Of a stretch of DNA of 64,000 nt, positions 1 through 64,000 are shown piece after piece; the first letter of the stretch is position 1, and the number at the start of each line of letters is the position of its first letter. Source of the stretch: Bacteroidota bacterium (GTDB lineage: Bacteria; Bacteroidota; Ignavibacteria; OLB7). The notes beneath the pieces are model-generated. The model was not told the DNA's origin and made no database searches. It saw nothing but the letters and a program-made list of their open reading frames with translations. Location: positions 90,971 to 154,970 of the forward strand of contig JAFDZV010000036.1 in assembly GCA_018266795.1 (NCBI GenBank), read 5' to 3'. The position numbers and the translations under genes were made by a program.

Positions 1-828
1 GTGTACAAGAAGATGGCGGAGAACATCAATGTCGACATCTCGCCGGAGGGCCCGATCTCCGTTGAGGTGTACGATGAAAACCCGGAGCGCGCGGCGAAGA
101 TGGCGAACGACGTCATCTTCTTCACCAACATGCTCTCGCGCGAGTTGAACCGCCGCGAATCGGAGCCGTTGACCAAGTACATCGGCGCCCGGTACGAGCA
201 GACGCGTGACGACCAGGAGAAACTGGGCGCGGAGCTGCGCCAGTTCATGGCGAAGAGCAAGCTGTACGATCCGGAGTCGCAGGCGAAGATCATCGGCACG
301 GCGGTGACGGAGGCTGAGGGTGACGTTGCCGCCAAGCGGACACTGGTAGAGGTCTATCGCAAGGCGCTGGGTGAGGACGATCCGCGCACCATTCAGGCGA
401 AGACGTTGCTGGAACAGGCGGAGGCGCAGAGCCGGAGGCTCGCCGCAGGGCACGCCGGCGTGCTGAACGGCCCTTCCGTGGAGAACCTTCCGGCCTCGAC
501 CGTGGAGTATCTGCGGCTGCGTCAGGACTACGAGGTGAACGCGAAGGTGCTTGCGCTTCTGGAGCCGATGTACGAACAGGCGAAGTACGACGAGCTGCGC
601 GACATTCCGGTGCTGAACGTTCTCGATCCGGCGCGCGTTCCTCCGGAGAAGGCGCGGCCGAAGCGATCGATCATTCTCGCATCGGCGTTCATCGGCACAA
701 TCATCGTTGCCTATCTGATTATCGCAATCGTGGCATACATCCGCAGCTTCCTCCAGCGCTATCGTGCCTACAACGATCGCGCGGCCCTTCCGGAAGGCCC
801 GCATCACGCCGGAGAGTTGAATCCATGA
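1..828 (+). CDS. Wzz/GNVR-type polysaccharide chain-length determinant protein (5' truncated by window edge)
   Basis: This is the C-terminal part of an inner-membrane polysaccharide co-polymerase of the Wzz/GumC type, which controls chain length or export of a surface polysaccharide. The visible 275 residues have a long charged helical stretch (about 45-160, likely periplasmic coiled coil), a proline-rich segment (PARVPPEKARPKRS, about 212-225) and then one hydrophobic helix (about 226-248) with a short basic cytoplasmic tail. That is the usual C-terminal arrangement of Wzz proteins. The N-terminal membrane helix and Wzz domain are absent, so the GTG at position 1 is probably not the real start. 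Its stop overlaps the next start (ATGA at 825-828), so it is translationally coupled to the Wzy-like gene. No tyrosine-kinase domain follows the second helix. Confidence 0.85.
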   Translation: MYKKMAENINVDISPEGPISVEVYDENPERAAKMANDVIFFTNMLSRELNRRESEPLTKYIGARYEQTRDDQEKLGAELRQFMAKSKLYDPESQAKIIGTAVTEAEGDVAAKRTLVEVYRKALGEDDPRTIQAKTLLEQAEAQSRRLAAGHAGVLNGPSVENLPASTVEYLRLRQDYEVNAKVLALLEPMYEQAKYDELRDIPVLNVLDPARVPPEKARPKRSIILASAFIGTIIVAYLIIAIVAYIRSFLQRYRAYNDRAALPEGPHHAGELNP

Positions 829-2381
829 CAACCGGGGAGCGCAGCGGCGGGTTCGCCTCCGGCAGGGGAGAACCCTCCCGTGCCATGGCGGAGCCGCTTC
901 CCAACGGCGGCGCTCCCGGCGTACCCGGGGCGATTGCCCTCGCCGCGGTCTGCGTGGTGGTGATGGCTGCCGGGCTGTTCCTTCCCATGGTGCTCGGCAT
1001 ACCGCTGGACCCCGGCGTTACGCTGCTCGCGCCCGGGATGCTGCTCCTCGCCGCCTACCTCGCCTGGTGGAACGAGAAGGTCTGGATCTACGCCGCAATT
1101 TTCAGCCATCTCCTCTTCATGGTGGATTCCACGCCGGACACGATCGGGCTGGGGGAGATTGCATTCGGCGCTCTGGGACTTGCGGGCTTGGCGCTCTGGT
1201 TCGTGAAGGAGATGGTGATCTGCCGGCGTCGGATCGTTGACTCCAGCTTCGATCTGCTGTTGATGAGCTTCATGATCGTAAGCACCGCTGTCACGCTCAT
1301 CGCCAACACGCTGCACGGCGGTGACCTGCTCCAGTATCTGAAGGAGTACGGCGTGGTGGTTGATCTGCTCTTCTACTTCCCGCTCCGGAAGAACGTAACG
1401 AGCCGCCGCGACGTTATCATGCTTCTCTGCGCGTTCGTTGGCGTTGCGCTCGTGAACGGCGCCATCAGCTTCCTGAACTATCGCGAGCGGCTTGCCGAAG
1501 CGGTGTTCCAGTGGCAGCTGACCGCCTCGCGAAGCAATCTGAACGAGTCCACGTCGCAGGCGCTCTTCGTGCTTGGGACTACGATGTTCGCCTACTCGAA
1601 GCGGCTGTGGCTGAGGCTGCTCTCGCTTTGTCTGGCGGCTGCCGGGCTGGTGTTCCTGCTGGTGTCGTTCTCGCGAAGTCCGATCGTGGCCGCGCTGCTG
1701 GCGCTTGCGATCATGATCGTGATGAGTCCGTTCCGAAACGGAAGGCGTGTGGTGGTTGCGTTGTTCATGGCGTTGTTCGTGGGGGCGGCCGCGGCCCTCA
1801 TCATCTTCCCGCAGATCGCAACCAACGTTGGTCAGGCGCTGGCGGAGCGCGTGCTCTCGGTGGCGAGCACGGGATCGGACCGCTCGTTCAACGCGCGCAT
1901 CGTGGAGTCCACGGCCATCCTCAGGAACTATTTCGGCTACTCACCGATACTGGGGTGCGGCTTCGGCGTGCCGTACAAGTATCTCGATCCGCTGTCGAAC
2001 ACCACACTGAAGGGATACTTCGTTCACAATGGCTACGTGTGGTCGCTCTTCAAATTCGGCCTGCCGATGGCGTTGATGTTCCTCTGGGTGCTGGTGCAGC
2101 CGTTGCTGCGTCTGCTGCTGCGGGCGCCGCGGCGCCACGAGGGGTTCGATCGCGCGCTTCTTGCCGGTGCGGTGGGATACGTGCTCTGCGCGTTCATCGT
2201 CAACATGACCTCCAATCTCTTCACGCAGGTTTCCACCATTCTCAATATCGTGATCTGCTGGGTGCTGTTCGAATACGTTCAGCGCAACGCCATGGCTCGC
2301 GATGCACGTGCGCGCTCCGAACACGATGAGCCGCAGGCGTTCGGCCATGCAGGGAGTCCGCTGCTGGAGGGGGGGCGGTGA
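825..2381 (+). CDS. O-antigen ligase/polymerase family membrane protein (Wzy/WaaL-like)
   Basis: This 518-residue polytopic inner-membrane protein has about a dozen hydrophobic segments from residue 25 to 490. It has the Wzy_C/O-antigen-ligase pattern: a large periplasmic loop around residues 325-400 containing an Arg-bearing stretch (RSFNARIVEST), then a Gly-rich turn (GCGFG) and HNGYVWSLFKFG before the next helix. It should either polymerise lipid-linked repeat units or transfer finished chains. The two activities cannot be told apart from sequence, but its place between Wzz-like and Wzx-like genes favours a polymerase. It overlaps both neighbours by 4 nt (ATGA upstream, GTGA downstream), so it belongs to one operon. 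Confidence 0.82.
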   Translation: MTTGERSGGFASGRGEPSRAMAEPLPNGGAPGVPGAIALAAVCVVVMAAGLFLPMVLGIPLDPGVTLLAPGMLLLAAYLAWWNEKVWIYAAIFSHLLFMVDSTPDTIGLGEIAFGALGLAGLALWFVKEMVICRRRIVDSSFDLLLMSFMIVSTAVTLIANTLHGGDLLQYLKEYGVVVDLLFYFPLRKNVTSRRDVIMLLCAFVGVALVNGAISFLNYRERLAEAVFQWQLTASRSNLNESTSQALFVLGTTMFAYSKRLWLRLLSLCLAAAGLVFLLVSFSRSPIVAALLALAIMIVMSPFRNGRRVVVALFMALFVGAAAALIIFPQIATNVGQALAERVLSVASTGSDRSFNARIVESTAILRNYFGYSPILGCGFGVPYKYLDPLSNTTLKGYFVHNGYVWSLFKFGLPMALMFLWVLVQPLLRLLLRAPRRHEGFDRALLAGAVGYVLCAFIVNMTSNLFTQVSTILNIVICWVLFEYVQRNAMARDARARSEHDEPQAFGHAGSPLLEGGR

Positions 2382-3847
2382 ACGCGATCGGTGCACGGCT
2401 GCGCAAGGTTGGCGTGGGCGCCGATATCGGTCTCACGGTGGTGTTGCAGGTGATAAGCGCCGTGGCGGCGTTTGCATTTCAGGCGAAGTTCCTGCGCGCG
2501 CTCAGCCCGGAGGATTCCGGCCTCTACTTCCTTGCCATTTCCTATATCACGATCGGTGCGGGCCTGGGTGATTTCGGCATTGCCGCCGCCGTGTTCCCAC
2601 GGCTCTCCGTTGCGCGCGGCGAGATACCGCCGGCGTTCCGTGCCGCGCTGGTACTCAGAACGTTCACGCTGGTGGCCAGCATGGTTGTTCTGAACCTCTA
2701 TCTGATGGCGCGGGGGAAGTGGGACCTGCTGCCGCTGTTCAACGTCGGCGCGCTCTCCGTGTTCATCAGCGGCAAGGCAACGGGGCTGCGTCAGTTGGTG
2801 GAGATGATCTGGCGCATGCGGGGGCGCACGTATGTTGTGACGCTTCTCGCGGTGATCGATTCGGTGATAGCGCTGGCTGCAGTGGTGATCATGGCGATGG
2901 CGGGGAGGCTGACGCTTTACTGGCTGATGATCATCTTCACGGCCAGCAGCATCCCCGGCTGCATCGCGGTTGTGCTTCCGATGATTCCGCAGATGCGCGC
3001 CTCCGAAGCGTTCCGGATTCATATCCCGCGCCGCTACTACATCGCCCTGCTCACGGCCTCGCTGCCGGTGGCCGCCATGATCGTCCTGGGGCAGACCTCC
3101 GCCCAGTTGGAGACGTTGGTTATCGATTCGTACACCGCGATGAGCCATGCGGACATCGCCTCCTACAACGCAGCGGTGCGCCCGCTCACCGGGCTGATCT
3201 TCGTTGCCACCACGCTCGGCTTCGGCCTTGCCCCGCTTATCTCGCAGCATGCCCGCGGCGTTCGGTCCGACTATTCGCTCTCCTTCATCGTTTCGTTGGC
3301 GGTACGGCTGGTCGGCGTTATCTCGCTCGGGCTCTGCCTGGTGTGCGGGCTGTTCGGCGAGCAGGTGATGGGAGTGTTCGGCAAGGAGTACGTGAACGAC
3401 GCCTACATCCTGAGGATCTTCAGCGTGATCAGCGCGCTGACATTCACGGTGGTTGTGTTCGACCAGTTCCTGCTTGCGCTCGGCAAGCGAAAGCAGACGC
3501 TGATGGGGGCAACGCTCAATCTGGGCCTCGCGCTCCTTACCGAACCGATAACCATCAGAATGTGGGGCATTCGCGGGATGATGTACTCCAAGGGCCTCGC
3601 GCTCTGCTGCCTGATACTGTTCCAGCTTACGCGGATGAAGCCGGAGGCCCGCGTTGCGGCATGGAAGGGATTGCTTCGGCTGATTCCCTCCGCGGCGGTT
3701 CTGCTGGCCGCGCTTCTGTTCACGGTGAACTATGCATTGCCCGTACGGGCCGTGATCGCCGCCGTCGCGCTGCTCGGCATGCTGCTCCTGATGAAGACGG
3801 TTCGTCTGGAAGAGCTGAGAACCCTGAGGAGGCTGAGGGTGTCGTAG
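2378..3847 (+). CDS. Wzx-like polysaccharide flippase (MATE/MOP superfamily)
   Basis: This is a 489-residue membrane protein with 12-14 predicted helices spread over its whole length and few charged residues in them, typical of the MOP exporters that flip undecaprenyl-linked repeat units to the periplasm. The N-terminal part (QVISAVAAFAFQAKFLRA... then a Gly-Asp-Phe-Gly turn near residue 65) resembles polysaccharide biosynthesis proteins of the RfbX/Wzx type. The GTG start overlaps the preceding stop and follows a purine-rich run (ggaggggggg), a good ribosome-binding site. Wzz, Wzy and Wzx adjacency supports a Wzx/Wzy-dependent pathway. Substrate cannot be predicted. Confidence 0.85.
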   Translation: MNAIGARLRKVGVGADIGLTVVLQVISAVAAFAFQAKFLRALSPEDSGLYFLAISYITIGAGLGDFGIAAAVFPRLSVARGEIPPAFRAALVLRTFTLVASMVVLNLYLMARGKWDLLPLFNVGALSVFISGKATGLRQLVEMIWRMRGRTYVVTLLAVIDSVIALAAVVIMAMAGRLTLYWLMIIFTASSIPGCIAVVLPMIPQMRASEAFRIHIPRRYYIALLTASLPVAAMIVLGQTSAQLETLVIDSYTAMSHADIASYNAAVRPLTGLIFVATTLGFGLAPLISQHARGVRSDYSLSFIVSLAVRLVGVISLGLCLVCGLFGEQVMGVFGKEYVNDAYILRIFSVISALTFTVVVFDQFLLALGKRKQTLMGATLNLGLALLTEPITIRMWGIRGMMYSKGLALCCLILFQLTRMKPEARVAAWKGLLRLIPSAAVLLAALLFTVNYALPVRAVIAAVALLGMLLLMKTVRLEELRTLRRLRVS

Positions 3848-3862
3848 GGGCCGGTGATCAGT

Positions 3863-3926
3863 GTCAGTGGTCAGTCGTTAGTCGTTGGTAGAGACAAACA
3901 CATTCAACTGACCACTAACCACTGAC
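3863..3926. repeat. Inverted pair of degenerate 7-nt tandem repeats (TCAGTGG type)
   Basis: The left arm (3863-3888) reads as heptamers gtcagtg-gtcagtc-gttagtc-gttgg. The right arm (3905-3926) is its approximate reverse complement (caactga-ccactaa-ccactga-c). The two can fold into a long imperfect hairpin just after the flippase gene. The same heptamer type recurs at 9223-9287 and 10284-10350. It resembles the short tandemly repeated repetitive (STRR) sequences known from cyanobacteria in having a 7-nt period. Confidence 0.8.
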
Positions 3927-4037
3927 ATCCAACGGATGAAGATTGAATAACAGTTCCCTGCCGTTTTGCTCCCAAGGAATCCAGATGGGCGCAATTCACC
4001 GTAACTTTTGACCACCCCAGGTTGTATTTTACACGCT

Positions 4038-4113
4038 GTTCCGGGTTGGTGCTCCCTGTACTGTGGAGCCCGGAACATTCAGCCGGGATTCGTCCCACGT
4101 GCATCGTTGGGAC
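4038..4113 (+). promoter_or_regulatory. Two stable hairpins in the leader of the downstream glycosyltransferase operon
   Basis: Hairpin 1 spans 4038-4076: outer stem gttccgg/ccggaac, inner stem gctcc/ggagc, loop of 9 nt and a 6-nt bulge on the 5' side. Hairpin 2 spans 4092-4113: stem gtccca/tgggac, loop of 10 nt. Neither is followed by a T-run, so they do not look like simple terminators. A role as an attenuator or leader structure is inference. Confidence 0.5.
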
Positions 4114-4229
4114 ATGATACGTGCCGGGGGACGTCTCCGATCCTCGAGCATCCGTATATTCCCACGCATTCCCGGCTCGCATTCTTACCGCACGATGCCG
4201 CGGATCGTGACGCTCGCCGACTTTATTGC

Positions 4230-5216
4230 ATGGCAGAAACGCATCAACCAGACGGACGTAGCAGTCACCCTCACGTTAGCGTCGTGATGGTGAACTACAA
4301 CACGAAGGATCTCACCATGGAGGCCGTTCAATCGGTTTTCAGTTCGGTGCAGGACCCTTCTTTCGCCGTTGAGGTGATCGTTGTTGACAACGACAGTGCC
4401 GACGGCAGCGCCGATGCCATCGCCGCCCGTTTCCCGGACGTGCGTGTGATCCGCTCTCCGGAGAACGTGGGCTTCGGTCGTGGAAACAATCTGGGCGCCG
4501 CGTTCGCCGCCGGCGAAGCGCTCTTCCTTCTGAACACCGACACAATCGTACGTCCCGGCGCGATCGAGCACCTGTACCACAAGCTGTTCGAGAACGATGC
4601 CCGCGGGATCGTTGGACCGTTCCTGGAAAATCCGGACGGCAGCTATCAGTGCTCGATGCTTTCGTTCCCGACTGTGTGGCGCACGTTCTGCGTCTTCTTC
4701 TGGCTCGACCGCCTGCTCCCGCGCGTGCCTCTGTTTGCCGACGGGATGATGACGCATGTGGATCCGCTTGCCGAGCATGCCGTTGATGTGATCAACGGCG
4801 CCGCGATGATGATCCGCCGGGATCTGTTCGAGAAGATCGACGGGTTCGATCCCGAGTACTTCATGTACTACGAGGAGTCCGACCTCTGCATGCGCGTGGC
4901 CAAGCTTGGCTGCGTCGCCTATTATTCTCCCGGCGCACGGGTGCTGCATCTGATCAGCCAGAGCAGCAGAACGCATCCGTGGTGGTTCTACCACATACTC
5001 CGGCGGTCGCGAATGATCTATGCGCGCAAACACATGACCCCGCTGCAGCGTGTTGCCATGGCGACCGTTGTTCATGCTGCCTATGCGTTCCGGATCGTCA
5101 TCTATCCATTCATCGGCCTTGTGAAGCCACGGTTCAAGATGATGGGACGCAATATTCTGAAGTCCTATCTCCGCTTCGACGCCCCATATTTCCCCAGGAA
5201 GAACGCCAACGCATGA
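4230..5216 (+). CDS. Glycosyltransferase family 2 (rhamnosyltransferase-like)
   Basis: This 328-residue GT-A enzyme probably adds a sugar to the lipid-linked oligosaccharide at the cytoplasmic face. It has the opening strand VSVVMVNYNTKDL (about residue 15), the nucleotide-binding Asp segment VIVVDNDSADGS, the metal-binding position LNTDT, and the late acidic motif YYEESDLCMRVAK expected of the WbbL/RfbF-like subgroup. A hydrophobic/amphipathic C-terminus suggests membrane association. I chose ATG 4230 because homology-like sequence begins there; the longer frame back to 4008 is leader. Its stop overlaps the next start (ATGA, 5213-5216). Confidence 0.85.
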   Translation: MAETHQPDGRSSHPHVSVVMVNYNTKDLTMEAVQSVFSSVQDPSFAVEVIVVDNDSADGSADAIAARFPDVRVIRSPENVGFGRGNNLGAAFAAGEALFLLNTDTIVRPGAIEHLYHKLFENDARGIVGPFLENPDGSYQCSMLSFPTVWRTFCVFFWLDRLLPRVPLFADGMMTHVDPLAEHAVDVINGAAMMIRRDLFEKIDGFDPEYFMYYEESDLCMRVAKLGCVAYYSPGARVLHLISQSSRTHPWWFYHILRRSRMIYARKHMTPLQRVAMATVVHAAYAFRIVIYPFIGLVKPRFKMMGRNILKSYLRFDAPYFPRKNANA

Positions 5217-6421
5217 AGATTCTGGATATCACCTCCAGACTTCCCTATCCGCTGATCGACGGTGCGCGCATCTGCATGTATCAGCTCGTGCAGGGGCTTT
5301 ACTCGCATGGCCATAGCGTGCACGTCGTTGCGCTGGAGGAGGAGGAGTCCGATCCCGGACCGCTGGATCAGTTTGCGCAACTGCACGTTGTACGAATCTC
5401 CAACCCGCCGAAGGTGATCGGAGCGCTGAAGACGCTGGCGCGGAGCGAGCCCTACACGCAGTTGAAGCGGGAGCGGAAGGACGTCTATGATCTGCTGGAC
5501 CAGTTGCACGCCCGCGAGCGGTTCGATCTTGTGATTGCCGATCAGGCGCACGTGGCCCAGTACGGTGCGTACATGAAGCGCCGATATGGATTGCCCTACA
5601 TACTCCGCTGCCATAACGTTGAGCACGAGATCTACCGGCGCCACACGGCCACGGAGAAGAATCCGTTCATGCGCTGGTACGTGGGGCTGCAGGCCGATCG
5701 CTGGGCACGGTTCGAACAGGAGCAGATGCGAATGGCCGATGCATGCATCGCAATCACCCGGCGCGACGAGGATACCATCCGGCGGCTTGCGCCCGGCGTG
5801 CGCACCCTCACCGTGCCGGCTGCCGTTGATCTGCATGCGTTCCCCTATACCGATCCCGCGCAACGCGAATCGAACTCCATGATCATGCTCGGCAACATGG
5901 GCTGGCCCCCGAACAGAAACTCCGTGCTCTGGTTTACGCAGGAGATCCTGCCGCTGGTGATGCAGCGCAGGCCGGATGCCGTCTGCTACGTGGTTGGCGA
6001 CAATCCGCCGCTCGAACAGTTGCCGCGCCCATCGGAGAACATGCGGATCGAAGGGCGTGTGGAATCGATTGCCCCGTACTACAGTCGCATTGCGATCGGC
6101 CTGATCCCGCTGAACGTGGGTGGAGGGATGCGCGTGAAGATGGTTGAGATGATGGCGAGCGGCATGCCGATCGTTAGCACCGGTCAGGGAGCCGAGGGGA
6201 ACGAGGCCGTGCCGGGCGAGCATTATGTGCGAGGCGATACACCCGGTGCGTTTGCCGACGGCGTCCTCCGCCTGATGAACGATTCCGAGGAGCGTGTGCG
6301 GATTGCGCGTGCGGCCCGGGAGTTCGTTGCAGCTACCTATTCCACGGAGCAGACAAGCCTGCGTGTTGAGGAGCTGATGCATGATGTGATGGCACCGAAT
6401 ACTCGCCGCGTGGGCGCATGA
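5213..6421 (+). CDS. Glycosyltransferase family 4/group 1 (GT-B)
   Basis: This 402-residue GT-B glycosyltransferase has an N-terminal acceptor domain beginning MKILDITSRLPYPLIDGAR and a C-terminal donor domain. The donor domain has the Gly-rich loop and E-x7-E region of GT4 enzymes (GGGMRVKMVEMMASGMPIV, about residues 303-321). It resembles the TIGR03087/PEP-CTERM-associated type of sugar transferases. The donor sugar cannot be predicted. It overlaps both neighbours by 4 nt, so it is translated as part of one operon. Confidence 0.85.
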   Translation: MKILDITSRLPYPLIDGARICMYQLVQGLYSHGHSVHVVALEEEESDPGPLDQFAQLHVVRISNPPKVIGALKTLARSEPYTQLKRERKDVYDLLDQLHARERFDLVIADQAHVAQYGAYMKRRYGLPYILRCHNVEHEIYRRHTATEKNPFMRWYVGLQADRWARFEQEQMRMADACIAITRRDEDTIRRLAPGVRTLTVPAAVDLHAFPYTDPAQRESNSMIMLGNMGWPPNRNSVLWFTQEILPLVMQRRPDAVCYVVGDNPPLEQLPRPSENMRIEGRVESIAPYYSRIAIGLIPLNVGGGMRVKMVEMMASGMPIVSTGQGAEGNEAVPGEHYVRGDTPGAFADGVLRLMNDSEERVRIARAAREFVAATYSTEQTSLRVEELMHDVMAPNTRRVGA

Positions 6422-7575
6422 GGCTGGTTCCCACGATACTGTTCTGGGTTGCCGTCGGGTGGGTCTTCTACGTCTTCATCGGCTATACGCTGTTGATGGC
6501 ACTCCTTTCGCGGCTGCGTCCCCGGCCGCTGGCACGGTGCGCGGACTACAGGCCGCGTATTGCGCTGGTGATGGCCGCCTACAACGAGGAGCGGAACATC
6601 ACGGAGCGGCTCGAGAACTATCTCGATCTGGACTATCCGCGCGAACTGCTCTCGTTTCTGATCGGGAGCGACGGCTCCACCGATGGTACCGACGCCATCA
6701 TCGAACGCTATTGCGCGATGGATCCCTCCATGACGCTGCAGCGCTTCAATCGGGTGGGGAAGACCCGGATCATCTACGATCTCGCGGCGCGCACCGATGC
6801 CGATGTCATTCTCTTCACGGACGCGGACATTGTCTTCGCGAACGACGCCCTGAAGGTGATCGCCGGCTGCATGTCCGATCCAACGGTTGGAGGAGTGATC
6901 GGCAGGATGAGTTATCGAGACTCCGCCGCAAACGCCGGCAACCGCGGACAGGGGAAATACCTGCAGCTGGAGAACCGGTTGCGCGCCTGGGAGTCCCTCT
7001 TCTGGACAACCGTTGGCCCGAGCGGCGAATGCTTTGCCGTGCGGCGCGGAAGCTACAGCCCGATGACGGACTATCGTCTGTCGGACGACAATCATCTGGT
7101 GATCACGATCCCGCTCAATGGTCTCCGCGTCTGGTACGAACCGACCCTGGCGGTTGTGGAGTTGAACAAGCGTTCACTCGAGACGGAATCGCGGCGGCGG
7201 CTCCGCATGGGGCAGCAGGCAACCGCGACGTTTCTCGCGCACCCGGAAACACGCTGGCCGTGGCGGTCGCTGGTTGGCTTCGAGATCTGGTCGCACAAAC
7301 TACTCCGCAACCTGGTGGCGATCCCCATCTGGTTGCTCGCGCTCTGCGCGCTGCTGCTGGCCCCCGGCTCCACGTTCTTCGCCGCGGTGGCCGCGATGGT
7401 GCTTCTCTGGGGCCTTGCGATGCTTGGCGGATACATCGGCGACAGGCTTTCGGTGAACGTGCGCCTGCTTCAATATCCGCTCTACTTCACATCGATGCTG
7501 AACAGCCTCGCGATCGGATCGGTGCGAGCGGTCTTCTCCGGCGGATTGGACAGGTGGAACAGTCCACGGATGTGA
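6418..7575 (+). CDS. Membrane-anchored glycosyltransferase family 2
   Basis: This 385-residue enzyme has an N-terminal hydrophobic helix (about 5-25), a GT-A domain and three C-terminal hydrophobic helices (about 290-380), the layout of processive or membrane-bound GT2 enzymes. Motifs seen are IALVMAAYNEERNI, IGSDGSTDGT, FTDADIVF (metal site) and, after a SDDNHLVI segment, LRMGQQAT in place of the classical QxxRW motif. With RMGQQ in place of QxxRW it may be non-processive. It is coupled to the previous gene by ATGA overlap. Confidence 0.82.
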   Translation: MRLVPTILFWVAVGWVFYVFIGYTLLMALLSRLRPRPLARCADYRPRIALVMAAYNEERNITERLENYLDLDYPRELLSFLIGSDGSTDGTDAIIERYCAMDPSMTLQRFNRVGKTRIIYDLAARTDADVILFTDADIVFANDALKVIAGCMSDPTVGGVIGRMSYRDSAANAGNRGQGKYLQLENRLRAWESLFWTTVGPSGECFAVRRGSYSPMTDYRLSDDNHLVITIPLNGLRVWYEPTLAVVELNKRSLETESRRRLRMGQQATATFLAHPETRWPWRSLVGFEIWSHKLLRNLVAIPIWLLALCALLLAPGSTFFAAVAAMVLLWGLAMLGGYIGDRLSVNVRLLQYPLYFTSMLNSLAIGSVRAVFSGGLDRWNSPRM

Positions 7576-7722
7576 GGGGGAGTTGCTGAACGGCAACCGG
7601 TGGTGGGCGTGCGCAACCTCTTCGTGCACAGCTGCCGGCTGCCGCTGCGGTCATCCCCCCGGGTTCAACAACTGCGCCGCGGCTCGTGCGACTATTCCGT
7701 GCGGGACCGGGCCGAATGATTC

Positions 7723-9216
7723 ATGAGCACATCGAGCGTACAGAGTATTCCCGAAACCGGACCGCTGCGTTCGGCGCGGCGCGTGCTGGCATCAACCGTG
7801 AAGGGGATTCTGAAATCTCCTCGCGGCGTGCAGCTGCTCGTGGTATGTGCGGACGTTCTGATGCTGGTGTTCTCCTTCACGGCCTTCTACGCCGTGCGAG
7901 TGAAGAGCGGCCTGTTTCTGTTCGCGCCGGATGTGCCCCTTGCGGACTTCCTTCAGCCCACCGCGATGGTGCTGATTGCCTGGCTGAGCCTCTTCTGGTT
8001 CAGCGGCGTCTATATCTCGGTGCACAATCGGTCGCTGTTCGACGAGTTCTACGCCGTGCTGAAGGTGATCGTGATCGGCTGGGTGGTATTCTTCATAGCG
8101 ATCTATCTCACATCCAGCCACAACCCGGACGGCATCAGTTACCGAATGATCTCGTTACTGATCTATCTGGTATTGCTTGTCGGGGCAATCGGCTTCGGCC
8201 GCTTCATGGTGCGGCTCGTGGTGCGTCGGCTGCGAAAGCGCGGCATCGGACTGCGCCGCACGATCGTGGTTGGCGATTCGCCGAAGAGCCGCCAGCTCGT
8301 GGAGATGTTCACGAAGCACCCGGAGCTCGGCTACGCAGTGCTCGGGACCGTGGCGGTGAGCAACAGCGTGACGCCGGAGTTCGCCAGCAGGCTTCTGGGG
8401 CGGATCGAGAACATCGACCAGATCATCGCCGCCCGGCGTGTCGATGTTACCGTGCTCGGAATGGAACTGCAGCGGGAGATGGTGCCGAAGCTCCTTACCG
8501 AGACGGCCGTTGCCGACACGACGATCAAGATCATTCCCGATCTCTATGACATCGTCAGCGGGCAGGCGAAGGCACAGCATCTCTACGGCATTCCGTTGAT
8601 CGAGATCAACCCGCAGATCATGCCGGTGTGGGAGCAGCATCTCAAGCGCGCAATGGACATCGTCTGCGCCGTCGTGGGTCTGGTTCTTGGCGCGCCGCTC
8701 TGGATGTCCGCGGCGCTTGCGGTGAAGCTGGAGGATGGCGGGCCGGTGTTCTATTCGCAGGAACGCGTAGGGCTTGGCGGGCGACCGTTCATGATGCACA
8801 AGTTCCGCTCCATGCGCATCGATGCCGAGAGCAAGGGGATAAGCTGGACGACGGCGAACGATCCTCGTGTCACCCGTGTGGGACGGTTCATCCGCAGGAC
8901 GCATATCGATGAGCTGCCGCAGCTCTGGAACGTGCTGGTGGGGGAGATGAGCCTGGTGGGGCCGCGCCCCGAGCGTCCGTTCTATGTGGAGAAGTATTCC
9001 AAGGTGCTCCCCTCCTATCCGCGCCGTCTTCGGGTGAAGCCCGGCCTTACGGGCTGGAATCAGGTACAGCTCGAGGACATGGTGGAGAATGTGGAGTTCG
9101 TGCAGGAACGTCTGCGGCACGACTTCTTTTATATTGAAAACATGTCGCTTCGGCTGGATATCGAAATCATCTTCCGAACGATCCTCAGGGTCCTGCAGCG
9201 CAAGGGGCAGGCGTGA
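7723..9216 (+). CDS. Polyprenyl-phosphate sugar-1-phosphate transferase (WbaP/WcaJ-type initiating enzyme)
   Basis: This 497-residue enzyme should transfer a sugar-1-phosphate from a nucleotide sugar to undecaprenyl phosphate, the first committed step for the polysaccharide made by this cluster. Domains in order: four to five membrane helices (about 45-165), a Rossmann-like CoA-binding-type domain (about 175-290), a re-entrant helix and the catalytic bacterial sugar transferase domain (about 300-495). Key motifs are intact: QERVGLGGRPFMMHKFRSM, IDELPQLWNVLVGEMSLVGPRPE and KPGLTGWNQV. The length matches the family. It starts 147 nt after the previous gene. Confidence 0.92.
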   Translation: MSTSSVQSIPETGPLRSARRVLASTVKGILKSPRGVQLLVVCADVLMLVFSFTAFYAVRVKSGLFLFAPDVPLADFLQPTAMVLIAWLSLFWFSGVYISVHNRSLFDEFYAVLKVIVIGWVVFFIAIYLTSSHNPDGISYRMISLLIYLVLLVGAIGFGRFMVRLVVRRLRKRGIGLRRTIVVGDSPKSRQLVEMFTKHPELGYAVLGTVAVSNSVTPEFASRLLGRIENIDQIIAARRVDVTVLGMELQREMVPKLLTETAVADTTIKIIPDLYDIVSGQAKAQHLYGIPLIEINPQIMPVWEQHLKRAMDIVCAVVGLVLGAPLWMSAALAVKLEDGGPVFYSQERVGLGGRPFMMHKFRSMRIDAESKGISWTTANDPRVTRVGRFIRRTHIDELPQLWNVLVGEMSLVGPRPERPFYVEKYSKVLPSYPRRLRVKPGLTGWNQVQLEDMVENVEFVQERLRHDFFYIENMSLRLDIEIIFRTILRVLQRKGQA

Positions 9217-9222
9217 GAGAGC

Positions 9223-9287
9223 GTCAGTTGTCGGTGGTCAATGGTTCGTAGTCAGTGGTCAGTAGTTCTTGGGGCTTGGTTCTTGGC
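9223..9287 (+). repeat. Degenerate 7-nt tandem repeat
   Basis: Directly after the sugar transferase stop the sequence reads in 7-nt steps: gtcagtt, gtcggtg, gtcaatg, gttcgta, gtcagtg, gtcagta, gttcttg, gggcttg, gttcttg. The units share the pattern GTxxxTG. They match the heptamers at 3863 and 10284. No coding explanation fits. Confidence 0.75.
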
Positions 9288-9315
9288 CAGGACCGAAGAT
9301 CGAACGACAAGTAGG

Positions 9316-9381
9316 AGTTCCTGACGAAACCGGGTGGCGATAGCATGCCTGCCGGCCTTGCAGCGACTATGGATAGGAGCT
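9316..9381 (+). ncRNA. Leader element copy A (66 nt, undescribed structured element)
   Basis: This copy aligns without gaps to copies at 29227-29291 (minus) and 59399-59464 (minus). It has the shared blocks aaaccgg (about 11 nt in) and gcctgccggccttgcagc, where the family pattern is GCxTxCxGGCCxTGCAGC. The ends agttcct and aggagct pair (with one G-U), and the pairing extends outward to gtag/ctac at 9311-9314 and 9382-9385. It lies 148 nt before the start of the glycosyltransferase at 9530, in the same relative orientation as the other copies. Confidence 0.65.
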
Positions 9382-9529
9382 CTACGTGATAGTCCGTCGA
9401 ATCTGGTTCCGGGCCTTCGGGGTGGTTGTGGTGAATGTCCCCGGCTGGCTCCGTCAACCAATGACAATTGAGGGCGGACTATCAGCAGCAATTCAGCATA
9501 CTCCATTGTAGGCACAGAGATAAAGAAGC

Positions 9530-10285
9530 GTGGTTGAGCAGTTTGTCCCGCAGCGCGCCCTGGTAATCATTCCTACCTATAACGAGATCGACAACGTTCC
9601 ATCGTTGATCGGCCTCGTGCTGGATGCCGATCCGCGCATCGACGTTCTCTTCGTAGACGACGGTTCCCCTGACGGCACCGGTGACTACATCAGAACGTTG
9701 ATGGAACGCGAGCCTCGCGTGCATCTGCTGCAGCGTCCGCGAAAGATGGGGCTAGGGACGGCATACTGCCGCGGCTTCGAGTATGCCATCGAGCATGGGT
9801 ACGATGTGGCGATGGAGATGGACGCGGACTTCTCGCACGATCCGAAGGTGCTGCCGCGTTTTCTGGAGGAGATCGAGAGCGCGGACCTGGTGATCGGCTC
9901 ACGCTACGTGAAGGGAGTGAACGTGATCAACTGGCCGATGAGCCGGTTGCTTCTCAGCTACTTCGCGAACATGTATTCCCGGTTCGTCACCGGGATGCCG
10001 CTGCACGACGGCACCGGCGGCTTCAAGTGCTTTCGCACGGAGGTCCTGCGGCGTATCGATCTCGGGCGTGTGAAATCCAACGGATACTCCTTTCAGATCG
10101 AACTGAACTTCCTTGTCTGGAGCCTGGGGAGGAAGATCGTGGAGATCCCCATTGTCTTCGAGGACCGCCGCAGCGGCGTCTCCAAGATGTCGCGCAACAT
10201 CATCTTCGAGGCGGCCGGAATGGTCTGGAAGCTCCGCTTCGCCAAGCTCTTCGGCACGCTGAAGAAACGATACATGAGCGCGTAG
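9530..10285 (+). CDS. Polyprenol monophosphomannose synthase-like GT2
   Basis: This 251-residue GT-A enzyme resembles dolichol/polyprenol-phosphate mannosyltransferases (DPM1/Ppm1). These load a sugar from a GDP- or UDP-sugar onto a polyprenyl phosphate for later transfer outside the membrane. Motifs are ALVIIPTYNEIDNV at the N-terminus, VDDGSPDGTGDYI, EMDADFSHDP (metal site) and DGTGGFKCFR. The length is typical for forms without a membrane domain. The GTG start is supported by the upstream purine run and by homology starting within ten residues. The sugar could be mannose or glucose. Confidence 0.85.
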   Translation: MVEQFVPQRALVIIPTYNEIDNVPSLIGLVLDADPRIDVLFVDDGSPDGTGDYIRTLMEREPRVHLLQRPRKMGLGTAYCRGFEYAIEHGYDVAMEMDADFSHDPKVLPRFLEEIESADLVIGSRYVKGVNVINWPMSRLLLSYFANMYSRFVTGMPLHDGTGGFKCFRTEVLRRIDLGRVKSNGYSFQIELNFLVWSLGRKIVEIPIVFEDRRSGVSKMSRNIIFEAAGMVWKLRFAKLFGTLKKRYMSA

Positions 10286-10350
10286 TCGGTGGTCAGTAGT
10301 CAGTCGCATACAGACTCAACTCACTATTGACCACTAACCACTAACCCGAC
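10284..10350. repeat. Inverted pair of 7-nt tandem repeats
   Basis: Left arm 10286-10306 (tcggtgg-tcagtag-tcagtcg) and right arm 10324-10348 (ctattga-ccactaa-ccactaa-cccg) are approximate reverse complements. They fill the gap between two glycosyltransferase genes. They belong to the same heptamer family as 3863-3926 and 9223-9287. Confidence 0.75.
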
Positions 10351-10366
10351 CAATAGCCAGCACTCC

Positions 10367-12334
10367 GTGGATATCTCCGTCGTCATCGTCAACTACAACG
10401 TCTGCGACCTGCTGCTGAATGCCGTGGCGTCCGTGTATGTTGCGTTGGAGGGGATCGAAGGGGAGATCATCGTTGTGGACAATGCCTCCACGGACGGCGC
10501 GGTGGAGGCGCTCAATCGGACCTATCCCGATGTGATCACCATCCCGCTGGACCGGAACCTGGGATTCGGGGCCGCGAACAACATCGGCATCGAGCGCTCC
10601 AGCGGCCGCTACATCCTGATTCTGAATCCTGATACCGTTGTGCAGGAGGATACTCTCCGCACGATGCTCGCCTTCATGGCGGAGCATCCGGACGCGACGT
10701 TTGCCGGCTGCAAGATCATTCTGCCGAACGGTGCCTACGATCCGGTTTCCAAACGCGGCTTCCCCTCACCCTGGTCTTCGTTCTGCAAGGTCTTCGGTCT
10801 GAGCCGTCTCTTCCCGAAGTCGCGCCTGTTCGGCGGGTACAACCTCACCTACATCGATCCGGACCAGACCGCCACCGTTGATGCGCTCTCCGGCTGTTTC
10901 ATGTTCTGCCGCGCGGACGAGCTGAAGGTGCTGGGGGGGTTCGACACGGATTACTTCATGTACGGCGAGGACCTCGATCTCTGCTATCGTGCAACGAAGC
11001 GGGGAGGGGTTATCTACTACCATCCCGCCACCTCGATTCTCCATCTCCGCGGGCAGAGCACGCGCAGAAGTTCCATCGATGCGCTTGCCGTCTTCTACGA
11101 GGCCATGGAGATCTTCGCGCGGAAGCACTTCCGCTCGAACCTTGCGCTCCTCTGGATGCTGCGGCTTGGAATCCGGGTGCGGCGCTTCATCGCGCGTGCG
11201 CTGGAGCGCTTCCCGGCGATGGGGCTCGCCGTGGTGGACGTGATCGCAACCCTGGTGGGTTTCATGATCGGCTCCTCCATAAAGTTCGGCGGCCCGTTCG
11301 TCTATCCGGATTATGCCTTCCCGCTGGTGCTGATCCTCCCCTCGCTCATCTTCATCATTGCCCTTGGAGTGGTGGGCGGCTATTCGTCTGACGATCGCGC
11401 GCCGGGCAAGGCGCTGCTCGGCTTCATGCTGGGCTTCTTCGTGTTGAGCACGCTCCCGTACTTCTTCAAGGCGTACGCGTTCAGCCGGGGCGTGGTGCTG
11501 GTCACCACCGGCGTGGCGGCGTCGATAGGCGTTGTTGCGCGTTTCCTCTGGCTCCTGTACAGGCGCACATTCGGCGCCGAGGCCATCCGCCGTGTTGCAT
11601 TCCTCGGGCGCAAGGCCATCGGCCCGGAGGCACGCAACGCCGTTCGGCGGATGTTCGCCACGCGTCCCGTTGCGATCGTGGGGACGGTTGTGCCGGCGTT
11701 CAGCGACACCGTTGCGTTGGGGGAGGAGGCATTGGGAACGGTGGAGAATATCGGAAAGATTGTTCGCGAATTCGGTCTGACTGATATCTTGGTATTCGAT
11801 TCCGTGCTGAGCTATGGTGAGGTGCTGCGGGCGATGGAGCATGTGGCCAAGAAGCCTGTACACTTCCACATCCTTCATGGATCGCTGGAATCGAGCGATG
11901 ACGCGGCTTCCGGCGCATCGATGACGGCGGTCATTCCCTCGCGGGAGCGCCGAGCGTCCGTTATCGCTCTTCGAAAGCTTCGCGATCGAATCGCGGCGGG
12001 AATGGCCTTATTGTTCGCGCCGGTTGTATATTTGGCTTCTGAAACACCCGGTGTTCACCTTCGGATGCTATGGGAAGTGCTGATCGGTCGCCGTCCGTTG
12101 GTGGGCGCGGCCAGGGGACCGGTTCCGACGATGGTCGAGCCGATGTTCTCGATGACGGCACTGCATCGGGAAGGGACGCTGAGTGCGCGTGAGGTGGCGC
12201 AGATAGAGAGCTTCTACAGCGCCAATCAATCGTTTCTGCTCGATTGCGAGATTATCATCGCGGTGCTGAGGCATCGCAGACCCACGGTTGCCATCGAATC
12301 CGTGGTAAAAAAGGGGAAGCGGCTGCCGGGGTAA
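10367..12334 (+). CDS. GT2 glycosyltransferase fused to a degenerate polyprenyl glycosylphosphotransferase module
   Basis: This 655-residue protein has two halves. Residues 1-285 are a GT2 rhamnosyltransferase-like enzyme (VSVVIVNYNVCDLL, IIVVDNASTDGAVEAL, LILNPDTVV, YGEDLDLCYRA). Residues about 290-655 follow the plan of WbaP-type enzymes: four membrane helices (about 290-400), a Rossmann-like domain (about 405-510, RVAFLGRKAIGPEA ... TDILVFD) and a remnant of the catalytic domain. In the remnant, MLWEVLIGRRPLVGAARG stands where active enzymes have the SLVGPRP motif, and the RxGxxGxxFxxxKFRSM segment is missing. I infer an active GT2 with a non-catalytic membrane/scaffold half. It begins with GTG at 10367. 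Downstream is accA, unrelated. Confidence 0.78.
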   Translation: MDISVVIVNYNVCDLLLNAVASVYVALEGIEGEIIVVDNASTDGAVEALNRTYPDVITIPLDRNLGFGAANNIGIERSSGRYILILNPDTVVQEDTLRTMLAFMAEHPDATFAGCKIILPNGAYDPVSKRGFPSPWSSFCKVFGLSRLFPKSRLFGGYNLTYIDPDQTATVDALSGCFMFCRADELKVLGGFDTDYFMYGEDLDLCYRATKRGGVIYYHPATSILHLRGQSTRRSSIDALAVFYEAMEIFARKHFRSNLALLWMLRLGIRVRRFIARALERFPAMGLAVVDVIATLVGFMIGSSIKFGGPFVYPDYAFPLVLILPSLIFIIALGVVGGYSSDDRAPGKALLGFMLGFFVLSTLPYFFKAYAFSRGVVLVTTGVAASIGVVARFLWLLYRRTFGAEAIRRVAFLGRKAIGPEARNAVRRMFATRPVAIVGTVVPAFSDTVALGEEALGTVENIGKIVREFGLTDILVFDSVLSYGEVLRAMEHVAKKPVHFHILHGSLESSDDAASGASMTAVIPSRERRASVIALRKLRDRIAAGMALLFAPVVYLASETPGVHLRMLWEVLIGRRPLVGAARGPVPTMVEPMFSMTALHREGTLSAREVAQIESFYSANQSFLLDCEIIIAVLRHRRPTVAIESVVKKGKRLPG

Positions 12335-12487
12335 ACCCAATCCCTCATACCCGGCACCGGTACTGTCACAGATACGGTGATCGGTTCGCCTGCAGGCGGA
12401 CCGGCGGATACCGTAGATTTCCAGGGGCGGGCGGCATCCCTGCACACCAATCGAACGCCCGATGCCCTGTATCGGAAACACAGAACA

Positions 12488-13444
12488 ATGGCGAAGTACG
12501 TTCTCGAGTTTGAACGTCCGATTTTCGAGTTGGAGGAGAAGATCGCCGAGATGCGGTCCATGTCCGATCAACTCGATATCGGCGATGAGATAGAGGTTCT
12601 CGAACAAAAAGTTGAGCGACTGCGAGTGAGCGTCTACGAACAGCTTACGCGATGGCAGCGCGTACAACTTGCCCGTCACCCCGACCGCCCCTACACCCTT
12701 GATTATATTGCCCTCATCTGCGACGACTTCATCGAGCTGCATGGCGACCGCGCCTATGGCGACGACAAGGCGATCGTCGGCGGCCTTGCACGCATCGACG
12801 GGATCGAGCTTGTGCTGATCGGCCAGCAGAAGGGGCACGACACCAAGGAGAATCTGGAGCGGAACTTCGGGATGCCGAACCCGGAAGGGTATCGCAAGGC
12901 ATTGAGGCTGATGAAGCTGGCGGAAAAGTTCTCGCTGCCCGTACTCACGTTGATCGATACCCAGGGCGCCTATCCCGGCATCGAGGCCGAGGAGCGCGGC
13001 CAGGCCGAGGCGATAGCGCGCAATCTCCTGGAGATGGCCCGGCTTCGTACACCGATCGTCAACGTTGTGATCGGTGAGGGAGCAAGCGGTGGCGCCCTTG
13101 GCATCGGCATGGGTGACCGGTTGTTGATGATGGAAAATTCGTGGTACTCGGTTATTGCCCCTGAATCCTGTTCCAATATTCTCTGGAGGAGCTGGGATTA
13201 CAAGGAGCAGGCCGCCGAGGCATTGCGTCTTACTGCCCGAGATCTTCTCGAGATGGGAATCGCCGACGGCATCATCCCTGAACCCGTTGGTGGCGCTCAT
13301 CGTTTTCCGGCGCAGGCGGCCGAAGCTCTGAAGGGGAGCGTTCTGCCCGCCATCCGGGAACTGATGGGGCTGCCCCTCGAGATGCTGATCGAACGCCGCC
13401 ACGAGCGCTATGCATCCATCGGGGTGTGGACCACCGCCGGCTAG
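12488..13444 (+). CDS. accA: Acetyl-CoA carboxylase carboxyltransferase subunit alpha
   Basis: This 318-residue cytoplasmic subunit, with AccD, transfers CO2 from carboxybiotin to acetyl-CoA to make malonyl-CoA for fatty-acid synthesis. The length matches the family. An N-terminal helical part ([15 protein letters not shown]) is followed by the crotonase-like core with [32 protein letters not shown] and the oxyanion-hole region [18 protein letters not shown] 12488 fits the usual AccA N-terminus; the frame extends to 12377 without family-like sequence. accD is not in the window. Confidence 0.96.
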
Positions 13445-13639
13445 CTAGCGATTCGATTGTGCCGTTTGGAATGACACTATGGGGACGAGCCGGAAATGAC
13501 GCACGGTGTTGGCGCGATCCGGTGGAGTGGCTTGCTGTAAACAACACCATAACCATACCTATCCGGATTGAAAGCACCATGCGAGTGCGAGGCATCGTGC
13601 AGGACAGGTACCCATACCGTGAAGCAAGGGGACAGAACA

Positions 13640-15748
13640 ATGGCTGCATCTGACAATACGGGAGGCGACGACCAGGGAAAATCCTGGCGTAGCAGAGGAG
13701 TCCGCGGAACGGGGGAATCCGCGCGTGAAGAGAGGAGTGAATCGGGTTCCGACGGAGGACGTCGCGAGACTCCTCGGTGGGAACCGGTATGGCGGGGCAG
13801 AACCCGTCCTGAGTCGGGCGAGGGGGATGCTCCCCGCCGTGATACGAACTTTCGCGAGCGCCGGACCGCAACACCGCGCGATACCGAGGCCCCGCGTGAT
13901 CCCGAACGGCGCGACGATGCCGGCCGCGGCGAGCCCCGCAGCGCCGGCCCACGCCGCGACGCCGGCGACAAGCCTGCATGGCAACCGCCGCGGAGAGATC
14001 TCGGCGATCGTCCGGGAGGCGATCGCGGCGACAGGCCAGGCGGCGACAGGCCGGCACCCCGCGAAGCCTTCGACCGTGGTTATCCGCGCCGTGAGGGGGC
14101 CGATGCGCGTGGCTTCGGCCCGCGCCGTGAGGGGCCGTCGGAGCGCGACAGCTTCCGCCGCTCGTCGCCGGATGCCGATTCCCGCGAAGGCTTCAGGCGT
14201 GAACCGCGCAGGGATGATGCTCCGCGCGAAGGAGGCTTCCGACGTGTAGGCCCGGATCGTGATTCCGGTCCGCGCCGCGACGGGCCGCCGCCGAGGCAGT
14301 TCGGCCCGCGCCGCGATGCGTCGTCGGATCGGGGCGACATTCGTCGCGATGGCCCGGAACGGCGTGAAGGCTTCGAGCGCCGCGAGAGTGGAGGCGAACG
14401 TCGTGAGGGATATGGCCGCCGTGATTCGGGCGAACGCCGCGAGGGTGGGTACTCGCGTCCGGCCGGTGATCGTCGCGAGGGCGGCTTCTCCCGCCCGGGC
14501 GGTGACCGCCGGGACGGAGACCGTCCGGTGCGGTTCGAATCGCGCCGTGATGACGAGGGACGCGAACGCCCGGCACGCTCATTCGGCGCTCGCGATGGCG
14601 GCCGCCGCGACTATTCCTCCAGGAACGGAAGCGAGGATCGCGGGTCCGACGATCGCCGCGAGGGGCGCGGAGGCGGGCGGGCGCCGATGTTCATGCCGTC
14701 GCGTCCGGGAGCCTACCGATCGAAGTCCCGCACCGGCGACAAGGAAAAATTCCTTCCCAAAAAGAAGAAGAAGGTTCGCGTCTATTTCCACCAGGCGCTC
14801 ACACGTATTCTGCTTCCGAAGCTTCTGGTAAAGGCACGCTACCTCTCGCCGATGCTGGCCCGCCAGTTCATCGAGGCGGGTCGTGTACGGGTGAATGCGC
14901 GCATCGTCTCCTCGCGATTCTACGAGGTAAATCTTCGGAAGGAGCGTGTAACCATCGACGAAGCGCCAACCGAATATCCGCGGCGCGTCTCGTACATGGT
15001 GATCAACAAGCTGGCCGGCAGCATGTGCGACAAGAACGACGAGCTGTTCAGCTCCATTGCCGACGGCTCATCGGAGTGGGCATTCCCGTTCGGTCGTCTG
15101 ACGAAATCGGTATCGGGCCTGGTGATCTTCTCCAACGATCCTCGCATGCTTGCGCGCCAGCACATGCTGGACGTGGAGTTGCAGAAGGAGTATCGCGTCC
15201 GCATCAACAAGCATCTCACCGATGAACAGATCGATGAGCTGCGGCACGGCATCCTGGTGGGAGAGGACTACTTCGTTCCGCTGCGCGTGATCCCGGGCAA
15301 CCGGAACAAGAACTCGATGTGGCTGGATATCACGCTGCTGGACGACTCCTATCATAACCTCTATCCGGCGTTCAAGAAGCTGGGGTGCGAGGTGGTGAAG
15401 ATGCGTCGTATGCGTATCGGCCTGCTCAACGAGACCATGGTGCCGCCGGGCGAGTGGCGCGAGCTGAGCGGATTCGAGATCACCGCTCTGCAGCTGGCGC
15501 GCTTCATGCCGGGCGAGCTGCCGCCGGAACCGGCCACACCGATGCGGCCGCGGCTGGAGAAGGCCCGTGGCAAGTTCGCCGGGAAGGAGTTCGGCCGCGG
15601 CGGACCGCGGAAGCCGGAGTGGGATCGCGATCGCCGGTTCCCGCCTGGTGCCCCTCGCAAGCCTGGATTCGGGCGCCGTCGTGACGATGAGGATCCGGAG
15701 GATCGTCAGCGGCGCGAGGAGCTTGCGGACTCCATTGGAAATCGTTAG
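13640..15748 (+). CDS. S4-domain RluB/RsuA-family pseudouridine synthase homologue lacking the catalytic Asp, with a long Arg/Asp/Gly-rich N-terminal tail
   Basis: This 702-residue protein has three parts. Residues 1 to about 375 are a disordered, highly charged tail made of RRD, RREG and GDRR-like repeats. Residues about 383-440 are an S4 RNA-binding domain (RQFIEAGRVRVNARIV). Residues about 450-640 match the RsuA/RluB pseudouridine synthase fold (GRLTKSVSGLVIFSND, QKEYRVRINKHLTDEQIDEL, MRRMRIGLLNETMVPPGEW). The catalytic motif should be GRLDxxTxGL, but Thr488 occupies the Asp position. The later GRNRQVRRM-type motif reads DDSYHNLYPAF. Fold and RNA binding look kept while catalysis looks lost. 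Start ATG 13640 is preceded by ggggacagaac. A role in ribosome assembly is inference. Confidence 0.82.
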   Translation: MAASDNTGGDDQGKSWRSRGVRGTGESAREERSESGSDGGRRETPRWEPVWRGRTRPESGEGDAPRRDTNFRERRTATPRDTEAPRDPERRDDAGRGEPRSAGPRRDAGDKPAWQPPRRDLGDRPGGDRGDRPGGDRPAPREAFDRGYPRREGADARGFGPRREGPSERDSFRRSSPDADSREGFRREPRRDDAPREGGFRRVGPDRDSGPRRDGPPPRQFGPRRDASSDRGDIRRDGPERREGFERRESGGERREGYGRRDSGERREGGYSRPAGDRREGGFSRPGGDRRDGDRPVRFESRRDDEGRERPARSFGARDGGRRDYSSRNGSEDRGSDDRREGRGGGRAPMFMPSRPGAYRSKSRTGDKEKFLPKKKKKVRVYFHQALTRILLPKLLVKARYLSPMLARQFIEAGRVRVNARIVSSRFYEVNLRKERVTIDEAPTEYPRRVSYMVINKLAGSMCDKNDELFSSIADGSSEWAFPFGRLTKSVSGLVIFSNDPRMLARQHMLDVELQKEYRVRINKHLTDEQIDELRHGILVGEDYFVPLRVIPGNRNKNSMWLDITLLDDSYHNLYPAFKKLGCEVVKMRRMRIGLLNETMVPPGEWRELSGFEITALQLARFMPGELPPEPATPMRPRLEKARGKFAGKEFGRGGPRKPEWDRDRRFPPGAPRKPGFGRRRDDEDPEDRQRREELADSIGNR

Positions 15749-15762
15749 ACCCCTTCAGCGCC

Positions 15763-16200
15763 ATGCCCGAGATCGTTGCGAACATGGTGCAGGTGCATCC
15801 GTTCCGCGTGCGGAACGGGACGATCGAACATCTGCTGCTCCGCCGGTCCCGACTCGAAGCATTCGGGGCCGGCGTCTGGCAGGTGATAACCGGAGTGATC
15901 GAACCAGGTGAACGTTCGTTCGCAGCCGCGCGGCGCGAGCTGGCGGAGGAAACCGGACTGGAGGCTGACCTGTGGATTTCGCTCCCCGGCGTGGCCGTCT
16001 TCTTCTTCGAACCCGCAGATCAGATGATCCTCTCGCCCATGTTTGCCTGCCAGCTCCCTGCAAACTGCGAACCACTCCTCTCGAACGAACACTCGGAGTA
16101 TGAATGGCTGCCCCGCGACCCGGCATGCAGTCGTCTGGTCTATCCCACCCACATCCAGGGGCTGAATGAGGTGGAGGCACACGGCGTTGTGCGGATCTAG
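15763..16200 (+). CDS. NUDIX hydrolase
   Basis: This 145-residue pyrophosphohydrolase has a complete NUDIX box at about residues 44-66 (GVIEPGERSFAAARRELAEE then TGL), which binds Mg2+ and cleaves NDP-X substrates. The opening (VQVHPFRVRNGTIEHLLLRR) and size resemble dihydroneopterin triphosphate pyrophosphatase (NudB-like) and general NUDIX proteins, so the substrate is uncertain. It starts 14 nt after the preceding gene and is probably co-transcribed with it. Confidence 0.88.
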   Translation: MPEIVANMVQVHPFRVRNGTIEHLLLRRSRLEAFGAGVWQVITGVIEPGERSFAAARRELAEETGLEADLWISLPGVAVFFFEPADQMILSPMFACQLPANCEPLLSNEHSEYEWLPRDPACSRLVYPTHIQGLNEVEAHGVVRI

Positions 16201-16281
16201 CTGCCGCTGGAGCTCCGGCTCCGGGCGCCCTCGCGAACGGCGTACACCGCACCGGCGACACCAGCTATCGGATTCGATCTC

Positions 16282-17043
16282 ATGCGTCGGATTGCCCTTC
16301 GATTGATGTACGACGGAACCTTGTTCGTCGGCTGGCAGCGCCAGCCGAACGGCCGGTCCGTTCAGGAGGAACTCGAACGCATGCTTGGCCGCCTGGCCGG
16401 CGACCAGCCGGTTGGTGTGGTGGGGGCGGGACGCACTGATTCCGGCGTGCATGCTCATGGGCAGGTTGTGCATGCGGATATCCAATCCCGCTACGACGAC
16501 GCCGCCATCCTTCACGCGCTGAACCGGATGGCGCCGGAAGATCTGGCCGTTACGTCGCTCGTTACCGCGTCGGCGGACTTTCATGCACGCTACAAGGCCT
16601 GTTCCCGCAGCTACCGCTACAGCATCCTCTTTCACTCCGATCCCTTCCGCACGCGCTATGCATGGCGTGTGCAAGGCATGCCGGATCTCGGGATACTTCG
16701 AGAGGCATCCGCACGGCTGGTCGGGACGCACAACTTCACCACGCTCTCCAAGAATAATCCCGATACACCAAACAGTGTCTGTACCGTAACTCGCGCCGAA
16801 TGGCGGGAAGGGGAGAATGGGATCGACTTTCACGTGACTGCGGACCGGTTCCTCTATGGCATGGTGAGGCTTCTGGTTGGATGGCAGATCGACTGCGCTC
16901 TCGGAAGACGTGCCCCCTCGGAGCTGGGGGAACTGCTTGCCGCGTGCGACCGGTCGCTGCAAAGCACATCGGCGCCGGCGCACGGGTTGTCCCTCGTGGC
17001 CGTTGGCTATCCGCCGGAGTTCGATCCGTTTGCCGCCGGCTAG
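16282..17043 (+). CDS. truA: tRNA pseudouridine(38-40) synthase
   Basis: This 253-residue cytoplasmic enzyme converts uridines 38-40 of tRNA anticodon arms to pseudouridine. The catalytic Asp53 is in the conserved motif GAGRTDSGVHAHGQ. The N-terminal strand RIALRLMYDGTLFVGWQRQP and the FTTLSKN and FLYGMVRLLVG segments are also typical. The length fits the family. It follows the NUDIX gene by 81 nt on the same strand. Confidence 0.95.
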   Translation: MRRIALRLMYDGTLFVGWQRQPNGRSVQEELERMLGRLAGDQPVGVVGAGRTDSGVHAHGQVVHADIQSRYDDAAILHALNRMAPEDLAVTSLVTASADFHARYKACSRSYRYSILFHSDPFRTRYAWRVQGMPDLGILREASARLVGTHNFTTLSKNNPDTPNSVCTVTRAEWREGENGIDFHVTADRFLYGMVRLLVGWQIDCALGRRAPSELGELLAACDRSLQSTSAPAHGLSLVAVGYPPEFDPFAAG

Positions 17044-17226
17044 TGTGCGGTGGAACGCCGGAAGCCCGCCGTGCTCACGATGAAGAAGTGATTCCCGGCG
17101 CAACCATGGGCCTGCGTTTGGCAAGCCATTACGCGAGAATCGCAGCGGAATCTCGAAGCCAGGTCGTAAATTCGCGCCTACCCTGAGATAGAGCGGCTTG
17201 TCCGCGCATTTCAACTCAACTGCACT

Positions 17227-18066
17227 ATGAAATCCTTCCGTCCGTTCCAGACAGCAGGACGCCTCTCCAGGCGCGCCTGGCTGTACCTGTCGGCGAGCAT
17301 CCTTGCTGGGCTCGCCGCATGTGGTCTGAACATCTACTCTGTCGACCAGGATGCCTCCCTCGGCAAGCAGATGGATCAGGAAATTCGTAGCACCCCATCG
17401 CAGTATCCGATTCTGAACAACGAAAGTGTTCGCGGGTACGTGCAGGGTGTGGTCAACAAGATCATCCAGTCGCCGGCTATCAAATATCGGGGCAAGTTCC
17501 CCTACACCGTCACCATCATCAACGATGACAAGACGGTGAACGCATTCTGCACGCCCGGCGGCTACATCTATGTCTACACCGGGCTGCTCAAATTCATCGA
17601 CAACGAGGCCACGCTGGCCGGCGTCGTGGGGCACGAGATTGCGCATGCCGAGGAACGTCACGGCACGAAGCATATGACGCAGGCGCTGGGCGCGGACATT
17701 GCATTGCAGATCGCGCTTGGTAACAATCCCGGGCAGCTGGCGCAGATCGCCGGAAACGCGACCGTGTTGCTGGCGACGCTCCGCAACAGCCGTTCCGACG
17801 AGATGGATGCCGATACGAAGTCCTTCGAGTATCTGCGCAGCACGCCGTACTATCCCGGATCGATCCAGTTCTTCTTCAAGAAGATGGTGGACGCCCAGGG
17901 GAATCGTACGCCGAGCAAGCTGGAGGAATGGACCTCTACGCATCCAACCTCGCAGGAGCGTTACGACAACATCAACAGCCTGCTGAAGTCGTCGAATACG
18001 CCGCCGCCCACGGCCGCGAATCTCTTCGCCGACAATTATCGCAACATGCTCAGCCGCCTTCGTTGA
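17227..18066 (+). CDS. M48-family zinc metalloprotease lipoprotein (LoiP/BepA-like)
   Basis: This 279-residue protein has an N-terminal signal with lipobox (SILAGLAAC, Cys32), so it is likely a periplasm-facing lipoprotein. The zinc-binding HExxH is HEIAH at residues 136-140, within VVGHEIAHAEERHGTKH, and a downstream SDEMDAD segment supplies the third ligand region. This matches peptidase family M48C, envelope quality-control proteases. No TPR tail is present. It starts 183 nt after truA and probably has its own promoter. Confidence 0.9.
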   Translation: MKSFRPFQTAGRLSRRAWLYLSASILAGLAACGLNIYSVDQDASLGKQMDQEIRSTPSQYPILNNESVRGYVQGVVNKIIQSPAIKYRGKFPYTVTIINDDKTVNAFCTPGGYIYVYTGLLKFIDNEATLAGVVGHEIAHAEERHGTKHMTQALGADIALQIALGNNPGQLAQIAGNATVLLATLRNSRSDEMDADTKSFEYLRSTPYYPGSIQFFFKKMVDAQGNRTPSKLEEWTSTHPTSQERYDNINSLLKSSNTPPPTAANLFADNYRNMLSRLR

Positions 18067-18202
18067 TGCGATTGCGCAGGGAGCCGCGCGATGCCGGCGG
18101 CTGCGAACCGATCCATCGGCCGGACACATTCACGGTTGCGGACAACGCATTCGCCGCAGGCCTGCGGCGACCGCGGCCCTCACATACTGAAGATCATCCT
18201 CA

Positions 18203-19024
18203 ATGGCCTCGTTCAATTCCCGCTACCGCGCCATTCTCGAGCGGAACTCCACACGGCTCTGCATCGGCCTGGATTCCGATGTCCGGAACGTGCCGGATGC
18301 ACTCGCCGGTGCGGCTGACCCGCTCTATGAATTCAACGCACGGATCATCGATGCGACCAGCGATCTCTGCTGTGCGTACAAACTGAACCTTGCGTTCTAC
18401 GAGAGCGCGGGACCCGAAGGGATGCGCTCGCTTGAGCGTACGCTTCAACGGATTCCGGAAGGGGTGCTGACGATCGGCGACGCCAAGCGCGGCGATATCG
18501 GCAACACGGCGGAGCGCTATGCGAATTCGCTCCTCGCCCACTATAACTTCGATGCCGTTACTGTGAATCCGTACATGGGCATGGATACGCTTGCCCCGTT
18601 CTTCGCCTACGAGGGACGATGCGTGTTCGTGCTGGCCCTCACGTCCAACCCCGGCTCGGCCGATTTCCAGCGGCTCCAGGTAGACGGCACACCGATCTAC
18701 ATGCGCGTGATCAACCGGTGCATGGAAACGTACGGCGCAACCGGAAGCCTGGGCTTCGTTGTTGGCGCAACGCATCCCGGTGAGCTTGCCGATGTTCGCC
18801 GCCATGTGGGCCAGGATATCGCCCTGTTGATTCCCGGTCTCGGGACGCAGGGGGGGGACGCGCAGGCAACTACCGCAGCGAACGACGGCGGCGTCGCCTT
18901 CTTCAACGTCTCACGCGCCATCATCAGCGCCGGGAAGGGAGCGGACTTTGCGGACCGCGCACGCGAGGCCGCCCGTGCGTTCGTTGATCAGATCTCCGAG
19001 AATGCCGGCACAACCGCGCTCTGA
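18203..19024 (+). CDS. pyrF: Orotidine 5'-phosphate decarboxylase (type 2)
   Basis: This 273-residue enzyme makes UMP from OMP, the last step of de novo pyrimidine synthesis. It opens with NSTRLCIGLDSDVRNVP. The active-site strand VLTIGDAKRGDIGNTAERYA holds the DxKxxDI catalytic residues. The C-terminal phosphate-binding part is LLIPGLGTQGGDAQ. The length fits the longer type-2 form found in Bacteroidota and Mycobacteria. A strong hairpin follows at 19054-19084. Confidence 0.95.
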   Translation: MASFNSRYRAILERNSTRLCIGLDSDVRNVPDALAGAADPLYEFNARIIDATSDLCCAYKLNLAFYESAGPEGMRSLERTLQRIPEGVLTIGDAKRGDIGNTAERYANSLLAHYNFDAVTVNPYMGMDTLAPFFAYEGRCVFVLALTSNPGSADFQRLQVDGTPIYMRVINRCMETYGATGSLGFVVGATHPGELADVRRHVGQDIALLIPGLGTQGGDAQATTAANDGGVAFFNVSRAIISAGKGADFADRAREAARAFVDQISENAGTTAL

Positions 19025-19053
19025 GCGCTGCACGGCTTCGTTGCGATCAATAT

Positions 19054-19084
19054 CCGGAGCCGATCGGTAGTCGATCGGCTCCGG
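19054..19084 (+). terminator. Perfect 13-bp hairpin after pyrF, no T-run
   Basis: ccggagccgatcg (19054-19066) is exactly complementary to cgatcggctccgg (19072-19084) around a 5-nt loop. It lies 30 nt after the pyrF stop. With no U tract it is not a classical intrinsic terminator. It may protect the 3' end, pause transcription or be an imperfect terminator. Confidence 0.6.
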
Positions 19085-19322
19085 ACCGATGCCGGTGTCC
19101 CCTTCGGCCGGACCAGCCCGGCCCGGATGCAGATTTTTTCGCAGGACCTCCACATACACACGATGCCGTTCGCGGCATACCCCTCACTTCACTTCACGCG
19201 CTCAGGCGCACCGTTCGCGTTCGATGCAGCGCGCGGCGCATATCGTCGGCGCCCCGCTGCACGAAGGCTGCGCGGGCGCAATGCGTGCAGGCCGGCGACA
19301 AACGAAGCATGAGGTCAGGGAG

Positions 19323-20591
19323 ATGAAACCGGGTTTGGAAGGGGAACTGTACGCGCTGTGGGAACGCAGGGCGCTCACCGGAATCATCCTGCGTGGAACG
19401 CGGGGTGAACATATTCACATTGTGTCGCGCGGCGAACGCAATGCCGGTGCAGGTCCGGACTACACCGGAGCGGTGCTGTTGTTGAACGGCGAGCTGGCGG
19501 TGGGGGATGTGGAGATGCACGTGCACGAGCGGGAGTGGTTCGCACACGGCCACCATCACGATCCCTCCTATGCCAATGTGGTGTTGCACGTAGTGCTGCA
19601 CGGTGACGGGACCGGCGGGCCCGGACTTCCCACGCTGCTCTGCGACGCGTTCCGGACGGCCGCGGGTAGTGAGCTGCCGGACGCAGCCGATACAGGCGCT
19701 GCTGAAGCGCGTGCTTCCGTGGAAGGGGCGCCGGGCGCGGGCTCCGCTGTGCTGGCACCGATGTTGATTGCGGAGCTAGCGTGGGGACGGCTGCTGCGCC
19801 GGGCAACGCAGATCATCCGTGCTGAGCCGCACGTTGCAACATCCGACCGCGTACGGCGTGCATTCCTTCGCCGAGCGTTCGACGCGCTTGGATACGGTGG
19901 CAATCGTGATGCCATGGGAGCCGTGTGTGAGGCGGTGCTGAGCCGGGAGGGGGCGCTGGCATCGGCATCGTTCGATGACATAGCGGCACTGGTCTTCGCG
20001 GCGGCGGCCCTCGTGCCGGAGCGCGTCGCGGCATCGGCGCGCCAGTTCATGAGCGAGAGTCGTTTGCAGCGTATCCTCAACAATCACGATCTTCCCCGGA
20101 AGAGCGTCTCGTGGCAGTTCGGCACGCGGCCGGCCAACGCGCCGGAGCGCAGACTCTGGGGTGGCGTGCGGATCGTCTTCGAACTCTATCACCGGGAGTT
20201 GTTGGAGCGGTTGTTTCGCGATCTGCGCAACGAATCACTGCGCGATGCCCGCCGGGCCTTTCACGTGCGGATGGGGCGCGGTGTTATGGTGGGGGCATCC
20301 AGGGCCTACGACATTCTGATCAACGCGGCGCTTCCGGCCGCGCTTGCGGCTGGCCTGCTTTCAGGTGATGCGGGCCTAGTGGGCGCAACGTGCAGGCTGT
20401 ACCGAACAGCGCCGTCCGCGGGGTCCAATGCGATCGTGCGAGCCGTTGAGCGGCGTTTCGCTCTCGGACACGCAATAGGCGGAGCCTTCTGGCAACAGGG
20501 GGCAATCGAGTTCCATCAACGGTATCTCACTCCCGACCGCAGTCGTCTCTCGTTCGTCGCCGAGCCGCGCGAGCCCGATCGGCGAACGTGA
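19323..20591 (+). CDS. DUF2851 family protein
   Basis: This 422-residue protein of unknown function is recognised by its conserved N-terminal half. ELYALWERRALTGIIL is followed by GERNAGAGPDYTGAVLLL, then GDVEMHVHEREW, and FAHGHHHDPSYANVVLHVVL with its cluster of histidines. These match the family pattern (GxxNxGPDF, VEiH, WxxHxHxxDxxYxxVxLHVV) common in Bacteroidota and Chlorobi. The His/Glu residues suggest metal binding, but no activity is known. ATG 19323 fits the family start and has gggag six nt upstream; the frame remains open to 19089 without conserved sequence. Confidence 0.85.
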   Translation: MKPGLEGELYALWERRALTGIILRGTRGEHIHIVSRGERNAGAGPDYTGAVLLLNGELAVGDVEMHVHEREWFAHGHHHDPSYANVVLHVVLHGDGTGGPGLPTLLCDAFRTAAGSELPDAADTGAAEARASVEGAPGAGSAVLAPMLIAELAWGRLLRRATQIIRAEPHVATSDRVRRAFLRRAFDALGYGGNRDAMGAVCEAVLSREGALASASFDDIAALVFAAAALVPERVAASARQFMSESRLQRILNNHDLPRKSVSWQFGTRPANAPERRLWGGVRIVFELYHRELLERLFRDLRNESLRDARRAFHVRMGRGVMVGASRAYDILINAALPAALAAGLLSGDAGLVGATCRLYRTAPSAGSNAIVRAVERRFALGHAIGGAFWQQGAIEFHQRYLTPDRSRLSFVAEPREPDRRT

Positions 20592-20693
20592 ACTGCTCCG
20601 CCGCGAACCGTTCCATTCGGGCGGCCCTCTCAACAAGCCTGTGCAATGCGCCCCCGGCGGCGCTGACATTCAACATTCATCCTTCCGTGAACC

Positions 20694-22205
20694 ATGGCTG
20701 CTGACGCATTTCAACAATATCTCGAGAAGACACGCACCCTTGCCGACCTCAGTGCCGCTGTCGCCGTGCTGGGCTGGGATCAGGAGACGTACATGCCCGA
20801 CGGTGCGGCGCAGGGACGCGCCGAACAGATCTCCACGCTGAGCGCGCTGGTGCATCAGATGACCGTAGAACGTGGTTACGGCGATCTGATCCGAACGCTG
20901 AGCGACAGCTCCAACGGTAATGGATTGGAGGAGTGGCAGAAGGCCTCGCTCAAGGAAAGCCTTCGCGATCTGGAGATGGCCACCAAGCTTCCGGAGGAGC
21001 ATGTCCGCGAATGCGCGCGTGCGACATCGCTGGCGCAGCATTCGTGGAAGCAGGCACGCGCCGAGAAGAACTACGCTCTCTTCGCCGATGCACTGGCGCA
21101 TCTGGTGGAGTTGAAGCGCAATGAGGCCGGGTACCTGGGATACGCGGAGAATCCGTACGACGCGCTGATCGATCAATTCGAACCGGGGATGACTGTAGCG
21201 CAGCTCACGCCCGTGTTCACGCGGCTGCGCGAGGGAACGCGCGTGCTGCTGGAGAGGATCGCGGCCGCGCCGAACAAGCCGGACGACGCCGTGTTGTTCA
21301 CGGACTTCGACAAGGAGAAACAGCTTGCCTATTCGCGTGAGATGGTGGCGAAGCTGGGCTTCAACTTCGGTATCGGGCGGGTGGACCTTTCGGCTCACCC
21401 GTTCTGTACGTCGTTCGGCATGACCGACGTGCGCCTGACGACGCGCGTCTTCAACGACGATCTGCGAAGCTGCCTCTTCGGTCTGATTCACGAGGCCGGG
21501 CACGGCATGTACGAGCAGGGAGTGGATCCCGCCTACACCCGTACACCGCTTGCATCGGGAACGTCCATGGGCATCCACGAGTCGCAGTCGCTGTTCTGGG
21601 AAAACATGATCGCCAGAAGTGAGCCCTTCTGGCAGTGGGCGTTCCCGGGTCTGCAGAGCACCTTCCCCGGGCCTCTCGGCTCGCTGGATGCTTCCGGATT
21701 CTTCCGTGCCATCAACGTGGTGAAGCCGAGCTTCATCCGAATCGAGTCCGACGAGCTCACCTACAATCTGCACATCGTAATCCGCTTCGAGATCGAGAAT
21801 GCCCTTATCAACGGCCAGATCACCGTGGCCGATGTCCCGGAGCTCTGGAACAGCAAGATGCGCGAGTACCTCGGCATCACGCCGGCAGACGATGCCGAGG
21901 GATGTCTTCAGGATGTTCACTGGTCGTTCGGCGGCTTCGGATACTTCCCCAGCTACACGCTTGGAAAGCTGTATGCGGCGATGTTCTACCGCCAGATGAA
22001 GCGTGAGATACCGGACCTGGAAGCACAGATCAGCTCCGGCCAGTTTGCGAACGTCCTGGCGTGGCTGCGTGAGAAGATTCATCGGTGGGGGAAGTCCAAG
22101 CGTTCGGCCACACTTGTGATGGAGATCTGCAACGAGCCGCTCAGCGAGTCGGCGTTCCTTGAGTACATGACCGGCAAGGTGGAGCGGGTATATGGCCTCG
22201 GCTGA
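20694..22205 (+). CDS. Carboxypeptidase M32 (thermostable carboxypeptidase 1-like)
   Basis: This 503-residue cytoplasmic zinc carboxypeptidase removes C-terminal residues from peptides with broad specificity. HExxH is HEAGH (His266-His270) in FGLIHEAGHGMYEQG. The M32 signatures HPFCTSFGMTDVRLTTR, IHESQSLFWENM and IRFEIENALING are intact. The length is that of the family. It starts about 100 nt after DUF2851. Confidence 0.95.
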   Translation: MAADAFQQYLEKTRTLADLSAAVAVLGWDQETYMPDGAAQGRAEQISTLSALVHQMTVERGYGDLIRTLSDSSNGNGLEEWQKASLKESLRDLEMATKLPEEHVRECARATSLAQHSWKQARAEKNYALFADALAHLVELKRNEAGYLGYAENPYDALIDQFEPGMTVAQLTPVFTRLREGTRVLLERIAAAPNKPDDAVLFTDFDKEKQLAYSREMVAKLGFNFGIGRVDLSAHPFCTSFGMTDVRLTTRVFNDDLRSCLFGLIHEAGHGMYEQGVDPAYTRTPLASGTSMGIHESQSLFWENMIARSEPFWQWAFPGLQSTFPGPLGSLDASGFFRAINVVKPSFIRIESDELTYNLHIVIRFEIENALINGQITVADVPELWNSKMREYLGITPADDAEGCLQDVHWSFGGFGYFPSYTLGKLYAAMFYRQMKREIPDLEAQISSGQFANVLAWLREKIHRWGKSKRSATLVMEICNEPLSESAFLEYMTGKVERVYGLG

Positions 22206-22391
22206 GTGGGTTCGCACCGGCGGCAGCCGGGGCCCGATGGGGTCCCGGCCGGCATCCCCGGAGGGACGGTTGAGGCGGTTCTACCCGAATGATGGTTGCG
22301 ATCGACATCCAAAACCATCGTGGCACTAACCGACTGTTCGGCTTCGTCGTACTAATGGAAGAGCGGCACCAATCATAGTTACCGGTTCATT

Positions 22392-24743
22392 GTGAGCACG
22401 CACGTCAACAACGGCAAAACCCATGCGGATGCCTCTGCGCAGGCACCGGCCCACTCGCCCGTGAACGGCGAGAAGGGCACCGTTGCGCAGGCGCGTGTCG
22501 CCGGAGAAGTCGTGCGTCCGGTGAAGATCGATCCCGTGGTGCTGGAGGAACAGCTCAACCACCTTCTTGACGTTTGCCGCAGGAATCTCCGCACCTGCGA
22601 TGCCGAACTCATTCGTAAGGCCTTCTATCTCTGCGTTGATGCCCACAAGCGGAACATCCGTGCCTCGGGTGAGCCGTACTACACGCATCCGTACGAGGTG
22701 GCAATCATCGTTGCCACGGAGATCCGGCTGGATGACGTGTCCGTGGCGGCCGCGCTGCTCCACGATGTGGTGGAGGACACCGATTTCACGCTCGACGATA
22801 TTCGCGCGGAGTTCGGTCCGGTGGTGGCGGAGATCGTGGACGGCGCCACGAAGATTACCGATGTCTTCAACAGTCATGAGGTGACGCAGGCTGCTAGCTA
22901 TCGCAAGCTTCTGCTCTCCATGGTCAACGATGTGCGCGTGATCCTGATCAAGTTCGCCGATCGCCTGCACAACATGCGCACGCTGGAGTATCTCTCCCCG
23001 CAGAAGCAACAGCGCATGGCGAAGGAGACGCTGGACATCTACGCTCCGTTCGCCCATCGTTTCGGTCTGGGCAACCTGAAGTGGGAACTGGAAGATCTCG
23101 CGTTCAAGTATCTGAACCCGGAGATCTATGCACAGCTCAAGAAGGAGCTCAACGCCAAGCGGCGCCAGCGCGAAGGCTATATCGAGCGCTGTATCGAGCC
23201 GATCACCAAGCGTCTGGAGGACGAGGGATTCAAGTTCGAGATCAACGGCCGGGCAAAGCATCTCTTCTCGATCTACAACAAGATGCGCCTGCAGTCGAAG
23301 TCGCTGGACGAAGTCCACGACCTGATGGCCATCCGGATCATCCTGGATACTGAGCAGCCCAACGATTGCTTCACCGTCTACGGCATTGTCTCGGAGATCT
23401 ATACGCCGGTGCCGGAGCGATTCAAGAACTACATCTCCGTCCCGAAGAAGAACGGCTATCAATCCATCCACACCACGTTGATCGGTCCGGACGGCAAGCA
23501 GATCGAGGTGCAGATCCGAACGCGCAAGATGCACGAGGTGGCGGAAAAGGGAGTGGCGGCCCACTTCATCTACAAGGAGTCTTCGCTCAACCCGCTTATT
23601 ACCGAGGACCGGCAGCTCGAGGAGTGGGTGAACTGGATTCGCGACATCTTCGAGCGTGTAGGGACGGACGAGGCCCCGCAGGAGGTGATGGAGAGCTTCC
23701 GGCTCAATCTCTTCCAGGACGAGATCTACGTCTTCACGCCGAAGGGCGATCTGCGCATCCTTCCGAAGGGAGCAACACCGATCGACTTTGCCTTCGATAT
23801 CCATTCGAAGATCGGATTTCATTGCATCGGTGCGAAGGTGAACGGGAAGATCGTGCCGTTGGATACGGAGCTGAAGTCCGGCGATCAGGTGGTGATCCTC
23901 ACCTCCAAGAATCAGACGCCGAGCCCGGACTGGGAGAAGATTGCCGTTACGCACAAGGCGCGGAGCGGCATACGCCGTTGGATGAAAGAGGAGCGCCGGC
24001 GCCAGGTGAAGCTTGGGCGCGAGATGTGGGAGAAGCGCGCGCGGCGCGAGAGGCTGCATATCAACGACGACGATTTGGAGCGCATCGCTCATTCGCTGCG
24101 TTACGATCATCGCGGCGATCTCTTCTTCGACATCGGTTCCGGCAAGATGACGGCCGATGAGGCCGTGGATCTGGTGCGAGAGCGGATGAAGGCGCCGGCA
24201 CCGAAGGAGGATCTTCCTACGTTCGACGGGCAGGCGTTGTACGACCGCTTCCTCAACGAGGCCCGTACAACCAGCCGGGGCGTGATCGTAGACGGAACCC
24301 TGAAGGGGCTGAAGTACAGCTACGCCAAGTGCTGCAGCCCGATCCCCGGCGATCAGGTGATCGGCATCGTCTCCACGGGAAAGGGGGTGATGATCCATCG
24401 CGTCACGTGCAAGAACGTGCTCAACCTGCTTAGCGAGCCGCGCACGTCCAGCCGGGCGCTCGATGTGAACTGGGATGGTTCGGACGGATTCGAATTCATG
24501 GCCGGCATCCGCGTGACAGGGGAGGACCGCCCGGGCATGCTGAACGATATCACGCATGCCATCCTCACATATCAGAGCACGAACATCCGAAGCGTGAACA
24601 TCGCCTCACTGGACTCACTCTTCGAGGGAACGGTGATGGTGATGGTGAAGCATATCGACCACCTGAACCGACTGATGGAGCGCCTCAGAAAGATCCGCAA
24701 CGTACGGCAGGTGGAACGGTTCGAACAGTCGGGGAACGAATGA
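22392..24743 (+). CDS. RelA/SpoT-family bifunctional (p)ppGpp synthetase/hydrolase
   Basis: This 783-residue stringent-response enzyme makes and degrades (p)ppGpp. Domains in order: an N-terminal extension (1-65), HD hydrolase (about 80-235, THPYEVA and ALLHDVVEDTDF intact), synthetase (about 275-385, FSIYNKM, LMAIRIIL, KKNGYQSIHTTLIGP), TGS (about 435-495), a helical and Cys-containing linker (YAKCCSPIPGDQVIG), and an ACT domain at the C-terminus. The motif that is RFKD in most bifunctional enzymes reads RFKN (PERFKNYIS). The start is GTG 22392. Its stop overlaps trmH by 4 nt. Confidence 0.94.
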   Translation: MSTHVNNGKTHADASAQAPAHSPVNGEKGTVAQARVAGEVVRPVKIDPVVLEEQLNHLLDVCRRNLRTCDAELIRKAFYLCVDAHKRNIRASGEPYYTHPYEVAIIVATEIRLDDVSVAAALLHDVVEDTDFTLDDIRAEFGPVVAEIVDGATKITDVFNSHEVTQAASYRKLLLSMVNDVRVILIKFADRLHNMRTLEYLSPQKQQRMAKETLDIYAPFAHRFGLGNLKWELEDLAFKYLNPEIYAQLKKELNAKRRQREGYIERCIEPITKRLEDEGFKFEINGRAKHLFSIYNKMRLQSKSLDEVHDLMAIRIILDTEQPNDCFTVYGIVSEIYTPVPERFKNYISVPKKNGYQSIHTTLIGPDGKQIEVQIRTRKMHEVAEKGVAAHFIYKESSLNPLITEDRQLEEWVNWIRDIFERVGTDEAPQEVMESFRLNLFQDEIYVFTPKGDLRILPKGATPIDFAFDIHSKIGFHCIGAKVNGKIVPLDTELKSGDQVVILTSKNQTPSPDWEKIAVTHKARSGIRRWMKEERRRQVKLGREMWEKRARRERLHINDDDLERIAHSLRYDHRGDLFFDIGSGKMTADEAVDLVRERMKAPAPKEDLPTFDGQALYDRFLNEARTTSRGVIVDGTLKGLKYSYAKCCSPIPGDQVIGIVSTGKGVMIHRVTCKNVLNLLSEPRTSSRALDVNWDGSDGFEFMAGIRVTGEDRPGMLNDITHAILTYQSTNIRSVNIASLDSLFEGTVMVMVKHIDHLNRLMERLRKIRNVRQVERFEQSGNE

Positions 24744-25402
24744 GTCGCACGGGGAAGAACCGGGCCTTCGAGGGGACCAACGAGATCCCGCTGGACGAGT
24801 TGGTTGTTGACCCGGCATATCGAACCACCGTGCGGCGCCTGGAACGCCTGCGCAGCACGATCGAGCGCCGCCAGCCCACGCTTCACATGGTATTGGAGAA
24901 CGTACACGATCCGCACAATGTCTCTGCCGTGCTTCGTACGTGCGACGCCGTTGGCGTTGGAACCGTGCACCTCGTCTATACCTACGAGGAGTTCCCGAAG
25001 ATCGGGAAGACAAGCTCCGCAAGCGCATGGAAGTGGACGAATATCGAGCAGCACCAGTCGGTTCAGGAATGCTACGCCCGGCTCCGCTCGCTGGGCTGCC
25101 GCATCTATGCCACCGATCTCGCCGAACGCGCAGTCAGTCTGTACAATGTGGAGATGACCGGGCCAACCGCGCTCGTGTTCGGCAACGAGCATCGCGGCGT
25201 TACGCCCGAGGCATCCAGCCTGGCCGACGGGAACATTCTGATTCCGATGGTAGGGCTTGTGCAGAGCCTGAATATCTCCGTGGCGTGCGCGGTTACGCTC
25301 TACGAAGCCATGCGACAGCGGACTGTTGCGGGGATGTACGATACGCCCGCGCTTGGGCCGACTGCGATCGAGGCGATGCTAAAGGAATGGGCGGAGCGGT
25401 GA
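24740..25402 (+). CDS. trmH: SpoU/TrmH-family tRNA (guanosine-2'-O)-methyltransferase
   Basis: This 220-residue SPOUT methyltransferase probably forms Gm18 in tRNA using SAM. Motif 1 is LENVHDPHNVSAVLRTCDA, motif 2 LVFGNEHRGV and motif 3 IPMVGLVQSLNISVACAVTL, the knotted SAM-binding part. The first 45 residues form a short basic extension. The start overlaps the relA/spoT stop (ATGA), which would couple the two. The 2'-O-methylation site is assigned by family resemblance to TrmH rather than TrmL or RlmB. Confidence 0.88.
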   Translation: MSRTGKNRAFEGTNEIPLDELVVDPAYRTTVRRLERLRSTIERRQPTLHMVLENVHDPHNVSAVLRTCDAVGVGTVHLVYTYEEFPKIGKTSSASAWKWTNIEQHQSVQECYARLRSLGCRIYATDLAERAVSLYNVEMTGPTALVFGNEHRGVTPEASSLADGNILIPMVGLVQSLNISVACAVTLYEAMRQRTVAGMYDTPALGPTAIEAMLKEWAER

Positions 25403-25403
25403 G

Positions 25404-25438
25404 AGAGATGAAACATGAGTTATGAGGTATGCTGCATC
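25404..25438 (+). repeat. Five 7-nt units (NNNNATG type) between convergent genes
   Basis: Right after the trmH stop the sequence reads agagatg, aaacatg, agttatg, aggtatg, ctgcatc, with a strict 7-nt period. It is related in style to the GATATGA heptamers at 53739-53917. It lies between trmH and the convergent ABC gene. Confidence 0.65.
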
Positions 25439-25459
25439 ACCCATCCCCATCACCGACAT

Positions 25460-26092
25460 CTAGCCGATCGCCAGCCTCTTCGTACAGAGATCCAGATCCT
25501 CCTCTTCGTTCGTTGCGATCACCGTAATGCGCTGCATGCGCCGGCTCGACACCAGTTCGCGCATTGCTGCGATGCCGTCAGGGTCGAGCGTGCTCATCGG
25601 CTCATCCAGCAGGAGGATGGGAGGGTCGTGAATCAGGGCGCAGATGAACTTCGCCCGCTGCAGCATGCCGGAGCTGAACGTGGAGAGCCGGTCGTTGCGC
25701 CGGCCGGCTATGCCGAATCGTTCGAACAGTGCATCGGCGCCGGACTCGTGGAGCGGCAGGCCGCGCATCTGCTGCATCAGACGCACGTGCTCCAGCAGCG
25801 TGAACTCCGTATAGAGCTGGAGATAGGGGGCAACATAGCCGATCGCGCGCGTCAGAGCGGCGGCGTCCAGATCTGCGTCTCCGTCGCGCCACGCCACGCG
25901 CCCGGAGGTTGCCTCCATTGCGTTCGCAATGATCTTCAGGAAGGTGGACTTGCCGGAGCCGTTGCGGCCGGTAACGGCGAGCGCGTCGCCGCGCGTGAGC
26001 CTGAGGTTGAGATTGGCGAACACCTCGCGTGGGCCGAAGCGCTTCGCGAGCGCGTCCACGCGGAGTTCGAGAGTGCGCTCCGATGTCATCAT
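25460..26092 (-). CDS. ABC transporter ATP-binding protein (CcmA-like)
   Basis: This 210-residue ATPase subunit has Walker A GRNGSGKST (about 42-50), a Q-loop in APYLQLYTEF, a signature that reads FSSGMLQR instead of LSGGQ, and Walker B ILLLDEP. The H-loop His is replaced by Asn (VIATNEEEDL). The short length and FSSGM signature resemble the CcmA-like ATPases of Bacteroidota, which work with a CcmB permease, but no permease gene is nearby. It lies 30 nt after the metalloprotease gene on the minus strand and may be co-transcribed with it. Confidence 0.8.
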   Translation of the reverse strand: MMTSERTLELRVDALAKRFGPREVFANLNLRLTRGDALAVTGRNGSGKSTFLKIIANAMEATSGRVAWRDGDADLDAAALTRAIGYVAPYLQLYTEFTLLEHVRLMQQMRGLPLHESGADALFERFGIAGRRNDRLSTFSSGMLQRAKFICALIHDPPILLLDEPMSTLDPDGIAAMRELVSSRRMQRITVIATNEEEDLDLCTKRLAIG

Positions 26093-26122
26093 GCGCCGGC
26101 CGGTTCTCGGTGGGAGGGGACA

Positions 26123-27856
26123 CTACTTGCGGATGATCGCGATCTTTCCCATCAGCGGTTCGCCATCGTTGATCGACAACTGATAGATATACACGCCGCT
26201 CGGCACCACATTCCCTCGCGAGTCACGTCCGTCCCAGGCAAGGCCGAGTTGGTTGTTCAGTTCGTCCAGCTCATGGATCTCCATCACACGAACGCTCGCC
26301 ATCGAACTCGAATACAGCCACAGCTTCGCCTTGCGAACCTGATCCTTCGCGAGGTTGACGCCGAAGAGCAACTGTGCACCGCCATCGTTGATGAATGGCT
26401 GCGGTGCAACGTGTGCCGTTGGGAAGAGCGGCTTCTGACCGCCGATGATGATATCGTCGCAGTACTGCGTGCTCGGTGCGAGCAGCTTGAAATACACTTT
26501 CCCGGACGACGTTGAAAGCTCGCGCGAACCGCTGTGCTCGGTGGCGGATATCTCGATCGATGCGTTGTCCTGTGCCAGCGATGGGCCGCCGTGTCCGAAG
26601 TCCGTTCGTGCGTTCGTGACAATGAAGTCGATGGTGTCCCGTTTTCCGGATCCGTCCGGCTGCGTCAGAACACGATAGAGCCCGAACGAGAGCGGCCAGA
26701 GTGTTGTCGGCATGCTGAGATCGTTCGTTCCGTCGAACGGCAGTACGTTGGCCGCTTTCATCGTGGGATAGAACCGTGCTTCCTTGAAGTAGGTGGTATC
26801 GTCCACCGTGCGGCCGCCGGTATGGTAGCACCAGTCTGCGAACTGGCAGAAGCTGTTCTCGAGATTCGTTCCATGGTTGCGCAGCGCCAGGTCGATCGCA
26901 TCGTACGACGTGTTGGCCGTCGTGAACTGCTCCCATATCTGCCGCACGATATCGCGCCCGAGCTGCTTGGAGATCATATCCATGAACAGCACGTGCGCGT
27001 AGCCGTCAACGGTGTTGGCGGTTCTCTGCGTTGCAAAGCTGTAGTTCTGCGGCGCGCCGAGGAACAACCGCACGTATTGCAGATAGTCCGGAATGTCCGG
27101 CTCCACCTGCCGCTCGAACCAGACGGATGTTGCCTCGTAGAGAGTGGCCTGCGAGAAGTCGAATCGATAACGACTGAACTGAATGATGTGGTTGAACTCG
27201 TGTGCAACCGTCACGCGCAGCCCCTCGATGCCGGATGTCGGATAGCCCACGTAGTCGTTGTCCAGCACCAGGAAGCCCGCAACAGTGTTCGCGCCCGTCG
27301 GGTTGTCCTCCTCCGGCTGCGCGAAGCCGTAGATCTTCGCGTCGAGCTGGCAGAAGTAGACATCTACCTCCTGTCCGCCGCCGCGGTTGTTGTCGGGGGC
27401 CGGAGGTAGGAAGCCGTACTGATTGACTTCCACGTCCCAGGTATGCTCCAGATAGAATGCGGCGGAGTCGATGAAATCGGGAATACCGTTGCCGTCCAGA
27501 TCGGCAAGCGGCACATGATCTGTGGAATCCTGAATGTCGTAGTGCAGCCGGAAGTGGCCCCCCGGGCTCAGCAGGGTTGCCTGCTTCGGCGGGCGCGAGT
27601 CGCAGACGAGCTCGATATCGGCAAGGCGGCGCACCTTGTCCGCATCCGGTCCCGCCGAGAAGGCGCTGCTGGAGGGGTGGTGCGCGGCATACCAGAGCAT
27701 GGTTCCGCAGAGCGGGGGAGTGGCGGCGGTGTGCGGCTGCTGCTGGCTGCTCATCGCGCGCTCCTCCTCCTTGCTTGGAGCCTGGGCGCGGATGATGCCG
27801 GGGGCGACCAGCAGGAGAGTAAACAGAAGCTGAAGAAGTAGCGTTCGTACGCGCAT
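26123..27856 (-). CDS. Secreted putative metalloprotease with T9SS-type C-terminal domain (MXAN_6640-like)
   Basis: This 577-residue protein has a Sec signal peptide (LLLQLLFTLLLVAPGIIRAQA). A catalytic-looking region carries HExxH (VAHEFNHIIQF), and an earlier Asp-rich segment (PLADLDGNGIPDFIDS) looks like a Ca-binding or thrombospondin-3-like site. The last about 80 residues form a FlgD/T9SS type A-like sorting domain (LAWDGRDSRGNVVPSGVYIY ... GKIAIIRK). It is probably exported through the outer membrane by T9SS. Start ATG 27856 was chosen because the signal peptide begins there; the frame extends to 28012 without typical sequence. The substrate is unknown. Confidence 0.82.
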   Translation of the reverse strand: MRVRTLLLQLLFTLLLVAPGIIRAQAPSKEEERAMSSQQQPHTAATPPLCGTMLWYAAHHPSSSAFSAGPDADKVRRLADIELVCDSRPPKQATLLSPGGHFRLHYDIQDSTDHVPLADLDGNGIPDFIDSAAFYLEHTWDVEVNQYGFLPPAPDNNRGGGQEVDVYFCQLDAKIYGFAQPEEDNPTGANTVAGFLVLDNDYVGYPTSGIEGLRVTVAHEFNHIIQFSRYRFDFSQATLYEATSVWFERQVEPDIPDYLQYVRLFLGAPQNYSFATQRTANTVDGYAHVLFMDMISKQLGRDIVRQIWEQFTTANTSYDAIDLALRNHGTNLENSFCQFADWCYHTGGRTVDDTTYFKEARFYPTMKAANVLPFDGTNDLSMPTTLWPLSFGLYRVLTQPDGSGKRDTIDFIVTNARTDFGHGGPSLAQDNASIEISATEHSGSRELSTSSGKVYFKLLAPSTQYCDDIIIGGQKPLFPTAHVAPQPFINDGGAQLLFGVNLAKDQVRKAKLWLYSSSMASVRVMEIHELDELNNQLGLAWDGRDSRGNVVPSGVYIYQLSINDGEPLMGKIAIIRK

Positions 27857-27971
27857 TGTCGCTCGATAGCTGATTGCGTTCCGCACACACATGGTGGGCG
27901 TTCGCGGGTGATGCCTGGAAGCGAGTGTACGGGGGCCGAAATACCCGGGCCGATGTCCTGCGCCGGCGAGG

Positions 27972-28475
27972 TTATGCCCTGTCCAGCGCCTCAATCCGTT
28001 TGCGGCTCTCAAGCCGCGCCTGCCTGCGGAGCTCCGCGGCCTCGTAGCGCCGGCGCTCCGCCTCGGACTCAGGTATCACGGGGGTTGCCGGCAGGGGCGT
28101 ACCGTTCTCATCGATGCCAACGAATGTAAGATAGGCCGTATTCGCGTGGATGCAAGTCCCATTAATCGCGTCCTGCAGCTCCACCCGGACACCAACCTCC
28201 ATCGATGTTCTGAACACGCGATTCACCGAGGCCTTCAACACCACGATGTTGCCCAGCTTGATCGGCGCATGAAAGCTCATGCCGTCCACCGATGCAGTAA
28301 CGCAGACGCGCTTGGAGTGGCGCATCGCGGCGAGCGCTGCGGCGATATCGATCCAGTGCATCAGGCGGCCGCCCAGCAGATTGCCGAGCTGATTCGTATC
28401 GTTCGGGAGAACGAGTTCGGTCATCACAACCTGCGAGTCCCGAACCGGGCGTGGTTGATCGTTCATGTGTATCAC
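27972..28475 (-). CDS. Acyl-CoA thioesterase, hotdog fold (YciA/BFIT-like)
   Basis: This 167-residue cytoplasmic thioesterase hydrolyses acyl-CoA to free acid and CoA. The hotdog motif NQLGNLLGGRLMHWIDIAAA holds the catalytic Asp and the Gly-Gly of the central helix. It is followed by VTASVDGMSFHAPIKLGNIV and a strand region with AYLTFVGID. The C-terminal 35 residues are Arg/Glu-rich helix. It overlaps the bamD stop by 4 nt (28472-28475), so translation is coupled to bamD. An alternative start lies three codons in (MNDQ). Confidence 0.9.
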   Translation of the reverse strand: MIHMNDQPRPVRDSQVVMTELVLPNDTNQLGNLLGGRLMHWIDIAAALAAMRHSKRVCVTASVDGMSFHAPIKLGNIVVLKASVNRVFRTSMEVGVRVELQDAINGTCIHANTAYLTFVGIDENGTPLPATPVIPESEAERRRYEAAELRRQARLESRKRIEALDRA

Positions 28476-29176
28476 TTGGGGGTGGATGATGCCTGCAGCA
28501 GCTCCTTCAGCCGCACCTGTGCTGCCTCCTTTCGAGCCGCAGCAAGCCTGGCAAAGCGTGTGTTCGGATAGTCCTCGATCAATCGGTCGAAATACATCAC
28601 GGCGGATTTGTAGTTCTCCATCTTCATGTAGAGATCGGCCGTCATGTACTCCTTCTGCGCAAGCTTCTCCTGCAGCTCGCCGACGCGCGACGCTGCTATC
28701 GCTGAAAGCGAATCGTTGGGGTAGATCGAGATGAACGCCTTGTAGACGTCGATCGCATACGTCGTTTCACGCTGATCGCGATCGTACGTAGGGGAACTGC
28801 GGTAATAACTTTCGCCGGATCGGAAGAACGCCTCGCGCTGGAACGAGCTGTTGGGGAACGAGGTACGAAGCCGGTTGTAGTTGTAGGCTGCCAGCTTGTA
28901 GTCGCCGTTGCGATAGTAGCTCTCCGCAAGGTAGAACTGTGCGTCGTCGGCGTAGTCGCTGGCGGGGTCCTGAAGGATGATAGCGTTGAAGAACTGCTGG
29001 GCTTCCTGATAGTCCTCGTTGTCGAGGGCCTTCATCCCGGCCTTGAACCGCTCCTCCGTTGTGCCGGATTTCAACAGCTGCGCGTTGCCGCTGCCGCAGG
29101 AACTTGCCAGAAGGGCAGAGGCGAGGAGGGGAAGAATCACATTGCGTGAGGAACTGAACATCGAGAAGAATGCCAT
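28472..29176 (-). CDS. bamD: Outer-membrane assembly lipoprotein BamD
   Basis: This 234-residue TPR lipoprotein of the Bam complex, which inserts beta-barrel proteins in the outer membrane, has a lipobox in its signal peptide (LLASALLASSC). Five TPR-like helical repeats follow, beginning AGMKALDNEDYQEAQQFFNA and including DDAQFYLAESYYRNGDYKLA. The size and repeat pattern fit BamD/YfiO. It is the first gene of a minus-strand unit with the thioesterase and possibly the metalloprotease. Leader element copy B lies 50 nt upstream of its start. Confidence 0.9.
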   Translation of the reverse strand: MAFFSMFSSSRNVILPLLASALLASSCGSGNAQLLKSGTTEERFKAGMKALDNEDYQEAQQFFNAIILQDPASDYADDAQFYLAESYYRNGDYKLAAYNYNRLRTSFPNSSFQREAFFRSGESYYRSSPTYDRDQRETTYAIDVYKAFISIYPNDSLSAIAASRVGELQEKLAQKEYMTADLYMKMENYKSAVMYFDRLIEDYPNTRFARLAAARKEAAQVRLKELLQASSTPK

Positions 29177-29483
29177 GCAGAGATCCTGTACTGCGAAGAG
29201 GGGAACACATCCGCCAATCGTTCAGCATTCCTAACGTTCGGCGCTGCACGGCCCGTATGCTCTGACGTGCAATCCGGTTTTGATAGGAACTGTCGCGCGG
29301 AACGATCACGCACGCCGGTTACGTTGTACGCCCTTACAACAACCCCTCGGGAGCCGTTGATAGTGTCCGTGAGTGACGGCCGCCATTGAATGACGCGCAG
29401 ATGAACGTCTGTCACCAGTGCAGGGCACCATGCGCATCGTTGGCGCCTCCCGCCATCGAACGTATGCATCCGGAGTCCGGAGG
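29177..29483 (-). other. 307-nt non-coding gap before bamD
   Basis: The gap holds leader element B. No gene was found, and no clear TTG-N17-TAxxTTTG promoter was seen on the minus strand upstream of the element. Confidence 0.6.
29227..29291 (-). ncRNA. Leader element copy B (65 nt) upstream of bamD
   Basis: Read on the minus strand it starts agttcct atca aaaccgg, has the block ending gggccgtgcagc, and closes with aggaat, which pairs with the start through one G-U. It aligns without gaps to copies A (9316) and C (59399). The 3' end is 50 nt before the bamD ATG, so it would lie in the bamD leader. Confidence 0.65.
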
Positions 29484-30137
29484 TTACTGGCTCCGGACCG
29501 TAAAGAAGAGGATTGTCATCACTACGGAGGCGCCGATAACAACCGCCGGCTCCACGACGCGCGACCAGAATCCGCCGCCCGGCTGCGCAGGCTGGGTTCC
29601 GCGAGTGAAATCATAACCGGAGCCATCGAGGCGCGGGACCTGATCGGCCGCTACCGTATCGCGGCGGACGGAGCGATAGTGCGTCTCGCGGATGGCCCCT
29701 CCGGAAGAGCGGAGGAGAGCGCTTACCTCGATTGAAGCTTCGCGGCTTACATGATCGTCGTCGCCGGCTACAACGTCGTAGGCCACGCCGATGGAGCGGA
29801 GCGCGATCGTTACGGATGCGTCGCTGTCGCACGAACGGACCTGCATGCCGTGGCTCGCGGCAGCCTGTGCCATGTTCTCCTCCACCAGCCACGAAGCCGG
29901 ATGTCTGATCACCACGGCGCAGAATCCCGAAGAGTCCGGCTGCGAGGCAAGTGCGGAATCGCACACCTGGCGGGCACAGAGGCCGAGCACGTCCAGATTC
30001 GTCAGTTGTGCGCTGGCCTGCGGCGTACAACTGACGAGCGAAACAAGCAGTGTCAATACGGCCGCAGCCGGCCTGCTGCGAAACGCTCCACGCCGATTGC
30101 CACCGGTTATCCAGTCTGGTTGCGGGCGAGCGTTCAT
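29484..30137 (-). CDS. Hypothetical lipoprotein-like protein with C-terminal membrane helix
   Basis: This 217-residue protein is of unknown function. It has an N-terminal hydrophobic signal ending in a lipobox-like LVSLVSC (Cys37), a soluble domain with three further Cys and acidic patches, and a C-terminal hydrophobic helix (VVEPAVVIGASVVMTILFF) with a short basic tail. Such double anchoring is unusual for a lipoprotein, so Cys37 may not be lipidated. The frame is open to 30311, but ATG 30137 gives a sensible signal sequence. It is divergent from rpsT, whose promoter lies at 30302-30332. Confidence 0.6.
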   Translation of the reverse strand: MNARPQPDWITGGNRRGAFRSRPAAAVLTLLVSLVSCTPQASAQLTNLDVLGLCARQVCDSALASQPDSSGFCAVVIRHPASWLVEENMAQAAASHGMQVRSCDSDASVTIALRSIGVAYDVVAGDDDHVSREASIEVSALLRSSGGAIRETHYRSVRRDTVAADQVPRLDGSGYDFTRGTQPAQPGGGFWSRVVEPAVVIGASVVMTILFFTVRSQ

Positions 30138-30301
30138 CGCATCGTTTGGGTTGCAGCCGTGCGGTGCCTGCATTTGACGCCCGGCAGAGTGGGGAACCAG
30201 CACGCGCGGTTCCGGGGCGTAGCCGGCAAATCTACAACGCTTTCCGGCTCCGTGAACCGCAAAAGATCCATTGCGACAAAGCGAAACAGCGAAAAAAAGC
30301 T

Positions 30302-30332
30302 TTGACAGCACATTCGCTGAGTTCTATCTTTG
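30302..30332 (+). promoter_or_regulatory. Bacteroidota-type promoter for rpsT
   Basis: TTGACA (30302-30307), a 17-nt spacer and TATCTTTG (30325-30332) match the -33/-7 consensus TTG/TAxxTTTG of the Bacteroidota primary sigma factor. The rpsT ATG is 36 nt downstream. Confidence 0.8.
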
Positions 30333-30367
30333 CAAGCTCTTAACTGAACTACGTATCGATAACAGCT

Positions 30368-30628
30368 ATGCCGCAGCATAAATCAGCCGAGAAGAGGGTT
30401 CGTCAGACTGCACGCCGCCGTGCGCACAATCGCTACTACAAGGTGATGATGCGCAACGCGCTGAAGTCCGTCAAGGCCGCAACGTCCAAGGAGACGCTTG
30501 TGGAGGAAGTTCGCAAGGCAACGAAGATCCTGGATCGCCTTGCCACGAAGGGACTCATCCACAAGAACTTTGCCGCCCATCGCAAGTCGCAGATGGCGCG
30601 CATGGTTGCAGCAATGGACGCGAAGTAG
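30368..30628 (+). CDS. rpsT: 30S ribosomal protein S20
   Basis: This 86-residue, very basic helical protein binds 16S rRNA early in 30S assembly. It shows the S20 pattern: SAEKRVRQTARRRAHNRYYK at the N-terminus, then KSVKAATSKETL and a C-terminal KGLIHKNFAAHRKSQMARMV. The length is typical. It has its own promoter and is followed 69 nt later by a tRNA gene, possibly on the same transcript. Confidence 0.97.
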   Translation: MPQHKSAEKRVRQTARRRAHNRYYKVMMRNALKSVKAATSKETLVEEVRKATKILDRLATKGLIHKNFAAHRKSQMARMVAAMDAK

Positions 30629-30697
30629 CTGCGTCCAGGACTCTTCGCCATTCGTCTCCACCGATGTGACGACCTCCTGGCGAAGTGGAAAAGTTCT

Positions 30698-30771
30698 GCA
30701 CCCGTAGCTCAATTGGATAGAGCATCTGACTACGGATCAGAAGGTTTGGGGTTCGAATCCCTACGGGTGCG
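30698..30771 (+). tRNA. tRNA-Arg (anticodon ACG)
   Basis: This 74-nt cloverleaf has acceptor stem gcacccg/cgggtgc and anticodon stem tctga/tcaga around the loop ctacgga, giving anticodon ACG (position 34 A, normally deaminated to inosine by TadA). The T arm contains ttcgaat. The discriminator base is G. The CCA end is not encoded. Confidence 0.97.
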
Positions 30772-30776
30772 CAAAA

Positions 30777-30803
30777 GCCTGGCAGCGATGCCGGGCTTTT
30801 TTT
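30777..30803 (+). terminator. Rho-independent terminator after tRNA-Arg
   Basis: The stem gcctggca/tgccgggc (one G-T pair) with loop gcga is followed by a run of seven T. It sits 5 nt after the tRNA. Confidence 0.92.
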
Positions 30804-31211
30804 GTTGGGGTGTCAATGTGGGTGTGTATTGTGTGGAAGCTCCGAGCCGGGATGCTGCCCGCCCGTCCAGTGGGTGCTTCGGCGCCGGCAATGCGGGGTT
30901 GTGACCATGTGCGTGGAGCCGGGGGGCGATCGAGGAATCTCCGACAGTGTTGCTTGCCGGTTGACGTTGACGCATGAGGCTGTTTCGCCGTTGCTCGATA
31001 ACAGTTCCTATCAAGATCGAACAGGGGAGTGAAGGTCCTGCGGGAGAGGAACGGACCGGAACGTAACATGTGCGGCGCATGAACATCGCGATCGGCTCCA
31101 ACATCGTTTTGAGGCACGGGGAGAGACGCGAAGCGAGCCCGGTGCCATGCTCGCATATGTGCCATCGGCATGGTGGTGACTAACCGGGAAGCAATGTGAG
31201 CGCATAGTTCC
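30804..31211 (+). other. 408-nt gap with a partial leader-element match
   Basis: No gene is supported. At 31001-31014 the sequence acagttcctatcaa is identical to the 5' end of leader elements B and C, in the same orientation relative to the next gene (31212). The later blocks (aaaccgg, ggccxtgcagc) are not recognisable, so this looks like a decayed or unrelated copy. Confidence 0.5.
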
Positions 31212-31469
31212 ATGACAGAGGAGTTGATGGCAGACACCCTCATGCATCTCTATCTGAGGATCGTGTTCGAACAGGGAGGCGAGACCTTTACCGAGGAGGA
31301 GGGGCAATGGCTTCGTGAGGCTCTCGCGTCCGTTCCCGGAATTGTACGCGTCAAGGAAATCCGTCGTCACCAGAGGGCGGGATACGCCACCACGGTGGAT
31401 GCCGAGCGGGAGAATCTGGAGGAGCTTATCGACGCGATTCATGCACGCGGACTACTTCTGGTGATGTGA
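31212..31469 (+). CDS. Small hypothetical protein (85 aa)
   Basis: This short acidic protein matches no family I recognise. The predicted pattern strand-helix-strand-strand-helix-strand (LYLRIVFEQ; EGQWLREALASVPGIVRVKEI; GYATTVDAE; NLEELIDAIHARGLLLVM) suggests a ferredoxin-like alpha/beta fold, as in HMA or ACT domains, but there is no metal-binding CxxC. An alternative start is ATG 31227. It stands alone between long non-coding stretches. Confidence 0.5.
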   Translation: MTEELMADTLMHLYLRIVFEQGGETFTEEEGQWLREALASVPGIVRVKEIRRHQRAGYATTVDAERENLEELIDAIHARGLLLVM

Positions 31470-32285
31470 TCTGCTGTGTCTCAATCTGCCGCTGTATTGG
31501 GGCTGTACGTGGTCCGATGCCGCTGCGCTTCATTGTCGAAACGAAGAAACGGCATCTGGCCACTCGATGCCCATGTACGAGCACCCACCGGCAGTATATA
31601 AAACCCCGGCTCGTCGACATTAACCGGAGCACCCCCTTCGCCTGTCGCCTTTTTTGATCACATGAAGTTTCTTTTGAATCGTTTCTGTGCAGCCTCTTGT
31701 CATATGCGGCAGTGACGAACGCCTTCGCTGAGCGGGCCACTGCCGACGCGCTTGCGTTTGTGAGCTGGCGGATGGTCAGCAGATCGCAGACGAAGCGTTG
31801 CCATCCCCATCGATGAGGCAGTAGGCACACCACTCTCCGACATGCAACACCTCCTGGCCGGCAACATCATGAATTGCTGTGCGAATTATTCGAATGATGG
31901 GTCGAAATGCTCGAAGATGCTCCTCCGGCAGCAGGCATTGGCAATGTGGAAGAAGTTCCGCAGAACCGGCATCTGTATTATTGAGTGTCGTTTTCCTCTC
32001 TAAATAGTCCGACGGAGTGCGTTCCGTTGAAAAGCGGGAGCGCGTGGGACGGTACAAATCCGAAATGCTCTCACCTTCGGACGGTTGAATGAACATACGT
32101 CGGATCCCGGAACATCGCGCTGCGATTTGCTCCGGAAAGTCGATACTGTTTCCATGCATACGGATGCATGATCGGCGCCCATATGCACGGTGAATGTGGC
32201 AGTTGACAGTCCATTGTCCGTTGCGGATGCAACGGTGAGCGCTGCCGCACGGATTGTATTCGTACATCACAATCGGAGTAGTGTC
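31470..32285. other. 816-nt stretch without a supported gene
   Basis: G+C is visibly lower than in the flanks. Minus-strand 31776-32270 and a 53-codon plus-strand frame at 31842-32003 are open, but neither has family-like sequence, a good ribosome site or the codon bias of neighbours. No repeat, tRNA or terminator is evident. It may be degraded foreign DNA or hold an RNA I cannot recognise. Confidence 0.5.
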
Positions 32286-32927
32286 ATGAAGAAATTTGTC
32301 ATTGCGTCGTTCATCGTCGCCGTTGCTGTGACGGGCACGATTGTTTCAACCAGCGCGCATCAGAGGACGATGCCGCACCATGAGTTTGCTGCCAACGGAT
32401 ACGCCAATGTCGGGACATCAATTACATGTTCGATCTCCGGGAGTGGGATCGCATCGAGCAATAATGCGGACTTCCCGGATGTGAATGTCAACGCTTCCGG
32501 CCAGGCAACTCTTACGACTATCGACAATGATCCGGATGAGCAGGCGCAGGCCGATGCCGCAAATCTTGCACTCAGCACATTCAGCGTGCAGACGATCACA
32601 ATATCGGGCCACGACGATACGTATGGCGATTTCAGCCTTACATTCGATGCCAGCCGCTCGGTGCCGAATTCGAAGATCATCGCAAATAATCCGGGCGAAC
32701 AATTCCCGGCAACCGCAGACATATACGCCAACGTCTCTGGGACGATCAGCTCGCAACCGGGTACATTCACCAACGCCAATACGTGCCACATGAGGAATGG
32801 GAATCTGAACTCGTTCAACCCGCAGCAAAATGAGGCGTACGAATTTGTGGATGATCTTGTGCTTTCCAATGATGATGGGACGAGCACCATTACCATTCAT
32901 AAGGGAGCCCGCGTCACGGTAAACTAA
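32286..32927 (+). CDS. Secreted hypothetical protein
   Basis: This 213-residue protein begins with a signal peptide (KKFVIASFIVAVAVTGTIVS then STSA). The mature part is rich in Asn, Ser, Thr and Asp with alternating hydrophobic residues, suggesting an all-beta exported domain. It has only two Cys (SITCSIS and NTCHMRN). No family is recognised. ATG 32286 is chosen because the signal peptide starts there. A hairpin at 32953-32979 probably ends the transcript. Confidence 0.7.
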   Translation: MKKFVIASFIVAVAVTGTIVSTSAHQRTMPHHEFAANGYANVGTSITCSISGSGIASSNNADFPDVNVNASGQATLTTIDNDPDEQAQADAANLALSTFSVQTITISGHDDTYGDFSLTFDASRSVPNSKIIANNPGEQFPATADIYANVSGTISSQPGTFTNANTCHMRNGNLNSFNPQQNEAYEFVDDLVLSNDDGTSTITIHKGARVTVN

Positions 32928-33517
32928 GCCGCTGGATAGGATGAACATTGCTCCCTCTCACCTATCCATGATGAGAGGGATTCTCTTGTACGCCGGTTTG
33001 TGCCGGCGCATTCTGGTGGTTTGCAGCGTCGTCGAGGATATGCTGTCGTGATATGTGGAATAACATGTTCGGTTCGATTGGGCATGTCGGGAATGGCCGT
33101 GCTTGGAATGGCCCGCTTCATGACCGCCGGTGAGATCGTGAGGATTGATCATGTGAGCCACACATGGCAGCAAGCTGGTGTGGGGCGGCTTCCGATCGGT
33201 TCTCGGTCGTATCGACGACATGTCGGGAGCTGGAGAGATCTGGGGATCACCGCCTGATCCCGAGGAAGTTTGCCTGCATTCGCCGACACCCTCGACGATA
33301 TTCTGAAGCCGCCGAGCCCGGGACTCTCGGCCGGTTCCTCCGGAATGATGCACCGCGTGATGATTCGGGGATGAGTATGCTGCACAAATCTCCATCCATC
33401 ACCTGCCGCCATGTCCACGATCGATCTACTCATTCCTCTTTCTCCTGGTACGACAACTCACCTCAGTTCGGAAATCGTTCGTACCTCACATCAAATTGTT
33501 TGCAGGAGAATATCACC
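32928..33517 (+). other. 590-nt gap without a supported gene
   Basis: Apart from the hairpin at 32953-32979, I see no coding region with family resemblance. The open frames here run into that of the next gene or are short. A good ribosome site (gcaggag) lies at the far end, at 33502-33508. Confidence 0.5.
32953..32979 (+). terminator. Putative terminator hairpin
   Basis: ccctctca (32953-32960) pairs perfectly with tgagaggg (32972-32979) across an 11-nt loop. It is followed by the moderately T-rich attctcttg. It lies 25 nt after the stop of the secreted protein gene. Confidence 0.65.
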
Positions 33518-33988
33518 ATGAGAACACGAGTTCTATCATCCGTTTTCGCACTGATGGCCGTTGCGTTGTTCGCGTTGAACACCTCCGCCTTCGGCGGCAC
33601 GCTCTCGGTGTATCATCCGATGAGCATCACCACGCTCTCCAGTCTGGTGGAGGAGTCTCCCCTTCAGAAGCAATGCACGATCCGCGTCGTCAACAGGACG
33701 AACCACACCATCACGGTATGTGCCACACCGCCGGGCGGCAAGCCGATATGCATCACGCTGGCTCCGGGGCAGTCCGGCAACCTGATTGTGCCGTGCGGCG
33801 TTGTCCTCAAGATTACCGTCACCATCTGCAAGACCGCGCTTGCGCTCGATGCCGGCCAGTGCGCCGAAACCTCGCCTGACGATCCGGCCGGTGATATCAC
33901 CGCCTGCTTCAGTGATGACGGTTCAACTGTCACGCTGGATGGCGGCAACGATGTGCCGACGCCGTGCGACGTCCAGGGTGTGCAGTAA
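33518..33988 (+). CDS. Small secreted Cys-containing protein
   Basis: This 156-residue protein has a signal peptide (LSSVFALMAVALFALNTSAFG). Its mature beta-rich domain has regularly spaced Cys (CTIRVVN, VCATPPG, ICITLAPGQSG, VPCG, TICK, QCAE, ACFS, PCDV). The segment ICITLAPG resembles ECITVEPG in the protein at 50340, suggesting a shared family. The Cys probably form disulfides outside the cytoplasm. The start is supported by aggag 10 nt upstream. Function is unknown. Confidence 0.75.
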   Translation: MRTRVLSSVFALMAVALFALNTSAFGGTLSVYHPMSITTLSSLVEESPLQKQCTIRVVNRTNHTITVCATPPGGKPICITLAPGQSGNLIVPCGVVLKITVTICKTALALDAGQCAETSPDDPAGDITACFSDDGSTVTLDGGNDVPTPCDVQGVQ

Positions 33989-34035
33989 CAGGCTGCATCC
34001 CCAGCGGCATATCATTGTGCTCGCATTGTAATGAA

Positions 34036-34066
34036 CGAGAGAGGGTCGCGCCGCGATCCTCTCTCG
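34036..34066 (+). terminator. Strong terminator-like hairpin
   Basis: cgagagagg-g-tcgc (34036-34049) pairs with gcga-t-cctctctcg (34053-34066) around a 3-nt loop, about 14 bp with one G-T. The tail ccgttt is only weakly T-rich. It ends the unit of the secreted protein gene 47 nt upstream. Confidence 0.7.
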
Positions 34067-34175
34067 CCGTTTACAGGCTGCCGGCGTCCGGTCTGTGAAC
34101 CGGCAGGCCGGCGCGGTTGCGTACATGCTGGGGCTGCGGTGCCTGTGATGCCGGAGCGGGCCGCATGTTCTCCGG

Positions 34176-34206
34176 TTGACAACACGTGCGTCATCGGTTA
34201 CCTTTG
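34176..34206 (+). promoter_or_regulatory. Bacteroidota-type promoter for the DUF4062 gene
   Basis: TTGACA (34176-34181), a 17-nt spacer and TACCTTTG (34199-34206) match the TTGACA-N17-TAxxTTTG form seen before rpsT. The next ATG (34311) is 105 nt downstream. Confidence 0.75.
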
Positions 34207-34310
34207 CATGCCCCAATGGTTGTGGGCCGCCTGCCCGGCAATCCCGCAGGAGACATCCTCGTTCACGGCATCCGCCGCGGCTCACACTCCGACTACCCGG
34301 ACAGGAATTC

Positions 34311-37274
34311 ATGATGCCCGCTGTATTGCCGAATGGAACAACGTCACTGGCGCCGGACCTGCGTGTGTTTATCTCGAGCACATTCAACGACATGTGTTCC
34401 GAGCGCGAGCATCTTATGAAGCAGGTGTTCCCGGAACTGCGCAGCATCTGCCGTGCGCGTGGCGGCGATCTCACGGAGATAGATCTCCGCTGGGGCATCA
34501 CGGAGCAGCAGGCGCGTTCGGGGGCCATCGTGAAGGCCTGTCTGGAGGAGATAAGCCGTCACCAACCCTGGTTCATCGGCATCATCGGCGATCGCTACGG
34601 ATGGATACCTGCGCGGCGTGACGTAGCGGACCCGCGCCTGCACGAGCGCTATCCGTGGCTTCGCGCGGCGGTGGACGAGCGTCGCAGTCTGATCGAGTTG
34701 GAGGTGATCGAGGGAGCGCTCAACCGGCCGCTCACTGCCGCCAATGCATTCTTCTACTTTCGCGCGTCGCAGGCTGATTCCGGCGGCGCACAGCGCGCCG
34801 AGAGCGACGAGGCGCGCCTCAGGCTTGTCCGGCTTAAGGAGCGTATCCGCCGGAGCGGCCTTCCGTTCCGTGAGGGGTTCACCAGCCCGGAGCAGCTTGC
34901 CGGCTGGGTTCGTGAGGACATGATGCGCGCCATCAACCGTGTGTATCCGTGCCACTCCGAGGCCGATTCTCTGCAGCACGAACGTGCGGCACACGAGGCG
35001 TTCGAACGATCGCGGCGTCGCGCCTACGTTGAGACGCCGGTGCTGCTGGAGCGTCTGGACGCGTTGCTCTGCACGGTGCCGGCGGCCAACCCGGTTCACG
35101 GCCGCCGGCTGGTAGTTACGGGAGTATCCGGGGCGGGGAAGAGCGCGCTGCTCTCGTTCTGGAGCGATCGCTTTCGCAGGCGAATGTCCGATGCCTTCAT
35201 CATCACCCACTACATCGGCGCATCATCGGGCAATCTGGACCATCTTTCGCTGCTGCGCTGGATCATGGCGGAGATCGGCGAGCGCTACTGCGTGCCGGAT
35301 GCGCTGCCGTCGCGCGCCGAAGATATCGTGCGCGAGTTTCCGGTGTGGCTGAGCCGCGTGCAGGATGAGGATCTGATTATCGTGATCGACGCGCTCAATC
35401 AGATGGACGAGGCCTCGCAGACTCTCGCATGGCTGCCGGAGCATCTGCCGGAGCGCGTGGCAGTGATTGTTTCAGCTACGGAGGGAACCGCACTCGATGC
35501 GATTCGCGATCGCGCCTGGCCGGAGCTTGAAGTGCGTCCGCTTACGCTGGACCAGCGTCGCGCCGTCGTGGAACTGTACCTGGAGGAGTTCGGCAAGCGG
35601 TTCGACACCGGACAGTTGGAGCGCATCTCGCGGCGCGCCGTAAGCGCCAACCCGCTCTATCTGCGAACGCAGTTGGAGGAGTTGCGCACCTATGGATCGT
35701 TCGAAGGGTTGAACGATCGCATCGATTACTATCTCGCTGCGTCCGGTCTGGACGATCTGTTCCAGCGCGTGTTGGCGCGGTTGGAAAACGATTACGGTGT
35801 CGATACCGTGCGTGAGGTGATGACACTGGTCTGGGCGTCGCGCGACGGGCTGGCTGATGGGGAAGTGCGGGAACTTGCGGGCGCGGAGGATGCGGCGATC
35901 GGCCGCCTGCTTGCAGCGCTTGGCTATCACATGACCTATCGCAACGGGCTCCTCTCGTTCTATCATGATCATCTGCGGCGCGCGGTGCATGCGCGCTACA
36001 TCTCGGGCATCGCAAACGGCGAACGCGAACTGCATCACCGGCTGGCGCATTATTTCGCCTCGCAGCCTGTGGGAAGGCGTCGGGCCGCAGAGGAGCCGTG
36101 GCATTGGTGCCGGGCCGAGGCGTGGGAGGCGCTGCGCGATGCGATTGCCGATGTTCAGATGATGCTTGCCATCACACGGCACGGCGCGGACTACGAGCTG
36201 GTGCAATACTGGGTGGCGATTGCGTCGCGCGGGGACATCGTTGCAGCGTATGAGCGGGGCATGGAGCAATTCGAGGCGCGGGAACGCAGTCCGGCTGCGG
36301 TTGCCGAGGCATTGGATGCGCTGGCAAAGTTTCTGATCGATGCCGGCCGCTACGATGCCGCCGCACAATTCGCTCGTCGTGCGGTGATGCTTCGCGAGCG
36401 GGCGGGCGATCTCGCCGATCCATCGATCGCGGCCGCACTGGACAATCTCGCCACGCTTCTCTATCACGATGGGCGCAGCGAGGAGGCGCTGGAGCCGGCA
36501 CGGCGAGCGCTTGCAATACGCCGTGCCACACTTCAGGAACATGCTCCGGAGATCGCGCGCAACCTTGCCGATATCGGTGCGCTGCTCTATGCCATCGGAG
36601 CGCGGGAGGAGGCGGAGGCTGCACTGGGAGAAGCGCTTGCGGTTACCGGGCCACGAGACCTTCCTGTGGTGGCGATGATTCTCAACAACCTCGGAGCACT
36701 GCGGCTGGCCGCGAAGGCATTCCACGAGGCGGCACCTCACTTCGAACAGGCGCGCGATATCAACCGCCGGTTGCTTGGTGCAGAACATCCGGAGGTTGCA
36801 TCCAACCTCGTGAACCTTGCGTTCGCGCAGGCCGGGATGGGACATGCTGCCGACGCCGAACGAACCTACGGCGAGGCCCTGGCAATCGTGGAACGCTGGC
36901 TTGGTCCGGAGCATCCGCAGGCTGCCGTGATTGCCACCAATCTCGGCAGGCTGTATCAGGACACCGGCCGCATGGCCGTTGCCGAGAAGCAGTTCGTGCA
37001 GGCGCTTGCGATCCGTGAGAAGATTGCGGGGCACGAACACCCGGAGACGGTTCTGAGCATGATGCGCCTGGCATATGTGCTCATGCGGCTGGGCCGGAAT
37101 GCCGAATGCCGGCGCCTGTACGAGGAGGCGCTGCGGATTCGCCGCGCGATGCTGCCGGAGAATCATCCGGACGTTCAGTGGCTCGTTGATCGCATCGCAA
37201 TTCTGCCGTGCGATCCTGAAGACGACGTAGAACGCAGCGAGGCCCGCGACGCCGCAATCACGCAGCGGTTGTGA
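34311..37274 (+). CDS. DUF4062-NACHT-like-TPR STAND protein (NPHP3/TEP1-like)
   Basis: This 987-residue predicted signalling ATPase has three parts. DUF4062 is at about 18-105 (LRVFISSTFNDMCSEREHLM, IDLRWGITEQQ, WFIGIIGDRYGWIP). A STAND/NACHT NTPase has Walker A GVSGAGKS (271-278) and Walker B LIIVIDALNQMDE (about 355-367). A kinesin-light-chain-type TPR array covers about 640-960 (DNLATLLYHDGRSEEALEPA and later units). This is the layout of eukaryotic NPHP3, NWD1 and TEP1 and of bacterial STAND proteins suspected in defence or programmed death. No separate effector domain is evident, so DUF4062 may serve as one. ATG 34311 or 34314 is the start. It has its own promoter. Confidence 0.88.
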   Translation: MMPAVLPNGTTSLAPDLRVFISSTFNDMCSEREHLMKQVFPELRSICRARGGDLTEIDLRWGITEQQARSGAIVKACLEEISRHQPWFIGIIGDRYGWIPARRDVADPRLHERYPWLRAAVDERRSLIELEVIEGALNRPLTAANAFFYFRASQADSGGAQRAESDEARLRLVRLKERIRRSGLPFREGFTSPEQLAGWVREDMMRAINRVYPCHSEADSLQHERAAHEAFERSRRRAYVETPVLLERLDALLCTVPAANPVHGRRLVVTGVSGAGKSALLSFWSDRFRRRMSDAFIITHYIGASSGNLDHLSLLRWIMAEIGERYCVPDALPSRAEDIVREFPVWLSRVQDEDLIIVIDALNQMDEASQTLAWLPEHLPERVAVIVSATEGTALDAIRDRAWPELEVRPLTLDQRRAVVELYLEEFGKRFDTGQLERISRRAVSANPLYLRTQLEELRTYGSFEGLNDRIDYYLAASGLDDLFQRVLARLENDYGVDTVREVMTLVWASRDGLADGEVRELAGAEDAAIGRLLAALGYHMTYRNGLLSFYHDHLRRAVHARYISGIANGERELHHRLAHYFASQPVGRRRAAEEPWHWCRAEAWEALRDAIADVQMMLAITRHGADYELVQYWVAIASRGDIVAAYERGMEQFEARERSPAAVAEALDALAKFLIDAGRYDAAAQFARRAVMLRERAGDLADPSIAAALDNLATLLYHDGRSEEALEPARRALAIRRATLQEHAPEIARNLADIGALLYAIGAREEAEAALGEALAVTGPRDLPVVAMILNNLGALRLAAKAFHEAAPHFEQARDINRRLLGAEHPEVASNLVNLAFAQAGMGHAADAERTYGEALAIVERWLGPEHPQAAVIATNLGRLYQDTGRMAVAEKQFVQALAIREKIAGHEHPETVLSMMRLAYVLMRLGRNAECRRLYEEALRIRRAMLPENHPDVQWLVDRIAILPCDPEDDVERSEARDAAITQRL

Positions 37275-37668
37275 CGAAATTGTCCGTGCGATCGGATTGG
37301 TCTGGATGGATCACCACGTCAGCCTGAACCACGATCGTTATTCCCACAGAGCTCATGACGCCTGCATAGCACCATTGCTGGCCTCGAGGAGGAGGAGGAG
37401 CAAAGCAGTCGATCTTCGTCACGGATCCGGCGGTCGGCGGGTAGACGGTGAATTGATAATCGCCGGGGCCGGGGGAGAGCACTTCCGCCGTGTCGGACTG
37501 GCATACTGCGGGAAGCCCGACTGCGCTGCCGTCGCGTGTAGCGAACTGAACCACGAACGCGCAGTCGCTTGGTGCGTTCATGAATTGTACCCGAAAGGGG
37601 CGCGGAGTTCTCGCCGTGAACGGCTGTGTGATACTTCCGGCCGATTGCTCTGCGTTGTTGTCCTGCAT
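37258..37668 (-). CDS. Hypothetical small protein convergent with the STAND gene
   Basis: This 136-residue protein has no signal peptide and no family I recognise. It is moderately hydrophobic with beta-like alternation (FRVQFMNAPSDCAFVVQFAT, GDYQFTVYPP, GITIVVQADVVI) and four Cys. Its 3' end overlaps the end of the DUF4062 gene by 17 nt in convergent orientation. Start ATG 37668 is the most sensible; the frame stays open to 37776. A link with the STAND protein is possible but only positional. Confidence 0.5.
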   Translation of the reverse strand: MQDNNAEQSAGSITQPFTARTPRPFRVQFMNAPSDCAFVVQFATRDGSAVGLPAVCQSDTAEVLSPGPGDYQFTVYPPTAGSVTKIDCFAPPPPRGQQWCYAGVMSSVGITIVVQADVVIHPDQSDRTDNFVTTAA

Positions 37669-37875
37669 GATCGTGTGCGATAGTGTGATCGATGGAATTG
37701 CGTGGGTGCGAATGGGCACCGTTCGAGGCGGCCGGATGGCCACGCGTGCGGCACGACTGCGGCAATCTGCATGCAATGATACGGCGATACGGTCACGTCG
37801 AAGTACCTATGAATTACCTACGCGGCCTGCTGCGTCGATCTCCGAATCGTTTCCAAACATCGGGTTCCTTCACTC

Positions 37876-39582
37876 ATGAACATCAATGTGATGCAGCATC
37901 CGGGATCGGAGACGCCCGCCGATCGTATCGGTGCGATTGAACTGCAGCTTGCAGCCGCGCGCGATCCGCGCGCCCGGCTGGATCTGATTACACGGTTCGT
38001 GGAGGAACTGCGCACCGGAAATCCCCGGTATGCTGCCGGCCTTGCTGCAGAGGGGCTGCATCAGGCCTATACGCTGCGCGACATCGTCGCAACGGCCGTG
38101 TTGCTGCTGGCGCGTGGATGCGCGCGCGTGGCGCTGGGAGAACTCCGCGCCGGGCTTGCGGATCTCGAGGAGGCGCACGGTCTGTATGTAGACGCCGGCA
38201 ACTGTGAACAGATGGCCAGGGCGGCGCAGGAACTTGGGCGGTGCCACCTGGCCGCGGGCGCGCCGGCGGTTGCGCTCGAGTGGCTGCGAGCGGCCCTGGA
38301 AGCCGCGGCCGACGAACGGACACGTCCGGTGCGTGCGCGAACGCTCGAGGCCTTGGGCGACCTGAGGACAGGTTTGGGCGACTATGCGGCCGCGCTGGAA
38401 CACTACCTGGAGGCAATGGCGTTGTTCGAAGGGTTGGGCGATCGCGATGGCAGTGGTGCGGTGCTGTGCGCGCTCGGCATGCTGTACGCGCGAACCGGTG
38501 ACCACGCTCGTGCATTGGAGAATCTGATCCGCAGTGCCAAGATGTTCCAGGAGACCGGTAACCGGCTGGCAGAGGTTCGCACCCTCCACAGACTTGCCGA
38601 GGCGCAGTATGCGGCCGATGATCTGGAGGGGGCCATTGCGAACGGGCTGCGCGCGCTTACGATCTACGAAGCTCTGGGCGATACCGAGAGCGCCACCCAT
38701 GTGATGGCGACGATCGGCAAGGTGCATGCAACGAAGGGGGAGCATGCCGTTGCGCTTGGATTGTTGATGCGCGCGTACGCTCACCTCGATGCCTCACGCA
38801 GCCATGCACTCCGCGTGGACATCCTGACGACGATCGGCCGTCTGTATGCAGACACCGAGGCGTACGACGATGCGTTCTTCGTGCTGAGTCAGGCGCTTGG
38901 CATGGCCGAGCAGATCGATGAGCCGCCGCTGCAGCAGGAAATTCACAAAGTGTTTGCCGATGCCTACGAACGGCTGGGCCGTGCCATGCAGGCATTGGAG
39001 CATTACAAACGCTATTCAACGTTGCGAGACGATCTGGCCGGAAGGGAGCGGCAGAAGGCGATTGCCGAGTTGCAGATCCGGTTTGATGTTGCCGCCGCCG
39101 AACGCGATCGTGAGATCTACCGGCTGCGTGCCGTACAGCTCGAGACGGAGATGCGTCTGAAGGGAAACGAACTGACGGCGATGGCGCTCAATCTGGTGCA
39201 GAAGAAGGAACTGTTGGAGCAGATGCGCGAACGCCTCATTGCCATGCGGGGCAACGGCGTTGTGGGGGCAGGCGAATTGGTGGAGCGAATGATTGCGGAG
39301 ATCGACGGCGCGCGGAATGCGGATACGGACTGGAAGCGGTTCGAACAACAACTGGATAATCTGCATCATGATTTTGTTCGTACGCTGTCCGAACGCTTCC
39401 CTACGCTTACACCCGCCGAGGTGAAAGTCTGCTCGCTTGCGCGCATCGATCTTCCCACCAAGGATATCGCCAATCTTCTTTATGCATCCACGCGAACCAT
39501 CGATGCCCACAAATACAGGATTCGCCGGAAGCTTGGGTTGGCGCCGAACGTAAGCCTGAGCACCTTCCTCGCCGGGCTGTGA
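37876..39582 (+). CDS. TPR protein with C-terminal LuxR-type HTH
   Basis: This 568-residue cytoplasmic regulator has TPR-like helical pairs from about 20 to 400 (LARGCARVALGELRAGLADL, ALGMLYARTGDHARALENLI, HKVFADAYERLGRAMQALEH). A coiled coil follows (about 385-490). The C-terminal LuxR/GerE HTH (about 510-565) has LTPAEVKVCSLARIDLPTKD and STRTIDAHKYRIRRKLGL. It lacks a membrane helix, unlike many Bacteroidota TPR-LuxR regulators, so it probably senses a partner in the cytoplasm. Target genes are unknown; the tail-collar genes downstream are candidates. Confidence 0.85.
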   Translation: MNINVMQHPGSETPADRIGAIELQLAAARDPRARLDLITRFVEELRTGNPRYAAGLAAEGLHQAYTLRDIVATAVLLLARGCARVALGELRAGLADLEEAHGLYVDAGNCEQMARAAQELGRCHLAAGAPAVALEWLRAALEAAADERTRPVRARTLEALGDLRTGLGDYAAALEHYLEAMALFEGLGDRDGSGAVLCALGMLYARTGDHARALENLIRSAKMFQETGNRLAEVRTLHRLAEAQYAADDLEGAIANGLRALTIYEALGDTESATHVMATIGKVHATKGEHAVALGLLMRAYAHLDASRSHALRVDILTTIGRLYADTEAYDDAFFVLSQALGMAEQIDEPPLQQEIHKVFADAYERLGRAMQALEHYKRYSTLRDDLAGRERQKAIAELQIRFDVAAAERDREIYRLRAVQLETEMRLKGNELTAMALNLVQKKELLEQMRERLIAMRGNGVVGAGELVERMIAEIDGARNADTDWKRFEQQLDNLHHDFVRTLSERFPTLTPAEVKVCSLARIDLPTKDIANLLYASTRTIDAHKYRIRRKLGLAPNVSLSTFLAGL

Positions 39583-39785
39583 TTGCACGGTCCCGCTGCT
39601 GATTTCATTTCCGACCGCCGCCACCCTCAAGCAGATTCAAGTGCCGGTGCCGGCCCTGTAAGCAATTCTTAGGTACGATCCCACCATGCCATGCAGTTCA
39701 CATTTGCACTGCCGGCCGGCATTATCCACCTGGTTCTGCATGGTTCGGCATTGCCAACAATCATCTCTACAGAATGGGGGATCAA

Positions 39786-40877
39786 ATGTCTGGAAAAACT
39801 TCTGCCGAATCCGGCACGGTTGCTGTCGAAACGGTATCAGGAATTATTCCTGTCGGCACGATCATGTATTACGCGGGTGACTCGAGTGCCGGCTCCATTG
39901 TCAATCTGCTCTCAACCGGCTGGCTGCTGTGCGATGGCTCGAAGTATCGCCGCACCAGCAGCACGTACAGTGCCCTGTACTCGATTATCGGCGACGCCTA
40001 CGGCGGCGACGACAACGATTTCTGCGTGCCGATGCTGAAAGGTCTGTTCCTTCGCGGCGTTACTGGTACCAATCCTCGCGATCCCGACGCCACCTCCCGC
40101 AAGGCTCCGCGCGCAGACCTTCCCAGGAACGGCAACGCGGGCAACGCCGTCGGCTCGCTGCAGACGGATGCGTTCCAGAAGCATTCGCACTCCTACGATG
40201 AATACAGCGCTCATCGTGATCAGGATCACATCGCAGCCCACGAGACGATCAATAATCAGGCCGCCACGACGGCGAACATGGAGATGGCCGGCGGCTCCGA
40301 GACGCGTCCGAGAAACATCTACGCCAACTTCATCATCAAGTATCTGCCGAACGACGGCCGGATTCCGATTGCCGGGGTGATACCGTATGCGGGCAGCATT
40401 CCGAATCCGATGCTGGAGGGAACCGGCTGGCTGCCATGTGACGGTGCGGGCCTGGACGCCTCGCAGTACTTCGACCTCCATGATATCATCGAGACATCGT
40501 ACGGCGGGAGCGGCTCCACGTTTTACCTCCCGGATTATCGCGGCCGCTTTGTTCGCGGTGTGCAGGGGACATCAACTCCCGGCATACCGATCTACGATCC
40601 CGATGCGAACACGCGAACGGCCCCCACAAGCCATGCGACTCCCGGCAACAGCGGCAATCAGGTCGGGTCGATTCAGAGCGATGCCATTGCCCGCCACCTT
40701 CATACGTACGGATTCAACGATGCCTACCAGAAGACGGCGGCAACGGCGATCGGATTCGAAGGCGTTGCGCGCGACAACGGTACGGACAACCATGCCTCCG
40801 GCAGCCACGGCGGGTCGGAGACGAGGCCGGTCAACATCAATGTGAATTATCTGATCAAGGCGCTGACTGTTTCGTAA
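39786..40877 (+). CDS. Protein with two tandem phage tail-collar domains
   Basis: This 363-residue protein contains two copies of the tail-collar (microcystin-dependent protein, MdpB) domain. Copy one covers about 15-185 (GTIMYYAGDS, GWLLCDGSKYRR, FCVPMLKGLFLRGV, GGSETRPRNIYANFIIKYL). Copy two covers about 190-360 (GVIPYAGSIPNPM, GWLPCDGAG, FYLPDYRGRFVRGV, GGSETRPVNINVNYLIKAL). Such domains form trimeric collar or fibre tips in phages and are also found in chromosomal proteins of unknown role. ATG 39786 has a ggggga ribosome site; ATG 39774 is in frame but less well placed. No other phage structural genes are nearby. Confidence 0.85.
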   Translation: MSGKTSAESGTVAVETVSGIIPVGTIMYYAGDSSAGSIVNLLSTGWLLCDGSKYRRTSSTYSALYSIIGDAYGGDDNDFCVPMLKGLFLRGVTGTNPRDPDATSRKAPRADLPRNGNAGNAVGSLQTDAFQKHSHSYDEYSAHRDQDHIAAHETINNQAATTANMEMAGGSETRPRNIYANFIIKYLPNDGRIPIAGVIPYAGSIPNPMLEGTGWLPCDGAGLDASQYFDLHDIIETSYGGSGSTFYLPDYRGRFVRGVQGTSTPGIPIYDPDANTRTAPTSHATPGNSGNQVGSIQSDAIARHLHTYGFNDAYQKTAATAIGFEGVARDNGTDNHASGSHGGSETRPVNINVNYLIKALTVS

Positions 40878-40929
40878 ACAGCTCACGCATGTCGACATCA
40901 ACCAAACATCAAACAAGGACGAGAGCATC

Positions 40930-41457
40930 ATGCCGGACAATTTCTATCCGATCGGTTCCGTACTCCCGTATGCCGGGCCGATCGACCAGAGCAGTGAGGG
41001 AGTGTTGATCGCGCAGGGGTTCATTCCATGCGACGGCCGTTCCCTCTCGAACACCAGCCCGCAATACGCCGCGCTGCTTCAGGCGATCGGTGGTTCGTAC
41101 GGGCAGGACGCAACACATTTCTATGTGCCCGATTATCGCGGGGTATTTCATCGGGGTGTGGATGCGGGGGCGGGGCAGGATCCCAATGCGGCCTCGCGTA
41201 CCGTGCCGCGGCCCGATCTCCCCTCCGGTGGGCAGGGAAATTCAGGCAACAATGTCGGGTCGCTGCAGGCGTTTCAGATCGCTTCGCACACGCATCAATA
41301 CGCGCGGCACAAGGGGACGCACAAATGCAACTACGGCTCGCTGATCGGCCCGGGTGTATTCACCGGAGGGACCACGTCGAAAACCTCAGGCGACACCGGT
41401 CAATCGGAGACGCGCCCGGTGAACCTGTACACGAACTACGTGATCCGGTACGCGTAG
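40930..41457 (+). CDS. Single-domain tail-collar protein
   Basis: This 175-residue protein has one collar domain: IGSVLPYAGPIDQSSEGVL, GFIPCDGRSLSN, FYVPDYRGVFHRGVDAG and GQSETRPVNLYTNYVIRYA. It is clearly related to the upstream double-domain protein. The start has aaggacgag upstream. Transcription should end at the terminator 41586-41609. It may form a complex with its neighbour. Function is unknown. Confidence 0.85.
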   Translation: MPDNFYPIGSVLPYAGPIDQSSEGVLIAQGFIPCDGRSLSNTSPQYAALLQAIGGSYGQDATHFYVPDYRGVFHRGVDAGAGQDPNAASRTVPRPDLPSGGQGNSGNNVGSLQAFQIASHTHQYARHKGTHKCNYGSLIGPGVFTGGTTSKTSGDTGQSETRPVNLYTNYVIRYA

Positions 41458-41585
41458 CCTGGTGACGCCGAGCATGCAACAGCGCTGCATGCAGGAACAC
41501 CCTGTTCCTGCGCACGAGGCAGCGTGCCGGGAGCATTGCCACGTTTCCTTGATTGTGTAGGTTCGTGCTATTCGTGCAGATCGTG

Positions 41586-41609
41586 ACCCGGCGGCAACGC
41601 CGGGTTTTT
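41586..41609 (+). terminator. Rho-independent terminator after tail-collar genes
   Basis: The perfect 8-bp stem acccggcg/cgccgggt with tetraloop gcaa is followed by ttttt. It separates the collar genes from the nucleotidyltransferase pair, whose first ATG is 25 nt later. Confidence 0.9.
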
Positions 41610-41633
41610 CTATTGTCACCGTTTCAGCAGGTG

Positions 41634-42257
41634 ATGGAGTTCACGGGCAGTTTCGAGACACATATCACGATCGTTGGTGATAACGCGGCGACGCTGGATG
41701 CTGCACGCAGGTTCGCAGACATGCATGGGATGAAGTTCGTGCATATCGTGCTCGATCGCGGTGCCCTGATGTCGCAGCCAATGCTTACACGGCGCGGGCG
41801 CGGTACACTTTCCGATCAACTCCTGGTTGCAGGGCAGCTTGCAGGCAAACTGCGGGGCGCCGGCGTTACGGTTATCCGCGTGAAGATCGAGGCTGCGCCA
41901 TTGAACATCGGCGTTCCACTGACTGAGGACGAAGCCTTGCGGCTTGGTCCGGAGCGGTACTTCGAACATCATGTGAAGCTGTTGCTCCCGGCCGACGCCG
42001 ATCCGGCTCTTCTGTGCGAGGTGGCCCAGCTGCGTTCTGCGCATCTGTCCCGGAATGTGTTCAAGCGCATGGCGGATGGTTGCGTTGAGCGCTTTGTTAC
42101 GCAGCGCTGCCACGGTGTCCGGCGCGAAGATGCTCGCAGGCGTCTTACCGACTTGACGCAGGCAATCGAGCCGTTTGGATACCCGGTTCTGGAAGTGGAG
42201 GAGGAGTACGTTGTGTACGATAGCGATGCGGCAGTTGACTACGGTTGGATCATATGA
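41634..42257 (+). CDS. Conserved protein of unknown function, partner of the nucleotidyltransferase
   Basis: This 207-residue protein shows strongly patterned motifs: FETHITIVG near the N-terminus, KFVHIVLDRGALMSQPML, VIRVKIEAAPLN, YFEHHVKLLLP, HLSRNVFKR, FVTQRCHGVRREDARRRL and YVVYDSDAAVDYGWI at the end. I believe related proteins occur in Actinobacteria and other phyla, but I know no function. The two halves look like paired ferredoxin-like or LigT-like folds (inference). The start ATG 41634 follows the terminator by 25 nt. The stop is 12 nt before the nucleotidyltransferase ATG, so the two form an operon. Confidence 0.75.
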   Translation: MEFTGSFETHITIVGDNAATLDAARRFADMHGMKFVHIVLDRGALMSQPMLTRRGRGTLSDQLLVAGQLAGKLRGAGVTVIRVKIEAAPLNIGVPLTEDEALRLGPERYFEHHVKLLLPADADPALLCEVAQLRSAHLSRNVFKRMADGCVERFVTQRCHGVRREDARRRLTDLTQAIEPFGYPVLEVEEEYVVYDSDAAVDYGWII

Positions 42258-42269
42258 ACGGAGCGAACC

Positions 42270-43439
42270 ATGGCCACACTCTGGGAACGGATTCGGGCGA
42301 TCGTTACTTCGCAGTCGAAACACGATGGCGGTGCAGTCGGCGCAGTGGCGCGGGTTACCGATGAAGCCGGTCCGCCGGTCGGTCCTGTGCCGCAATCACA
42401 GCCGGAGGCGTCAGCAGTGCCGGCTGCGAAGCCCGACGGCATTCCGCCCGGCACACCCGCCACCATACTGATCCCTGAACCACCGTTCGAGCCTTCGGAC
42501 TATCCGCAGACGTACTTGATGTCTGTTGTCGATGCCGGGGCGGCGAAACAGGTGCGATTGTTCGAGCCGGCGCTGAAACATTTCATGCGCGCATTCCGAT
42601 TCGGCGAGCCGGAATTCGCAGACTCCGTGCTCGCGCAGCGGTGGTACGCAACGCGTACCCGCGTAATCGAGCACCTTCTTCGCGTTGTTGGCGAGTCGGA
42701 ATGGTGCGATCACCTCGTGTTGCGAGGAAGTGTGTTGATGAAGACATGGTTCGGAAGCAGCGCTCGCGAACCGGGTGATATTGACTGGGTGGTAATCCCT
42801 GCGAGCATCGAACTCGCGGACCTTCGGGCGTGCCGGATCGTTCAAGGCCTGATCTCCGCGGTGAACCTGCAATCTGATATTGGTGATGGATACATCCTCG
42901 TTGACGAGGTTACCATGGACGACATCTGGACGTACGAGCGCGCGCAGGGGCGGCGTATCGTGTTTCCGTGGAGTGCGCCGGGACTACCTCGGGGGAGCGT
43001 GCAAATGGATATTGTCTTCGGTGAAAAGCTCCCCCGTGTGCCGATGCCGGCACAGATCCCGATTTCCGATGGCCGCACCATTTCCCTGCAGTCGGCAGCC
43101 AAGGAGCTCGCGCTCGTCTGGAAGCTGCTGTGGCTGGAGACCGACAGCTATCCGCAGGGAAAGGATTTGTACGATGCGGTGCTACTGGCAGAACAGACGG
43201 TGCTGCCACGTTGGTTGCTGGACCAGGTTCTGGGAGCCGAGCGCTACGGACGGATACCGCCGCCCGTGAAACCGGATTTTCCGCTTCAGTGGGAGGTGGA
43301 CTGGGAGAACTTCATTCGGGAATATCCATGGGTGGAAGGGGATGCCGCTGAGTGGCAGATGCGTCTGAGGACAGCGCTTGCCCCGACATTCGACGGCATG
43401 CAACCGCCGGAGGGATCGCGCACAGAGAAGGGTGCGTAG
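42270..43439 (+). CDS. Nucleotidyltransferase, AbiEii/AbiGii-like
   Basis: This 389-residue protein has the polymerase-beta-type NTase signature: Gly153-Ser154 in LVLRGSVLMKTW, Asp170 and Asp172 in GDIDWVV, and a third acid Asp247 in VQMDIVFGE. Helices AAKELALVWKLLWLETD and PQGKDLYDAVLLAEQ follow, as in AbiEii-type toxins. The first 90 residues are Pro/Ala-rich and probably disordered. Unlike AbiE systems, the upstream gene is not an AbiEi-type winged-helix antitoxin. It presumably transfers a nucleotide to RNA or protein together with the 41634 gene product (inference). Confidence 0.82.
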   Translation: MATLWERIRAIVTSQSKHDGGAVGAVARVTDEAGPPVGPVPQSQPEASAVPAAKPDGIPPGTPATILIPEPPFEPSDYPQTYLMSVVDAGAAKQVRLFEPALKHFMRAFRFGEPEFADSVLAQRWYATRTRVIEHLLRVVGESEWCDHLVLRGSVLMKTWFGSSAREPGDIDWVVIPASIELADLRACRIVQGLISAVNLQSDIGDGYILVDEVTMDDIWTYERAQGRRIVFPWSAPGLPRGSVQMDIVFGEKLPRVPMPAQIPISDGRTISLQSAAKELALVWKLLWLETDSYPQGKDLYDAVLLAEQTVLPRWLLDQVLGAERYGRIPPPVKPDFPLQWEVDWENFIREYPWVEGDAAEWQMRLRTALAPTFDGMQPPEGSRTEKGA

Positions 43440-43526
43440 GATGCTGTGGTTGTTCGTTCAGATTCGGCTCCCTCTTCCATTCGCAATGCGCCTCCGCACG
43501 CGGGAGGAGGTCTCCTCCCTGAATGC

Positions 43527-43564
43527 AAACTCCCCTCGCCGCAACGATGCAGCGAGGGGAGTTT
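43527..43564. terminator. Bidirectional intrinsic terminator between convergent genes
   Basis: aaactcccctcgc (43527-43539) is perfectly complementary to gcgaggggagttt (43552-43564). It has A-rich and T-rich outer ends on both strands, so it can stop both the + strand nucleotidyltransferase unit and the - strand RRM gene. Another palindrome, gggaggag-gt-ctcctccc, lies at 43502-43519. Confidence 0.88.
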
Positions 43565-43607
43565 CGTTATCAGCCACTTGGTGCGCGCCGGTCGTCGGGC
43601 GCAGCTA

Positions 43608-43865
43608 TCAGCGGCGCTCCTTCGAGCGAGCCTCGTTGACCGTGAGCGAACGTCCATGCAATTCGGTTCCGTTGATCGAACCGATGGCGGCCGTCGCCTC
43701 ACTGCTGTTGGCCATCTCGACGAATCCGAATCCGCGGGACATTCCGGTGTCGCGATCGTTGACGACGGCTGCCGACGTTACCGTTCCCTTGGTGGAGAAC
43801 AGCTCGTTCAAATCGTCGCTGGTCGTCTGACCTGAGAGGTTCCCGACATAAAGCTTTGTTGCCAT
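43608..43865 (-). CDS. RRM-domain RNA-binding protein
   Basis: This 85-residue, single-RRM protein of the bacterial Rbp type (common in cyanobacteria, Bacteroidota and Chlorobi) binds RNA. RNP2 is KLYVGNL at the N-terminus and RNP1 is RGFGFVEM near residue 45. The C-terminus NEARSKERR is short, without the Gly-rich tail seen in some members. Such proteins often respond to cold and have long leaders. Here about 370 nt of non-coding DNA precede it. Confidence 0.95.
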   Translation of the reverse strand: MATKLYVGNLSGQTTSDDLNELFSTKGTVTSAAVVNDRDTGMSRGFGFVEMANSSEATAAIGSINGTELHGRSLTVNEARSKERR

Positions 43866-44241
43866 GATACTGAGTCCTTGTCCAATTGAGTGTGAGAAGC
43901 GAGAACGAAGTGTACTTCCCTAAGGCGGTAATGGAGAAGGTCTCGATCCCTTCTGCCCATCCGGGCAGCTTCAAGGGGTTCGTCCAGATCCCAGGGCCGT
44001 CAATTCGCTGTCGTACCGCCGGCTGACACTGGAACGGGGACATCACAAGAATACGGTGGCCGCGGACGGTATCGCAGGTAAATCGTTCGGGGACCCACAA
44101 TCGTTACGTTCTCGGATTTGCGGACAGTGCACATAGATGCGCTCCGCCGGGCCGTATTGCCGATACATTTCCGGCATTCGATTCAAAAAACAACGATCTG
44201 TCTACGATAAGGGCATCCCGCTGCCGCTCGGAGGAACGCAT
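43866..44241. other. 376-nt gap between divergent genes
   Basis: The gap separates the RRM gene (minus) and the gene at 44242 (plus), so it should contain both promoters and the RRM leader. I see no clear TAxxTTTG box. The + frame from 44137 is open but lacks a ribosome site. Confidence 0.5.
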
Positions 44242-44550
44242 ATGTCATCGGACGAGATGAGGGAGGCGCTCGGGGCACGGCACATATTCCATGGGGCCAC
44301 GTTCTCGAGCCATGCAGCATTGATCGTGAACGGGTTTGCGTTCCAGTCCGCGCAGGGGATCGTGCTCCGGGGTGTGTATCGCGAGAATGGGGAGGTGGAA
44401 GTTGGCTGCCTGCATGTTCCGGCGTCGGTCTCGATCCCGAGCGCTTCTCTGGTTTCCCTGGATGCGCTGCTTTCACGTCATAACCTGGTCTATGTGGACT
44501 GGGTGCGTGTGGCATGTACATCGACGATCGGTGATGTGCTCCTCGGTTGA
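44242..44550 (+). CDS. Hypothetical protein (102 aa)
   Basis: This small soluble protein of unknown family has alternating hydrophobic strands (ALIVNGFAFQ, GIVLRGVYRENGEVEVGCLH, LVYVDWVRVACTS) that suggest a small beta-sheet fold. ATG 44242 is chosen over 44137 because it has a strong ggagga ribosome site 5 nt upstream. It stands alone. Confidence 0.6.
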   Translation: MSSDEMREALGARHIFHGATFSSHAALIVNGFAFQSAQGIVLRGVYRENGEVEVGCLHVPASVSIPSASLVSLDALLSRHNLVYVDWVRVACTSTIGDVLLG

Positions 44551-44882
44551 CCTCGGCAACGGCTGCCGTTGCGCGCACCGATCGTGAACATTCTGCGTCA
44601 GAGTACAGACCGGGATTTCATCCCGGGCGTTGACACGGTACGTCTGTATTCCTATATTCGGAACGTATTGAATCCACACGTTTGTCGGCTGTGTTCTCTT
44701 GGATCCGCGGAGAATCTCTGAATGTTCAATCGTATTTCCTGAGGTGCTCTCCGCACCCGTGGTCCGATACTCGCACCGATCACATCCTCCCATACTCGCT
44801 CGAATAATCGATCCCCGGCGCAGAGGCGTTGGAGGCGTCACGCCGTGGGATTCCAGTATTCATGTACGTGGAGGATTATACA
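44551..44882 (+). other. 332-nt gap with promoter and long leader
   Basis: The gap holds the promoter/palindrome at 44610-44660 and then about 220 nt of leader before the secreted protein gene. No gene is seen in the leader. Confidence 0.6.
44610..44660 (+). promoter_or_regulatory. Promoter with an adjacent hairpin/operator-like palindrome
   Basis: TTGACA (44630-44635), a 17-nt spacer and TATATTCG (44653-44660) form a good promoter with a slightly off -7 box. Just upstream is the palindrome ccgggat-ttc-atcccgg (44610-44626), only 3 nt before the -35. This could be an operator or a short terminator of the upstream gene. The next ATG (44883) is 222 nt downstream. Confidence 0.6.
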
Positions 44883-45473
44883 ATGAAGACAGTTGCGCGT
44901 GTCATCATCACAGCGTTCGCGGCAGCATGCCTGCTTGCCGTGCCATCCGGCGACATCCATGCCCAGACCGGGCAGTGCGACGATTGCCTGGCCGACGCAG
45001 GGGCGTGGATATATGGAACGAAATTGGTTCCGCCCGACGCTGCCGGCTGCTCGTTCACCGTTGAGTTCAGATATCGAACTTCGACATCGTGTAGCAGCAG
45101 TCCGAACTACGATCTGGAGATTCTTGGGATCAAGGACTGGACCGAAGCCTGCACAACACCGACGTTCAACCCTGGTGCCATGGTGAGCCGTGCCCTGCAG
45201 TATCTGCTCAACACTAACCCGATGGGGTTTCCGCCGAACGGCAACAACCAGTGCGTGGATCAGATTCGCGGGTTCGTGTCGCAATGCCTTGGGCCGAACG
45301 GAACCACGAAATACCTGACGCCCTGTGCCGGCGGGGTCTGTTGCACGAAGACCTATCGGGTCTGCATGGTCAACAACCAGCGCATCATTACGCTCACGGC
45401 GAGCACGAACCCGAACCCGCAGGTCTGCATCGCCGGGGGGACCAATTGCTTCCCGGTGTGCGAAGAGGAGTGA
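44883..45473 (+). CDS. Secreted Cys-rich hypothetical protein
   Basis: This 196-residue protein has a signal peptide (IITAFAAACLLAVPSGDIHAQ). The mature part has many Cys in a disulfide-like arrangement, among them CDDCLADAG, GCSFTVEF, CSSS, ACTTP, CVDQI, QCLG, PCAGGVCCTKTYRVC and VCIAGGTNC. The CC-x-C stretch recalls CCVDVCF in the protein at 50340. ATG 44883 is preferred over 44829 because the signal peptide begins there. Function is unknown. Confidence 0.7.
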   Translation: MKTVARVIITAFAAACLLAVPSGDIHAQTGQCDDCLADAGAWIYGTKLVPPDAAGCSFTVEFRYRTSTSCSSSPNYDLEILGIKDWTEACTTPTFNPGAMVSRALQYLLNTNPMGFPPNGNNQCVDQIRGFVSQCLGPNGTTKYLTPCAGGVCCTKTYRVCMVNNQRIITLTASTNPNPQVCIAGGTNCFPVCEEE

Positions 45474-45586
45474 ATTGATTCGGCGGTATGCGTCATGGAT
45501 GCCGCTGCAAACGAGTGGCGGTATTCATGATGCTCCGCGCAGGCGTTGAGAGGCACTTCAACTTCTGATATGGGGAGAACTGTGAT

Positions 45587-46966
45587 ATGAGAACCAAGAG
45601 AAGACATTCATGGCCGGTCTGCGTGTGGAGCGCGTGGCTCCTGATGATGCTTGCTGCTACACATGAGGTCCGAGCACAGTATGGAGCCTGGTATACGCAG
45701 GACTCGCTTCTCATCGTTGAGCATCAGCTTCCAACCACTATATCGTTTCTCTCGATCGCCAGTGCGGACTCGCTTCATTGTGCGGCGGTTGGGTTCGGTT
45801 CGTTGACCACGGGGGTGTTCATGACAACCGATGGCGGGAGGATGTGGCGTGCGGTTCTGGTGGATACTGGCTATCAACATGGCCGGGATCGACCAATCAG
45901 ATTTCATGATGTGGCGTGGCCTTCGCCGAGCGTGTGTATTGTGGTGGGTGATAGCGGCACAATCGTTCGCAGCGCGGATAGCGGTGCCTCATGGCAACGA
46001 ATAGCGTGCGATGCCCAAACTGCGGTTGGTCCGATGAGCCTGAATGCAATCTCGATGTGCGACTCGTTGCATGGAATAGTGGTGGGAGTCAGCTACGTGC
46101 TGCTTCGTACCAGCGATGGTGGTCGATCGTGGCAGCGGATGAGTGTCGGCGCGGAGGACTCGACGATCAACGGCATGACCGATGCTGCATGCCTGACGCC
46201 GCGGACATTCATCGTGCCGGTATGGAACGTCGATGAGTACTACCAGATCCGCACGGAGGATGCCGGCGCAACATGGCATCGGGTACAGTGCGATACGGTG
46301 CAGCAGCTCTGCTTCGTGGATAGCCTGCATGGCTGGGGCGCCGGGAGCGGCATTGCAGGGACCGCCGCGCGGACGAATGAGTTCATCACGCGGACTACCG
46401 ATGGGGGACGCACATGGCAGTCGCTTGTGCGGCAGCCGAGCAGGCTGGTGATCGGCTACCTTTCGGTTTCATTCGCTAACCTTGAGAACGGGCTTGTGAC
46501 GGCGTGGGACGGTCGCATCCTTCGCACCACGGATGGCGGCGACAGCTGGTACGATTCCGACAGCGGGAAACTTGATGGGAATGAGCATGCGACCTGCGTT
46601 GCGTACCCGACAGTTGGGAAGGCGTGGGCCGCAACGATCTTCGGGCAGATGCTGCACTACGATGCATCGCGTGTGAGCGGGGTTGAGGCCGATGCCGCAG
46701 AGCCTTGCGGTCTTGCTCTAGATGTGAGCCCGAACATCGGCGCTTCCTTGTTCAATGTGGTCTACAACCTTCCCTGTTCCGGACGCACATCGGTTGAGCT
46801 GGTCGACGCGCGCGGTGAGCCCATAATGGAAGCCGTCGAAGAGGCGGGCGGCTCCGGGACGCACAGCGTTCATTTCGACGTATCATCGTTGCCGTCGGGG
46901 GCGTACTTCGTGCGTCTGCGGAGCGCCGGCGGTATGGCATTGCGACGGGTGATGGTGATGCGATAA
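45587..46966 (+). CDS. Secreted YCF48/BNR-like beta-propeller protein with T9SS sorting domain
   Basis: This 459-residue protein has a signal peptide (WSAWLLMMLAATHEVRAQ) and repeated propeller motifs of the YCF48/sortilin type: TTDGGRMWRAV, SADSGASWQRI, TSDGGRSWQRM, TEDAGATWHRV, TTDGGRTWQSL, TTDGGDSWYDS. The last about 80 residues form a T9SS type A-like domain (YNLPCSGRTSVELVDARG ... SLPSGAYFVRLRS ... RRVMVMR). It should be exported across the outer membrane and anchored or released. The role is unknown; such propellers often bind ligands or carbohydrates. Confidence 0.85.
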   Translation: MRTKRRHSWPVCVWSAWLLMMLAATHEVRAQYGAWYTQDSLLIVEHQLPTTISFLSIASADSLHCAAVGFGSLTTGVFMTTDGGRMWRAVLVDTGYQHGRDRPIRFHDVAWPSPSVCIVVGDSGTIVRSADSGASWQRIACDAQTAVGPMSLNAISMCDSLHGIVVGVSYVLLRTSDGGRSWQRMSVGAEDSTINGMTDAACLTPRTFIVPVWNVDEYYQIRTEDAGATWHRVQCDTVQQLCFVDSLHGWGAGSGIAGTAARTNEFITRTTDGGRTWQSLVRQPSRLVIGYLSVSFANLENGLVTAWDGRILRTTDGGDSWYDSDSGKLDGNEHATCVAYPTVGKAWAATIFGQMLHYDASRVSGVEADAAEPCGLALDVSPNIGASLFNVVYNLPCSGRTSVELVDARGEPIMEAVEEAGGSGTHSVHFDVSSLPSGAYFVRLRSAGGMALRRVMVMR

Positions 46967-47165
46967 GGTTGCGCGAGTATTGGATCTGCATCTCTGCCGC
47001 ATCTGTGCATGAAGCCGCGGCAGACATATATTCATGTGGTTGTCGTCGAGGGGCACGCTCAATCCGATGGCCTCATGAGCATACTTCGTGTTCCGGTGCC
47101 GGAGCTGATCGGAGCTGAAGTGAACGTGCATCGTTCCCGGCGACACCCGCTAACCGGATCCAATA

Positions 47166-48005
47166 ATGTCCCTCGCACGCATAACACTTCTGTCGGCGCT
47201 GGCGATGACTGCGTTCGCAGCGAACTCGCTGCTGTGCCGGCTTGCGCTGAAGAACACCCAGATCAGCCCGGCCGGGTTTACCTCGATACGGATTCTCTCC
47301 GGCGCGCTCATCCTCTGGTTGATCGTGAGTATGCGGAGAGGGCGCGCCGGGCTCAAGGGGAATTGGTCGTCTGCGGCGGCACTGTTCGTGTACGCATCCG
47401 CGTTTTCATTTGCCTATGTGAAGCTGCCGGCTGCCGTTGGAACCTTGATCCTGTTCGGTTCGGTGCAGGCAACCATGATAGGCTACGGCTTCCTGAAGGG
47501 GGAGAGGATGCGCGGGCTGCAGGTGGCCGGGCTGTGCCTTGCTCTGGGTGGTTTGGTCATCATGGTGTTTCCGGGACTATCCACCCCCTCGCCAACGAGC
47601 GCGTTGTTGATGATGGCCGCGGGCGTTGCGTGGGGGATCTATTCCTTGCGCGGAAGGGGCTCTAGCGATCCAACCGCTGACACGGCGGGGAACTTCATGC
47701 GCGCTGCCGCGTTCGCCGCGCTCATGGGAGTGGGGATGTTTGCGGATCATTCGCTGGATGGCGCCGGGATCTGGTATGCCGTTGCATCGGGCGCTGTTGC
47801 ATCCGGCATCGGGTATGCCGTCTGGTATTCGGTGCTTCGCGGGCTGCCTGCAACGAATGCCGCTACCATTCAGTTGAGCGTTCCGGTTATCGCGGCGGCA
47901 GGTGCCCTGATCGTGCTGGGGGAGGAGATCACGGTTCGGTTGATCGCTGGCTCGATCGCGATCCTTGGCGGGGTGTTCCTTGCAATCTCCTCGCGGAAAC
48001 CGTGA
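47166..48005 (+). CDS. EamA/DMT-family membrane transporter
   Basis: This 279-residue inner-membrane protein has ten hydrophobic helices in two repeated EamA units, typical of drug/metabolite exporters of the RhaT/YdcZ superfamily. Features are FTSIRILSGALILWL in the first unit and ATIQLSVPVIAAAGALIVLGEE near the last helices, the usual conserved end. The substrate is unknown. It starts with ATG 47166, 199 nt after the previous gene. Confidence 0.9.
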   Translation: MSLARITLLSALAMTAFAANSLLCRLALKNTQISPAGFTSIRILSGALILWLIVSMRRGRAGLKGNWSSAAALFVYASAFSFAYVKLPAAVGTLILFGSVQATMIGYGFLKGERMRGLQVAGLCLALGGLVIMVFPGLSTPSPTSALLMMAAGVAWGIYSLRGRGSSDPTADTAGNFMRAAAFAALMGVGMFADHSLDGAGIWYAVASGAVASGIGYAVWYSVLRGLPATNAATIQLSVPVIAAAGALIVLGEEITVRLIAGSIAILGGVFLAISSRKP

Positions 48006-48418
48006 TGCCACCCGTGTGAAGAGACCTGTTCGTGAAGCATGGGCCGATTACTAATGAAGAGATCCGTCAGTGCAATGCCTGCATTCGGTTAGTGTACCGG
48101 TATGTCGACCAACGCTCTGCCGGGTCGGTGAGGAAGTGTACATTGTTGCTACGGATCCCGCTTCCACATCTTGCGCTCTGCACGGTGGGGCGCTATATTT
48201 GCCTGCGATTAATCGGCCATCACATTCACTGAGTTTCTGTTTCGCTGCAGCACGGCGTCCGCTTTGCACAATATGTCGTGGGGGGCACCTGTATTCCTTG
48301 CGCCAGCAGCCGGGTTTCGCGGATCGTACGTCGCAATAGCTGTCAACAAATGCTCGGGCCATGTTGAGGGCTGTCCGGGACAGTTCCCGGTGACCACCAC
48401 TACAATCAGGATATTCTC
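48006..48418 (+). other. 413-nt gap with promoter and leader
   Basis: The gap contains the promoter at 48171-48201 and a small hairpin ccggga-cagt-tcccgg (48375-48390), about 30 nt before the next ATG. No gene is supported. Confidence 0.6.
48171..48201 (+). promoter_or_regulatory. Promoter-like TTG-N17-TATATTTG
   Basis: TTGCGC (48171-48176), a 17-nt spacer and TATATTTG (48194-48201) fit the TAxxTTTG promoter form with a weaker -33 box. The next ATG is 218 nt downstream (48419). Confidence 0.6.
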
Positions 48419-49348
48419 ATGGCTACGCGCACTATTACTGGTCCGGTCAACACAGCGTCGGGCACAGGAATCGGGGAGGGGAGTATTGTCATTGTGCCAC
48501 TGATCCCTGCCGGATCAACGTCCGACGGCTTTGTCGTGATGGAGTGTACGTATCCGATTACCAACGGCGTCTTCTCCGCATCGCTGGTTGTGCCGGGGCG
48601 CTATCGGTTCGAGGTTCTCGATGGTGACGGACATAAGCTGCGGGAGTTCACAGCAAATGTTTCCGACGCCGCACTCACTCCGATTTCGTTGAGGGAGATC
48701 TGGGAGAGCGCTTCGGATCCGGTTGTGTTTACTGCTGCAGCGATGCGCGAGGGAGACAGCATCCTTCGTCTGATTTCAGGCAGCGGATTGGATGGAGAGA
48801 TACTCTCGCAGAACGGCGGTCAACTTGTCTGGACCCCTTTGCCCCAGGCAGGTGGATTGACACCATACTGCATAGTGCAGGATAGCAGGGCAAACGGGAC
48901 GCTTGGCGGCACATTCACGAACGGCGCGCCTCGCCTGCGTGTGCTGAACACGATTGTCAACAACTTCTCGGGGCTGTCGAACGGTGCTCTGCTCGATACT
49001 GGCACGTCCGAGGTGATACTGCGGGCGCCGGTAACGGGCACATACCGGTACTGTATTGACGGATGGTCGCTGGCGTCGCTGGCCGACGCAGTCGAGAGTT
49101 TTTTCTTCGTCGACGGTGTCGACTCGGGACTCCGGTTCCCGGTTGCCGGCGTTTCGAATTCTGATGGCGTCAACGTTGCCTGCCGCTATGTGGGATGTCT
49201 GGATGTTGGTCCGGGTGCCGATCCCAGACTCTCGATCATGCAGCAATCGCAGACAACGGTCAATGCCGTTGGCATGGGAAATGCAAACGCACTGAGCGGC
49301 CGACCTGAGATCTACACGCACGTCTCAATCATGGTGCAATCCGTGTGA
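48419..49348 (+). CDS. Tail-fibre-like protein with C-terminal jelly-roll (C1q/TNF-like) domain
   Basis: This 309-residue protein has an N-terminal beta-rich domain (about 1-85, a carboxypeptidase-regulatory or fibronectin-like module: NGVFSASLVVPGRYRFEVLD). A linker contains GLDGEILSQNGGQLVWTPLP, typical of phage tail-fibre stalks. The C-terminal about 160 residues resemble C1q-like head domains (ILRAPVTGTYRYCIDGWSL ... YTHVSIMVQSV). No signal peptide is present. With the tail-collar genes at 39.8-41.5 kb it suggests fibre-like proteins repurposed in this genome, since no phage genes are near. Confidence 0.65.
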   Translation: MATRTITGPVNTASGTGIGEGSIVIVPLIPAGSTSDGFVVMECTYPITNGVFSASLVVPGRYRFEVLDGDGHKLREFTANVSDAALTPISLREIWESASDPVVFTAAAMREGDSILRLISGSGLDGEILSQNGGQLVWTPLPQAGGLTPYCIVQDSRANGTLGGTFTNGAPRLRVLNTIVNNFSGLSNGALLDTGTSEVILRAPVTGTYRYCIDGWSLASLADAVESFFFVDGVDSGLRFPVAGVSNSDGVNVACRYVGCLDVGPGADPRLSIMQQSQTTVNAVGMGNANALSGRPEIYTHVSIMVQSV

Positions 49349-49547
49349 TATGATTGATGGGAGGAGTGAGCGTTGCGCGATGAGTCATCACCGCTCGATG
49401 CACTACCGCTCGGTGCACTCCAGGCGCGGCCGAGACGAGATCGCCCGCGCCTGTCGAGTTGCCGGTGCACGTTCACGGTAACGTTCACCAATCCCGTGCG
49501 TGAAGCAGGTACCGGCGCACGATTCAATCCCATATCCCCTTCAGCAC

Positions 49548-50192
49548 ATGCATCCGTTCCGGTTCCTCCCGCGTGCCGTCTCTCACCACCCGGCATGTCC
49601 GGCGATTGTACTCGTCTCCATGTTCGCCCTGATTCTCGCGCCGGCGCCATCCTGGGCGCAGCGCGCGAAGAATCGGAGCGGCGCAAGCGATCCCCATCAC
49701 TCCGTTGTGCTCAACGCCGAACAACAGCATCTGGACTCCATACCTGCCGGAGTGCTCGTACGTACGGATCTGGTCTCGCTTACCTTCACCGGTACCGACT
49801 GCGACTACAGGGTGATCGACAGTGCCGGGCACGACATCACGAAGTGCTGGATGTTGCACGAGATTCCGGTGGAGATTGCATCGATGACCGATCTCGAAAT
49901 ACTCAGCCTGCCGCTGAACGGCATCCGCACGATTCCACCGGAGCTGTCGAGGCTTCACCGGCTCCGCGAGCTCGAGCTGGATGACAATGCAGCTCTGGAG
50001 AACGTGGATGCGATTGCAGGGATGGCGAGGCTCGAAACGCTCGGGCTCTGCGGATGCAACGTCTCACGGTTGCCGGCCGATCTCTCCGCACTCCGCCATC
50101 TCCGCCGGCTCTGCCTGAAGGGGAATCCGATGACGCGTACGGAGCTGGCAAGGATTCGCCGGGCACTGCCGCGTTGCAGGGTTGTGTTTTGA
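49548..50192 (+). CDS. Secreted leucine-rich repeat protein
   Basis: This 214-residue protein has a signal peptide (AIVLVSMFALILAPAPSWAQ) and a C-terminal run of about five leucine-rich repeats (LEILSLPLNGIRTIPPELSR, LRELELDDNAALENVDAIAG, LETLGLCGCNVSRLPADL, LRRLCLKGNPMT). It is probably periplasmic or exported and binds other proteins. ATG 49548 gives a compact signal peptide; ATG 49500 is an in-frame alternative. No enzyme domain is seen. Confidence 0.75.
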   Translation: MHPFRFLPRAVSHHPACPAIVLVSMFALILAPAPSWAQRAKNRSGASDPHHSVVLNAEQQHLDSIPAGVLVRTDLVSLTFTGTDCDYRVIDSAGHDITKCWMLHEIPVEIASMTDLEILSLPLNGIRTIPPELSRLHRLRELELDDNAALENVDAIAGMARLETLGLCGCNVSRLPADLSALRHLRRLCLKGNPMTRTELARIRRALPRCRVVF

Positions 50193-50339
50193 TCGACAGG
50201 CGATACAACTCGCAGACTGCCGAGGCAATGAGATGTCCAATGTGAGTGGTCCGGATTCTCTTACATCATGCGCCGCGTCAGCTTACCGAGGTGTGTCCGG
50301 GCGTGGCGTGATTACTTCGACCATCCAATGAGGACCGAT

Positions 50340-50726
50340 ATGCACGCTCGAACGTTCGGCGGAACTGTCCTGGCAGCGATCTGCCTTCTCATCGGCACCG
50401 CTGCATACGCGCAGCCAGCCTGCCCGTCGCCAACCATCACAAGCGCAGCCGACGTGCCGTGCAACGTGACGGTCTGCTATCTCTCGAACAATGCCGATGC
50501 CACCGAGATCGAATGCATCACTGTGGAGCCCGGCACAACGCAGCGGCACGAAGCTCCGGACGGCGCCACCGGCATCGGAGTCGAGACGCCGAAGGGGCCG
50601 GTGGTGATTCCCCCGGGTGACTGCGTGAAGAATATTCAGGTGGCTCGCGGATGCTGCGTGGATGTCTGCTTCGATTTGTGGAAGTGCGAGCTGCGCATTA
50701 CGAAGAGCGCGGGACCGTGCCCGTAG
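50340..50726 (+). CDS. Small secreted Cys-rich protein
   Basis: This 128-residue protein has a signal peptide (GTVLAAICLLIGTAAYAQP). Its mature Cys-rich part (CPSPT, PCNVTVCYL, IECITVEPG, GDCVKN, CCVDVCFDLWKCELRI, PCP) probably folds with several disulfides. ECITVEPG parallels ICITLAPG in the protein at 33518. ATG 50340 is preferred for its gagga ribosome site; ATG 50328 and 50268 are in-frame alternatives. Function is unknown. Confidence 0.7.
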   Translation: MHARTFGGTVLAAICLLIGTAAYAQPACPSPTITSAADVPCNVTVCYLSNNADATEIECITVEPGTTQRHEAPDGATGIGVETPKGPVVIPPGDCVKNIQVARGCCVDVCFDLWKCELRITKSAGPCP

Positions 50727-50772
50727 ACGCGGTGGTTTCAAAACACCGTGGCTGTGCCGTTACGGCCGGCAC

Positions 50773-52161
50773 TCACGCCATCGGGTCGGCATCCACATGA
50801 ATGCGCGACACGTGCGGCACGAATGCACGGAGCTGCTGCTCGATGCTGGCCATGCGATCGTGCACATCCACCAGCGGCATCTCCGGCGGGTAGGCGCAGC
50901 GCACAGCCAACACCGTGCCGTGCTGTACCAGATAGCTCGTCACTCTGGTAACCGCGCTTCCCCCTGCGAGTGAGTCGAGTGCCTGCATGATCGTACGTGC
51001 AACGTCCTCCTGTTGCACGGCCGGCAGAACGTGGAGGTCACGTGCCTCCAGATGAATGTTGATCTCAGCCGTCTCCGGCAGCTCGCGTTGCAGGCTCTCG
51101 CGCAACTGCTCCGAGGTGATGTGAGCCTGCCCGAGCGTGAGGTCGCTCGGGAGTTCCAGATCGAGCAGAACCTTCAGTCCGTCCGCGGAGAGCAGCAGGC
51201 TGAGATGGTGTACGGCAACCCCCAGCCGGTTGGCGATCGCATAGATGGTTGCGGCATACTCTTCCCCCTCCACGCGTGCCGGCTCCACGCTTACAACGAT
51301 ATCCGCGAGCGGAAGCTCGCGCCGGATCACATCGCGTACGCGCTGGCTCACCAGGTGGCTTGCCTCGAGCGACATCGAGCGCGGAACCTGATACGCCACA
51401 TCCACGAACGCCTGTTCGCCGACGAATCGAACCCTGATGCGAACGGACTCCGGGATCAACTGCTCCACGGTGCGCACCTGCGCCGTGAGCCGCCGGCCCA
51501 GATCGCCCGGCACATCCTCCATCAGATCGCGCACGCTTGTGCGGCCCAGGCCGTAGGCAACGCGCAGGGCAATCGCCGCAACCAGTGCCGCGCCGATTGC
51601 ATCGGCGCGAAGGGCCAGCCATATCGGAATGATATCTGTTCGCGTCGCAACCTCCAGCACCCCGAGCGAGAGAATCACCACGAGCGAGCCCAGCATGTCG
51701 TTGGTGAAATGCGCGGCGTCCGCGGCAAGCGCCTGGCTCCTGTGAGTCTTCGCGGCCCGCTTCAGCGACCGTGCACGTGCGTAGTCCACAATTACCGAGA
51801 CAACCATTACCAGGAATGACCAGATCGTGACCTGCGGTATCTCCGGTGAGACGAAGATTCGCTCGTACGCATGCCACAGCACCCACAGAGCCGTTGCTAC
51901 AAGCAGTGCTGACTCCGCAAGCGCTCCAAGGCTCTCCGCCTTGCCATGACCATATGGGTGATTCTCGTCAGGTGGTTGCTCCGCAACGTACACCACGAAG
52001 AACGTGAGCATGGCCGCAAGCAGATCGAGGCCGGAGTGTGCCGCCTCGGAGATGATCGCCAGGCTGCCTGTTGCCAACCCGACTGCCACCTTCAGTACGG
52101 TGAGCAGCAGGCCCGAACCAACGGACGCGAGGGCGGCGGAGCGTTTGGATAATTCGGCCAT
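50773..52161 (-). CDS. Cation diffusion facilitator with an extended multi-domain C-terminus
   Basis: This 462-residue CDF family transporter exports divalent metals such as Zn2+, Co2+ or Fe2+. Six membrane helices occupy about 10-215. The metal-site motifs are HSGLD (His42, Asp46) and HFTND (His151, Asp155). CDF proteins are usually about 300 residues; here the cytoplasmic tail (about 215-462) is long enough for three ferredoxin-like dimerisation domains (RVRFVGEQAFVDVAYQVP; LKVLLDLELPSDLTLGQAH; TVLAVRCAYPPEMPLVDVHD). ATG 52161 fits the family start; the frame is open to 52209. Metal specificity is not predictable. Confidence 0.9.
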   Translation of the reverse strand: MAELSKRSAALASVGSGLLLTVLKVAVGLATGSLAIISEAAHSGLDLLAAMLTFFVVYVAEQPPDENHPYGHGKAESLGALAESALLVATALWVLWHAYERIFVSPEIPQVTIWSFLVMVVSVIVDYARARSLKRAAKTHRSQALAADAAHFTNDMLGSLVVILSLGVLEVATRTDIIPIWLALRADAIGAALVAAIALRVAYGLGRTSVRDLMEDVPGDLGRRLTAQVRTVEQLIPESVRIRVRFVGEQAFVDVAYQVPRSMSLEASHLVSQRVRDVIRRELPLADIVVSVEPARVEGEEYAATIYAIANRLGVAVHHLSLLLSADGLKVLLDLELPSDLTLGQAHITSEQLRESLQRELPETAEINIHLEARDLHVLPAVQQEDVARTIMQALDSLAGGSAVTRVTSYLVQHGTVLAVRCAYPPEMPLVDVHDRMASIEQQLRAFVPHVSRIHVDADPMA

Positions 52162-52311
52162 GAGGCGAGGAATAGGAGCCTCCAACTCACACCGTTGCCG
52201 CCGTGCCATCGTGCAGCGCGGAGTGGGTTCAGGGCTCGGAACGCAGTTCGAATGAATGCGAATATAGCCAAGTGGCGACTTCGGGTTCGATGCTCTGCCT
52301 GCGCACTACAA

Positions 52312-53271
52312 TCATTCACCGACAGGCCAGACGATACGTGCCAGTTCATCCAGATCGTGTGCCCGGTTTCGCCATCCATGGATGCGGAGCTGCGCATCGA
52401 AGTCGCTGTATCGATGGAGCAGATGCATCAGCATCAATCTGCTCCTCAAACGTCCCGAACGTTCGGCTGCCGCGATGCCGTAGCCGTCCAGCAGCCGTGC
52501 AAGGCGCGCCGGCCTTCCCCCGCACAGAAATGCGCCCGGCCCTATGAGATCGTACTCGCCGAAGCCCGTCATCACATCGCCGAAGTCGATGAGCCCCGTA
52601 AGCTGCCATCTGCCGTCTTGATGCTGAACCAGCAGGTTCTCCGGTGTGTATTCACCCGTAAGAATCGTGGGGATGAATGGGCGGGGAAGAAGATGTGCGT
52701 TGCCGTCGAGATAACGCTGCAGGCCGGCAAGCATGTGAGGCGGAAGTCCCTGGCGTTGGTGGCGCGCAACACATCGCTCCAACTGCGTGGCGATGAATCC
52801 ATGCCATTCCGGTTCCAACCACGCGAGATCGTTTGCCGGAAGCGCCTGCACACAGGCCATCAGCTGGCCGATCTCGACCATCATGTCCAGACGCCCGGCC
52901 TCTGGAACATGCGCCCACACATCCTCGAGCGGCACACCGTCAAGGCGCGACATCACGATGTAATGCCATCCGTCCAACTGGTCTGCGGCCTGAAGTGCAG
53001 GTGTCTCCACGGGGAGCCGTCCCTTGAGAGCAACGAGGGCCGCCCGCTCGCTGAGATATTGGTGTGCCAGCGGCGGAGGGAAGAGTTTGATGATGTGATG
53101 ATTGCCGGCAACTGCGAGGCAGTTGGTTCCACCATCCACCGGGCGCAGGTGCGGAGGCAGCCCGTGGCGACCCGCGATTTCACCGACGGCCGCCATCCAT
53201 AAACCAGTGTCGGCGCGGATCGCATCGTACCGGGCAGGCGTGACATCGGGCGGGAGGAAGGATCTGCTCAT
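52312..53271 (-). CDS. Aminoglycoside phosphotransferase-fold protein with altered catalytic Asp
   Basis: This 319-residue APH/choline-kinase-fold protein has an N-lobe Lys strand (NHHIIKLFPP) and a C-lobe containing LTGEYTPENLLV and GLIDFGDVMTGFGEYDL. The first of these is where APH enzymes normally have HGDxxxxN. Here His is Thr and the catalytic Asp is Glu, while the Asn and the IDFGD magnesium-binding motif remain. It may be a kinase with Glu as base or a non-catalytic homologue. The substrate is unknown. It is divergent from the DUF3574 gene with only 67 nt between. Confidence 0.78.
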   Translation of the reverse strand: MSRSFLPPDVTPARYDAIRADTGLWMAAVGEIAGRHGLPPHLRPVDGGTNCLAVAGNHHIIKLFPPPLAHQYLSERAALVALKGRLPVETPALQAADQLDGWHYIVMSRLDGVPLEDVWAHVPEAGRLDMMVEIGQLMACVQALPANDLAWLEPEWHGFIATQLERCVARHQRQGLPPHMLAGLQRYLDGNAHLLPRPFIPTILTGEYTPENLLVQHQDGRWQLTGLIDFGDVMTGFGEYDLIGPGAFLCGGRPARLARLLDGYGIAAAERSGRLRSRLMLMHLLHRYSDFDAQLRIHGWRNRAHDLDELARIVWPVGE

Positions 53272-53338
53272 CGATATGCACAGGAACTGTTAGATTCGTT
53301 CCGTTCGAGTCCAATCTTCCTGGATCCATTCTAGCCTC

Positions 53339-53737
53339 ATGAACCGCTGTGCACCTTTCGCCGGGCTTCTGCTCGCGATGCTCGTCGTCTCCTGCGCTTC
53401 CACGAAGCTCGCCTACAATGTCGTCACCGATCGCCTTTACTTCGGGCGTGCAATGCCCGGCGATCAGGTGGGAACCGGCTCCTGGCGCGACTTCCTACGC
53501 GACGTGGTAACACCGCGTTTCCCGGACGGGCTTACCTGGTGGGATGCGCAGGGACAGTGGCGCGACAGCACCGGACAGGTTGCAGCGGAGCGAACCTTCG
53601 TGCTGGAGATTGTCCGCCCGTACAACACGCCGCCGCAGGAGGCCGACACGGTGATGAATGCCATCATCAACACCTACAAGACCCGCTACAGCCAGCAGGC
53701 TGTGCTGTGGGTTCGCACGCCGGGCACGAGGCAGTAA
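53339..53737 (+). CDS. DUF3574 lipoprotein
   Basis: This 132-residue protein has a signal peptide and lipobox (LLAMLVVSC, Cys19), followed by the DUF3574 domain: DRLYFGRAMPG, WRDFLRDVVTPRFPDGLTWW, GQWRDSTG and TFVLEIVRPY. It is probably an envelope lipoprotein. The family has no known function. It starts divergently from the APH-like gene. Confidence 0.85.
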   Translation: MNRCAPFAGLLLAMLVVSCASTKLAYNVVTDRLYFGRAMPGDQVGTGSWRDFLRDVVTPRFPDGLTWWDAQGQWRDSTGQVAAERTFVLEIVRPYNTPPQEADTVMNAIINTYKTRYSQQAVLWVRTPGTRQ

Positions 53738-53917
53738 CGATATGAGATATGAATGCGAGCGATCTCATAGTTCATGTCTACTTCGTTACTGCAACCGGGT
53801 TTGGAGAGTTTGTCGCCGGTAGTCCGTTGTGTCGTGCCGCCACGATGCGCCCACACGCCGCCCTGAGCCGGGACGGCACGGCGTGAGCGTCGTGTCTCAT
53901 CGTTCATATCTCATATC
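53731..53917. repeat. Nested inverted repeats with GATATGA heptamers between convergent genes
   Basis: gcagtaacga (53731-53740, partly in the DUF3574 stop region) pairs with tcgttactgc (53783-53792). tatgagat (53741-53748) pairs with atctcata (53762-53769). gatatgagatatgaa (53739-53753) is perfectly inverted as ttcatatctcatatc at 53903-53917. The last consists of 7-nt units (gatatga). Several competing hairpins are possible, perhaps acting as a terminator for both convergent genes. Confidence 0.75.
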
Positions 53918-53921
53918 TCTT

Positions 53922-55709
53922 CTACTCTCCCGGCTCGCGCTCGCGGCGATCTATCTCCACCAAGATCCTCCGCTTCGCCGCGAAGTCATCCTTGTCCGTG
54001 CTGACGCCTCCGCTGATGTATCGGAATACGATGCGCCCTTCCTTCTTCAGGATGTTGTAGTCGTCACCGTTGGATGCCGAAGCCGCACTCATCATCGTGT
54101 CCAGTTGTTGTGCTGAGTAATAGGCGCGGAGTCCGGAGAGCTTCATGTTGTCCATGCGGTCCCCTCTGCGAATCGTCTGCTGCTCACCCGCCGCGTTCTC
54201 GTACGCAATCGGTTTTCCCTCCACATAGTCTCCCTGTATCGGTTGCGGATCGGCGAAGCCCGTCACGCGAATCTCGAGTACCTCCGATGGAAGGCCCCGC
54301 TTGCGGAACTCCGGGTAGATGTCGTCCACGCAGGTGCGTACAAGCGTGTTGAAGAGCGACTCCACCGTCTTCGAGTAAGCTTGATACTCTTCGTGCTTCT
54401 TGGAGCCGCGCGAGAAGTCCTCGATGTAGTTGGCATTGTGCAGCTCGCCGTCGCGCAGCGTGAACAACTGCTCCAGGTTCTCCGCCGTGTTGGGACGATA
54501 GTAGCCGGTGACGAAGAAGGGAATATCGTACTTGCCGAAGTCTACCAGCTTCACCACGATACGGCCGAACGGAATCTTGACATTCTGCTCCGTGTTCGCG
54601 GCCGTCTGCGTCACCATCACACTCTTCGTGGTGTCGCGCACGCGAGCCTCCACGCGGTACCGCCGGCCGGCCGGGAGCGGAATCTGGTAATGGTCCACCA
54701 GGGCCGACGTCGTGACGGCCTTGATGGTTCGCCCCGTTGTCACGTCCACGATGCTGATCACGCCCGGAAGAGGCTTGCCAGTGGTGGAATCGATCACGCT
54801 CACGTTCAAGCGGGTCATGCCGGCGCCGAAGATGTTCGGCGTGCCGGAGTAGATATCCAGCTTTCCCATCCCGCCGTCGCGCGATGACGACATGTAGAAC
54901 AGATCCCCCTCCAGCGGCGCCTGAAAGAAGAGTTCGTCCGCCGAACTGTTGATCGTGTTCCCCAGGTTGAGCGGCGCCGCCCATCCGGAGTCCGTGCGAT
55001 AGGTCATGAACACATCGTAACCGCCATGGCCGTCGTGTCCCTTGCTCGAGAAGTAGAGCGTTCCCCCATCCGGAGTGACGTAGGGGGAACGTTCATCCTT
55101 CGAAGTATTGATCACCGGCCCCATGTTGGTGGCCACGGACCAGTCGCCGGCACCGTTGCGCCGAGTCATCCAGATATCCGTCCGGCCCGATCCGCCGGCT
55201 CGATTGGAGGCGAAGTAAACCGTGCTGCCGTCGCCGCTGATGGTCGGGTGCGAATCCCATCCCTTCGAATTGACACTCGGCCCCATGTTGCGGACGTTCG
55301 TGATCTGGCCGTCGCGCAGATCGGCGATGTAGAGGTCCACGTTTCCAATACCATCCGGCCGCTCCGCCGCGAAGACCACCGTGTGCCCATCGTTGGCGAT
55401 CGCAAGCCCGCCTTCGTTGCCCGCGCTGTTGAGGGATGGTCCGGCCGGCAGCGGATCGCTCCAGCGATCGCTTACGCGGCGTGTGTAGAACTCGTCCGCC
55501 TCGCCGCCGGCTCCGGAGCGCGCGTACGACGTGAAGTAGAGCGTCTGGCGGTCCGGTGTGATCGCTGGCGCATAGTCGTTGCCGGCGGAGTTCACGCCGG
55601 TGCCGAGCGAGGAGAGAACGATCTCGTAATCCGCGAAGCTTTGCGCATCGAGCCCAACGCATCCAAGCAGGAGGGCGAGCGCGGCGAGAGTGTATGTTCT
55701 GAGTAGCAT
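53922..55709 (-). CDS. PD40 beta-propeller/OmpA-like protein
   Basis: This 595-residue envelope protein has a signal peptide (TLAALALLLGCVGLDAQ). A TolB-like WD40/PD40 propeller follows at about 30-285 with repeated units (YAPAITPDRQTLYFTSYARS, SHPTISGDGSTVYFASNRAG, RSPYVTPDGGTLYFSSKGHD). Next is an Ig/CarboxypepD-like module (about 290-375). The C-terminal OmpA-like region (YDIPFFVTGYYRPN ... LEIRVTGFADPQ ... KLSGLRAYYSAQQLD ... RRILVEIDRR) probably binds peptidoglycan. This order is common in Bacteroidota, including PorE-type T9SS components, but a T9SS role is not shown. It is followed by the OM barrel gene's neighbour on the same strand. Confidence 0.82.
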   Translation of the reverse strand: MLLRTYTLAALALLLGCVGLDAQSFADYEIVLSSLGTGVNSAGNDYAPAITPDRQTLYFTSYARSGAGGEADEFYTRRVSDRWSDPLPAGPSLNSAGNEGGLAIANDGHTVVFAAERPDGIGNVDLYIADLRDGQITNVRNMGPSVNSKGWDSHPTISGDGSTVYFASNRAGGSGRTDIWMTRRNGAGDWSVATNMGPVINTSKDERSPYVTPDGGTLYFSSKGHDGHGGYDVFMTYRTDSGWAAPLNLGNTINSSADELFFQAPLEGDLFYMSSSRDGGMGKLDIYSGTPNIFGAGMTRLNVSVIDSTTGKPLPGVISIVDVTTGRTIKAVTTSALVDHYQIPLPAGRRYRVEARVRDTTKSVMVTQTAANTEQNVKIPFGRIVVKLVDFGKYDIPFFVTGYYRPNTAENLEQLFTLRDGELHNANYIEDFSRGSKKHEEYQAYSKTVESLFNTLVRTCVDDIYPEFRKRGLPSEVLEIRVTGFADPQPIQGDYVEGKPIAYENAAGEQQTIRRGDRMDNMKLSGLRAYYSAQQLDTMMSAASASNGDDYNILKKEGRIVFRYISGGVSTDKDDFAAKRRILVEIDRREREPGE

Positions 55710-55737
55710 GGTCTGCGCGTGTCTCTGGATGTGAAGG

Positions 55738-56670
55738 TCAGAATGCGAACATCAGTCCGATGGTTCCCTGCAGCGTGCTTCCCTTCCAGTTGTCCTGCTT
55801 CGAGAACTTTGTCAGCGGAAAGCCATAGAGCGCCTCGGGATTCAGATAGAGGTTCTGTGCAATCGGGATGTTTGCACCAACACCTCCTCGCAGTGCCATC
55901 TGAAATCTGTTGATGATGTCCAGATCGCCATGAAACATTTCCTGGCTGGTGCTCCCGTCCAGGAACGTAACGCCGCTTGGCCGCGTGATCGTGGCCGTCT
56001 GCGAGAAGTCCTTGGCAATCACATACGATGCCGACGGACCGGCGGCGAGGTAGAGCCCGAAGTCCGTCACCGTCAGCGTCGCAAGCAGATCGACTCCCAG
56101 CGTGCCGATCGATGCCTTGAACTCCTTGTCGATCTGCGCGGTCTCCAGTTGCTGGTTCTGTCCGAAGATCAGCATGCTGTCCGGCGTTCCGGTGAACGTG
56201 CCGCCTCGTCCCTCGTAGAGAATTCTCGGCGAGAGGGAGAACGTCTCACTCAGCGGTATGAAGGCTTTGCCGCCGAACACCAGACCCAGGCCGCTGCCGC
56301 CGTCGGCCGTGCAGCAACTGAAGTTGCCGTCGCTGATCGTGAACTGCCCGGTATGCATGTTGTAGTCGAGGCCCGCGAACGGCCCAATCAGCAGCATACC
56401 GGCATCGCCGGGATCGAGTATGCGGTCGTCCGGTTTCGGGGCAGGGAGCGGAGGAAGAGGCGCGGGCTCGGGAAGCCCGGCCGCAGTTGCGGCCGGTGAT
56501 GGCCGGGCCTGGGAAGCATGCGGTTCGCCGGCGTCGCCACCCCTGCTCGCAGGCGTTGCCGCGAGTCCAATGGCATGCCCCGCTGCAGGCCAGCCGGACG
56601 TCTGCGCCCGGCAGATCGGTGATCCGAGAAGGAGCGCAATGATGGCGAGACTCAGTGTGCGAGTGTTCAT
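55738..56670 (-). CDS. Outer-membrane beta-barrel protein
   Basis: This 310-residue protein has a signal peptide (LSLAIIALLLGSPICRAQ), a Pro/Ala-rich linker (about 25-85) and then a series of amphipathic strands to the end. It terminates in the aromatic GLMFAF, the usual Bam recognition signal. It resembles the outer-membrane protein beta-barrel (OMP_b-brl) families of Bacteroidota. A pair of adjacent Cys (FSCCTADGG) sits in an early strand. It lies 28 nt upstream of the PD40/OmpA gene on the minus strand, so the two are probably one operon and may form a complex. Confidence 0.8.
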   Translation of the reverse strand: MNTRTLSLAIIALLLGSPICRAQTSGWPAAGHAIGLAATPASRGGDAGEPHASQARPSPAATAAGLPEPAPLPPLPAPKPDDRILDPGDAGMLLIGPFAGLDYNMHTGQFTISDGNFSCCTADGGSGLGLVFGGKAFIPLSETFSLSPRILYEGRGGTFTGTPDSMLIFGQNQQLETAQIDKEFKASIGTLGVDLLATLTVTDFGLYLAAGPSASYVIAKDFSQTATITRPSGVTFLDGSTSQEMFHGDLDIINRFQMALRGGVGANIPIAQNLYLNPEALYGFPLTKFSKQDNWKGSTLQGTIGLMFAF

Positions 56671-56685
56671 CGGATTCTCCTTCCT

Positions 56686-59373
56686 CTATCGTGTAATGAC
56701 GAATGCGGTTCCATCGCTTGCCTGTCCGGACTGCACGCGAACCAGGTAGATGCCGCGCGGCAGGGCGGAGACATCGAGCGCAACCTCCTGGGGGCCGCTC
56801 CCCAGCAAGCCGGCATCGTAATCCGATACATCGCGACCGTAGAGATCGAAGATCTGAATGGCGGCCGCTCCGGCGGCCGGCAGCTCGAAGCGGACAATCG
56901 CCTGGTTGCCGCTGGTCAACACCGCGAGTGCAAGCTTGCCGTTGTAGCGGAGGCGCGTATTCAGAAGGCTCTGATTCAGATAGCAGATGCTGTCGATGCG
57001 CAGATGTCCGGGCGAGATGATCCCCACCTTCGGATTGCCGTCCGCCATGGTTGCCGAGACTATGGTGACCGGTGTCTCCACGGCGTTTCCAAGCAGCGGG
57101 AAGTAGCGAAGCTGCAACAGTTCCGAGTTCGGCGTCGTGTTGGAGATTGGAGTGCCGGAGAACATGTACGTGGTTCGCATCTCCGGATCGGTTGCCAGCG
57201 TGGAGCTCTGTGCGATCGATGTGAACGCAGAACCGGCAAGGCCGGCGGTCACGGCCGGTGGGGTTGTCGGAAACAGAAGCGTGGCGTTGTAGGCCACTGT
57301 GAGCGACATGCTGTTGACGTCGTATTCAACGGGAATGCGATCCTGCAGATAGACGTGGAACGTCGCGATCGAGCCGAGATCCGGGTTCGGTCCGTGCGGC
57401 TTTGCTATCACACTGTCGGTGAGCCTGATCACGACGCTGTCGTACCCGACGCCGCGCAGGCGCAACGTTTCCGGCTGGCGGCAGGAATTGTACGTGAAGG
57501 CGAACGTTGTGTCGTGCACGCGAAGCCGCGTTGGCTGGAAGCAGGCGTTGACGTTGAGCGTTCCACCCGGCGGGATTGCGGGAAGCGGAGAGCCTCCTTC
57601 TATCGTGAAGCCGATCGCTCCGGCCGGCAGCGCCGCGAGCTGCAGCGGCGCATCGCCGCTGTTCCCCAGCGTTACCTGGATGCAATGCTTCTGCCCGACA
57701 TGCACGGAGTCGAAGCTCACCACCGGCGGGTTCAGTGTCAGCTGCGGAGCAACCGCGCGCCCTTGGAGAAGGAAGGAGCCGGGGATGTCGTGGCTCAACT
57801 GCTGAGCGATTGTCTGATAGATCCGGACCAATGTATCCGGATTGTTCGTGAAGTAGCTCGATCCGCCGGTGCGCCCGGCCAGTTGCTGCAGTGTGAGAAT
57901 GCCGTTCGCGGAGAGGCCGCTCCCGAGGCCGATCGTGAAGATGCGCACGTTGTTCTGTGCGTTGGTGACGATCGCGTCGATGCGCGACTGAAGGAAGCCG
58001 CCATCGTCGTCGCCGTCGGTCAGCAGCACGATCACGCGGCGTCCCGGCTGGCTGTGCGCGTTGAGCCGGCTGATCGCCTGGTCCACGGCGTCGTACAGAT
58101 GCGTGCTGCCGTTGGCGTGCGACGGCACGGCGTTGCTGAGAGCCGTGCCGTTTGTGGTGAAGTCCTGCGCCAGCACCACCGCGGTCGAGAAGCGGATCAC
58201 CGCCGCCGTATCCACGATGCCGCGTGCGGGATCGTTCACGAGGTTGTCCAGAAACACGCGGCCGCCGGCGTTGGCTGCCTGGATGCGGGTGACTCCCGCT
58301 CCCGTGGGCGTCGTCATGCTGCCGCTGGTATCGAACACCATGGCGATCGAAAGTGACACCCGGTTGTCGGCAACCAGATGCACGCGCTGCGAATCGATCT
58401 TCGGAGCCGTCGTCGGGCTGTAGCAGACCTGGACGGTACGCGCCTCGTTCGGCTGCAGCGTGATTGGAAGTGCGAGCGGCGTGGAGGAACTGAGCGAGAA
58501 GGGGAGGCCCAGCTGATCCATCTGTGTGATGTTCAACGGCGAACTGCCGATGTTGCGCAGCGTGAGAGTCTGGCACTTCGAAGTGCCGCAGAGCGTGGTA
58601 TCGAAGTTCGTGGGATCGGACGTGATCTGAAGCACCGGACCAAGCGTGATGCGCGGTGGAAGCGCGCCGGTGCCGTTCAGCGGAATATCCCTGGTGGTCG
58701 CCGTACCGCAGATGGTATAGTTCAGCGTGGCGGTCCCGCTGGCCGCGCCCGCCGCCAGCGGCGTGAAGCATATCGTTATCGTGGCGCTGCTGCCGGCCGC
58801 CAGTGTTGGCGGCGGCGGCGTGAGCACGGAGAAGGGCGGATTCACGCCCGTGATTGCGCCGATGGCGAGCGGACCATCACCCGTGTTCGTTATCGTTACC
58901 GGCAGGCATGCCGTGTTGAAGATCTGCACCGTCCCGAACGTCAGCGCGTTTGGGCCGATCCCGAGCGCCGGCGCCGTAGTTCTGCCAATCAGGACGAAGG
59001 AGTCGCGCGATGCCGCTCCGTAGTTCACGAACCCTTTGAACGTATCGGCGCGTCCGGCCGTGGTGGGTTCGTAGCAGACCGTGAAGGCTGCGGAATCACC
59101 CGCTGCTATGGTCTTCGGGAATGTAAACGGCGTGGATGCATCCACGGTAAACGGAGCCGTCGGGGCGTCTGCCGACGTAATGGTGATCGGGGCTGCCCCC
59201 GAATTCTTGAACACCAGCGTGCGGCACTTGCGCGTGCTGCAGAGCGTTGTGTCGAAGTTCGTGAGCCTGTTGTGAACGTCGAGCTGTGCAACGGCAGTCA
59301 CGCAGGTCAACAGTACGAGGAGGGATGTGAGAATCCCGCATCGGCGCAGGTGTGAAACTGTAGGACGGCGCAT
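56686..59373 (-). CDS. Large secreted protein with HYDIN/ASH-type domains, VWA domain and T9SS sorting domain
   Basis: This 895-residue cell-surface or secreted protein has a signal peptide (CGILTSLLVLLTCVTAVAQ). Repeated choice-of-anchor-D/ASH-like beta modules occur at about 30-330 and 600-710 (NFDTTLCSTRKCRTLVFKN; NFDTTLCGTSKCQTLTLRN). A von Willebrand factor A domain lies at about 340-545 with an intact metal site (DTSGSM, GSTHLYD, LLTDGDDD). A cohesin-like region follows. A C-terminal T9SS type A domain ends RGIYLVRVQSGQASDGTAFV. It is probably an adhesin. Start ATG 59373 begins the signal peptide; the frame is open to 59607. Leader element C is 25 nt upstream. Confidence 0.85.
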   Translation of the reverse strand: MRRPTVSHLRRCGILTSLLVLLTCVTAVAQLDVHNRLTNFDTTLCSTRKCRTLVFKNSGAAPITITSADAPTAPFTVDASTPFTFPKTIAAGDSAAFTVCYEPTTAGRADTFKGFVNYGAASRDSFVLIGRTTAPALGIGPNALTFGTVQIFNTACLPVTITNTGDGPLAIGAITGVNPPFSVLTPPPPTLAAGSSATITICFTPLAAGAASGTATLNYTICGTATTRDIPLNGTGALPPRITLGPVLQITSDPTNFDTTLCGTSKCQTLTLRNIGSSPLNITQMDQLGLPFSLSSSTPLALPITLQPNEARTVQVCYSPTTAPKIDSQRVHLVADNRVSLSIAMVFDTSGSMTTPTGAGVTRIQAANAGGRVFLDNLVNDPARGIVDTAAVIRFSTAVVLAQDFTTNGTALSNAVPSHANGSTHLYDAVDQAISRLNAHSQPGRRVIVLLTDGDDDGGFLQSRIDAIVTNAQNNVRIFTIGLGSGLSANGILTLQQLAGRTGGSSYFTNNPDTLVRIYQTIAQQLSHDIPGSFLLQGRAVAPQLTLNPPVVSFDSVHVGQKHCIQVTLGNSGDAPLQLAALPAGAIGFTIEGGSPLPAIPPGGTLNVNACFQPTRLRVHDTTFAFTYNSCRQPETLRLRGVGYDSVVIRLTDSVIAKPHGPNPDLGSIATFHVYLQDRIPVEYDVNSMSLTVAYNATLLFPTTPPAVTAGLAGSAFTSIAQSSTLATDPEMRTTYMFSGTPISNTTPNSELLQLRYFPLLGNAVETPVTIVSATMADGNPKVGIISPGHLRIDSICYLNQSLLNTRLRYNGKLALAVLTSGNQAIVRFELPAAGAAAIQIFDLYGRDVSDYDAGLLGSGPQEVALDVSALPRGIYLVRVQSGQASDGTAFVITR

Positions 59374-59985
59374 AGCGGCGTGCCATTTGTTGATGTAAAG
59401 TTCCTGACATTCGGTGCTGCATGGCCTGTAGGCAAACAGGTGCAACCCGGTTTTGATAGGAACTGTCAAGGGCTTCTGCCGTCCGGCATTGCCCTGCCTG
59501 AAAGCATGGGAGCACTGACTGTTCCAACGGAAACATCGGGACGCGAACGAAAGGGCCCTACGCGGCCGTTCGAGCCCGGCGATACGGGTGTCGGGGTCGC
59601 GGGGCATTCATGCGCCGCGACATGGTTTGTGGTCGGCAGCGGGGACGATTGTGCGGTGCCGAGGGCCGTCTACGGGGAGCTCTTCAAGTGGGTCTGGGGT
59701 GCGCGAAATATAGTCCATCGATACATCACTACCTAGTAGGCTCTATCTGACAATCTTGTTCGGGCCGGATCGCTGCGCGCGGGCACCCGCGGCCACGTTG
59801 CACTCGCTCGCCGCTGCGCCTTGCCCGTGAGCCAGGCCATCGGTACCGATTGCCCGCGGCCGCTCGCGGATCAACGATCAGACAGAGCCTGGTTATTCCT
59901 TCGCAATGGTGTCTCGCGCGCACGTTGTGCGGTTCGGCCAATGTTGTCACGGCTGGAATAAAGATGCGGTCAGGGGGGATAGCGA
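59374..59985. other. 612-nt gap between divergent genes
   Basis: The gap holds leader element C near the left end. The rest (about 59470-59985) has no supported gene. A TATATTTC box on the minus strand near 59706-59713 might be part of a promoter, but the -33 box is poor. Confidence 0.5.
59399..59464 (-). ncRNA. Leader element copy C (66 nt) upstream of the VWA gene
   Basis: On the minus strand it reads agttcct atca aaaccgg, then a predicted hairpin cctgt-ttgcct-acagg, the block ggccatgcagc, and closes with aggaact, a perfect complement of the start. It shares about 50 of 65 positions with copy B by eye. It ends 25 nt before the ATG of the VWA gene. Confidence 0.7.
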
Positions 59986-60759
59986 TTGAAAATGATCCGG
60001 GCATCCAATCTATATTCGCGGACAGTGGAACAACATTGCAATCCAGAGCGCCTTCATTCCCGGCGCGCCATCGTCCTCTTCGTACGGGACGAGCGGCGCG
60101 AGGCTGCCTGCAAGCCGCTCGGCGGCCGCTTTGGAGCCCATGGCTACCGGGAGCTGAACAGCCGCATCGCCGCGCGCCTTTCCCCGTTGCTGGATCGCAC
60201 TACGGATCTTCTGGTGGTCAGCGAGTCCGGCGGGGCCTGCGGAGGTATCAGGCAGCGCGGCGCTACGTTCGGTGAACGGATCACGAACGCGATGGCCGAT
60301 ACCTTCGCGGCCGGCTATTGCTCTGTTGCCGTTGTCGGGAACGACTGCCCCACCATTGCTCCGGCCGACATCACCGCCGCGTTTCAGCGTCTGGATGCCG
60401 GCGCTCTGATCGTTGCGGCGCCTGCACGCGACGGCGGCGCATTCATCGTTGCCGCGCGCGGAGCAACCTTCGAGAAGCCTGGATACCTCGAACGCTTCGT
60501 CGATCTTCCATGGCGCACGGCATCGCTCTTTGGCGCCATGATGCTTCTGGAAGGGGCGGAGGGGCTCCCGATTGTTCGCGAAGACTTCGACTACTGGCAG
60601 TGCCGCTCCGCTGAGCGCGCGCTCGCCGTTCTCTTCGATGCATTGCGTCCGGCAGCTTATCGCGGAACGCTCCAGCGTCCCGTGCGTTCCGCCGCCTGCC
60701 ACAAGGCTCTCACACGCACCTTCCTTACATCGCCACCGCTCCAGCAGCAACCAGTGTAG
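59986..60759 (+). CDS. DUF2064 / TIGR04282-like glycosyltransferase-fold protein
   Basis: This 257-residue protein resembles the DUF2064 family, GT-A-like proteins linked in some genomes to arsenosugar or glycolipid synthesis. Motifs are QRGATFGERITNAMADTF, VAVVGNDCPTI (acidic metal-site position) and PARDGGAFIVAA, then LPWRTASLF, which match the family order. The N-terminal 25 residues look unconserved; ATG 59992 is an alternative start. No arsenic genes are nearby. Confidence 0.75.
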   Translation: MKMIRASNLYSRTVEQHCNPERLHSRRAIVLFVRDERREAACKPLGGRFGAHGYRELNSRIAARLSPLLDRTTDLLVVSESGGACGGIRQRGATFGERITNAMADTFAAGYCSVAVVGNDCPTIAPADITAAFQRLDAGALIVAAPARDGGAFIVAARGATFEKPGYLERFVDLPWRTASLFGAMMLLEGAEGLPIVREDFDYWQCRSAERALAVLFDALRPAAYRGTLQRPVRSAACHKALTRTFLTSPPLQQQPV

Positions 60760-60929
60760 TATACGCTGGGCCAGCACACTCCGTTCCCGACGTACCGGAT
60801 CCCGGAGGCATCCGCGCGCGTGCTCCGTCTCTGCCGTGCCGGCGGCGCGCGAGCCGGCGGGACGTGCGGTCTCGCATCCGGCGACGCCGTTCGCTGCATG
60901 GAAGTCTGCAACACTCCTTTCACTCAATC

Positions 60930-63900
60930 ATGATCGATACACAACACAGCTACCGATACATCCCCCATGGCCGTCGCCACCGTCGCGGCATCGTCGCAGC
61001 GCTGCTGGCGCTCGCCGGAACGATTACTGTTGCCCATGCACAGGTTGATCTCGAGGTAACGGTTACCAACGGAGCAACGCACACACCGATTGCCGCGGTT
61101 GCCGTCGCGCTGGACAACACGGAGATCGGCGTTCACGAGAAGGGGATCAGCAACGAGCAGGGGAAGGTGTACTTCCACGGACTGCTCACATCCGGAACGT
61201 ATGCCGTGTCCGTTGCGGAGAGCGATCAGTACGGTTCCTCGTCCGTGACAAATGTCGTATTGCGATCCGGTGCGGTGCGCAGCGTCAACCTGGCGCTGGC
61301 GCCGCGCAAGACCGTATCCGGCGCGGGCGTCACGGTAACCGGCAGGGGGCAGGCGGAACTGAACGCAATCAACGCGGAGGTCTCCGCCACGCTGCCTCGT
61401 CGCCAGATCGAGGATCTCCCCGTGGAAGGGCGCGATCTCACGCGCGCACTCTACCGGCTTCCGAACGTTACGCAGGCCACCGGCTTCTTCGCGGAGGCGC
61501 CCAACGTTTCGATCAACGGCGTGAACGGCCTGTATGCCAGCTACCTGGTTGACGGCATGGACAACAACGAGAACTTCCTCGGCGGGGAGAAGTTCCCGAT
61601 GCCGGTGGGATTCGTGCAAAGCGTTACCGTGCTCTCCAACAACTACTCCGCGGAGTTCGGCCGCACCGGCAACGGCGTGTTCAACGTCACCACCCGATCA
61701 GGGAGCAACACGTTCACCGGCGAGGCGTTCTATCTCACACGTCCCGGCCCGTCGATCGATGCAAGCAGCCCGGACGCGCAGCGCGATCTCTCCGGCAATC
61801 AGGTGAAGGATGGCTTCCAGCGCCAGCAGTTCGGTGCAGCCGTCGGAGGGCCGATCGCTCGCGACAAGTCGTTCTTCTATCTCGATCTCGAGCAGACCTC
61901 CGACACGAAGGATAATCTGCTCAACGTGCCGGAGCTTGGTATAAACGAGACTGTTCGCGGCCACAACAACTTTACGCTCGGCTCATTGAAGCTCACACAG
62001 TTCTGGAGCGATCGCTTCAGCTCCTCGATCCGCGCGAACATCGGGCTGGTGAACATCGAACGGCAGGGAGGCGGCCTGGACGGCGGCATTACCTTTCCGT
62101 CCGCCGGGAACACACAGGATCGGAATTCGCTGCTGCTTGCATCGCAGAACATCTACACGGCCGACGGCTTTACCTATGAAGGGAATCTCCAGTACAGCCG
62201 CTTCCGCTGGAACTACGCGCACCCCGTGAACCCGAACGATCCCCAGGTCTACGTGCTGGACTCCGCCGGCCTTGGCCTCGCCATCCTCGGGCATCCGGGC
62301 TATGTGTTCGATGACGTGGAGAGCACGATCAACCTTCAGCAGAAGGTGACGTTCGACCTCGGCGACAATCGGCTGAAGTTCGGCGTCGAGCTCCTCTCCG
62401 CGAACTTCGCGCTGGCCGGCGGCGGCAATCCCAACGGCAACTACGTGGTGCAGCTCACCGGCGACCAGCAACGCGCCCTCGCCGCACGGCACCTCGGTTC
62501 CGGCATGCAGCTCACCGACATCCCGGCCGGTGTGCAGGTCACGGACTACAATGTGGAGCTCGAGCCCAACTCCTTCGGTCGTCGCCAGAACGTGATCAGT
62601 GCCTATGCGGAGGACCTGATCTCCGTCAGCAGCAGGCTCAACCTTTCCGTTGGCCTTCGCTACGACTACGACGATCTCTCCGTTGGCGGCGGTGACAAGG
62701 GGGACCTGAACAACATAGCTCCGCGCCTGAGCTTCAACTACAAACTCGATGATCGTAGTGTGATCCGCGGCGGGTACGGGCTATTCTACGACAAGATCCT
62801 CTACGCGATCTACAGTGATGCGCTCCAGCAGAACACGACATCGGCCGGATACCGCCAGCAGATTCAACAGCTGATCGCCAAGGGGATCCTTCCTTCCAAT
62901 ACGGACATCAACAAGGTCACCTACGACGGCAATCTCGGTGTTGACGTGTTCTCGGGCGTGACCTACCTGCATGGCCCGGATGCCGCCACGCTTCAGTCGC
63001 AGCGCGCCGATCTGACCGCGAACGAGCGGCGCATCCTGAATCCCAACGGCTACCAGAATCCATACACGCATCAGTTCTCGCTCGGCTATCAGTATCAGGT
63101 AAGCGACAACACGCTCTTCTATGTGGATCTGGTGCACACGGAGTCCGGCGATCTCTACAGGCTTCGCGATCTGAACGCTCCATCGCCGTATCCGTTGAAC
63201 GATCCGAACAACGTGGTGGTGCGTACACAGGCCCAGGCGGACTCCACGCGCCCGGTGGCGCTTCTGCCCGGCGGTGCCCGGAGCATCGTGGTTACCGAAA
63301 CGGCCGGCGAGGCAACGTACTCTGCCGCCACGGTCAATCTGGTAAAGGAGAAGGGGGAGGATGCCTTTGCCTACCGTCTCTCGTACACGCTCTCGCGTTC
63401 GCGCAACAACACGGAGGATATCAACTTCAAGGCGTCCGACGCGAACAACTTCGATCGCGAGTGGGGCCCTTCGGTGAACGATCGCACGCATGTGATCAGC
63501 GCGGTGTTCTACTACTATCCGATCGATGGTCTCACGCTCACGCTGGCGGCGCTGGTGCAGAGCGGCCAGCCGGTCAACCGCATCGCCGACGCAACGAAGT
63601 ATGGAACAACGGATCTGAACGGTGACGGCACCTCCTTCGCCGATGCATACGTGCTGAACATCGATCGCTATCCCGGCGAGGCCCGCAACAGCGACCGCCT
63701 GCCGTGGTCCAAGACGTTCGACCTCGGCGTGCAGTACGCAGTGGCGCTGCCAACCGGCCGTGCCGAGGTTCGCGCCGATGTATTCAACCTCTTCAACTCC
63801 GTGAACCTGAGCGGCTATACGAACAACGCCACGCAGAGCAACCAGATCCAGGAAGGGCCTGCCGGCTCCGGCATCGTGCAGCGTAGTTCCGCGCCGCCGC

Positions 63901-63935
63901 GCCAGTTCCAGTTCGGAGTGCGATACTTCTTCTAG
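60930..63935 (+). CDS. TonB-dependent receptor-like outer-membrane protein with carboxypeptidase-regulatory domain
   Basis: This 1001-residue outer-membrane transporter has a signal peptide (RGIVAALLALAGTITVAHAQ). An N-terminal carboxypeptidase D regulatory-like domain (about 35-110) is followed by a plug domain (about 135-260: PVEGRDLTRALYRLPNVTQ, FVQSVTVLSNNYSAEFGRTG, GVFNVTTRSGSNTF). A 22-strand-type barrel ends in FQFGVRYFF. This resembles the Oar/CarboxypepD_reg-TonB group rather than SusC. No TonB box is obvious after the signal. ATG 60930 begins the signal; the frame is open to 60864. The ligand is unknown. Confidence 0.9.
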   Translation: MIDTQHSYRYIPHGRRHRRGIVAALLALAGTITVAHAQVDLEVTVTNGATHTPIAAVAVALDNTEIGVHEKGISNEQGKVYFHGLLTSGTYAVSVAESDQYGSSSVTNVVLRSGAVRSVNLALAPRKTVSGAGVTVTGRGQAELNAINAEVSATLPRRQIEDLPVEGRDLTRALYRLPNVTQATGFFAEAPNVSINGVNGLYASYLVDGMDNNENFLGGEKFPMPVGFVQSVTVLSNNYSAEFGRTGNGVFNVTTRSGSNTFTGEAFYLTRPGPSIDASSPDAQRDLSGNQVKDGFQRQQFGAAVGGPIARDKSFFYLDLEQTSDTKDNLLNVPELGINETVRGHNNFTLGSLKLTQFWSDRFSSSIRANIGLVNIERQGGGLDGGITFPSAGNTQDRNSLLLASQNIYTADGFTYEGNLQYSRFRWNYAHPVNPNDPQVYVLDSAGLGLAILGHPGYVFDDVESTINLQQKVTFDLGDNRLKFGVELLSANFALAGGGNPNGNYVVQLTGDQQRALAARHLGSGMQLTDIPAGVQVTDYNVELEPNSFGRRQNVISAYAEDLISVSSRLNLSVGLRYDYDDLSVGGGDKGDLNNIAPRLSFNYKLDDRSVIRGGYGLFYDKILYAIYSDALQQNTTSAGYRQQIQQLIAKGILPSNTDINKVTYDGNLGVDVFSGVTYLHGPDAATLQSQRADLTANERRILNPNGYQNPYTHQFSLGYQYQVSDNTLFYVDLVHTESGDLYRLRDLNAPSPYPLNDPNNVVVRTQAQADSTRPVALLPGGARSIVVTETAGEATYSAATVNLVKEKGEDAFAYRLSYTLSRSRNNTEDINFKASDANNFDREWGPSVNDRTHVISAVFYYYPIDGLTLTLAALVQSGQPVNRIADATKYGTTDLNGDGTSFADAYVLNIDRYPGEARNSDRLPWSKTFDLGVQYAVALPTGRAEVRADVFNLFNSVNLSGYTNNATQSNQIQEGPAGSGIVQRSSAPPRQFQFGVRYFF

Positions 63936-64000
63936 GAGCAGGCGTGCGGGGCGTTGAGTCGCCCGGTGGTTTCCGGTTTCTTCTTGCCGATGGAACCTGT

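Follow-up and report, generated by a model that had tools for sequence, protein, structure and literature searches.

A family of GT2 glycosyltransferases fused to a predicted catalytically dead WbaP-type phosphoglycosyl transferase in the Bacteroidota

The 64,000-nucleotide stretch of DNA analysed here (the window) encodes a protein in which a GT2 glycosyltransferase, predicted to be active, is joined to a large phosphoglycosyl transferase (Lg-PGT) of the WbaP type from which the catalytic core has been excised. This fusion is no local oddity; it belongs to a phylum-wide family, spread across much of the Bacteroidota and nearly universal in its class, and the pseudo-PGT region is under purifying selection. 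Co-occurrence strongly indicates that the fusion accompanies one vertically inherited clade of Lg-PGTs as a dedicated companion, and the whole suggests a role for dead enzymes in organising the sugar assembly line. The features referred to below are collected in Table 1.

Table 1. Features of the fusion protein and of its gene neighbourhood in the window
Feature	Residues	Position	Strand	Basis or remark
GT2/pseudo-phosphoglycosyl transferase fusion	655 aa	10367..12334	+	Open frame, GTG start; 137 homologous ORFs
GT2 (GT-A fold) catalytic domain	1-255	10367..11131	+	PF00535 match, invariant residues, PDB GT-A matches
Four-helix transmembrane bundle as in Lg-PGTs	~282-402	11210..11572	+	AF2 helices (285-307, 320-335, 346-366, 374-402), 8t53 and WbaP profile matches
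Rossmann-like DUF (PF13727 type)	~405-505	11579..11881	+	Homologue PF13727 matches, AF2, 8t53
Hairpin region, directly after DUF	~506-524			Degenerate, low confidence in window lineage
PGT-domain remnant: re-entrant helix, 'VLxGxxxLVG' segment, C-terminal helices	~525-640	11939..12286	+	Consensus alignment, WbaP profile match, PglC Z 7.9, homologue PF02397 matches
Excision point	~557-566	12035..12065	+	~65 residues of intact PGTs gone, including KFRSM and catalytic DE
PLVGAARG replacing SLVGPRPE	577-584	12095..12118	+	
Intact WbaP-type Lg-PGT	497 aa	7723..9216	+	HKFRSM, HIDELPQ, SLVGPRPE present
DPM1-like GT2 (polyprenyl-phosphate sugar synthase type)		9530..10285	+	Conserved direct upstream neighbour of fusion
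accA		12377..13444	+	Conserved downstream neighbour of fusion
GNVR-domain protein		1-828	+	
Wzy_C		825-2381	+	
Wzx-like		2378-3847	+	PF01943 slightly below cut-off
GT2		4008-5216	+	
GT1/4		4979-6421	+	
GT2		6418-7575	+	

The N-terminal half of the fusion has the GT-A fold, the donor/metal residues and the base residues by which GT2 enzymes are recognised. PF00535 matches residues 4-116 (E 1.9e-22), and D38, D43, N87-P88-D89, E201-D202 and H226 are invariant in an alignment of 58 homologues. With all catalytic residues present, this half is predicted to be an active glycosyltransferase. The NCBIfam GT2 models TIGR01556 and NF041875 score under cut-off on the fusion protein. These describe GT2s acting on Und-PP-oligosaccharides (the WbbL-like rhamnosyltransferases and EpsD, respectively), which share the GT-A fold and the NPD and ED motifs with the fusion, whereas the membrane part of the fusion is borrowed from an Lg-PGT. 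Matches of the full-length model in a Foldseek search of the PDB were mostly GT-A folds, and the C-terminal half was for this reason modelled separately.

The sequence-only reading had assigned a WbaP-type plan to the C-terminal half, and sequence profiles and structural models both uphold this. In the window protein, TIGR03025 (EPS_sugtrans) matches residues 290-556 (E 1.6e-11; model 2-278 of 445), and a Pfam search gave neither a PF13727 nor a PF02397 match. Among 94 homologous C-terminal halves, PF13727 is matched by 82 and PF02397 by 73 (best E 6.6e-16), the PF02397 matches in sampled homologues being confined to the model's C-terminal half (~93-176 of 179). A profile of the fusion family matches WbaP (30us, 9s7s, 8t53; E ~2e-27) over two separate stretches, skipping the catalytic segment; profile positions 284-567 and 565-643 fall on WbaP, the second at 379-467 of the 30us chain, and ~70 WbaP residues, from 307 to 379, are left unmatched. 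Similarly, the match of the family profile to PglC begins at PglC residue 98, just past the catalytic dyad (D93-E94).

A WbaP-like fold, for which structure prediction had been proposed as the check, is present in the models. The AF2 models reached mean pLDDT values of 85.5 (whole fusion, 58 homologues) and 87.8 (C-terminal half, 94 homologues). The top PDB match of the latter is Salmonella WbaP (8t53; Foldseek E 3e-7), with a VIA superposition of Z 11.8 over 305 aligned residues; the next-ranked matches, far below, are Rossmann domains. PglC (8e37) fits residues 264-376 of the modelled half (Z 7.9 over 111 residues). The family thus has the features that mark Lg-PGTs (WbaP, WcaJ, CpsE; TIGR03025, PF13727 plus PF02397), namely the 4-TM bundle with a Rossmann-like DUF and the re-entrant helix with the C-terminal part of PF02397, and residues ~282-640 can be described, from alignment and modelling, as a WbaP-type Lg-PGT in plan and fold. 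PglF-like dehydratases have an N-terminal 4-TM bundle and DUF in common with Lg-PGTs (PMC10942596). A PglF-like origin of the membrane part is excluded, since both sequence and structure show a PGT tail, rather than an SDR dehydratase domain, following it.

What the fusions have lost became clear from a consensus alignment of 103 non-redundant fusions with 36 intact Lg-PGTs of the same loci. The fusions show a single clean gap of ~65 columns, bounded by the re-entrant helix (KRxxDI..S...L....P) before it and by 'VLxGxxSLVG' after it, which deletes 'IKLDSKGPVFYKQERVG...KFRSM...NDPRVT..G.F.RK..LDEIPQ'; a second, shorter gap deletes 'PRPERP...RR'. Outside the gaps the fusions have kept the TM bundle, the DUF with the hairpin region, and the re-entrant helix, as well as 'GKPGLTGL' and the 'YYxxNYSxxLDxEI' helix. 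In a motif scan, KFRS, DE[LF][PW]Q and VGPRP were found in none of the 137 fusion ORFs, which include a handful of reduced forms, while the intact neighbouring PGTs have VGPRP in 36/36 cases and KFRS in 32/36. The absence of KFRSM and the replacement of SLVGPRP by PLVGAARG were seen just as first read from the window, and every homologue lacks an intact active site. Neither the window protein nor its family has the catalytic Asp-Glu dyad, KFRSM or VGPRP of Lg-PGTs, from which it differs also in having a GT2 at its N-terminus. Monotopic PGTs work by the chemistry of an Asp-Glu dyad. Given the absence of the dyad segment, the PGT domain of the fusion should be unable to act as a PGT, and the C-terminal half is, on its sequence and predicted structure, a catalytically dead Lg-PGT (pseudo-PGT).

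Recent decay in one strain and sequencing artefact are both excluded as explanations, the same excision being found in all 137 homologues. Pairwise dN/dS values for the remnant are mostly 0.05-0.25, compared with ~0.02-0.12 for the GT2; a lone 0.96 for the remnant was obtained for two sequences whose dS is 0.01. The remnant of the window lineage is evolving more quickly, with a dN/dS of 0.37 against its nearest relative (L001 versus L005, 50% identity), and in the window protein the hairpin region has an AF2 pLDDT below 50. The fast remnant and the degenerate hairpin make the window lineage a less typical member of the family.

The search of other genomes recovered the same fusion, with its core excised, in the 137 homologous ORFs. 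In a set of relatives, 59 of 61 genomes have a match at E <= 1e-20, nearly all of them a full- or near-full-length fusion. A sample of 296 genomes from across the phylum has full-length matches in almost every member of the class and in ~50 genomes outside it; in the remaining matching genomes only the GT2 part is matched, in frames of ~390-430 aa. A member of the Neomarinimicrobiota (L062) has the fusion as well. The extra ~105-145 residues of the short relatives align to the DUF of the fusion (hhalign probability 95.8%, E 8e-9); without TM bundle, re-entrant helix or tail, these proteins consist of GT2 and DUF. The sequences can thus be arranged in an apparent series from the intact Lg-PGT, through the core-excised Lg-PGT with GT2, to the DUF alone with GT2. 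The series is unrooted, and its last step would presumably have run from the full fusion to the DUF-only form.

Three further contigs deserve mention. A Polaribacter gene (L088:12259-14142), with a masked stretch in mid-gene, encodes a GT2 together with an apparently intact Lg-PGT (KLRSM, SLDELPQ, VVGPRP), possibly an active counterpart of the pseudo-PGT fusion. On a Chloroflexi contig (L069), a GT2 of the fusion kind overlaps an intact Lg-PGT gene. A Kapabacteria-type cluster lies on a contig filed as Desulfobulbaceae (L060); its PGT has a near-identical counterpart on an Ignavibacteriae contig (L085), and L060 is probably mis-binned.

In the window, the fusion gene belongs to a cluster that is of Wzx/Wzy type by its predicted products (GNVR, Wzy_C, Wzx-like and several GTs). 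The intact WbaP-type enzyme said to be encoded upstream is indeed there, its gene (TIGR03025 E 3.4e-124, PF02397 E 4.5e-69) ending 1.15 kb before the fusion. The order wbaP, DPM1-like GT2, fusion, accA is repeated through the class, often with an interposed DegT/DnrJ/EryC1 aminotransferase, and variants of it occur in other Bacteroidota; in Neomarinimicrobiota the gene order is the same but there is no adjoining wbaP.

We counted adjacency at 67 loci with at least 5 kb of upstream sequence, five of which carry reduced forms. At 31 of these an intact PGT is encoded on the same strand at a distance of 0.6-3.5 kb; genomes have ~3 PGTs each, and adjacency by chance would be expected at 1-2% (a rough estimate). 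Adjacency is not a universal rule, about half of the loci having no PGT within several kb, and we therefore looked for unlinked PGTs of the same clade. The tree of Lg-PGT domains places all 42 fusion C-termini on one side of a branch with SH-aLRT 100 and unites 34 of the 36 operon PGTs in one group (100), separate from the other Lg-PGTs of those genomes; these are quick trees, with clade support ranging from 91 to 100 depending on sampling. The PGT of the window belongs to this operon clade.

Where a genome has the fusion with no adjoining PGT, an unlinked PGT of the operon clade was found in 32/32 cases tested (14, plus G150 and G052, plus 16). Conversely, 14 of 16 genomes with neither a full-length nor a short fusion also lack the clade (G008, G011, G196, G249, G107, G126, G098, G122, G125, G062, G085, G100, G132 and G070); the exceptions are G074, which has it, and G083, with a long-branched candidate. 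The association with an active WbaP homologue, put forward as something to be checked, is therefore specific to one PGT clade (32/32 versus 1-2/16; Fisher p ~1e-10 to 2e-10, shared ancestry ignored). In each of families f5, f15 and f35, some genomes have both fusion and clade and others neither, a pattern that speaks for the two having been lost together more than once. Genomes with DUF-only forms have the operon clade in 9/10 cases, in three as a long-branched member; the tenth, G156, has a small PGT only. In the mirror-tree analysis, the distances of the pseudo-PGT part give a partial rank correlation of 0.31 with those of the PGT and of 0.58 with those of the DPM1-like GT2. Two other chains seen in this survey (G025, L154:7623-10106, minus strand; G052, L208:1-2073, plus strand) carry a WecA-type polytopic PGT (PF00953) in-frame with a complete Lg-PGT (PF13727 and PF02397), that is, two unrelated types of initiating enzyme on one chain.

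The WbaP dimer is held by TM3 and by a hairpin of the DUF that reaches across to the partner chain; UMP, UDP and UTP bind and stabilise the WbaP DUF, and UMP inhibits the full-length enzyme (PMC10942596). As the fusion keeps the dimerisation and nucleotide modules and has lost only the chemistry, docking of a dead on an active Lg-PGT is the best reading. We propose, with the balance about even, that an active GT2 carries a pseudo-PGT that docks it on the cognate active PGT, here the product of 7723-9216. The DUF with its hairpin and TM3, the parts used in Lg-PGT dimerisation, would dock the GT2 onto the active PGT, and the re-entrant helix, a membrane-seated part of Lg-PGTs, may share in this. 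The PGT would make the Und-PP-sugar and hand it to the fused GT2, which would add an early, probably the second, sugar; we infer the PGT contact, what the GT2 uses as acceptor and the order in which sugars are added. Speaking against docking are the mirror-tree values, the degenerate hairpin and fast remnant of the window lineage, and the presence of the PGT clade with no fusion in G074. A broader proposal, that mixed complexes of pseudo-PGT and active PGT form a two-enzyme membrane line throughout the phylum, and that the little-understood DUF of Lg-PGTs is a general docking module able to recruit other GTs, is plausible but more tentative.

Since the mirror-tree shows no preference for the PGT over the DPM1-like neighbour, a lipid-binding alternative stays alive, in which the dead PGT part holds Und-PP-sugar (or Und-P) for the fused GT2 with no PGT contact. 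The membrane-facing parts flanking the excision ('KRxxDIxxSxxxLxxxxP', 'GKPGLTGL', 'YYxxNYSxxLDxEI') are kept, as it would predict, and the neighbour whose distances track the fusion most closely works, by homology, on polyprenyl phosphate. We consider it unlikely; in the most reduced relatives the DUF has outlived the re-entrant helix and tail, so it is not lipid holding that is kept longest. The persistence of the Rossmann-like DUF in full-length and reduced forms would equally suit a sensor of UMP/UDP, regulating the fused GT2 in step with the UMP-making PGT, and the nucleotide effects on WbaP fit this too. It is improbable, however, in that the retention of TM bundle, re-entrant helix and tail is unexplained except as an anchor. 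Could the dead PGT be a mere membrane anchor, with no partner and no ligand, inherited from an old GT2-PGT fusion? The Polaribacter fusion shows that such fusions can arise, and the overlapping Chloroflexi genes point the same way. We nevertheless give this little credence: DUF and remnant are under purifying selection, co-occurrence with a single PGT clade is obligate also where the genes are unlinked, and in reduced forms the DUF outlasts the TM bundle. That the fusion is still PGT-active through a re-invented active site is suggested by homology alone and is highly implausible, the catalytic dyad segment and substrate-binding motifs having gone from all 137 ORFs.

Like Bi-PGTs, the fusion has a second functional domain joined to a monotopic PGT, but that class is defined by an extra domain on a PGT catalytic core (PMC10942596), which is absent here. 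The tyrosine pseudokinase EcpK of the Myxococcus EPS pathway is likewise a dead homologue of a pathway enzyme and a proposed Wzx/Wzy scaffold (PMC12004946); it is, in contrast, a stand-alone member of another enzyme family, with the PCP rather than the PGT as partner. The link between fusion and PGT is one of genomic association. Glycosyltransferase-glycosyltransferase contacts are known in Rhizobium (PMC9961541), and together with EcpK they indicate that such organisation does occur. The open-access literature searched (subscription papers lay mostly outside its scope) held no paper pairing 'phosphoglycosyl transferase' with 'pseudoenzyme' and no description of a GT2/pseudo-PGT fusion. Pseudoenzyme scaffolds are already known; it is the enzyme family and the fusion that appear to be new.

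The loss of the active site, with the accessory modules kept across most of the phylum and down to DUF-only forms, makes their function testable domain by domain. The family offers a natural test case for the role of the accessory DUF in the most abundant class of initiating PGTs, and for the physical coupling of initiating and elongating enzymes in polysaccharide assembly. It also implies that many proteins matching the Pfam family 'Bacterial sugar transferase' should be unable to act as sugar-phosphate transferases.

Some minor observations concern the surrounding DNA. A promoter and terminator scan of 7000-13600 gave matches at chance level. Short intergenic repeats resembling GTGGTCAGTAGT lie at 3867-3878, 9255-9266 and 10289-10334 (4 matches versus 0.11 expected). 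On the strand opposite to the cluster, a 794-aa ORF (15748-18129, minus strand) has no Pfam match. The pseudouridine synthase (RsuA/RluB-like) at 13568-15748 has a ~410-residue N-terminal extension ahead of its S4 domain, and its relatives are found after accA at other loci too.

What the first reader, a model, noticed from the sequence alone, without database searches (positions are those of the whole stretch)
41634..43439. Two-gene module: patterned unknown protein plus AbiEii-like nucleotidyltransferase
The NTase has all three acidic residues (Asp170, Asp172, Asp247) and the GS motif. Its tightly linked partner (12-nt gap) is not an AbiEi antitoxin but a 207-aa protein with strict motifs (FETH, YFEHHVK, HLSRN, VYDSDAAVDYGW). 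The His/Asp/Arg motifs suggest an enzyme or nucleotide/RNA-binding fold. The module lies in an accessory region 4.4 kb after a STAND ATPase gene, so a defence or RNA-repair role is possible.
Basis: partly seen in the sequence, partly recalled or inferred. Interest (0 to 1): 0.65.

Follow-up and report, generated by a model that had tools for sequence, protein, structure and literature searches.

The report
RNA-repair-linked nucleotidyltransferase and double-ferredoxin partner
Two neighbouring genes, often fused into one protein in other bacteria, encode a tRNA-toxin-like nucleotidyltransferase and an uncharacterised double-ferredoxin-fold protein whose relatives sit beside RNA-repair genes in bacteria and phages, so the pair probably mends broken RNA ends rather than being the 'AbiE' toxin-antitoxin that databases call it.

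Summary
In detail: a 207-aa protein (P1, 41634-42257) and an AbiEii-superfamily nucleotidyltransferase (P2, 42270-43439) lie 12 nt apart, with every motif named. In 76 distinct full-length cellular P1 loci, 70 carry the NTase: 35 fused in one ORF, 33 adjacent on the same strand, one convergent, one diverged. P1 has no Pfam or NCBIfam match. PADLOC calls it 'AbiEi', but its predicted fold (pLDDT 96) is two tandem beta-alpha-beta-beta-alpha-beta units, with no winged helix and no close solved structure; it is neither AbiEi nor demonstrably 2H. P2 folds like MenT3, a tRNA nucleotidyltransferase toxin. In two planctomycetes of one clade P1-P2 is embedded in a Hen1-RlaP-P1-P2-RlaP cluster, in one of them continuous with Pnkp. 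A Deinococcus plasmid has an RNA ligase beside it. P1 homologues without P2 lie within three genes of RNA ligases of different folds in three phage lineages, and structural homologues occur in klosneuviruses. All 41 P1 genomes tested carry the RNA-repair NTase RlaP. Neighbours show no defence island. Best reading: an RNA (probably tRNA) end-repair module in which P1 recognises or heals the broken end and P2 restores nucleotides. No activity is shown; the window's own neighbours are uninformative.

The parts
41634..42257 (+). P1, 207-aa partner: two tandem beta-alpha-beta-beta-alpha-beta (ferredoxin-like) units
   Evidence: AlphaFold2 pLDDT 96.3, pTM 0.91; PADLOC 'AbiEi' PDLC02277 E=1.5e-68; no Pfam or NCBIfam match
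41634..41918 (+). P1 first half (residues 1-95), with invariant H10-x-T12 (cat at 41661-41663) and the R82-x-K84-x-E86 strand
   Evidence: matches the second half, P=4.8e-5
41943..42254 (+). P1 second half (residues 104-207), with YFEHHVK (E111, H113, K115), HLSRN (S139, N141), R158, D196, D202, W205
42270..43439 (+). P2, 389-aa AbiEii/MenT-superfamily nucleotidyltransferase
   Evidence: Pfam PF08843 E=3.3e-15; closest solved fold MenT3/TglT Rv1045, E=5.4e-9 to 1.6e-6, TM 0.52-0.57
42270..42497 (+). P2 N-terminal extension: short amphipathic segment (MATLWERIRAIV) plus Pro-rich linker; similar starts recur in P2 proteins that are not fused to P1
   Evidence: a docking role is inference
42726..43010 (+). 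P2 catalytic residues: G153-S154 (42726-42731), D170 (42777-42779), D172 (42783-42785), D247 (43008-43010)
   Evidence: invariant in alignment A7
41585..41606 (+). terminator-like hairpin plus T run just upstream of P1, probably ending the collar-gene unit or lying in the P1 leader
   Evidence: the number found does not exceed shuffles, so weak

Best explanation
P1-P2 is an RNA end-repair module, most likely for tRNA. P1, a double-ferredoxin protein with an invariant His/Arg/Lys/Glu/Asp patch, recognises or chemically heals the end left at a broken RNA. P2, an AbiEii/MenT-type template-independent nucleotidyltransferase held next to it by fusion, overlap or a docking helix, adds back lost 3' nucleotides. 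Sealing is left to an RNA ligase encoded elsewhere (Pnkp, Rnl, RtcB or a phage ligase). Shown: the pair is a unit; the two folds (predicted); the catalytic residues; genomic linkage of the family to RNA ligases, Hen1, Pnkp and RlaP. Inferred: the substrate, the reactions and their order, and P1 being catalytic rather than only RNA-binding.
For: (1) Operon: in planctomycete G737 (L054) Hen1, RlaP, P1, P2, a 132-aa gene, RlaP, a HEAT-repeat gene and Pnkp (PNKP_ligase E=8.5e-182) are co-directional with overlaps or gaps of about 10 nt or less; in G1391 (L136) Hen1-RlaP-P1-P2-RlaP is kept although P1 is only 37% identical. (2) Deinococcus plasmid L048: RNA ligase PF09414 divergent, about 90 bp from P1-P2. 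(3) Phage P1 genes lie within 3 genes of a T4-Rnl1 ligase (phiM12), RtcB (Arash) and an Rnl2-type ligase (XacN1); a SerRS gene lies close downstream in two jumbo-phage contigs. (4) RlaP in 41 of 41 P1 genomes against 13/20 P1-negative Micromonosporaceae (Fisher 5e-4) and 3/20 P1-negative planctomycetes; Hen1 in 35/41. (5) Fusion in 35 of 76 loci suits one enzyme better than an independently degraded toxin and antitoxin. (6) Closest solved P2 fold is MenT3, a tRNA nucleotidyltransferase. (7) Structural homologues in klosneuviruses, including Bodo saltans virus, whose authors report several tRNA-repair genes (PMC5871332).
Against: Most cellular P1-P2 loci are stand-alone with ordinary neighbours. 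The full repair operon is seen in one planctomycete clade only. The window's genome has one RlaP on another contig and no Hen1 or Pnkp match. RNA ligases are common in large phages; the three close cases among about nine lineages give P of about 0.007 under an assumed three ligases per genome. Aeromonas phages and ME3 show no ligase nearby. P2 could equally be a tRNA-inactivating toxin by fold.
Confidence: 0.5

Rival explanations
1. Atypical type IV (AbiE-like/MenAT-like) toxin-antitoxin: P2 is a toxin that adds nucleotides to intact tRNA and P1 is an unrelated-fold antitoxin that neutralises it.
For: P2 belongs to the AbiEii superfamily and folds like MenT3; PADLOC labels the pair AbiEi/AbiEii; antitoxin gene first, close coupling; patchy distribution (1 of 297 genomes of its phylum).
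Against: P1 has no winged helix and no AbiEi Pfam match. Fused in 35 of 76 loci. P1 occurs without the NTase in every phage lineage read. P1 carries a strongly conserved polar patch, unusual for a mere neutraliser. Embedded in Hen1/Pnkp operons. No defence-island context.
Confidence: 0.2
2. Sensor-effector defence module: P1 senses a phage-made RNA or nucleotide and activates P2 to inactivate tRNA.
For: NTase effector plus sensor logic is known; a STAND gene lies 4.4 kb away; phage homologues of P1 could be decoys or antagonists.
Against: No recurrent defence genes near homologues; stable syntenic inheritance in one actinobacterial group next to helicase genes; P1 is near RNA ligases rather than anti-defence genes in three phage lineages.
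Confidence: 0.12
3. P1 is a divergent 2H-like 2',3'-cyclic phosphodiesterase that heals RNA ends before P2 or a ligase acts.
For: Two pseudo-symmetric His motifs on equivalent strands (H10-I-T12 and H113-V-K115); the only local match to E. coli ThpR aligns YFEHHVKLLL with its catalytic FHPHITLL; repair-operon context.
Against: That profile match is insignificant (probability 0.2%); no 2H Pfam family matches; no 2H structure in the top 50 PDB matches; the second motif lacks Ser/Thr.
Confidence: 0.1

Closest known systems
AbiE type IV toxin-antitoxin (AbiEi/AbiEii)
   Same: P2 is an AbiEii-superfamily NTase; two close genes with the partner first; PADLOC names both
   Different: Partner fold is double ferredoxin-like, not winged-helix AbiEi; frequent P1-P2 fusion; RNA-repair neighbours
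MenAT3 (Rv1044-Rv1045; TakA-TglT/MenT3)
   Same: Closest solved fold of P2 (TM 0.52-0.57), a tRNA-acting NTase
   Different: About 12% identity; partner is not the kinase-like MenA3/TakA
Bacterial Pnkp-Hen1 RNA repair with RlaP NTases
   Same: P1-P2 sits inside such clusters in two planctomycetes; RlaP is predicted to restore lost nucleotides before ligation
   Different: P2 is not RlaP and P1 is none of the known subunits; most P1-P2 pairs are unlinked to these genes
2H phosphoesterases (LigT/ThpR)
   Same: Internal duplication with paired His motifs
   Different: Different strand/helix order, second HxT missing, no significant profile or fold match
phrog_1247 'MazG-like pyrophosphatase' of phages
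   Same: Its C-terminal half is the P1 domain
   Different: Fused to a MazG-like domain, no NTase

Membership tests
AbiE type IV toxin-antitoxin | AbiEii-family NTase with GS and Asp motifs | tested here: met
   PF08843 E=3.3e-15; invariant GS, D170, D172, D247
AbiE type IV toxin-antitoxin | AbiEi winged-helix antitoxin upstream | tested here: not met
   No Pfam match at E<=1; model is tandem ferredoxin-like. The PADLOC 'AbiEi' label names this family itself, without a winged helix
AbiE type IV toxin-antitoxin | P2 toxic, P1 neutralises | not testable with these tools
   needs expression in a laboratory host
MenAT3 | MenT3-like NTase fold | tested here: met
   TM 0.52-0.57, E down to 5e-9
MenAT3 | MenA3/TakA kinase-like partner | tested here: not met
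   P1 fold and sequence unrelated
Pnkp-Hen1-RlaP RNA repair | genes in one operon with Hen1, Pnkp or RlaP | tested here: inconclusive
   Met in L054 and L136; not met in the window or in most P1 loci
Pnkp-Hen1-RlaP RNA repair | RNA end repair activity | not testable with these tools
   needs biochemistry
2H phosphoesterase | two HxT/S motifs in a LigT fold | tested here: not met
   second motif HVK/HIQ/HAR; no 2H in top 50 PDB matches; hhalign to ThpR 0.2%
RlaP (PF10127) | PF10127 match of P2 | tested here: not met
   P2 matches only AbiEii in Pfam

The most novel reading that the evidence does not exclude
P1 founds an unrecognised double-ferredoxin family of RNA-end recognition or healing proteins shared by bacteria, large phages and giant viruses, and the fused P1-P2 protein is a self-contained 3'-end rebuilding enzyme, which would mean that part of the databases' 'AbiE toxin-antitoxin' entries are RNA-repair enzymes.
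Probability: 0.4. Interest if true: 0.78.

Novelty: new variant of a known kind. Interest (0 to 1): 0.6.

Why it matters
A family filed as AbiE antitoxin has the wrong fold for one, and its genomic company is RNA repair. If confirmed it adds a new component, with a new domain, to bacterial and viral RNA-repair systems, shows an AbiEii/MenT-type NTase working for repair rather than poisoning, and corrects defence-system annotation. It is directly testable with one fused protein and a nicked tRNA.

Tried and rejected
LigT/2H fold for P1: fold search and a direct profile comparison with E. coli ThpR gave nothing significant. Solved relatives of P1 by sequence: none. Viral-contig scans with P1 or its alignment: no relatives; scans with phage homologues gave five loci. 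Defence-island reading: the PADLOC scan of 114 neighbours gave mainly helicase-type and other matches that I take to be housekeeping genes. A common origin of P1 and P2: profiles do not match. Recurrent neighbours in Micromonosporaceae proved to be inherited synteny in two groups. Chlorite-dismutase and ACT-like PDB hits have TM 0.4 or less and are taken as shared topology only. The main paper on RlaP and RNA-repair systems (NAR 2016, doi 10.1093/nar/gkw722, identified from memory) is not held, so I could not check whether it already mentions this family.

Full report
WHAT IS THERE. P1 (41634-42257, 207 aa) and P2 (42270-43439, 389 aa) are co-directional with a 12-nt gap. P2 is an AbiEii-superfamily nucleotidyltransferase (PF08843, E=3.3e-15). 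P1 has no Pfam or NCBIfam match. PADLOC matches it to models called AbiEi (PDLC02277, E=1.5e-68; PDLC02279, 6.6e-34) and P2 to AbiEii (1e-108), so the pair is already catalogued as an AbiE system, by sequence only.

A REAL UNIT. The eight loci first fetched from other genomes all had the NTase: four fused with P1 in a single ORF, three next to it, one convergent. Over 76 distinct full-length cellular P1 loci: 35 fused, 33 adjacent on the same strand (often overlapping), one convergent, and seven without the NTase at a strict cut-off, one of which (L133) has a diverged NTase at 5.5e-20. Several of the rest are relatives, in the same synteny group, of loci that keep it. P1 was always N-terminal in the fusions read. 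Separate P2 proteins often begin with a short amphipathic segment and a Pro-rich linker (MATLWERIRAIV here; MASIWQRIKNSFF, MSNFWKRLHNHLF, MSQLWQLLFGQ elsewhere), which I take as a docking element (inference).

DISTRIBUTION. 1 of 297 genomes of the window's phylum (the window itself), 15 of 298 in a planctomycete class, 67 of 251 in the Micromonosporaceae, 4 of 281 in a further phylum, one Deinococcus plasmid and one Embleya plasmid. In a tree the window's P1 pairs with a planctomycete P1 (98/81), suggesting horizontal transfer. Sequence homologues without P2 occur in large phages of Aeromonas, Sinorhizobium, Stenotrophomonas, Xanthomonas, Salmonella and Acinetobacter. In jumbo phages P1 is the C-terminal half of a MazG-like protein (phrog_1247; weak MazG match in RAS14). 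Structure search adds klosneuviruses (Fadolivirus, Klosneuvirus, Bodo saltans virus, Yasminevirus; TM 0.73-0.80, E 1e-11 to 1e-14).

FOLDS. P1 model: pLDDT 96.3, pTM 0.91; two beta-alpha-beta-beta-alpha-beta units. The halves match each other as profiles (P=4.8e-5), putting H10 on H113. Residues kept from bacteria to phages include R82, K84, E86, Y109-F110-E111, H113, S139, N141, T156, R158, E189, D196, D202 and W205, a polar strand-borne patch typical of a ligand or active site (inference). The best solved folds are only topologically similar (chlorite dismutase, acetolactate synthase small subunit; TM 0.4 or less). No 2H structure is in the listed top 50, and E. coli ThpR gives probability 0.2%. 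P2 model: pLDDT 92.7; best solved fold MenT3/TglT Rv1045, TM 0.52-0.57.

RNA-REPAIR COMPANY. In planctomycete G737 (L054) one co-directional cluster runs Hen1 (Hen1_L, 1.3e-115), RlaP, P1, P2, a 132-aa gene, RlaP, a HEAT-repeat gene, and Pnkp with kinase, phosphatase and ligase domains (PNKP_ligase 8.5e-182). The order Hen1-RlaP-P1-P2-RlaP (fragment near the contig end) recurs in G1391 (L136), where P1 is only 37% identical while RlaP is 77%; both lie in one planctomycete clade. The Deinococcus plasmid has an RNA ligase (PF09414, 1.4e-16) divergent from P1-P2. Phage P1 genes lie within three genes of a T4-Rnl1 ligase (phiM12, which also has a CCA-type NTase 3.7 kb away), RtcB (Arash) and an Rnl2-type ligase (XacN1); RtcB and the Rnl ligases are unrelated folds, so this is not one inherited neighbourhood. 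A seryl-tRNA synthetase lies close downstream in two jumbo-phage contigs. With three ligases per genome assumed, three close cases in about nine phage lineages has P of about 0.007. RlaP is in 41/41 P1 genomes tested against 13/20 P1-negative Micromonosporaceae (Fisher 5e-4), 3/20 P1-negative planctomycetes and 0/20 relatives of the window's class. Hen1_L and PNKP_ligase are each in 35/41. RlaP is predicted to restore lost nucleotides before ligation (PMC7824862), and the bacterial Hen1/Pnkp-type complex repairs ribotoxin-cleaved RNA (PMC4411300). Bodo saltans virus is reported to carry several tRNA-repair genes (PMC5871332).

WHAT SPEAKS AGAINST. Most P1-P2 loci have ordinary neighbours. The window's genome lacks Hen1 and Pnkp matches and its single RlaP is on another contig. 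The co-occurrence tests do not correct for genome size or phylogeny. No defence island is seen, and the STAND gene nearby is not a recurrent neighbour.

VERDICT. The pair works most likely as an RNA (tRNA) end-repair module: P1 recognises or heals the end, P2 adds nucleotides, a ligase elsewhere seals. It fails the defining AbiEi test, so it should not be filed as AbiE, although P2 may still act chemically like MenT. The link to RNA repair is well supported for the family, moderately for this copy; the chemistry is inferred. I could not check whether the 2016 survey of RNA-repair systems (cited from memory, not held) already mentions P1, so novelty is stated with that reservation.

Noticed in passing
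34176-37274 (+): DUF4062, AAA_16/NACHT and TPR (NPHP3-like) STAND-type protein, followed at 37876-39582 by a TPR protein with a LuxR-type helix-turn-helix.
   Followed up: partly
39774-41457 (+): Two consecutive phage-tail-collar-domain proteins, the first with two collar domains, directly upstream of the module.
   Followed up: no
43608-43865 (-): Small RRM RNA-binding protein converging on P2, with a G+C-rich inverted repeat between the two genes at 43530-43561 (read by eye).
   Followed up: no
L079, L083, L140, L141: Some P1 loci carry two P2-type NTases in a row, the second more diverged.
   Followed up: no
L094 5683-6597, L098 5677-6630 and other jumbo-phage loci: P1 domain at the C-terminus of MazG-like proteins; what MazG has to do with it is unexplained.
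   Followed up: partly
L143 4124-6181 (Acinetobacter phage ME3): P1 homologue between an HD-type phosphohydrolase and a phosphoglycerate-mutase-like gene, with a metallophosphoesterase nearby.
   Followed up: no
L069, L076, L083, L085, L090: Diverged fused P1-P2 copies that lack several invariant P1 residues (no HLSRN), possibly decayed or repurposed.
   Followed up: no
L048 3369-4901 and 7747-9447; L054 3347-4657: HEAT/LRV-repeat proteins accompany P1-P2 both on the Deinococcus plasmid and in the planctomycete repair operon.
   Followed up: no
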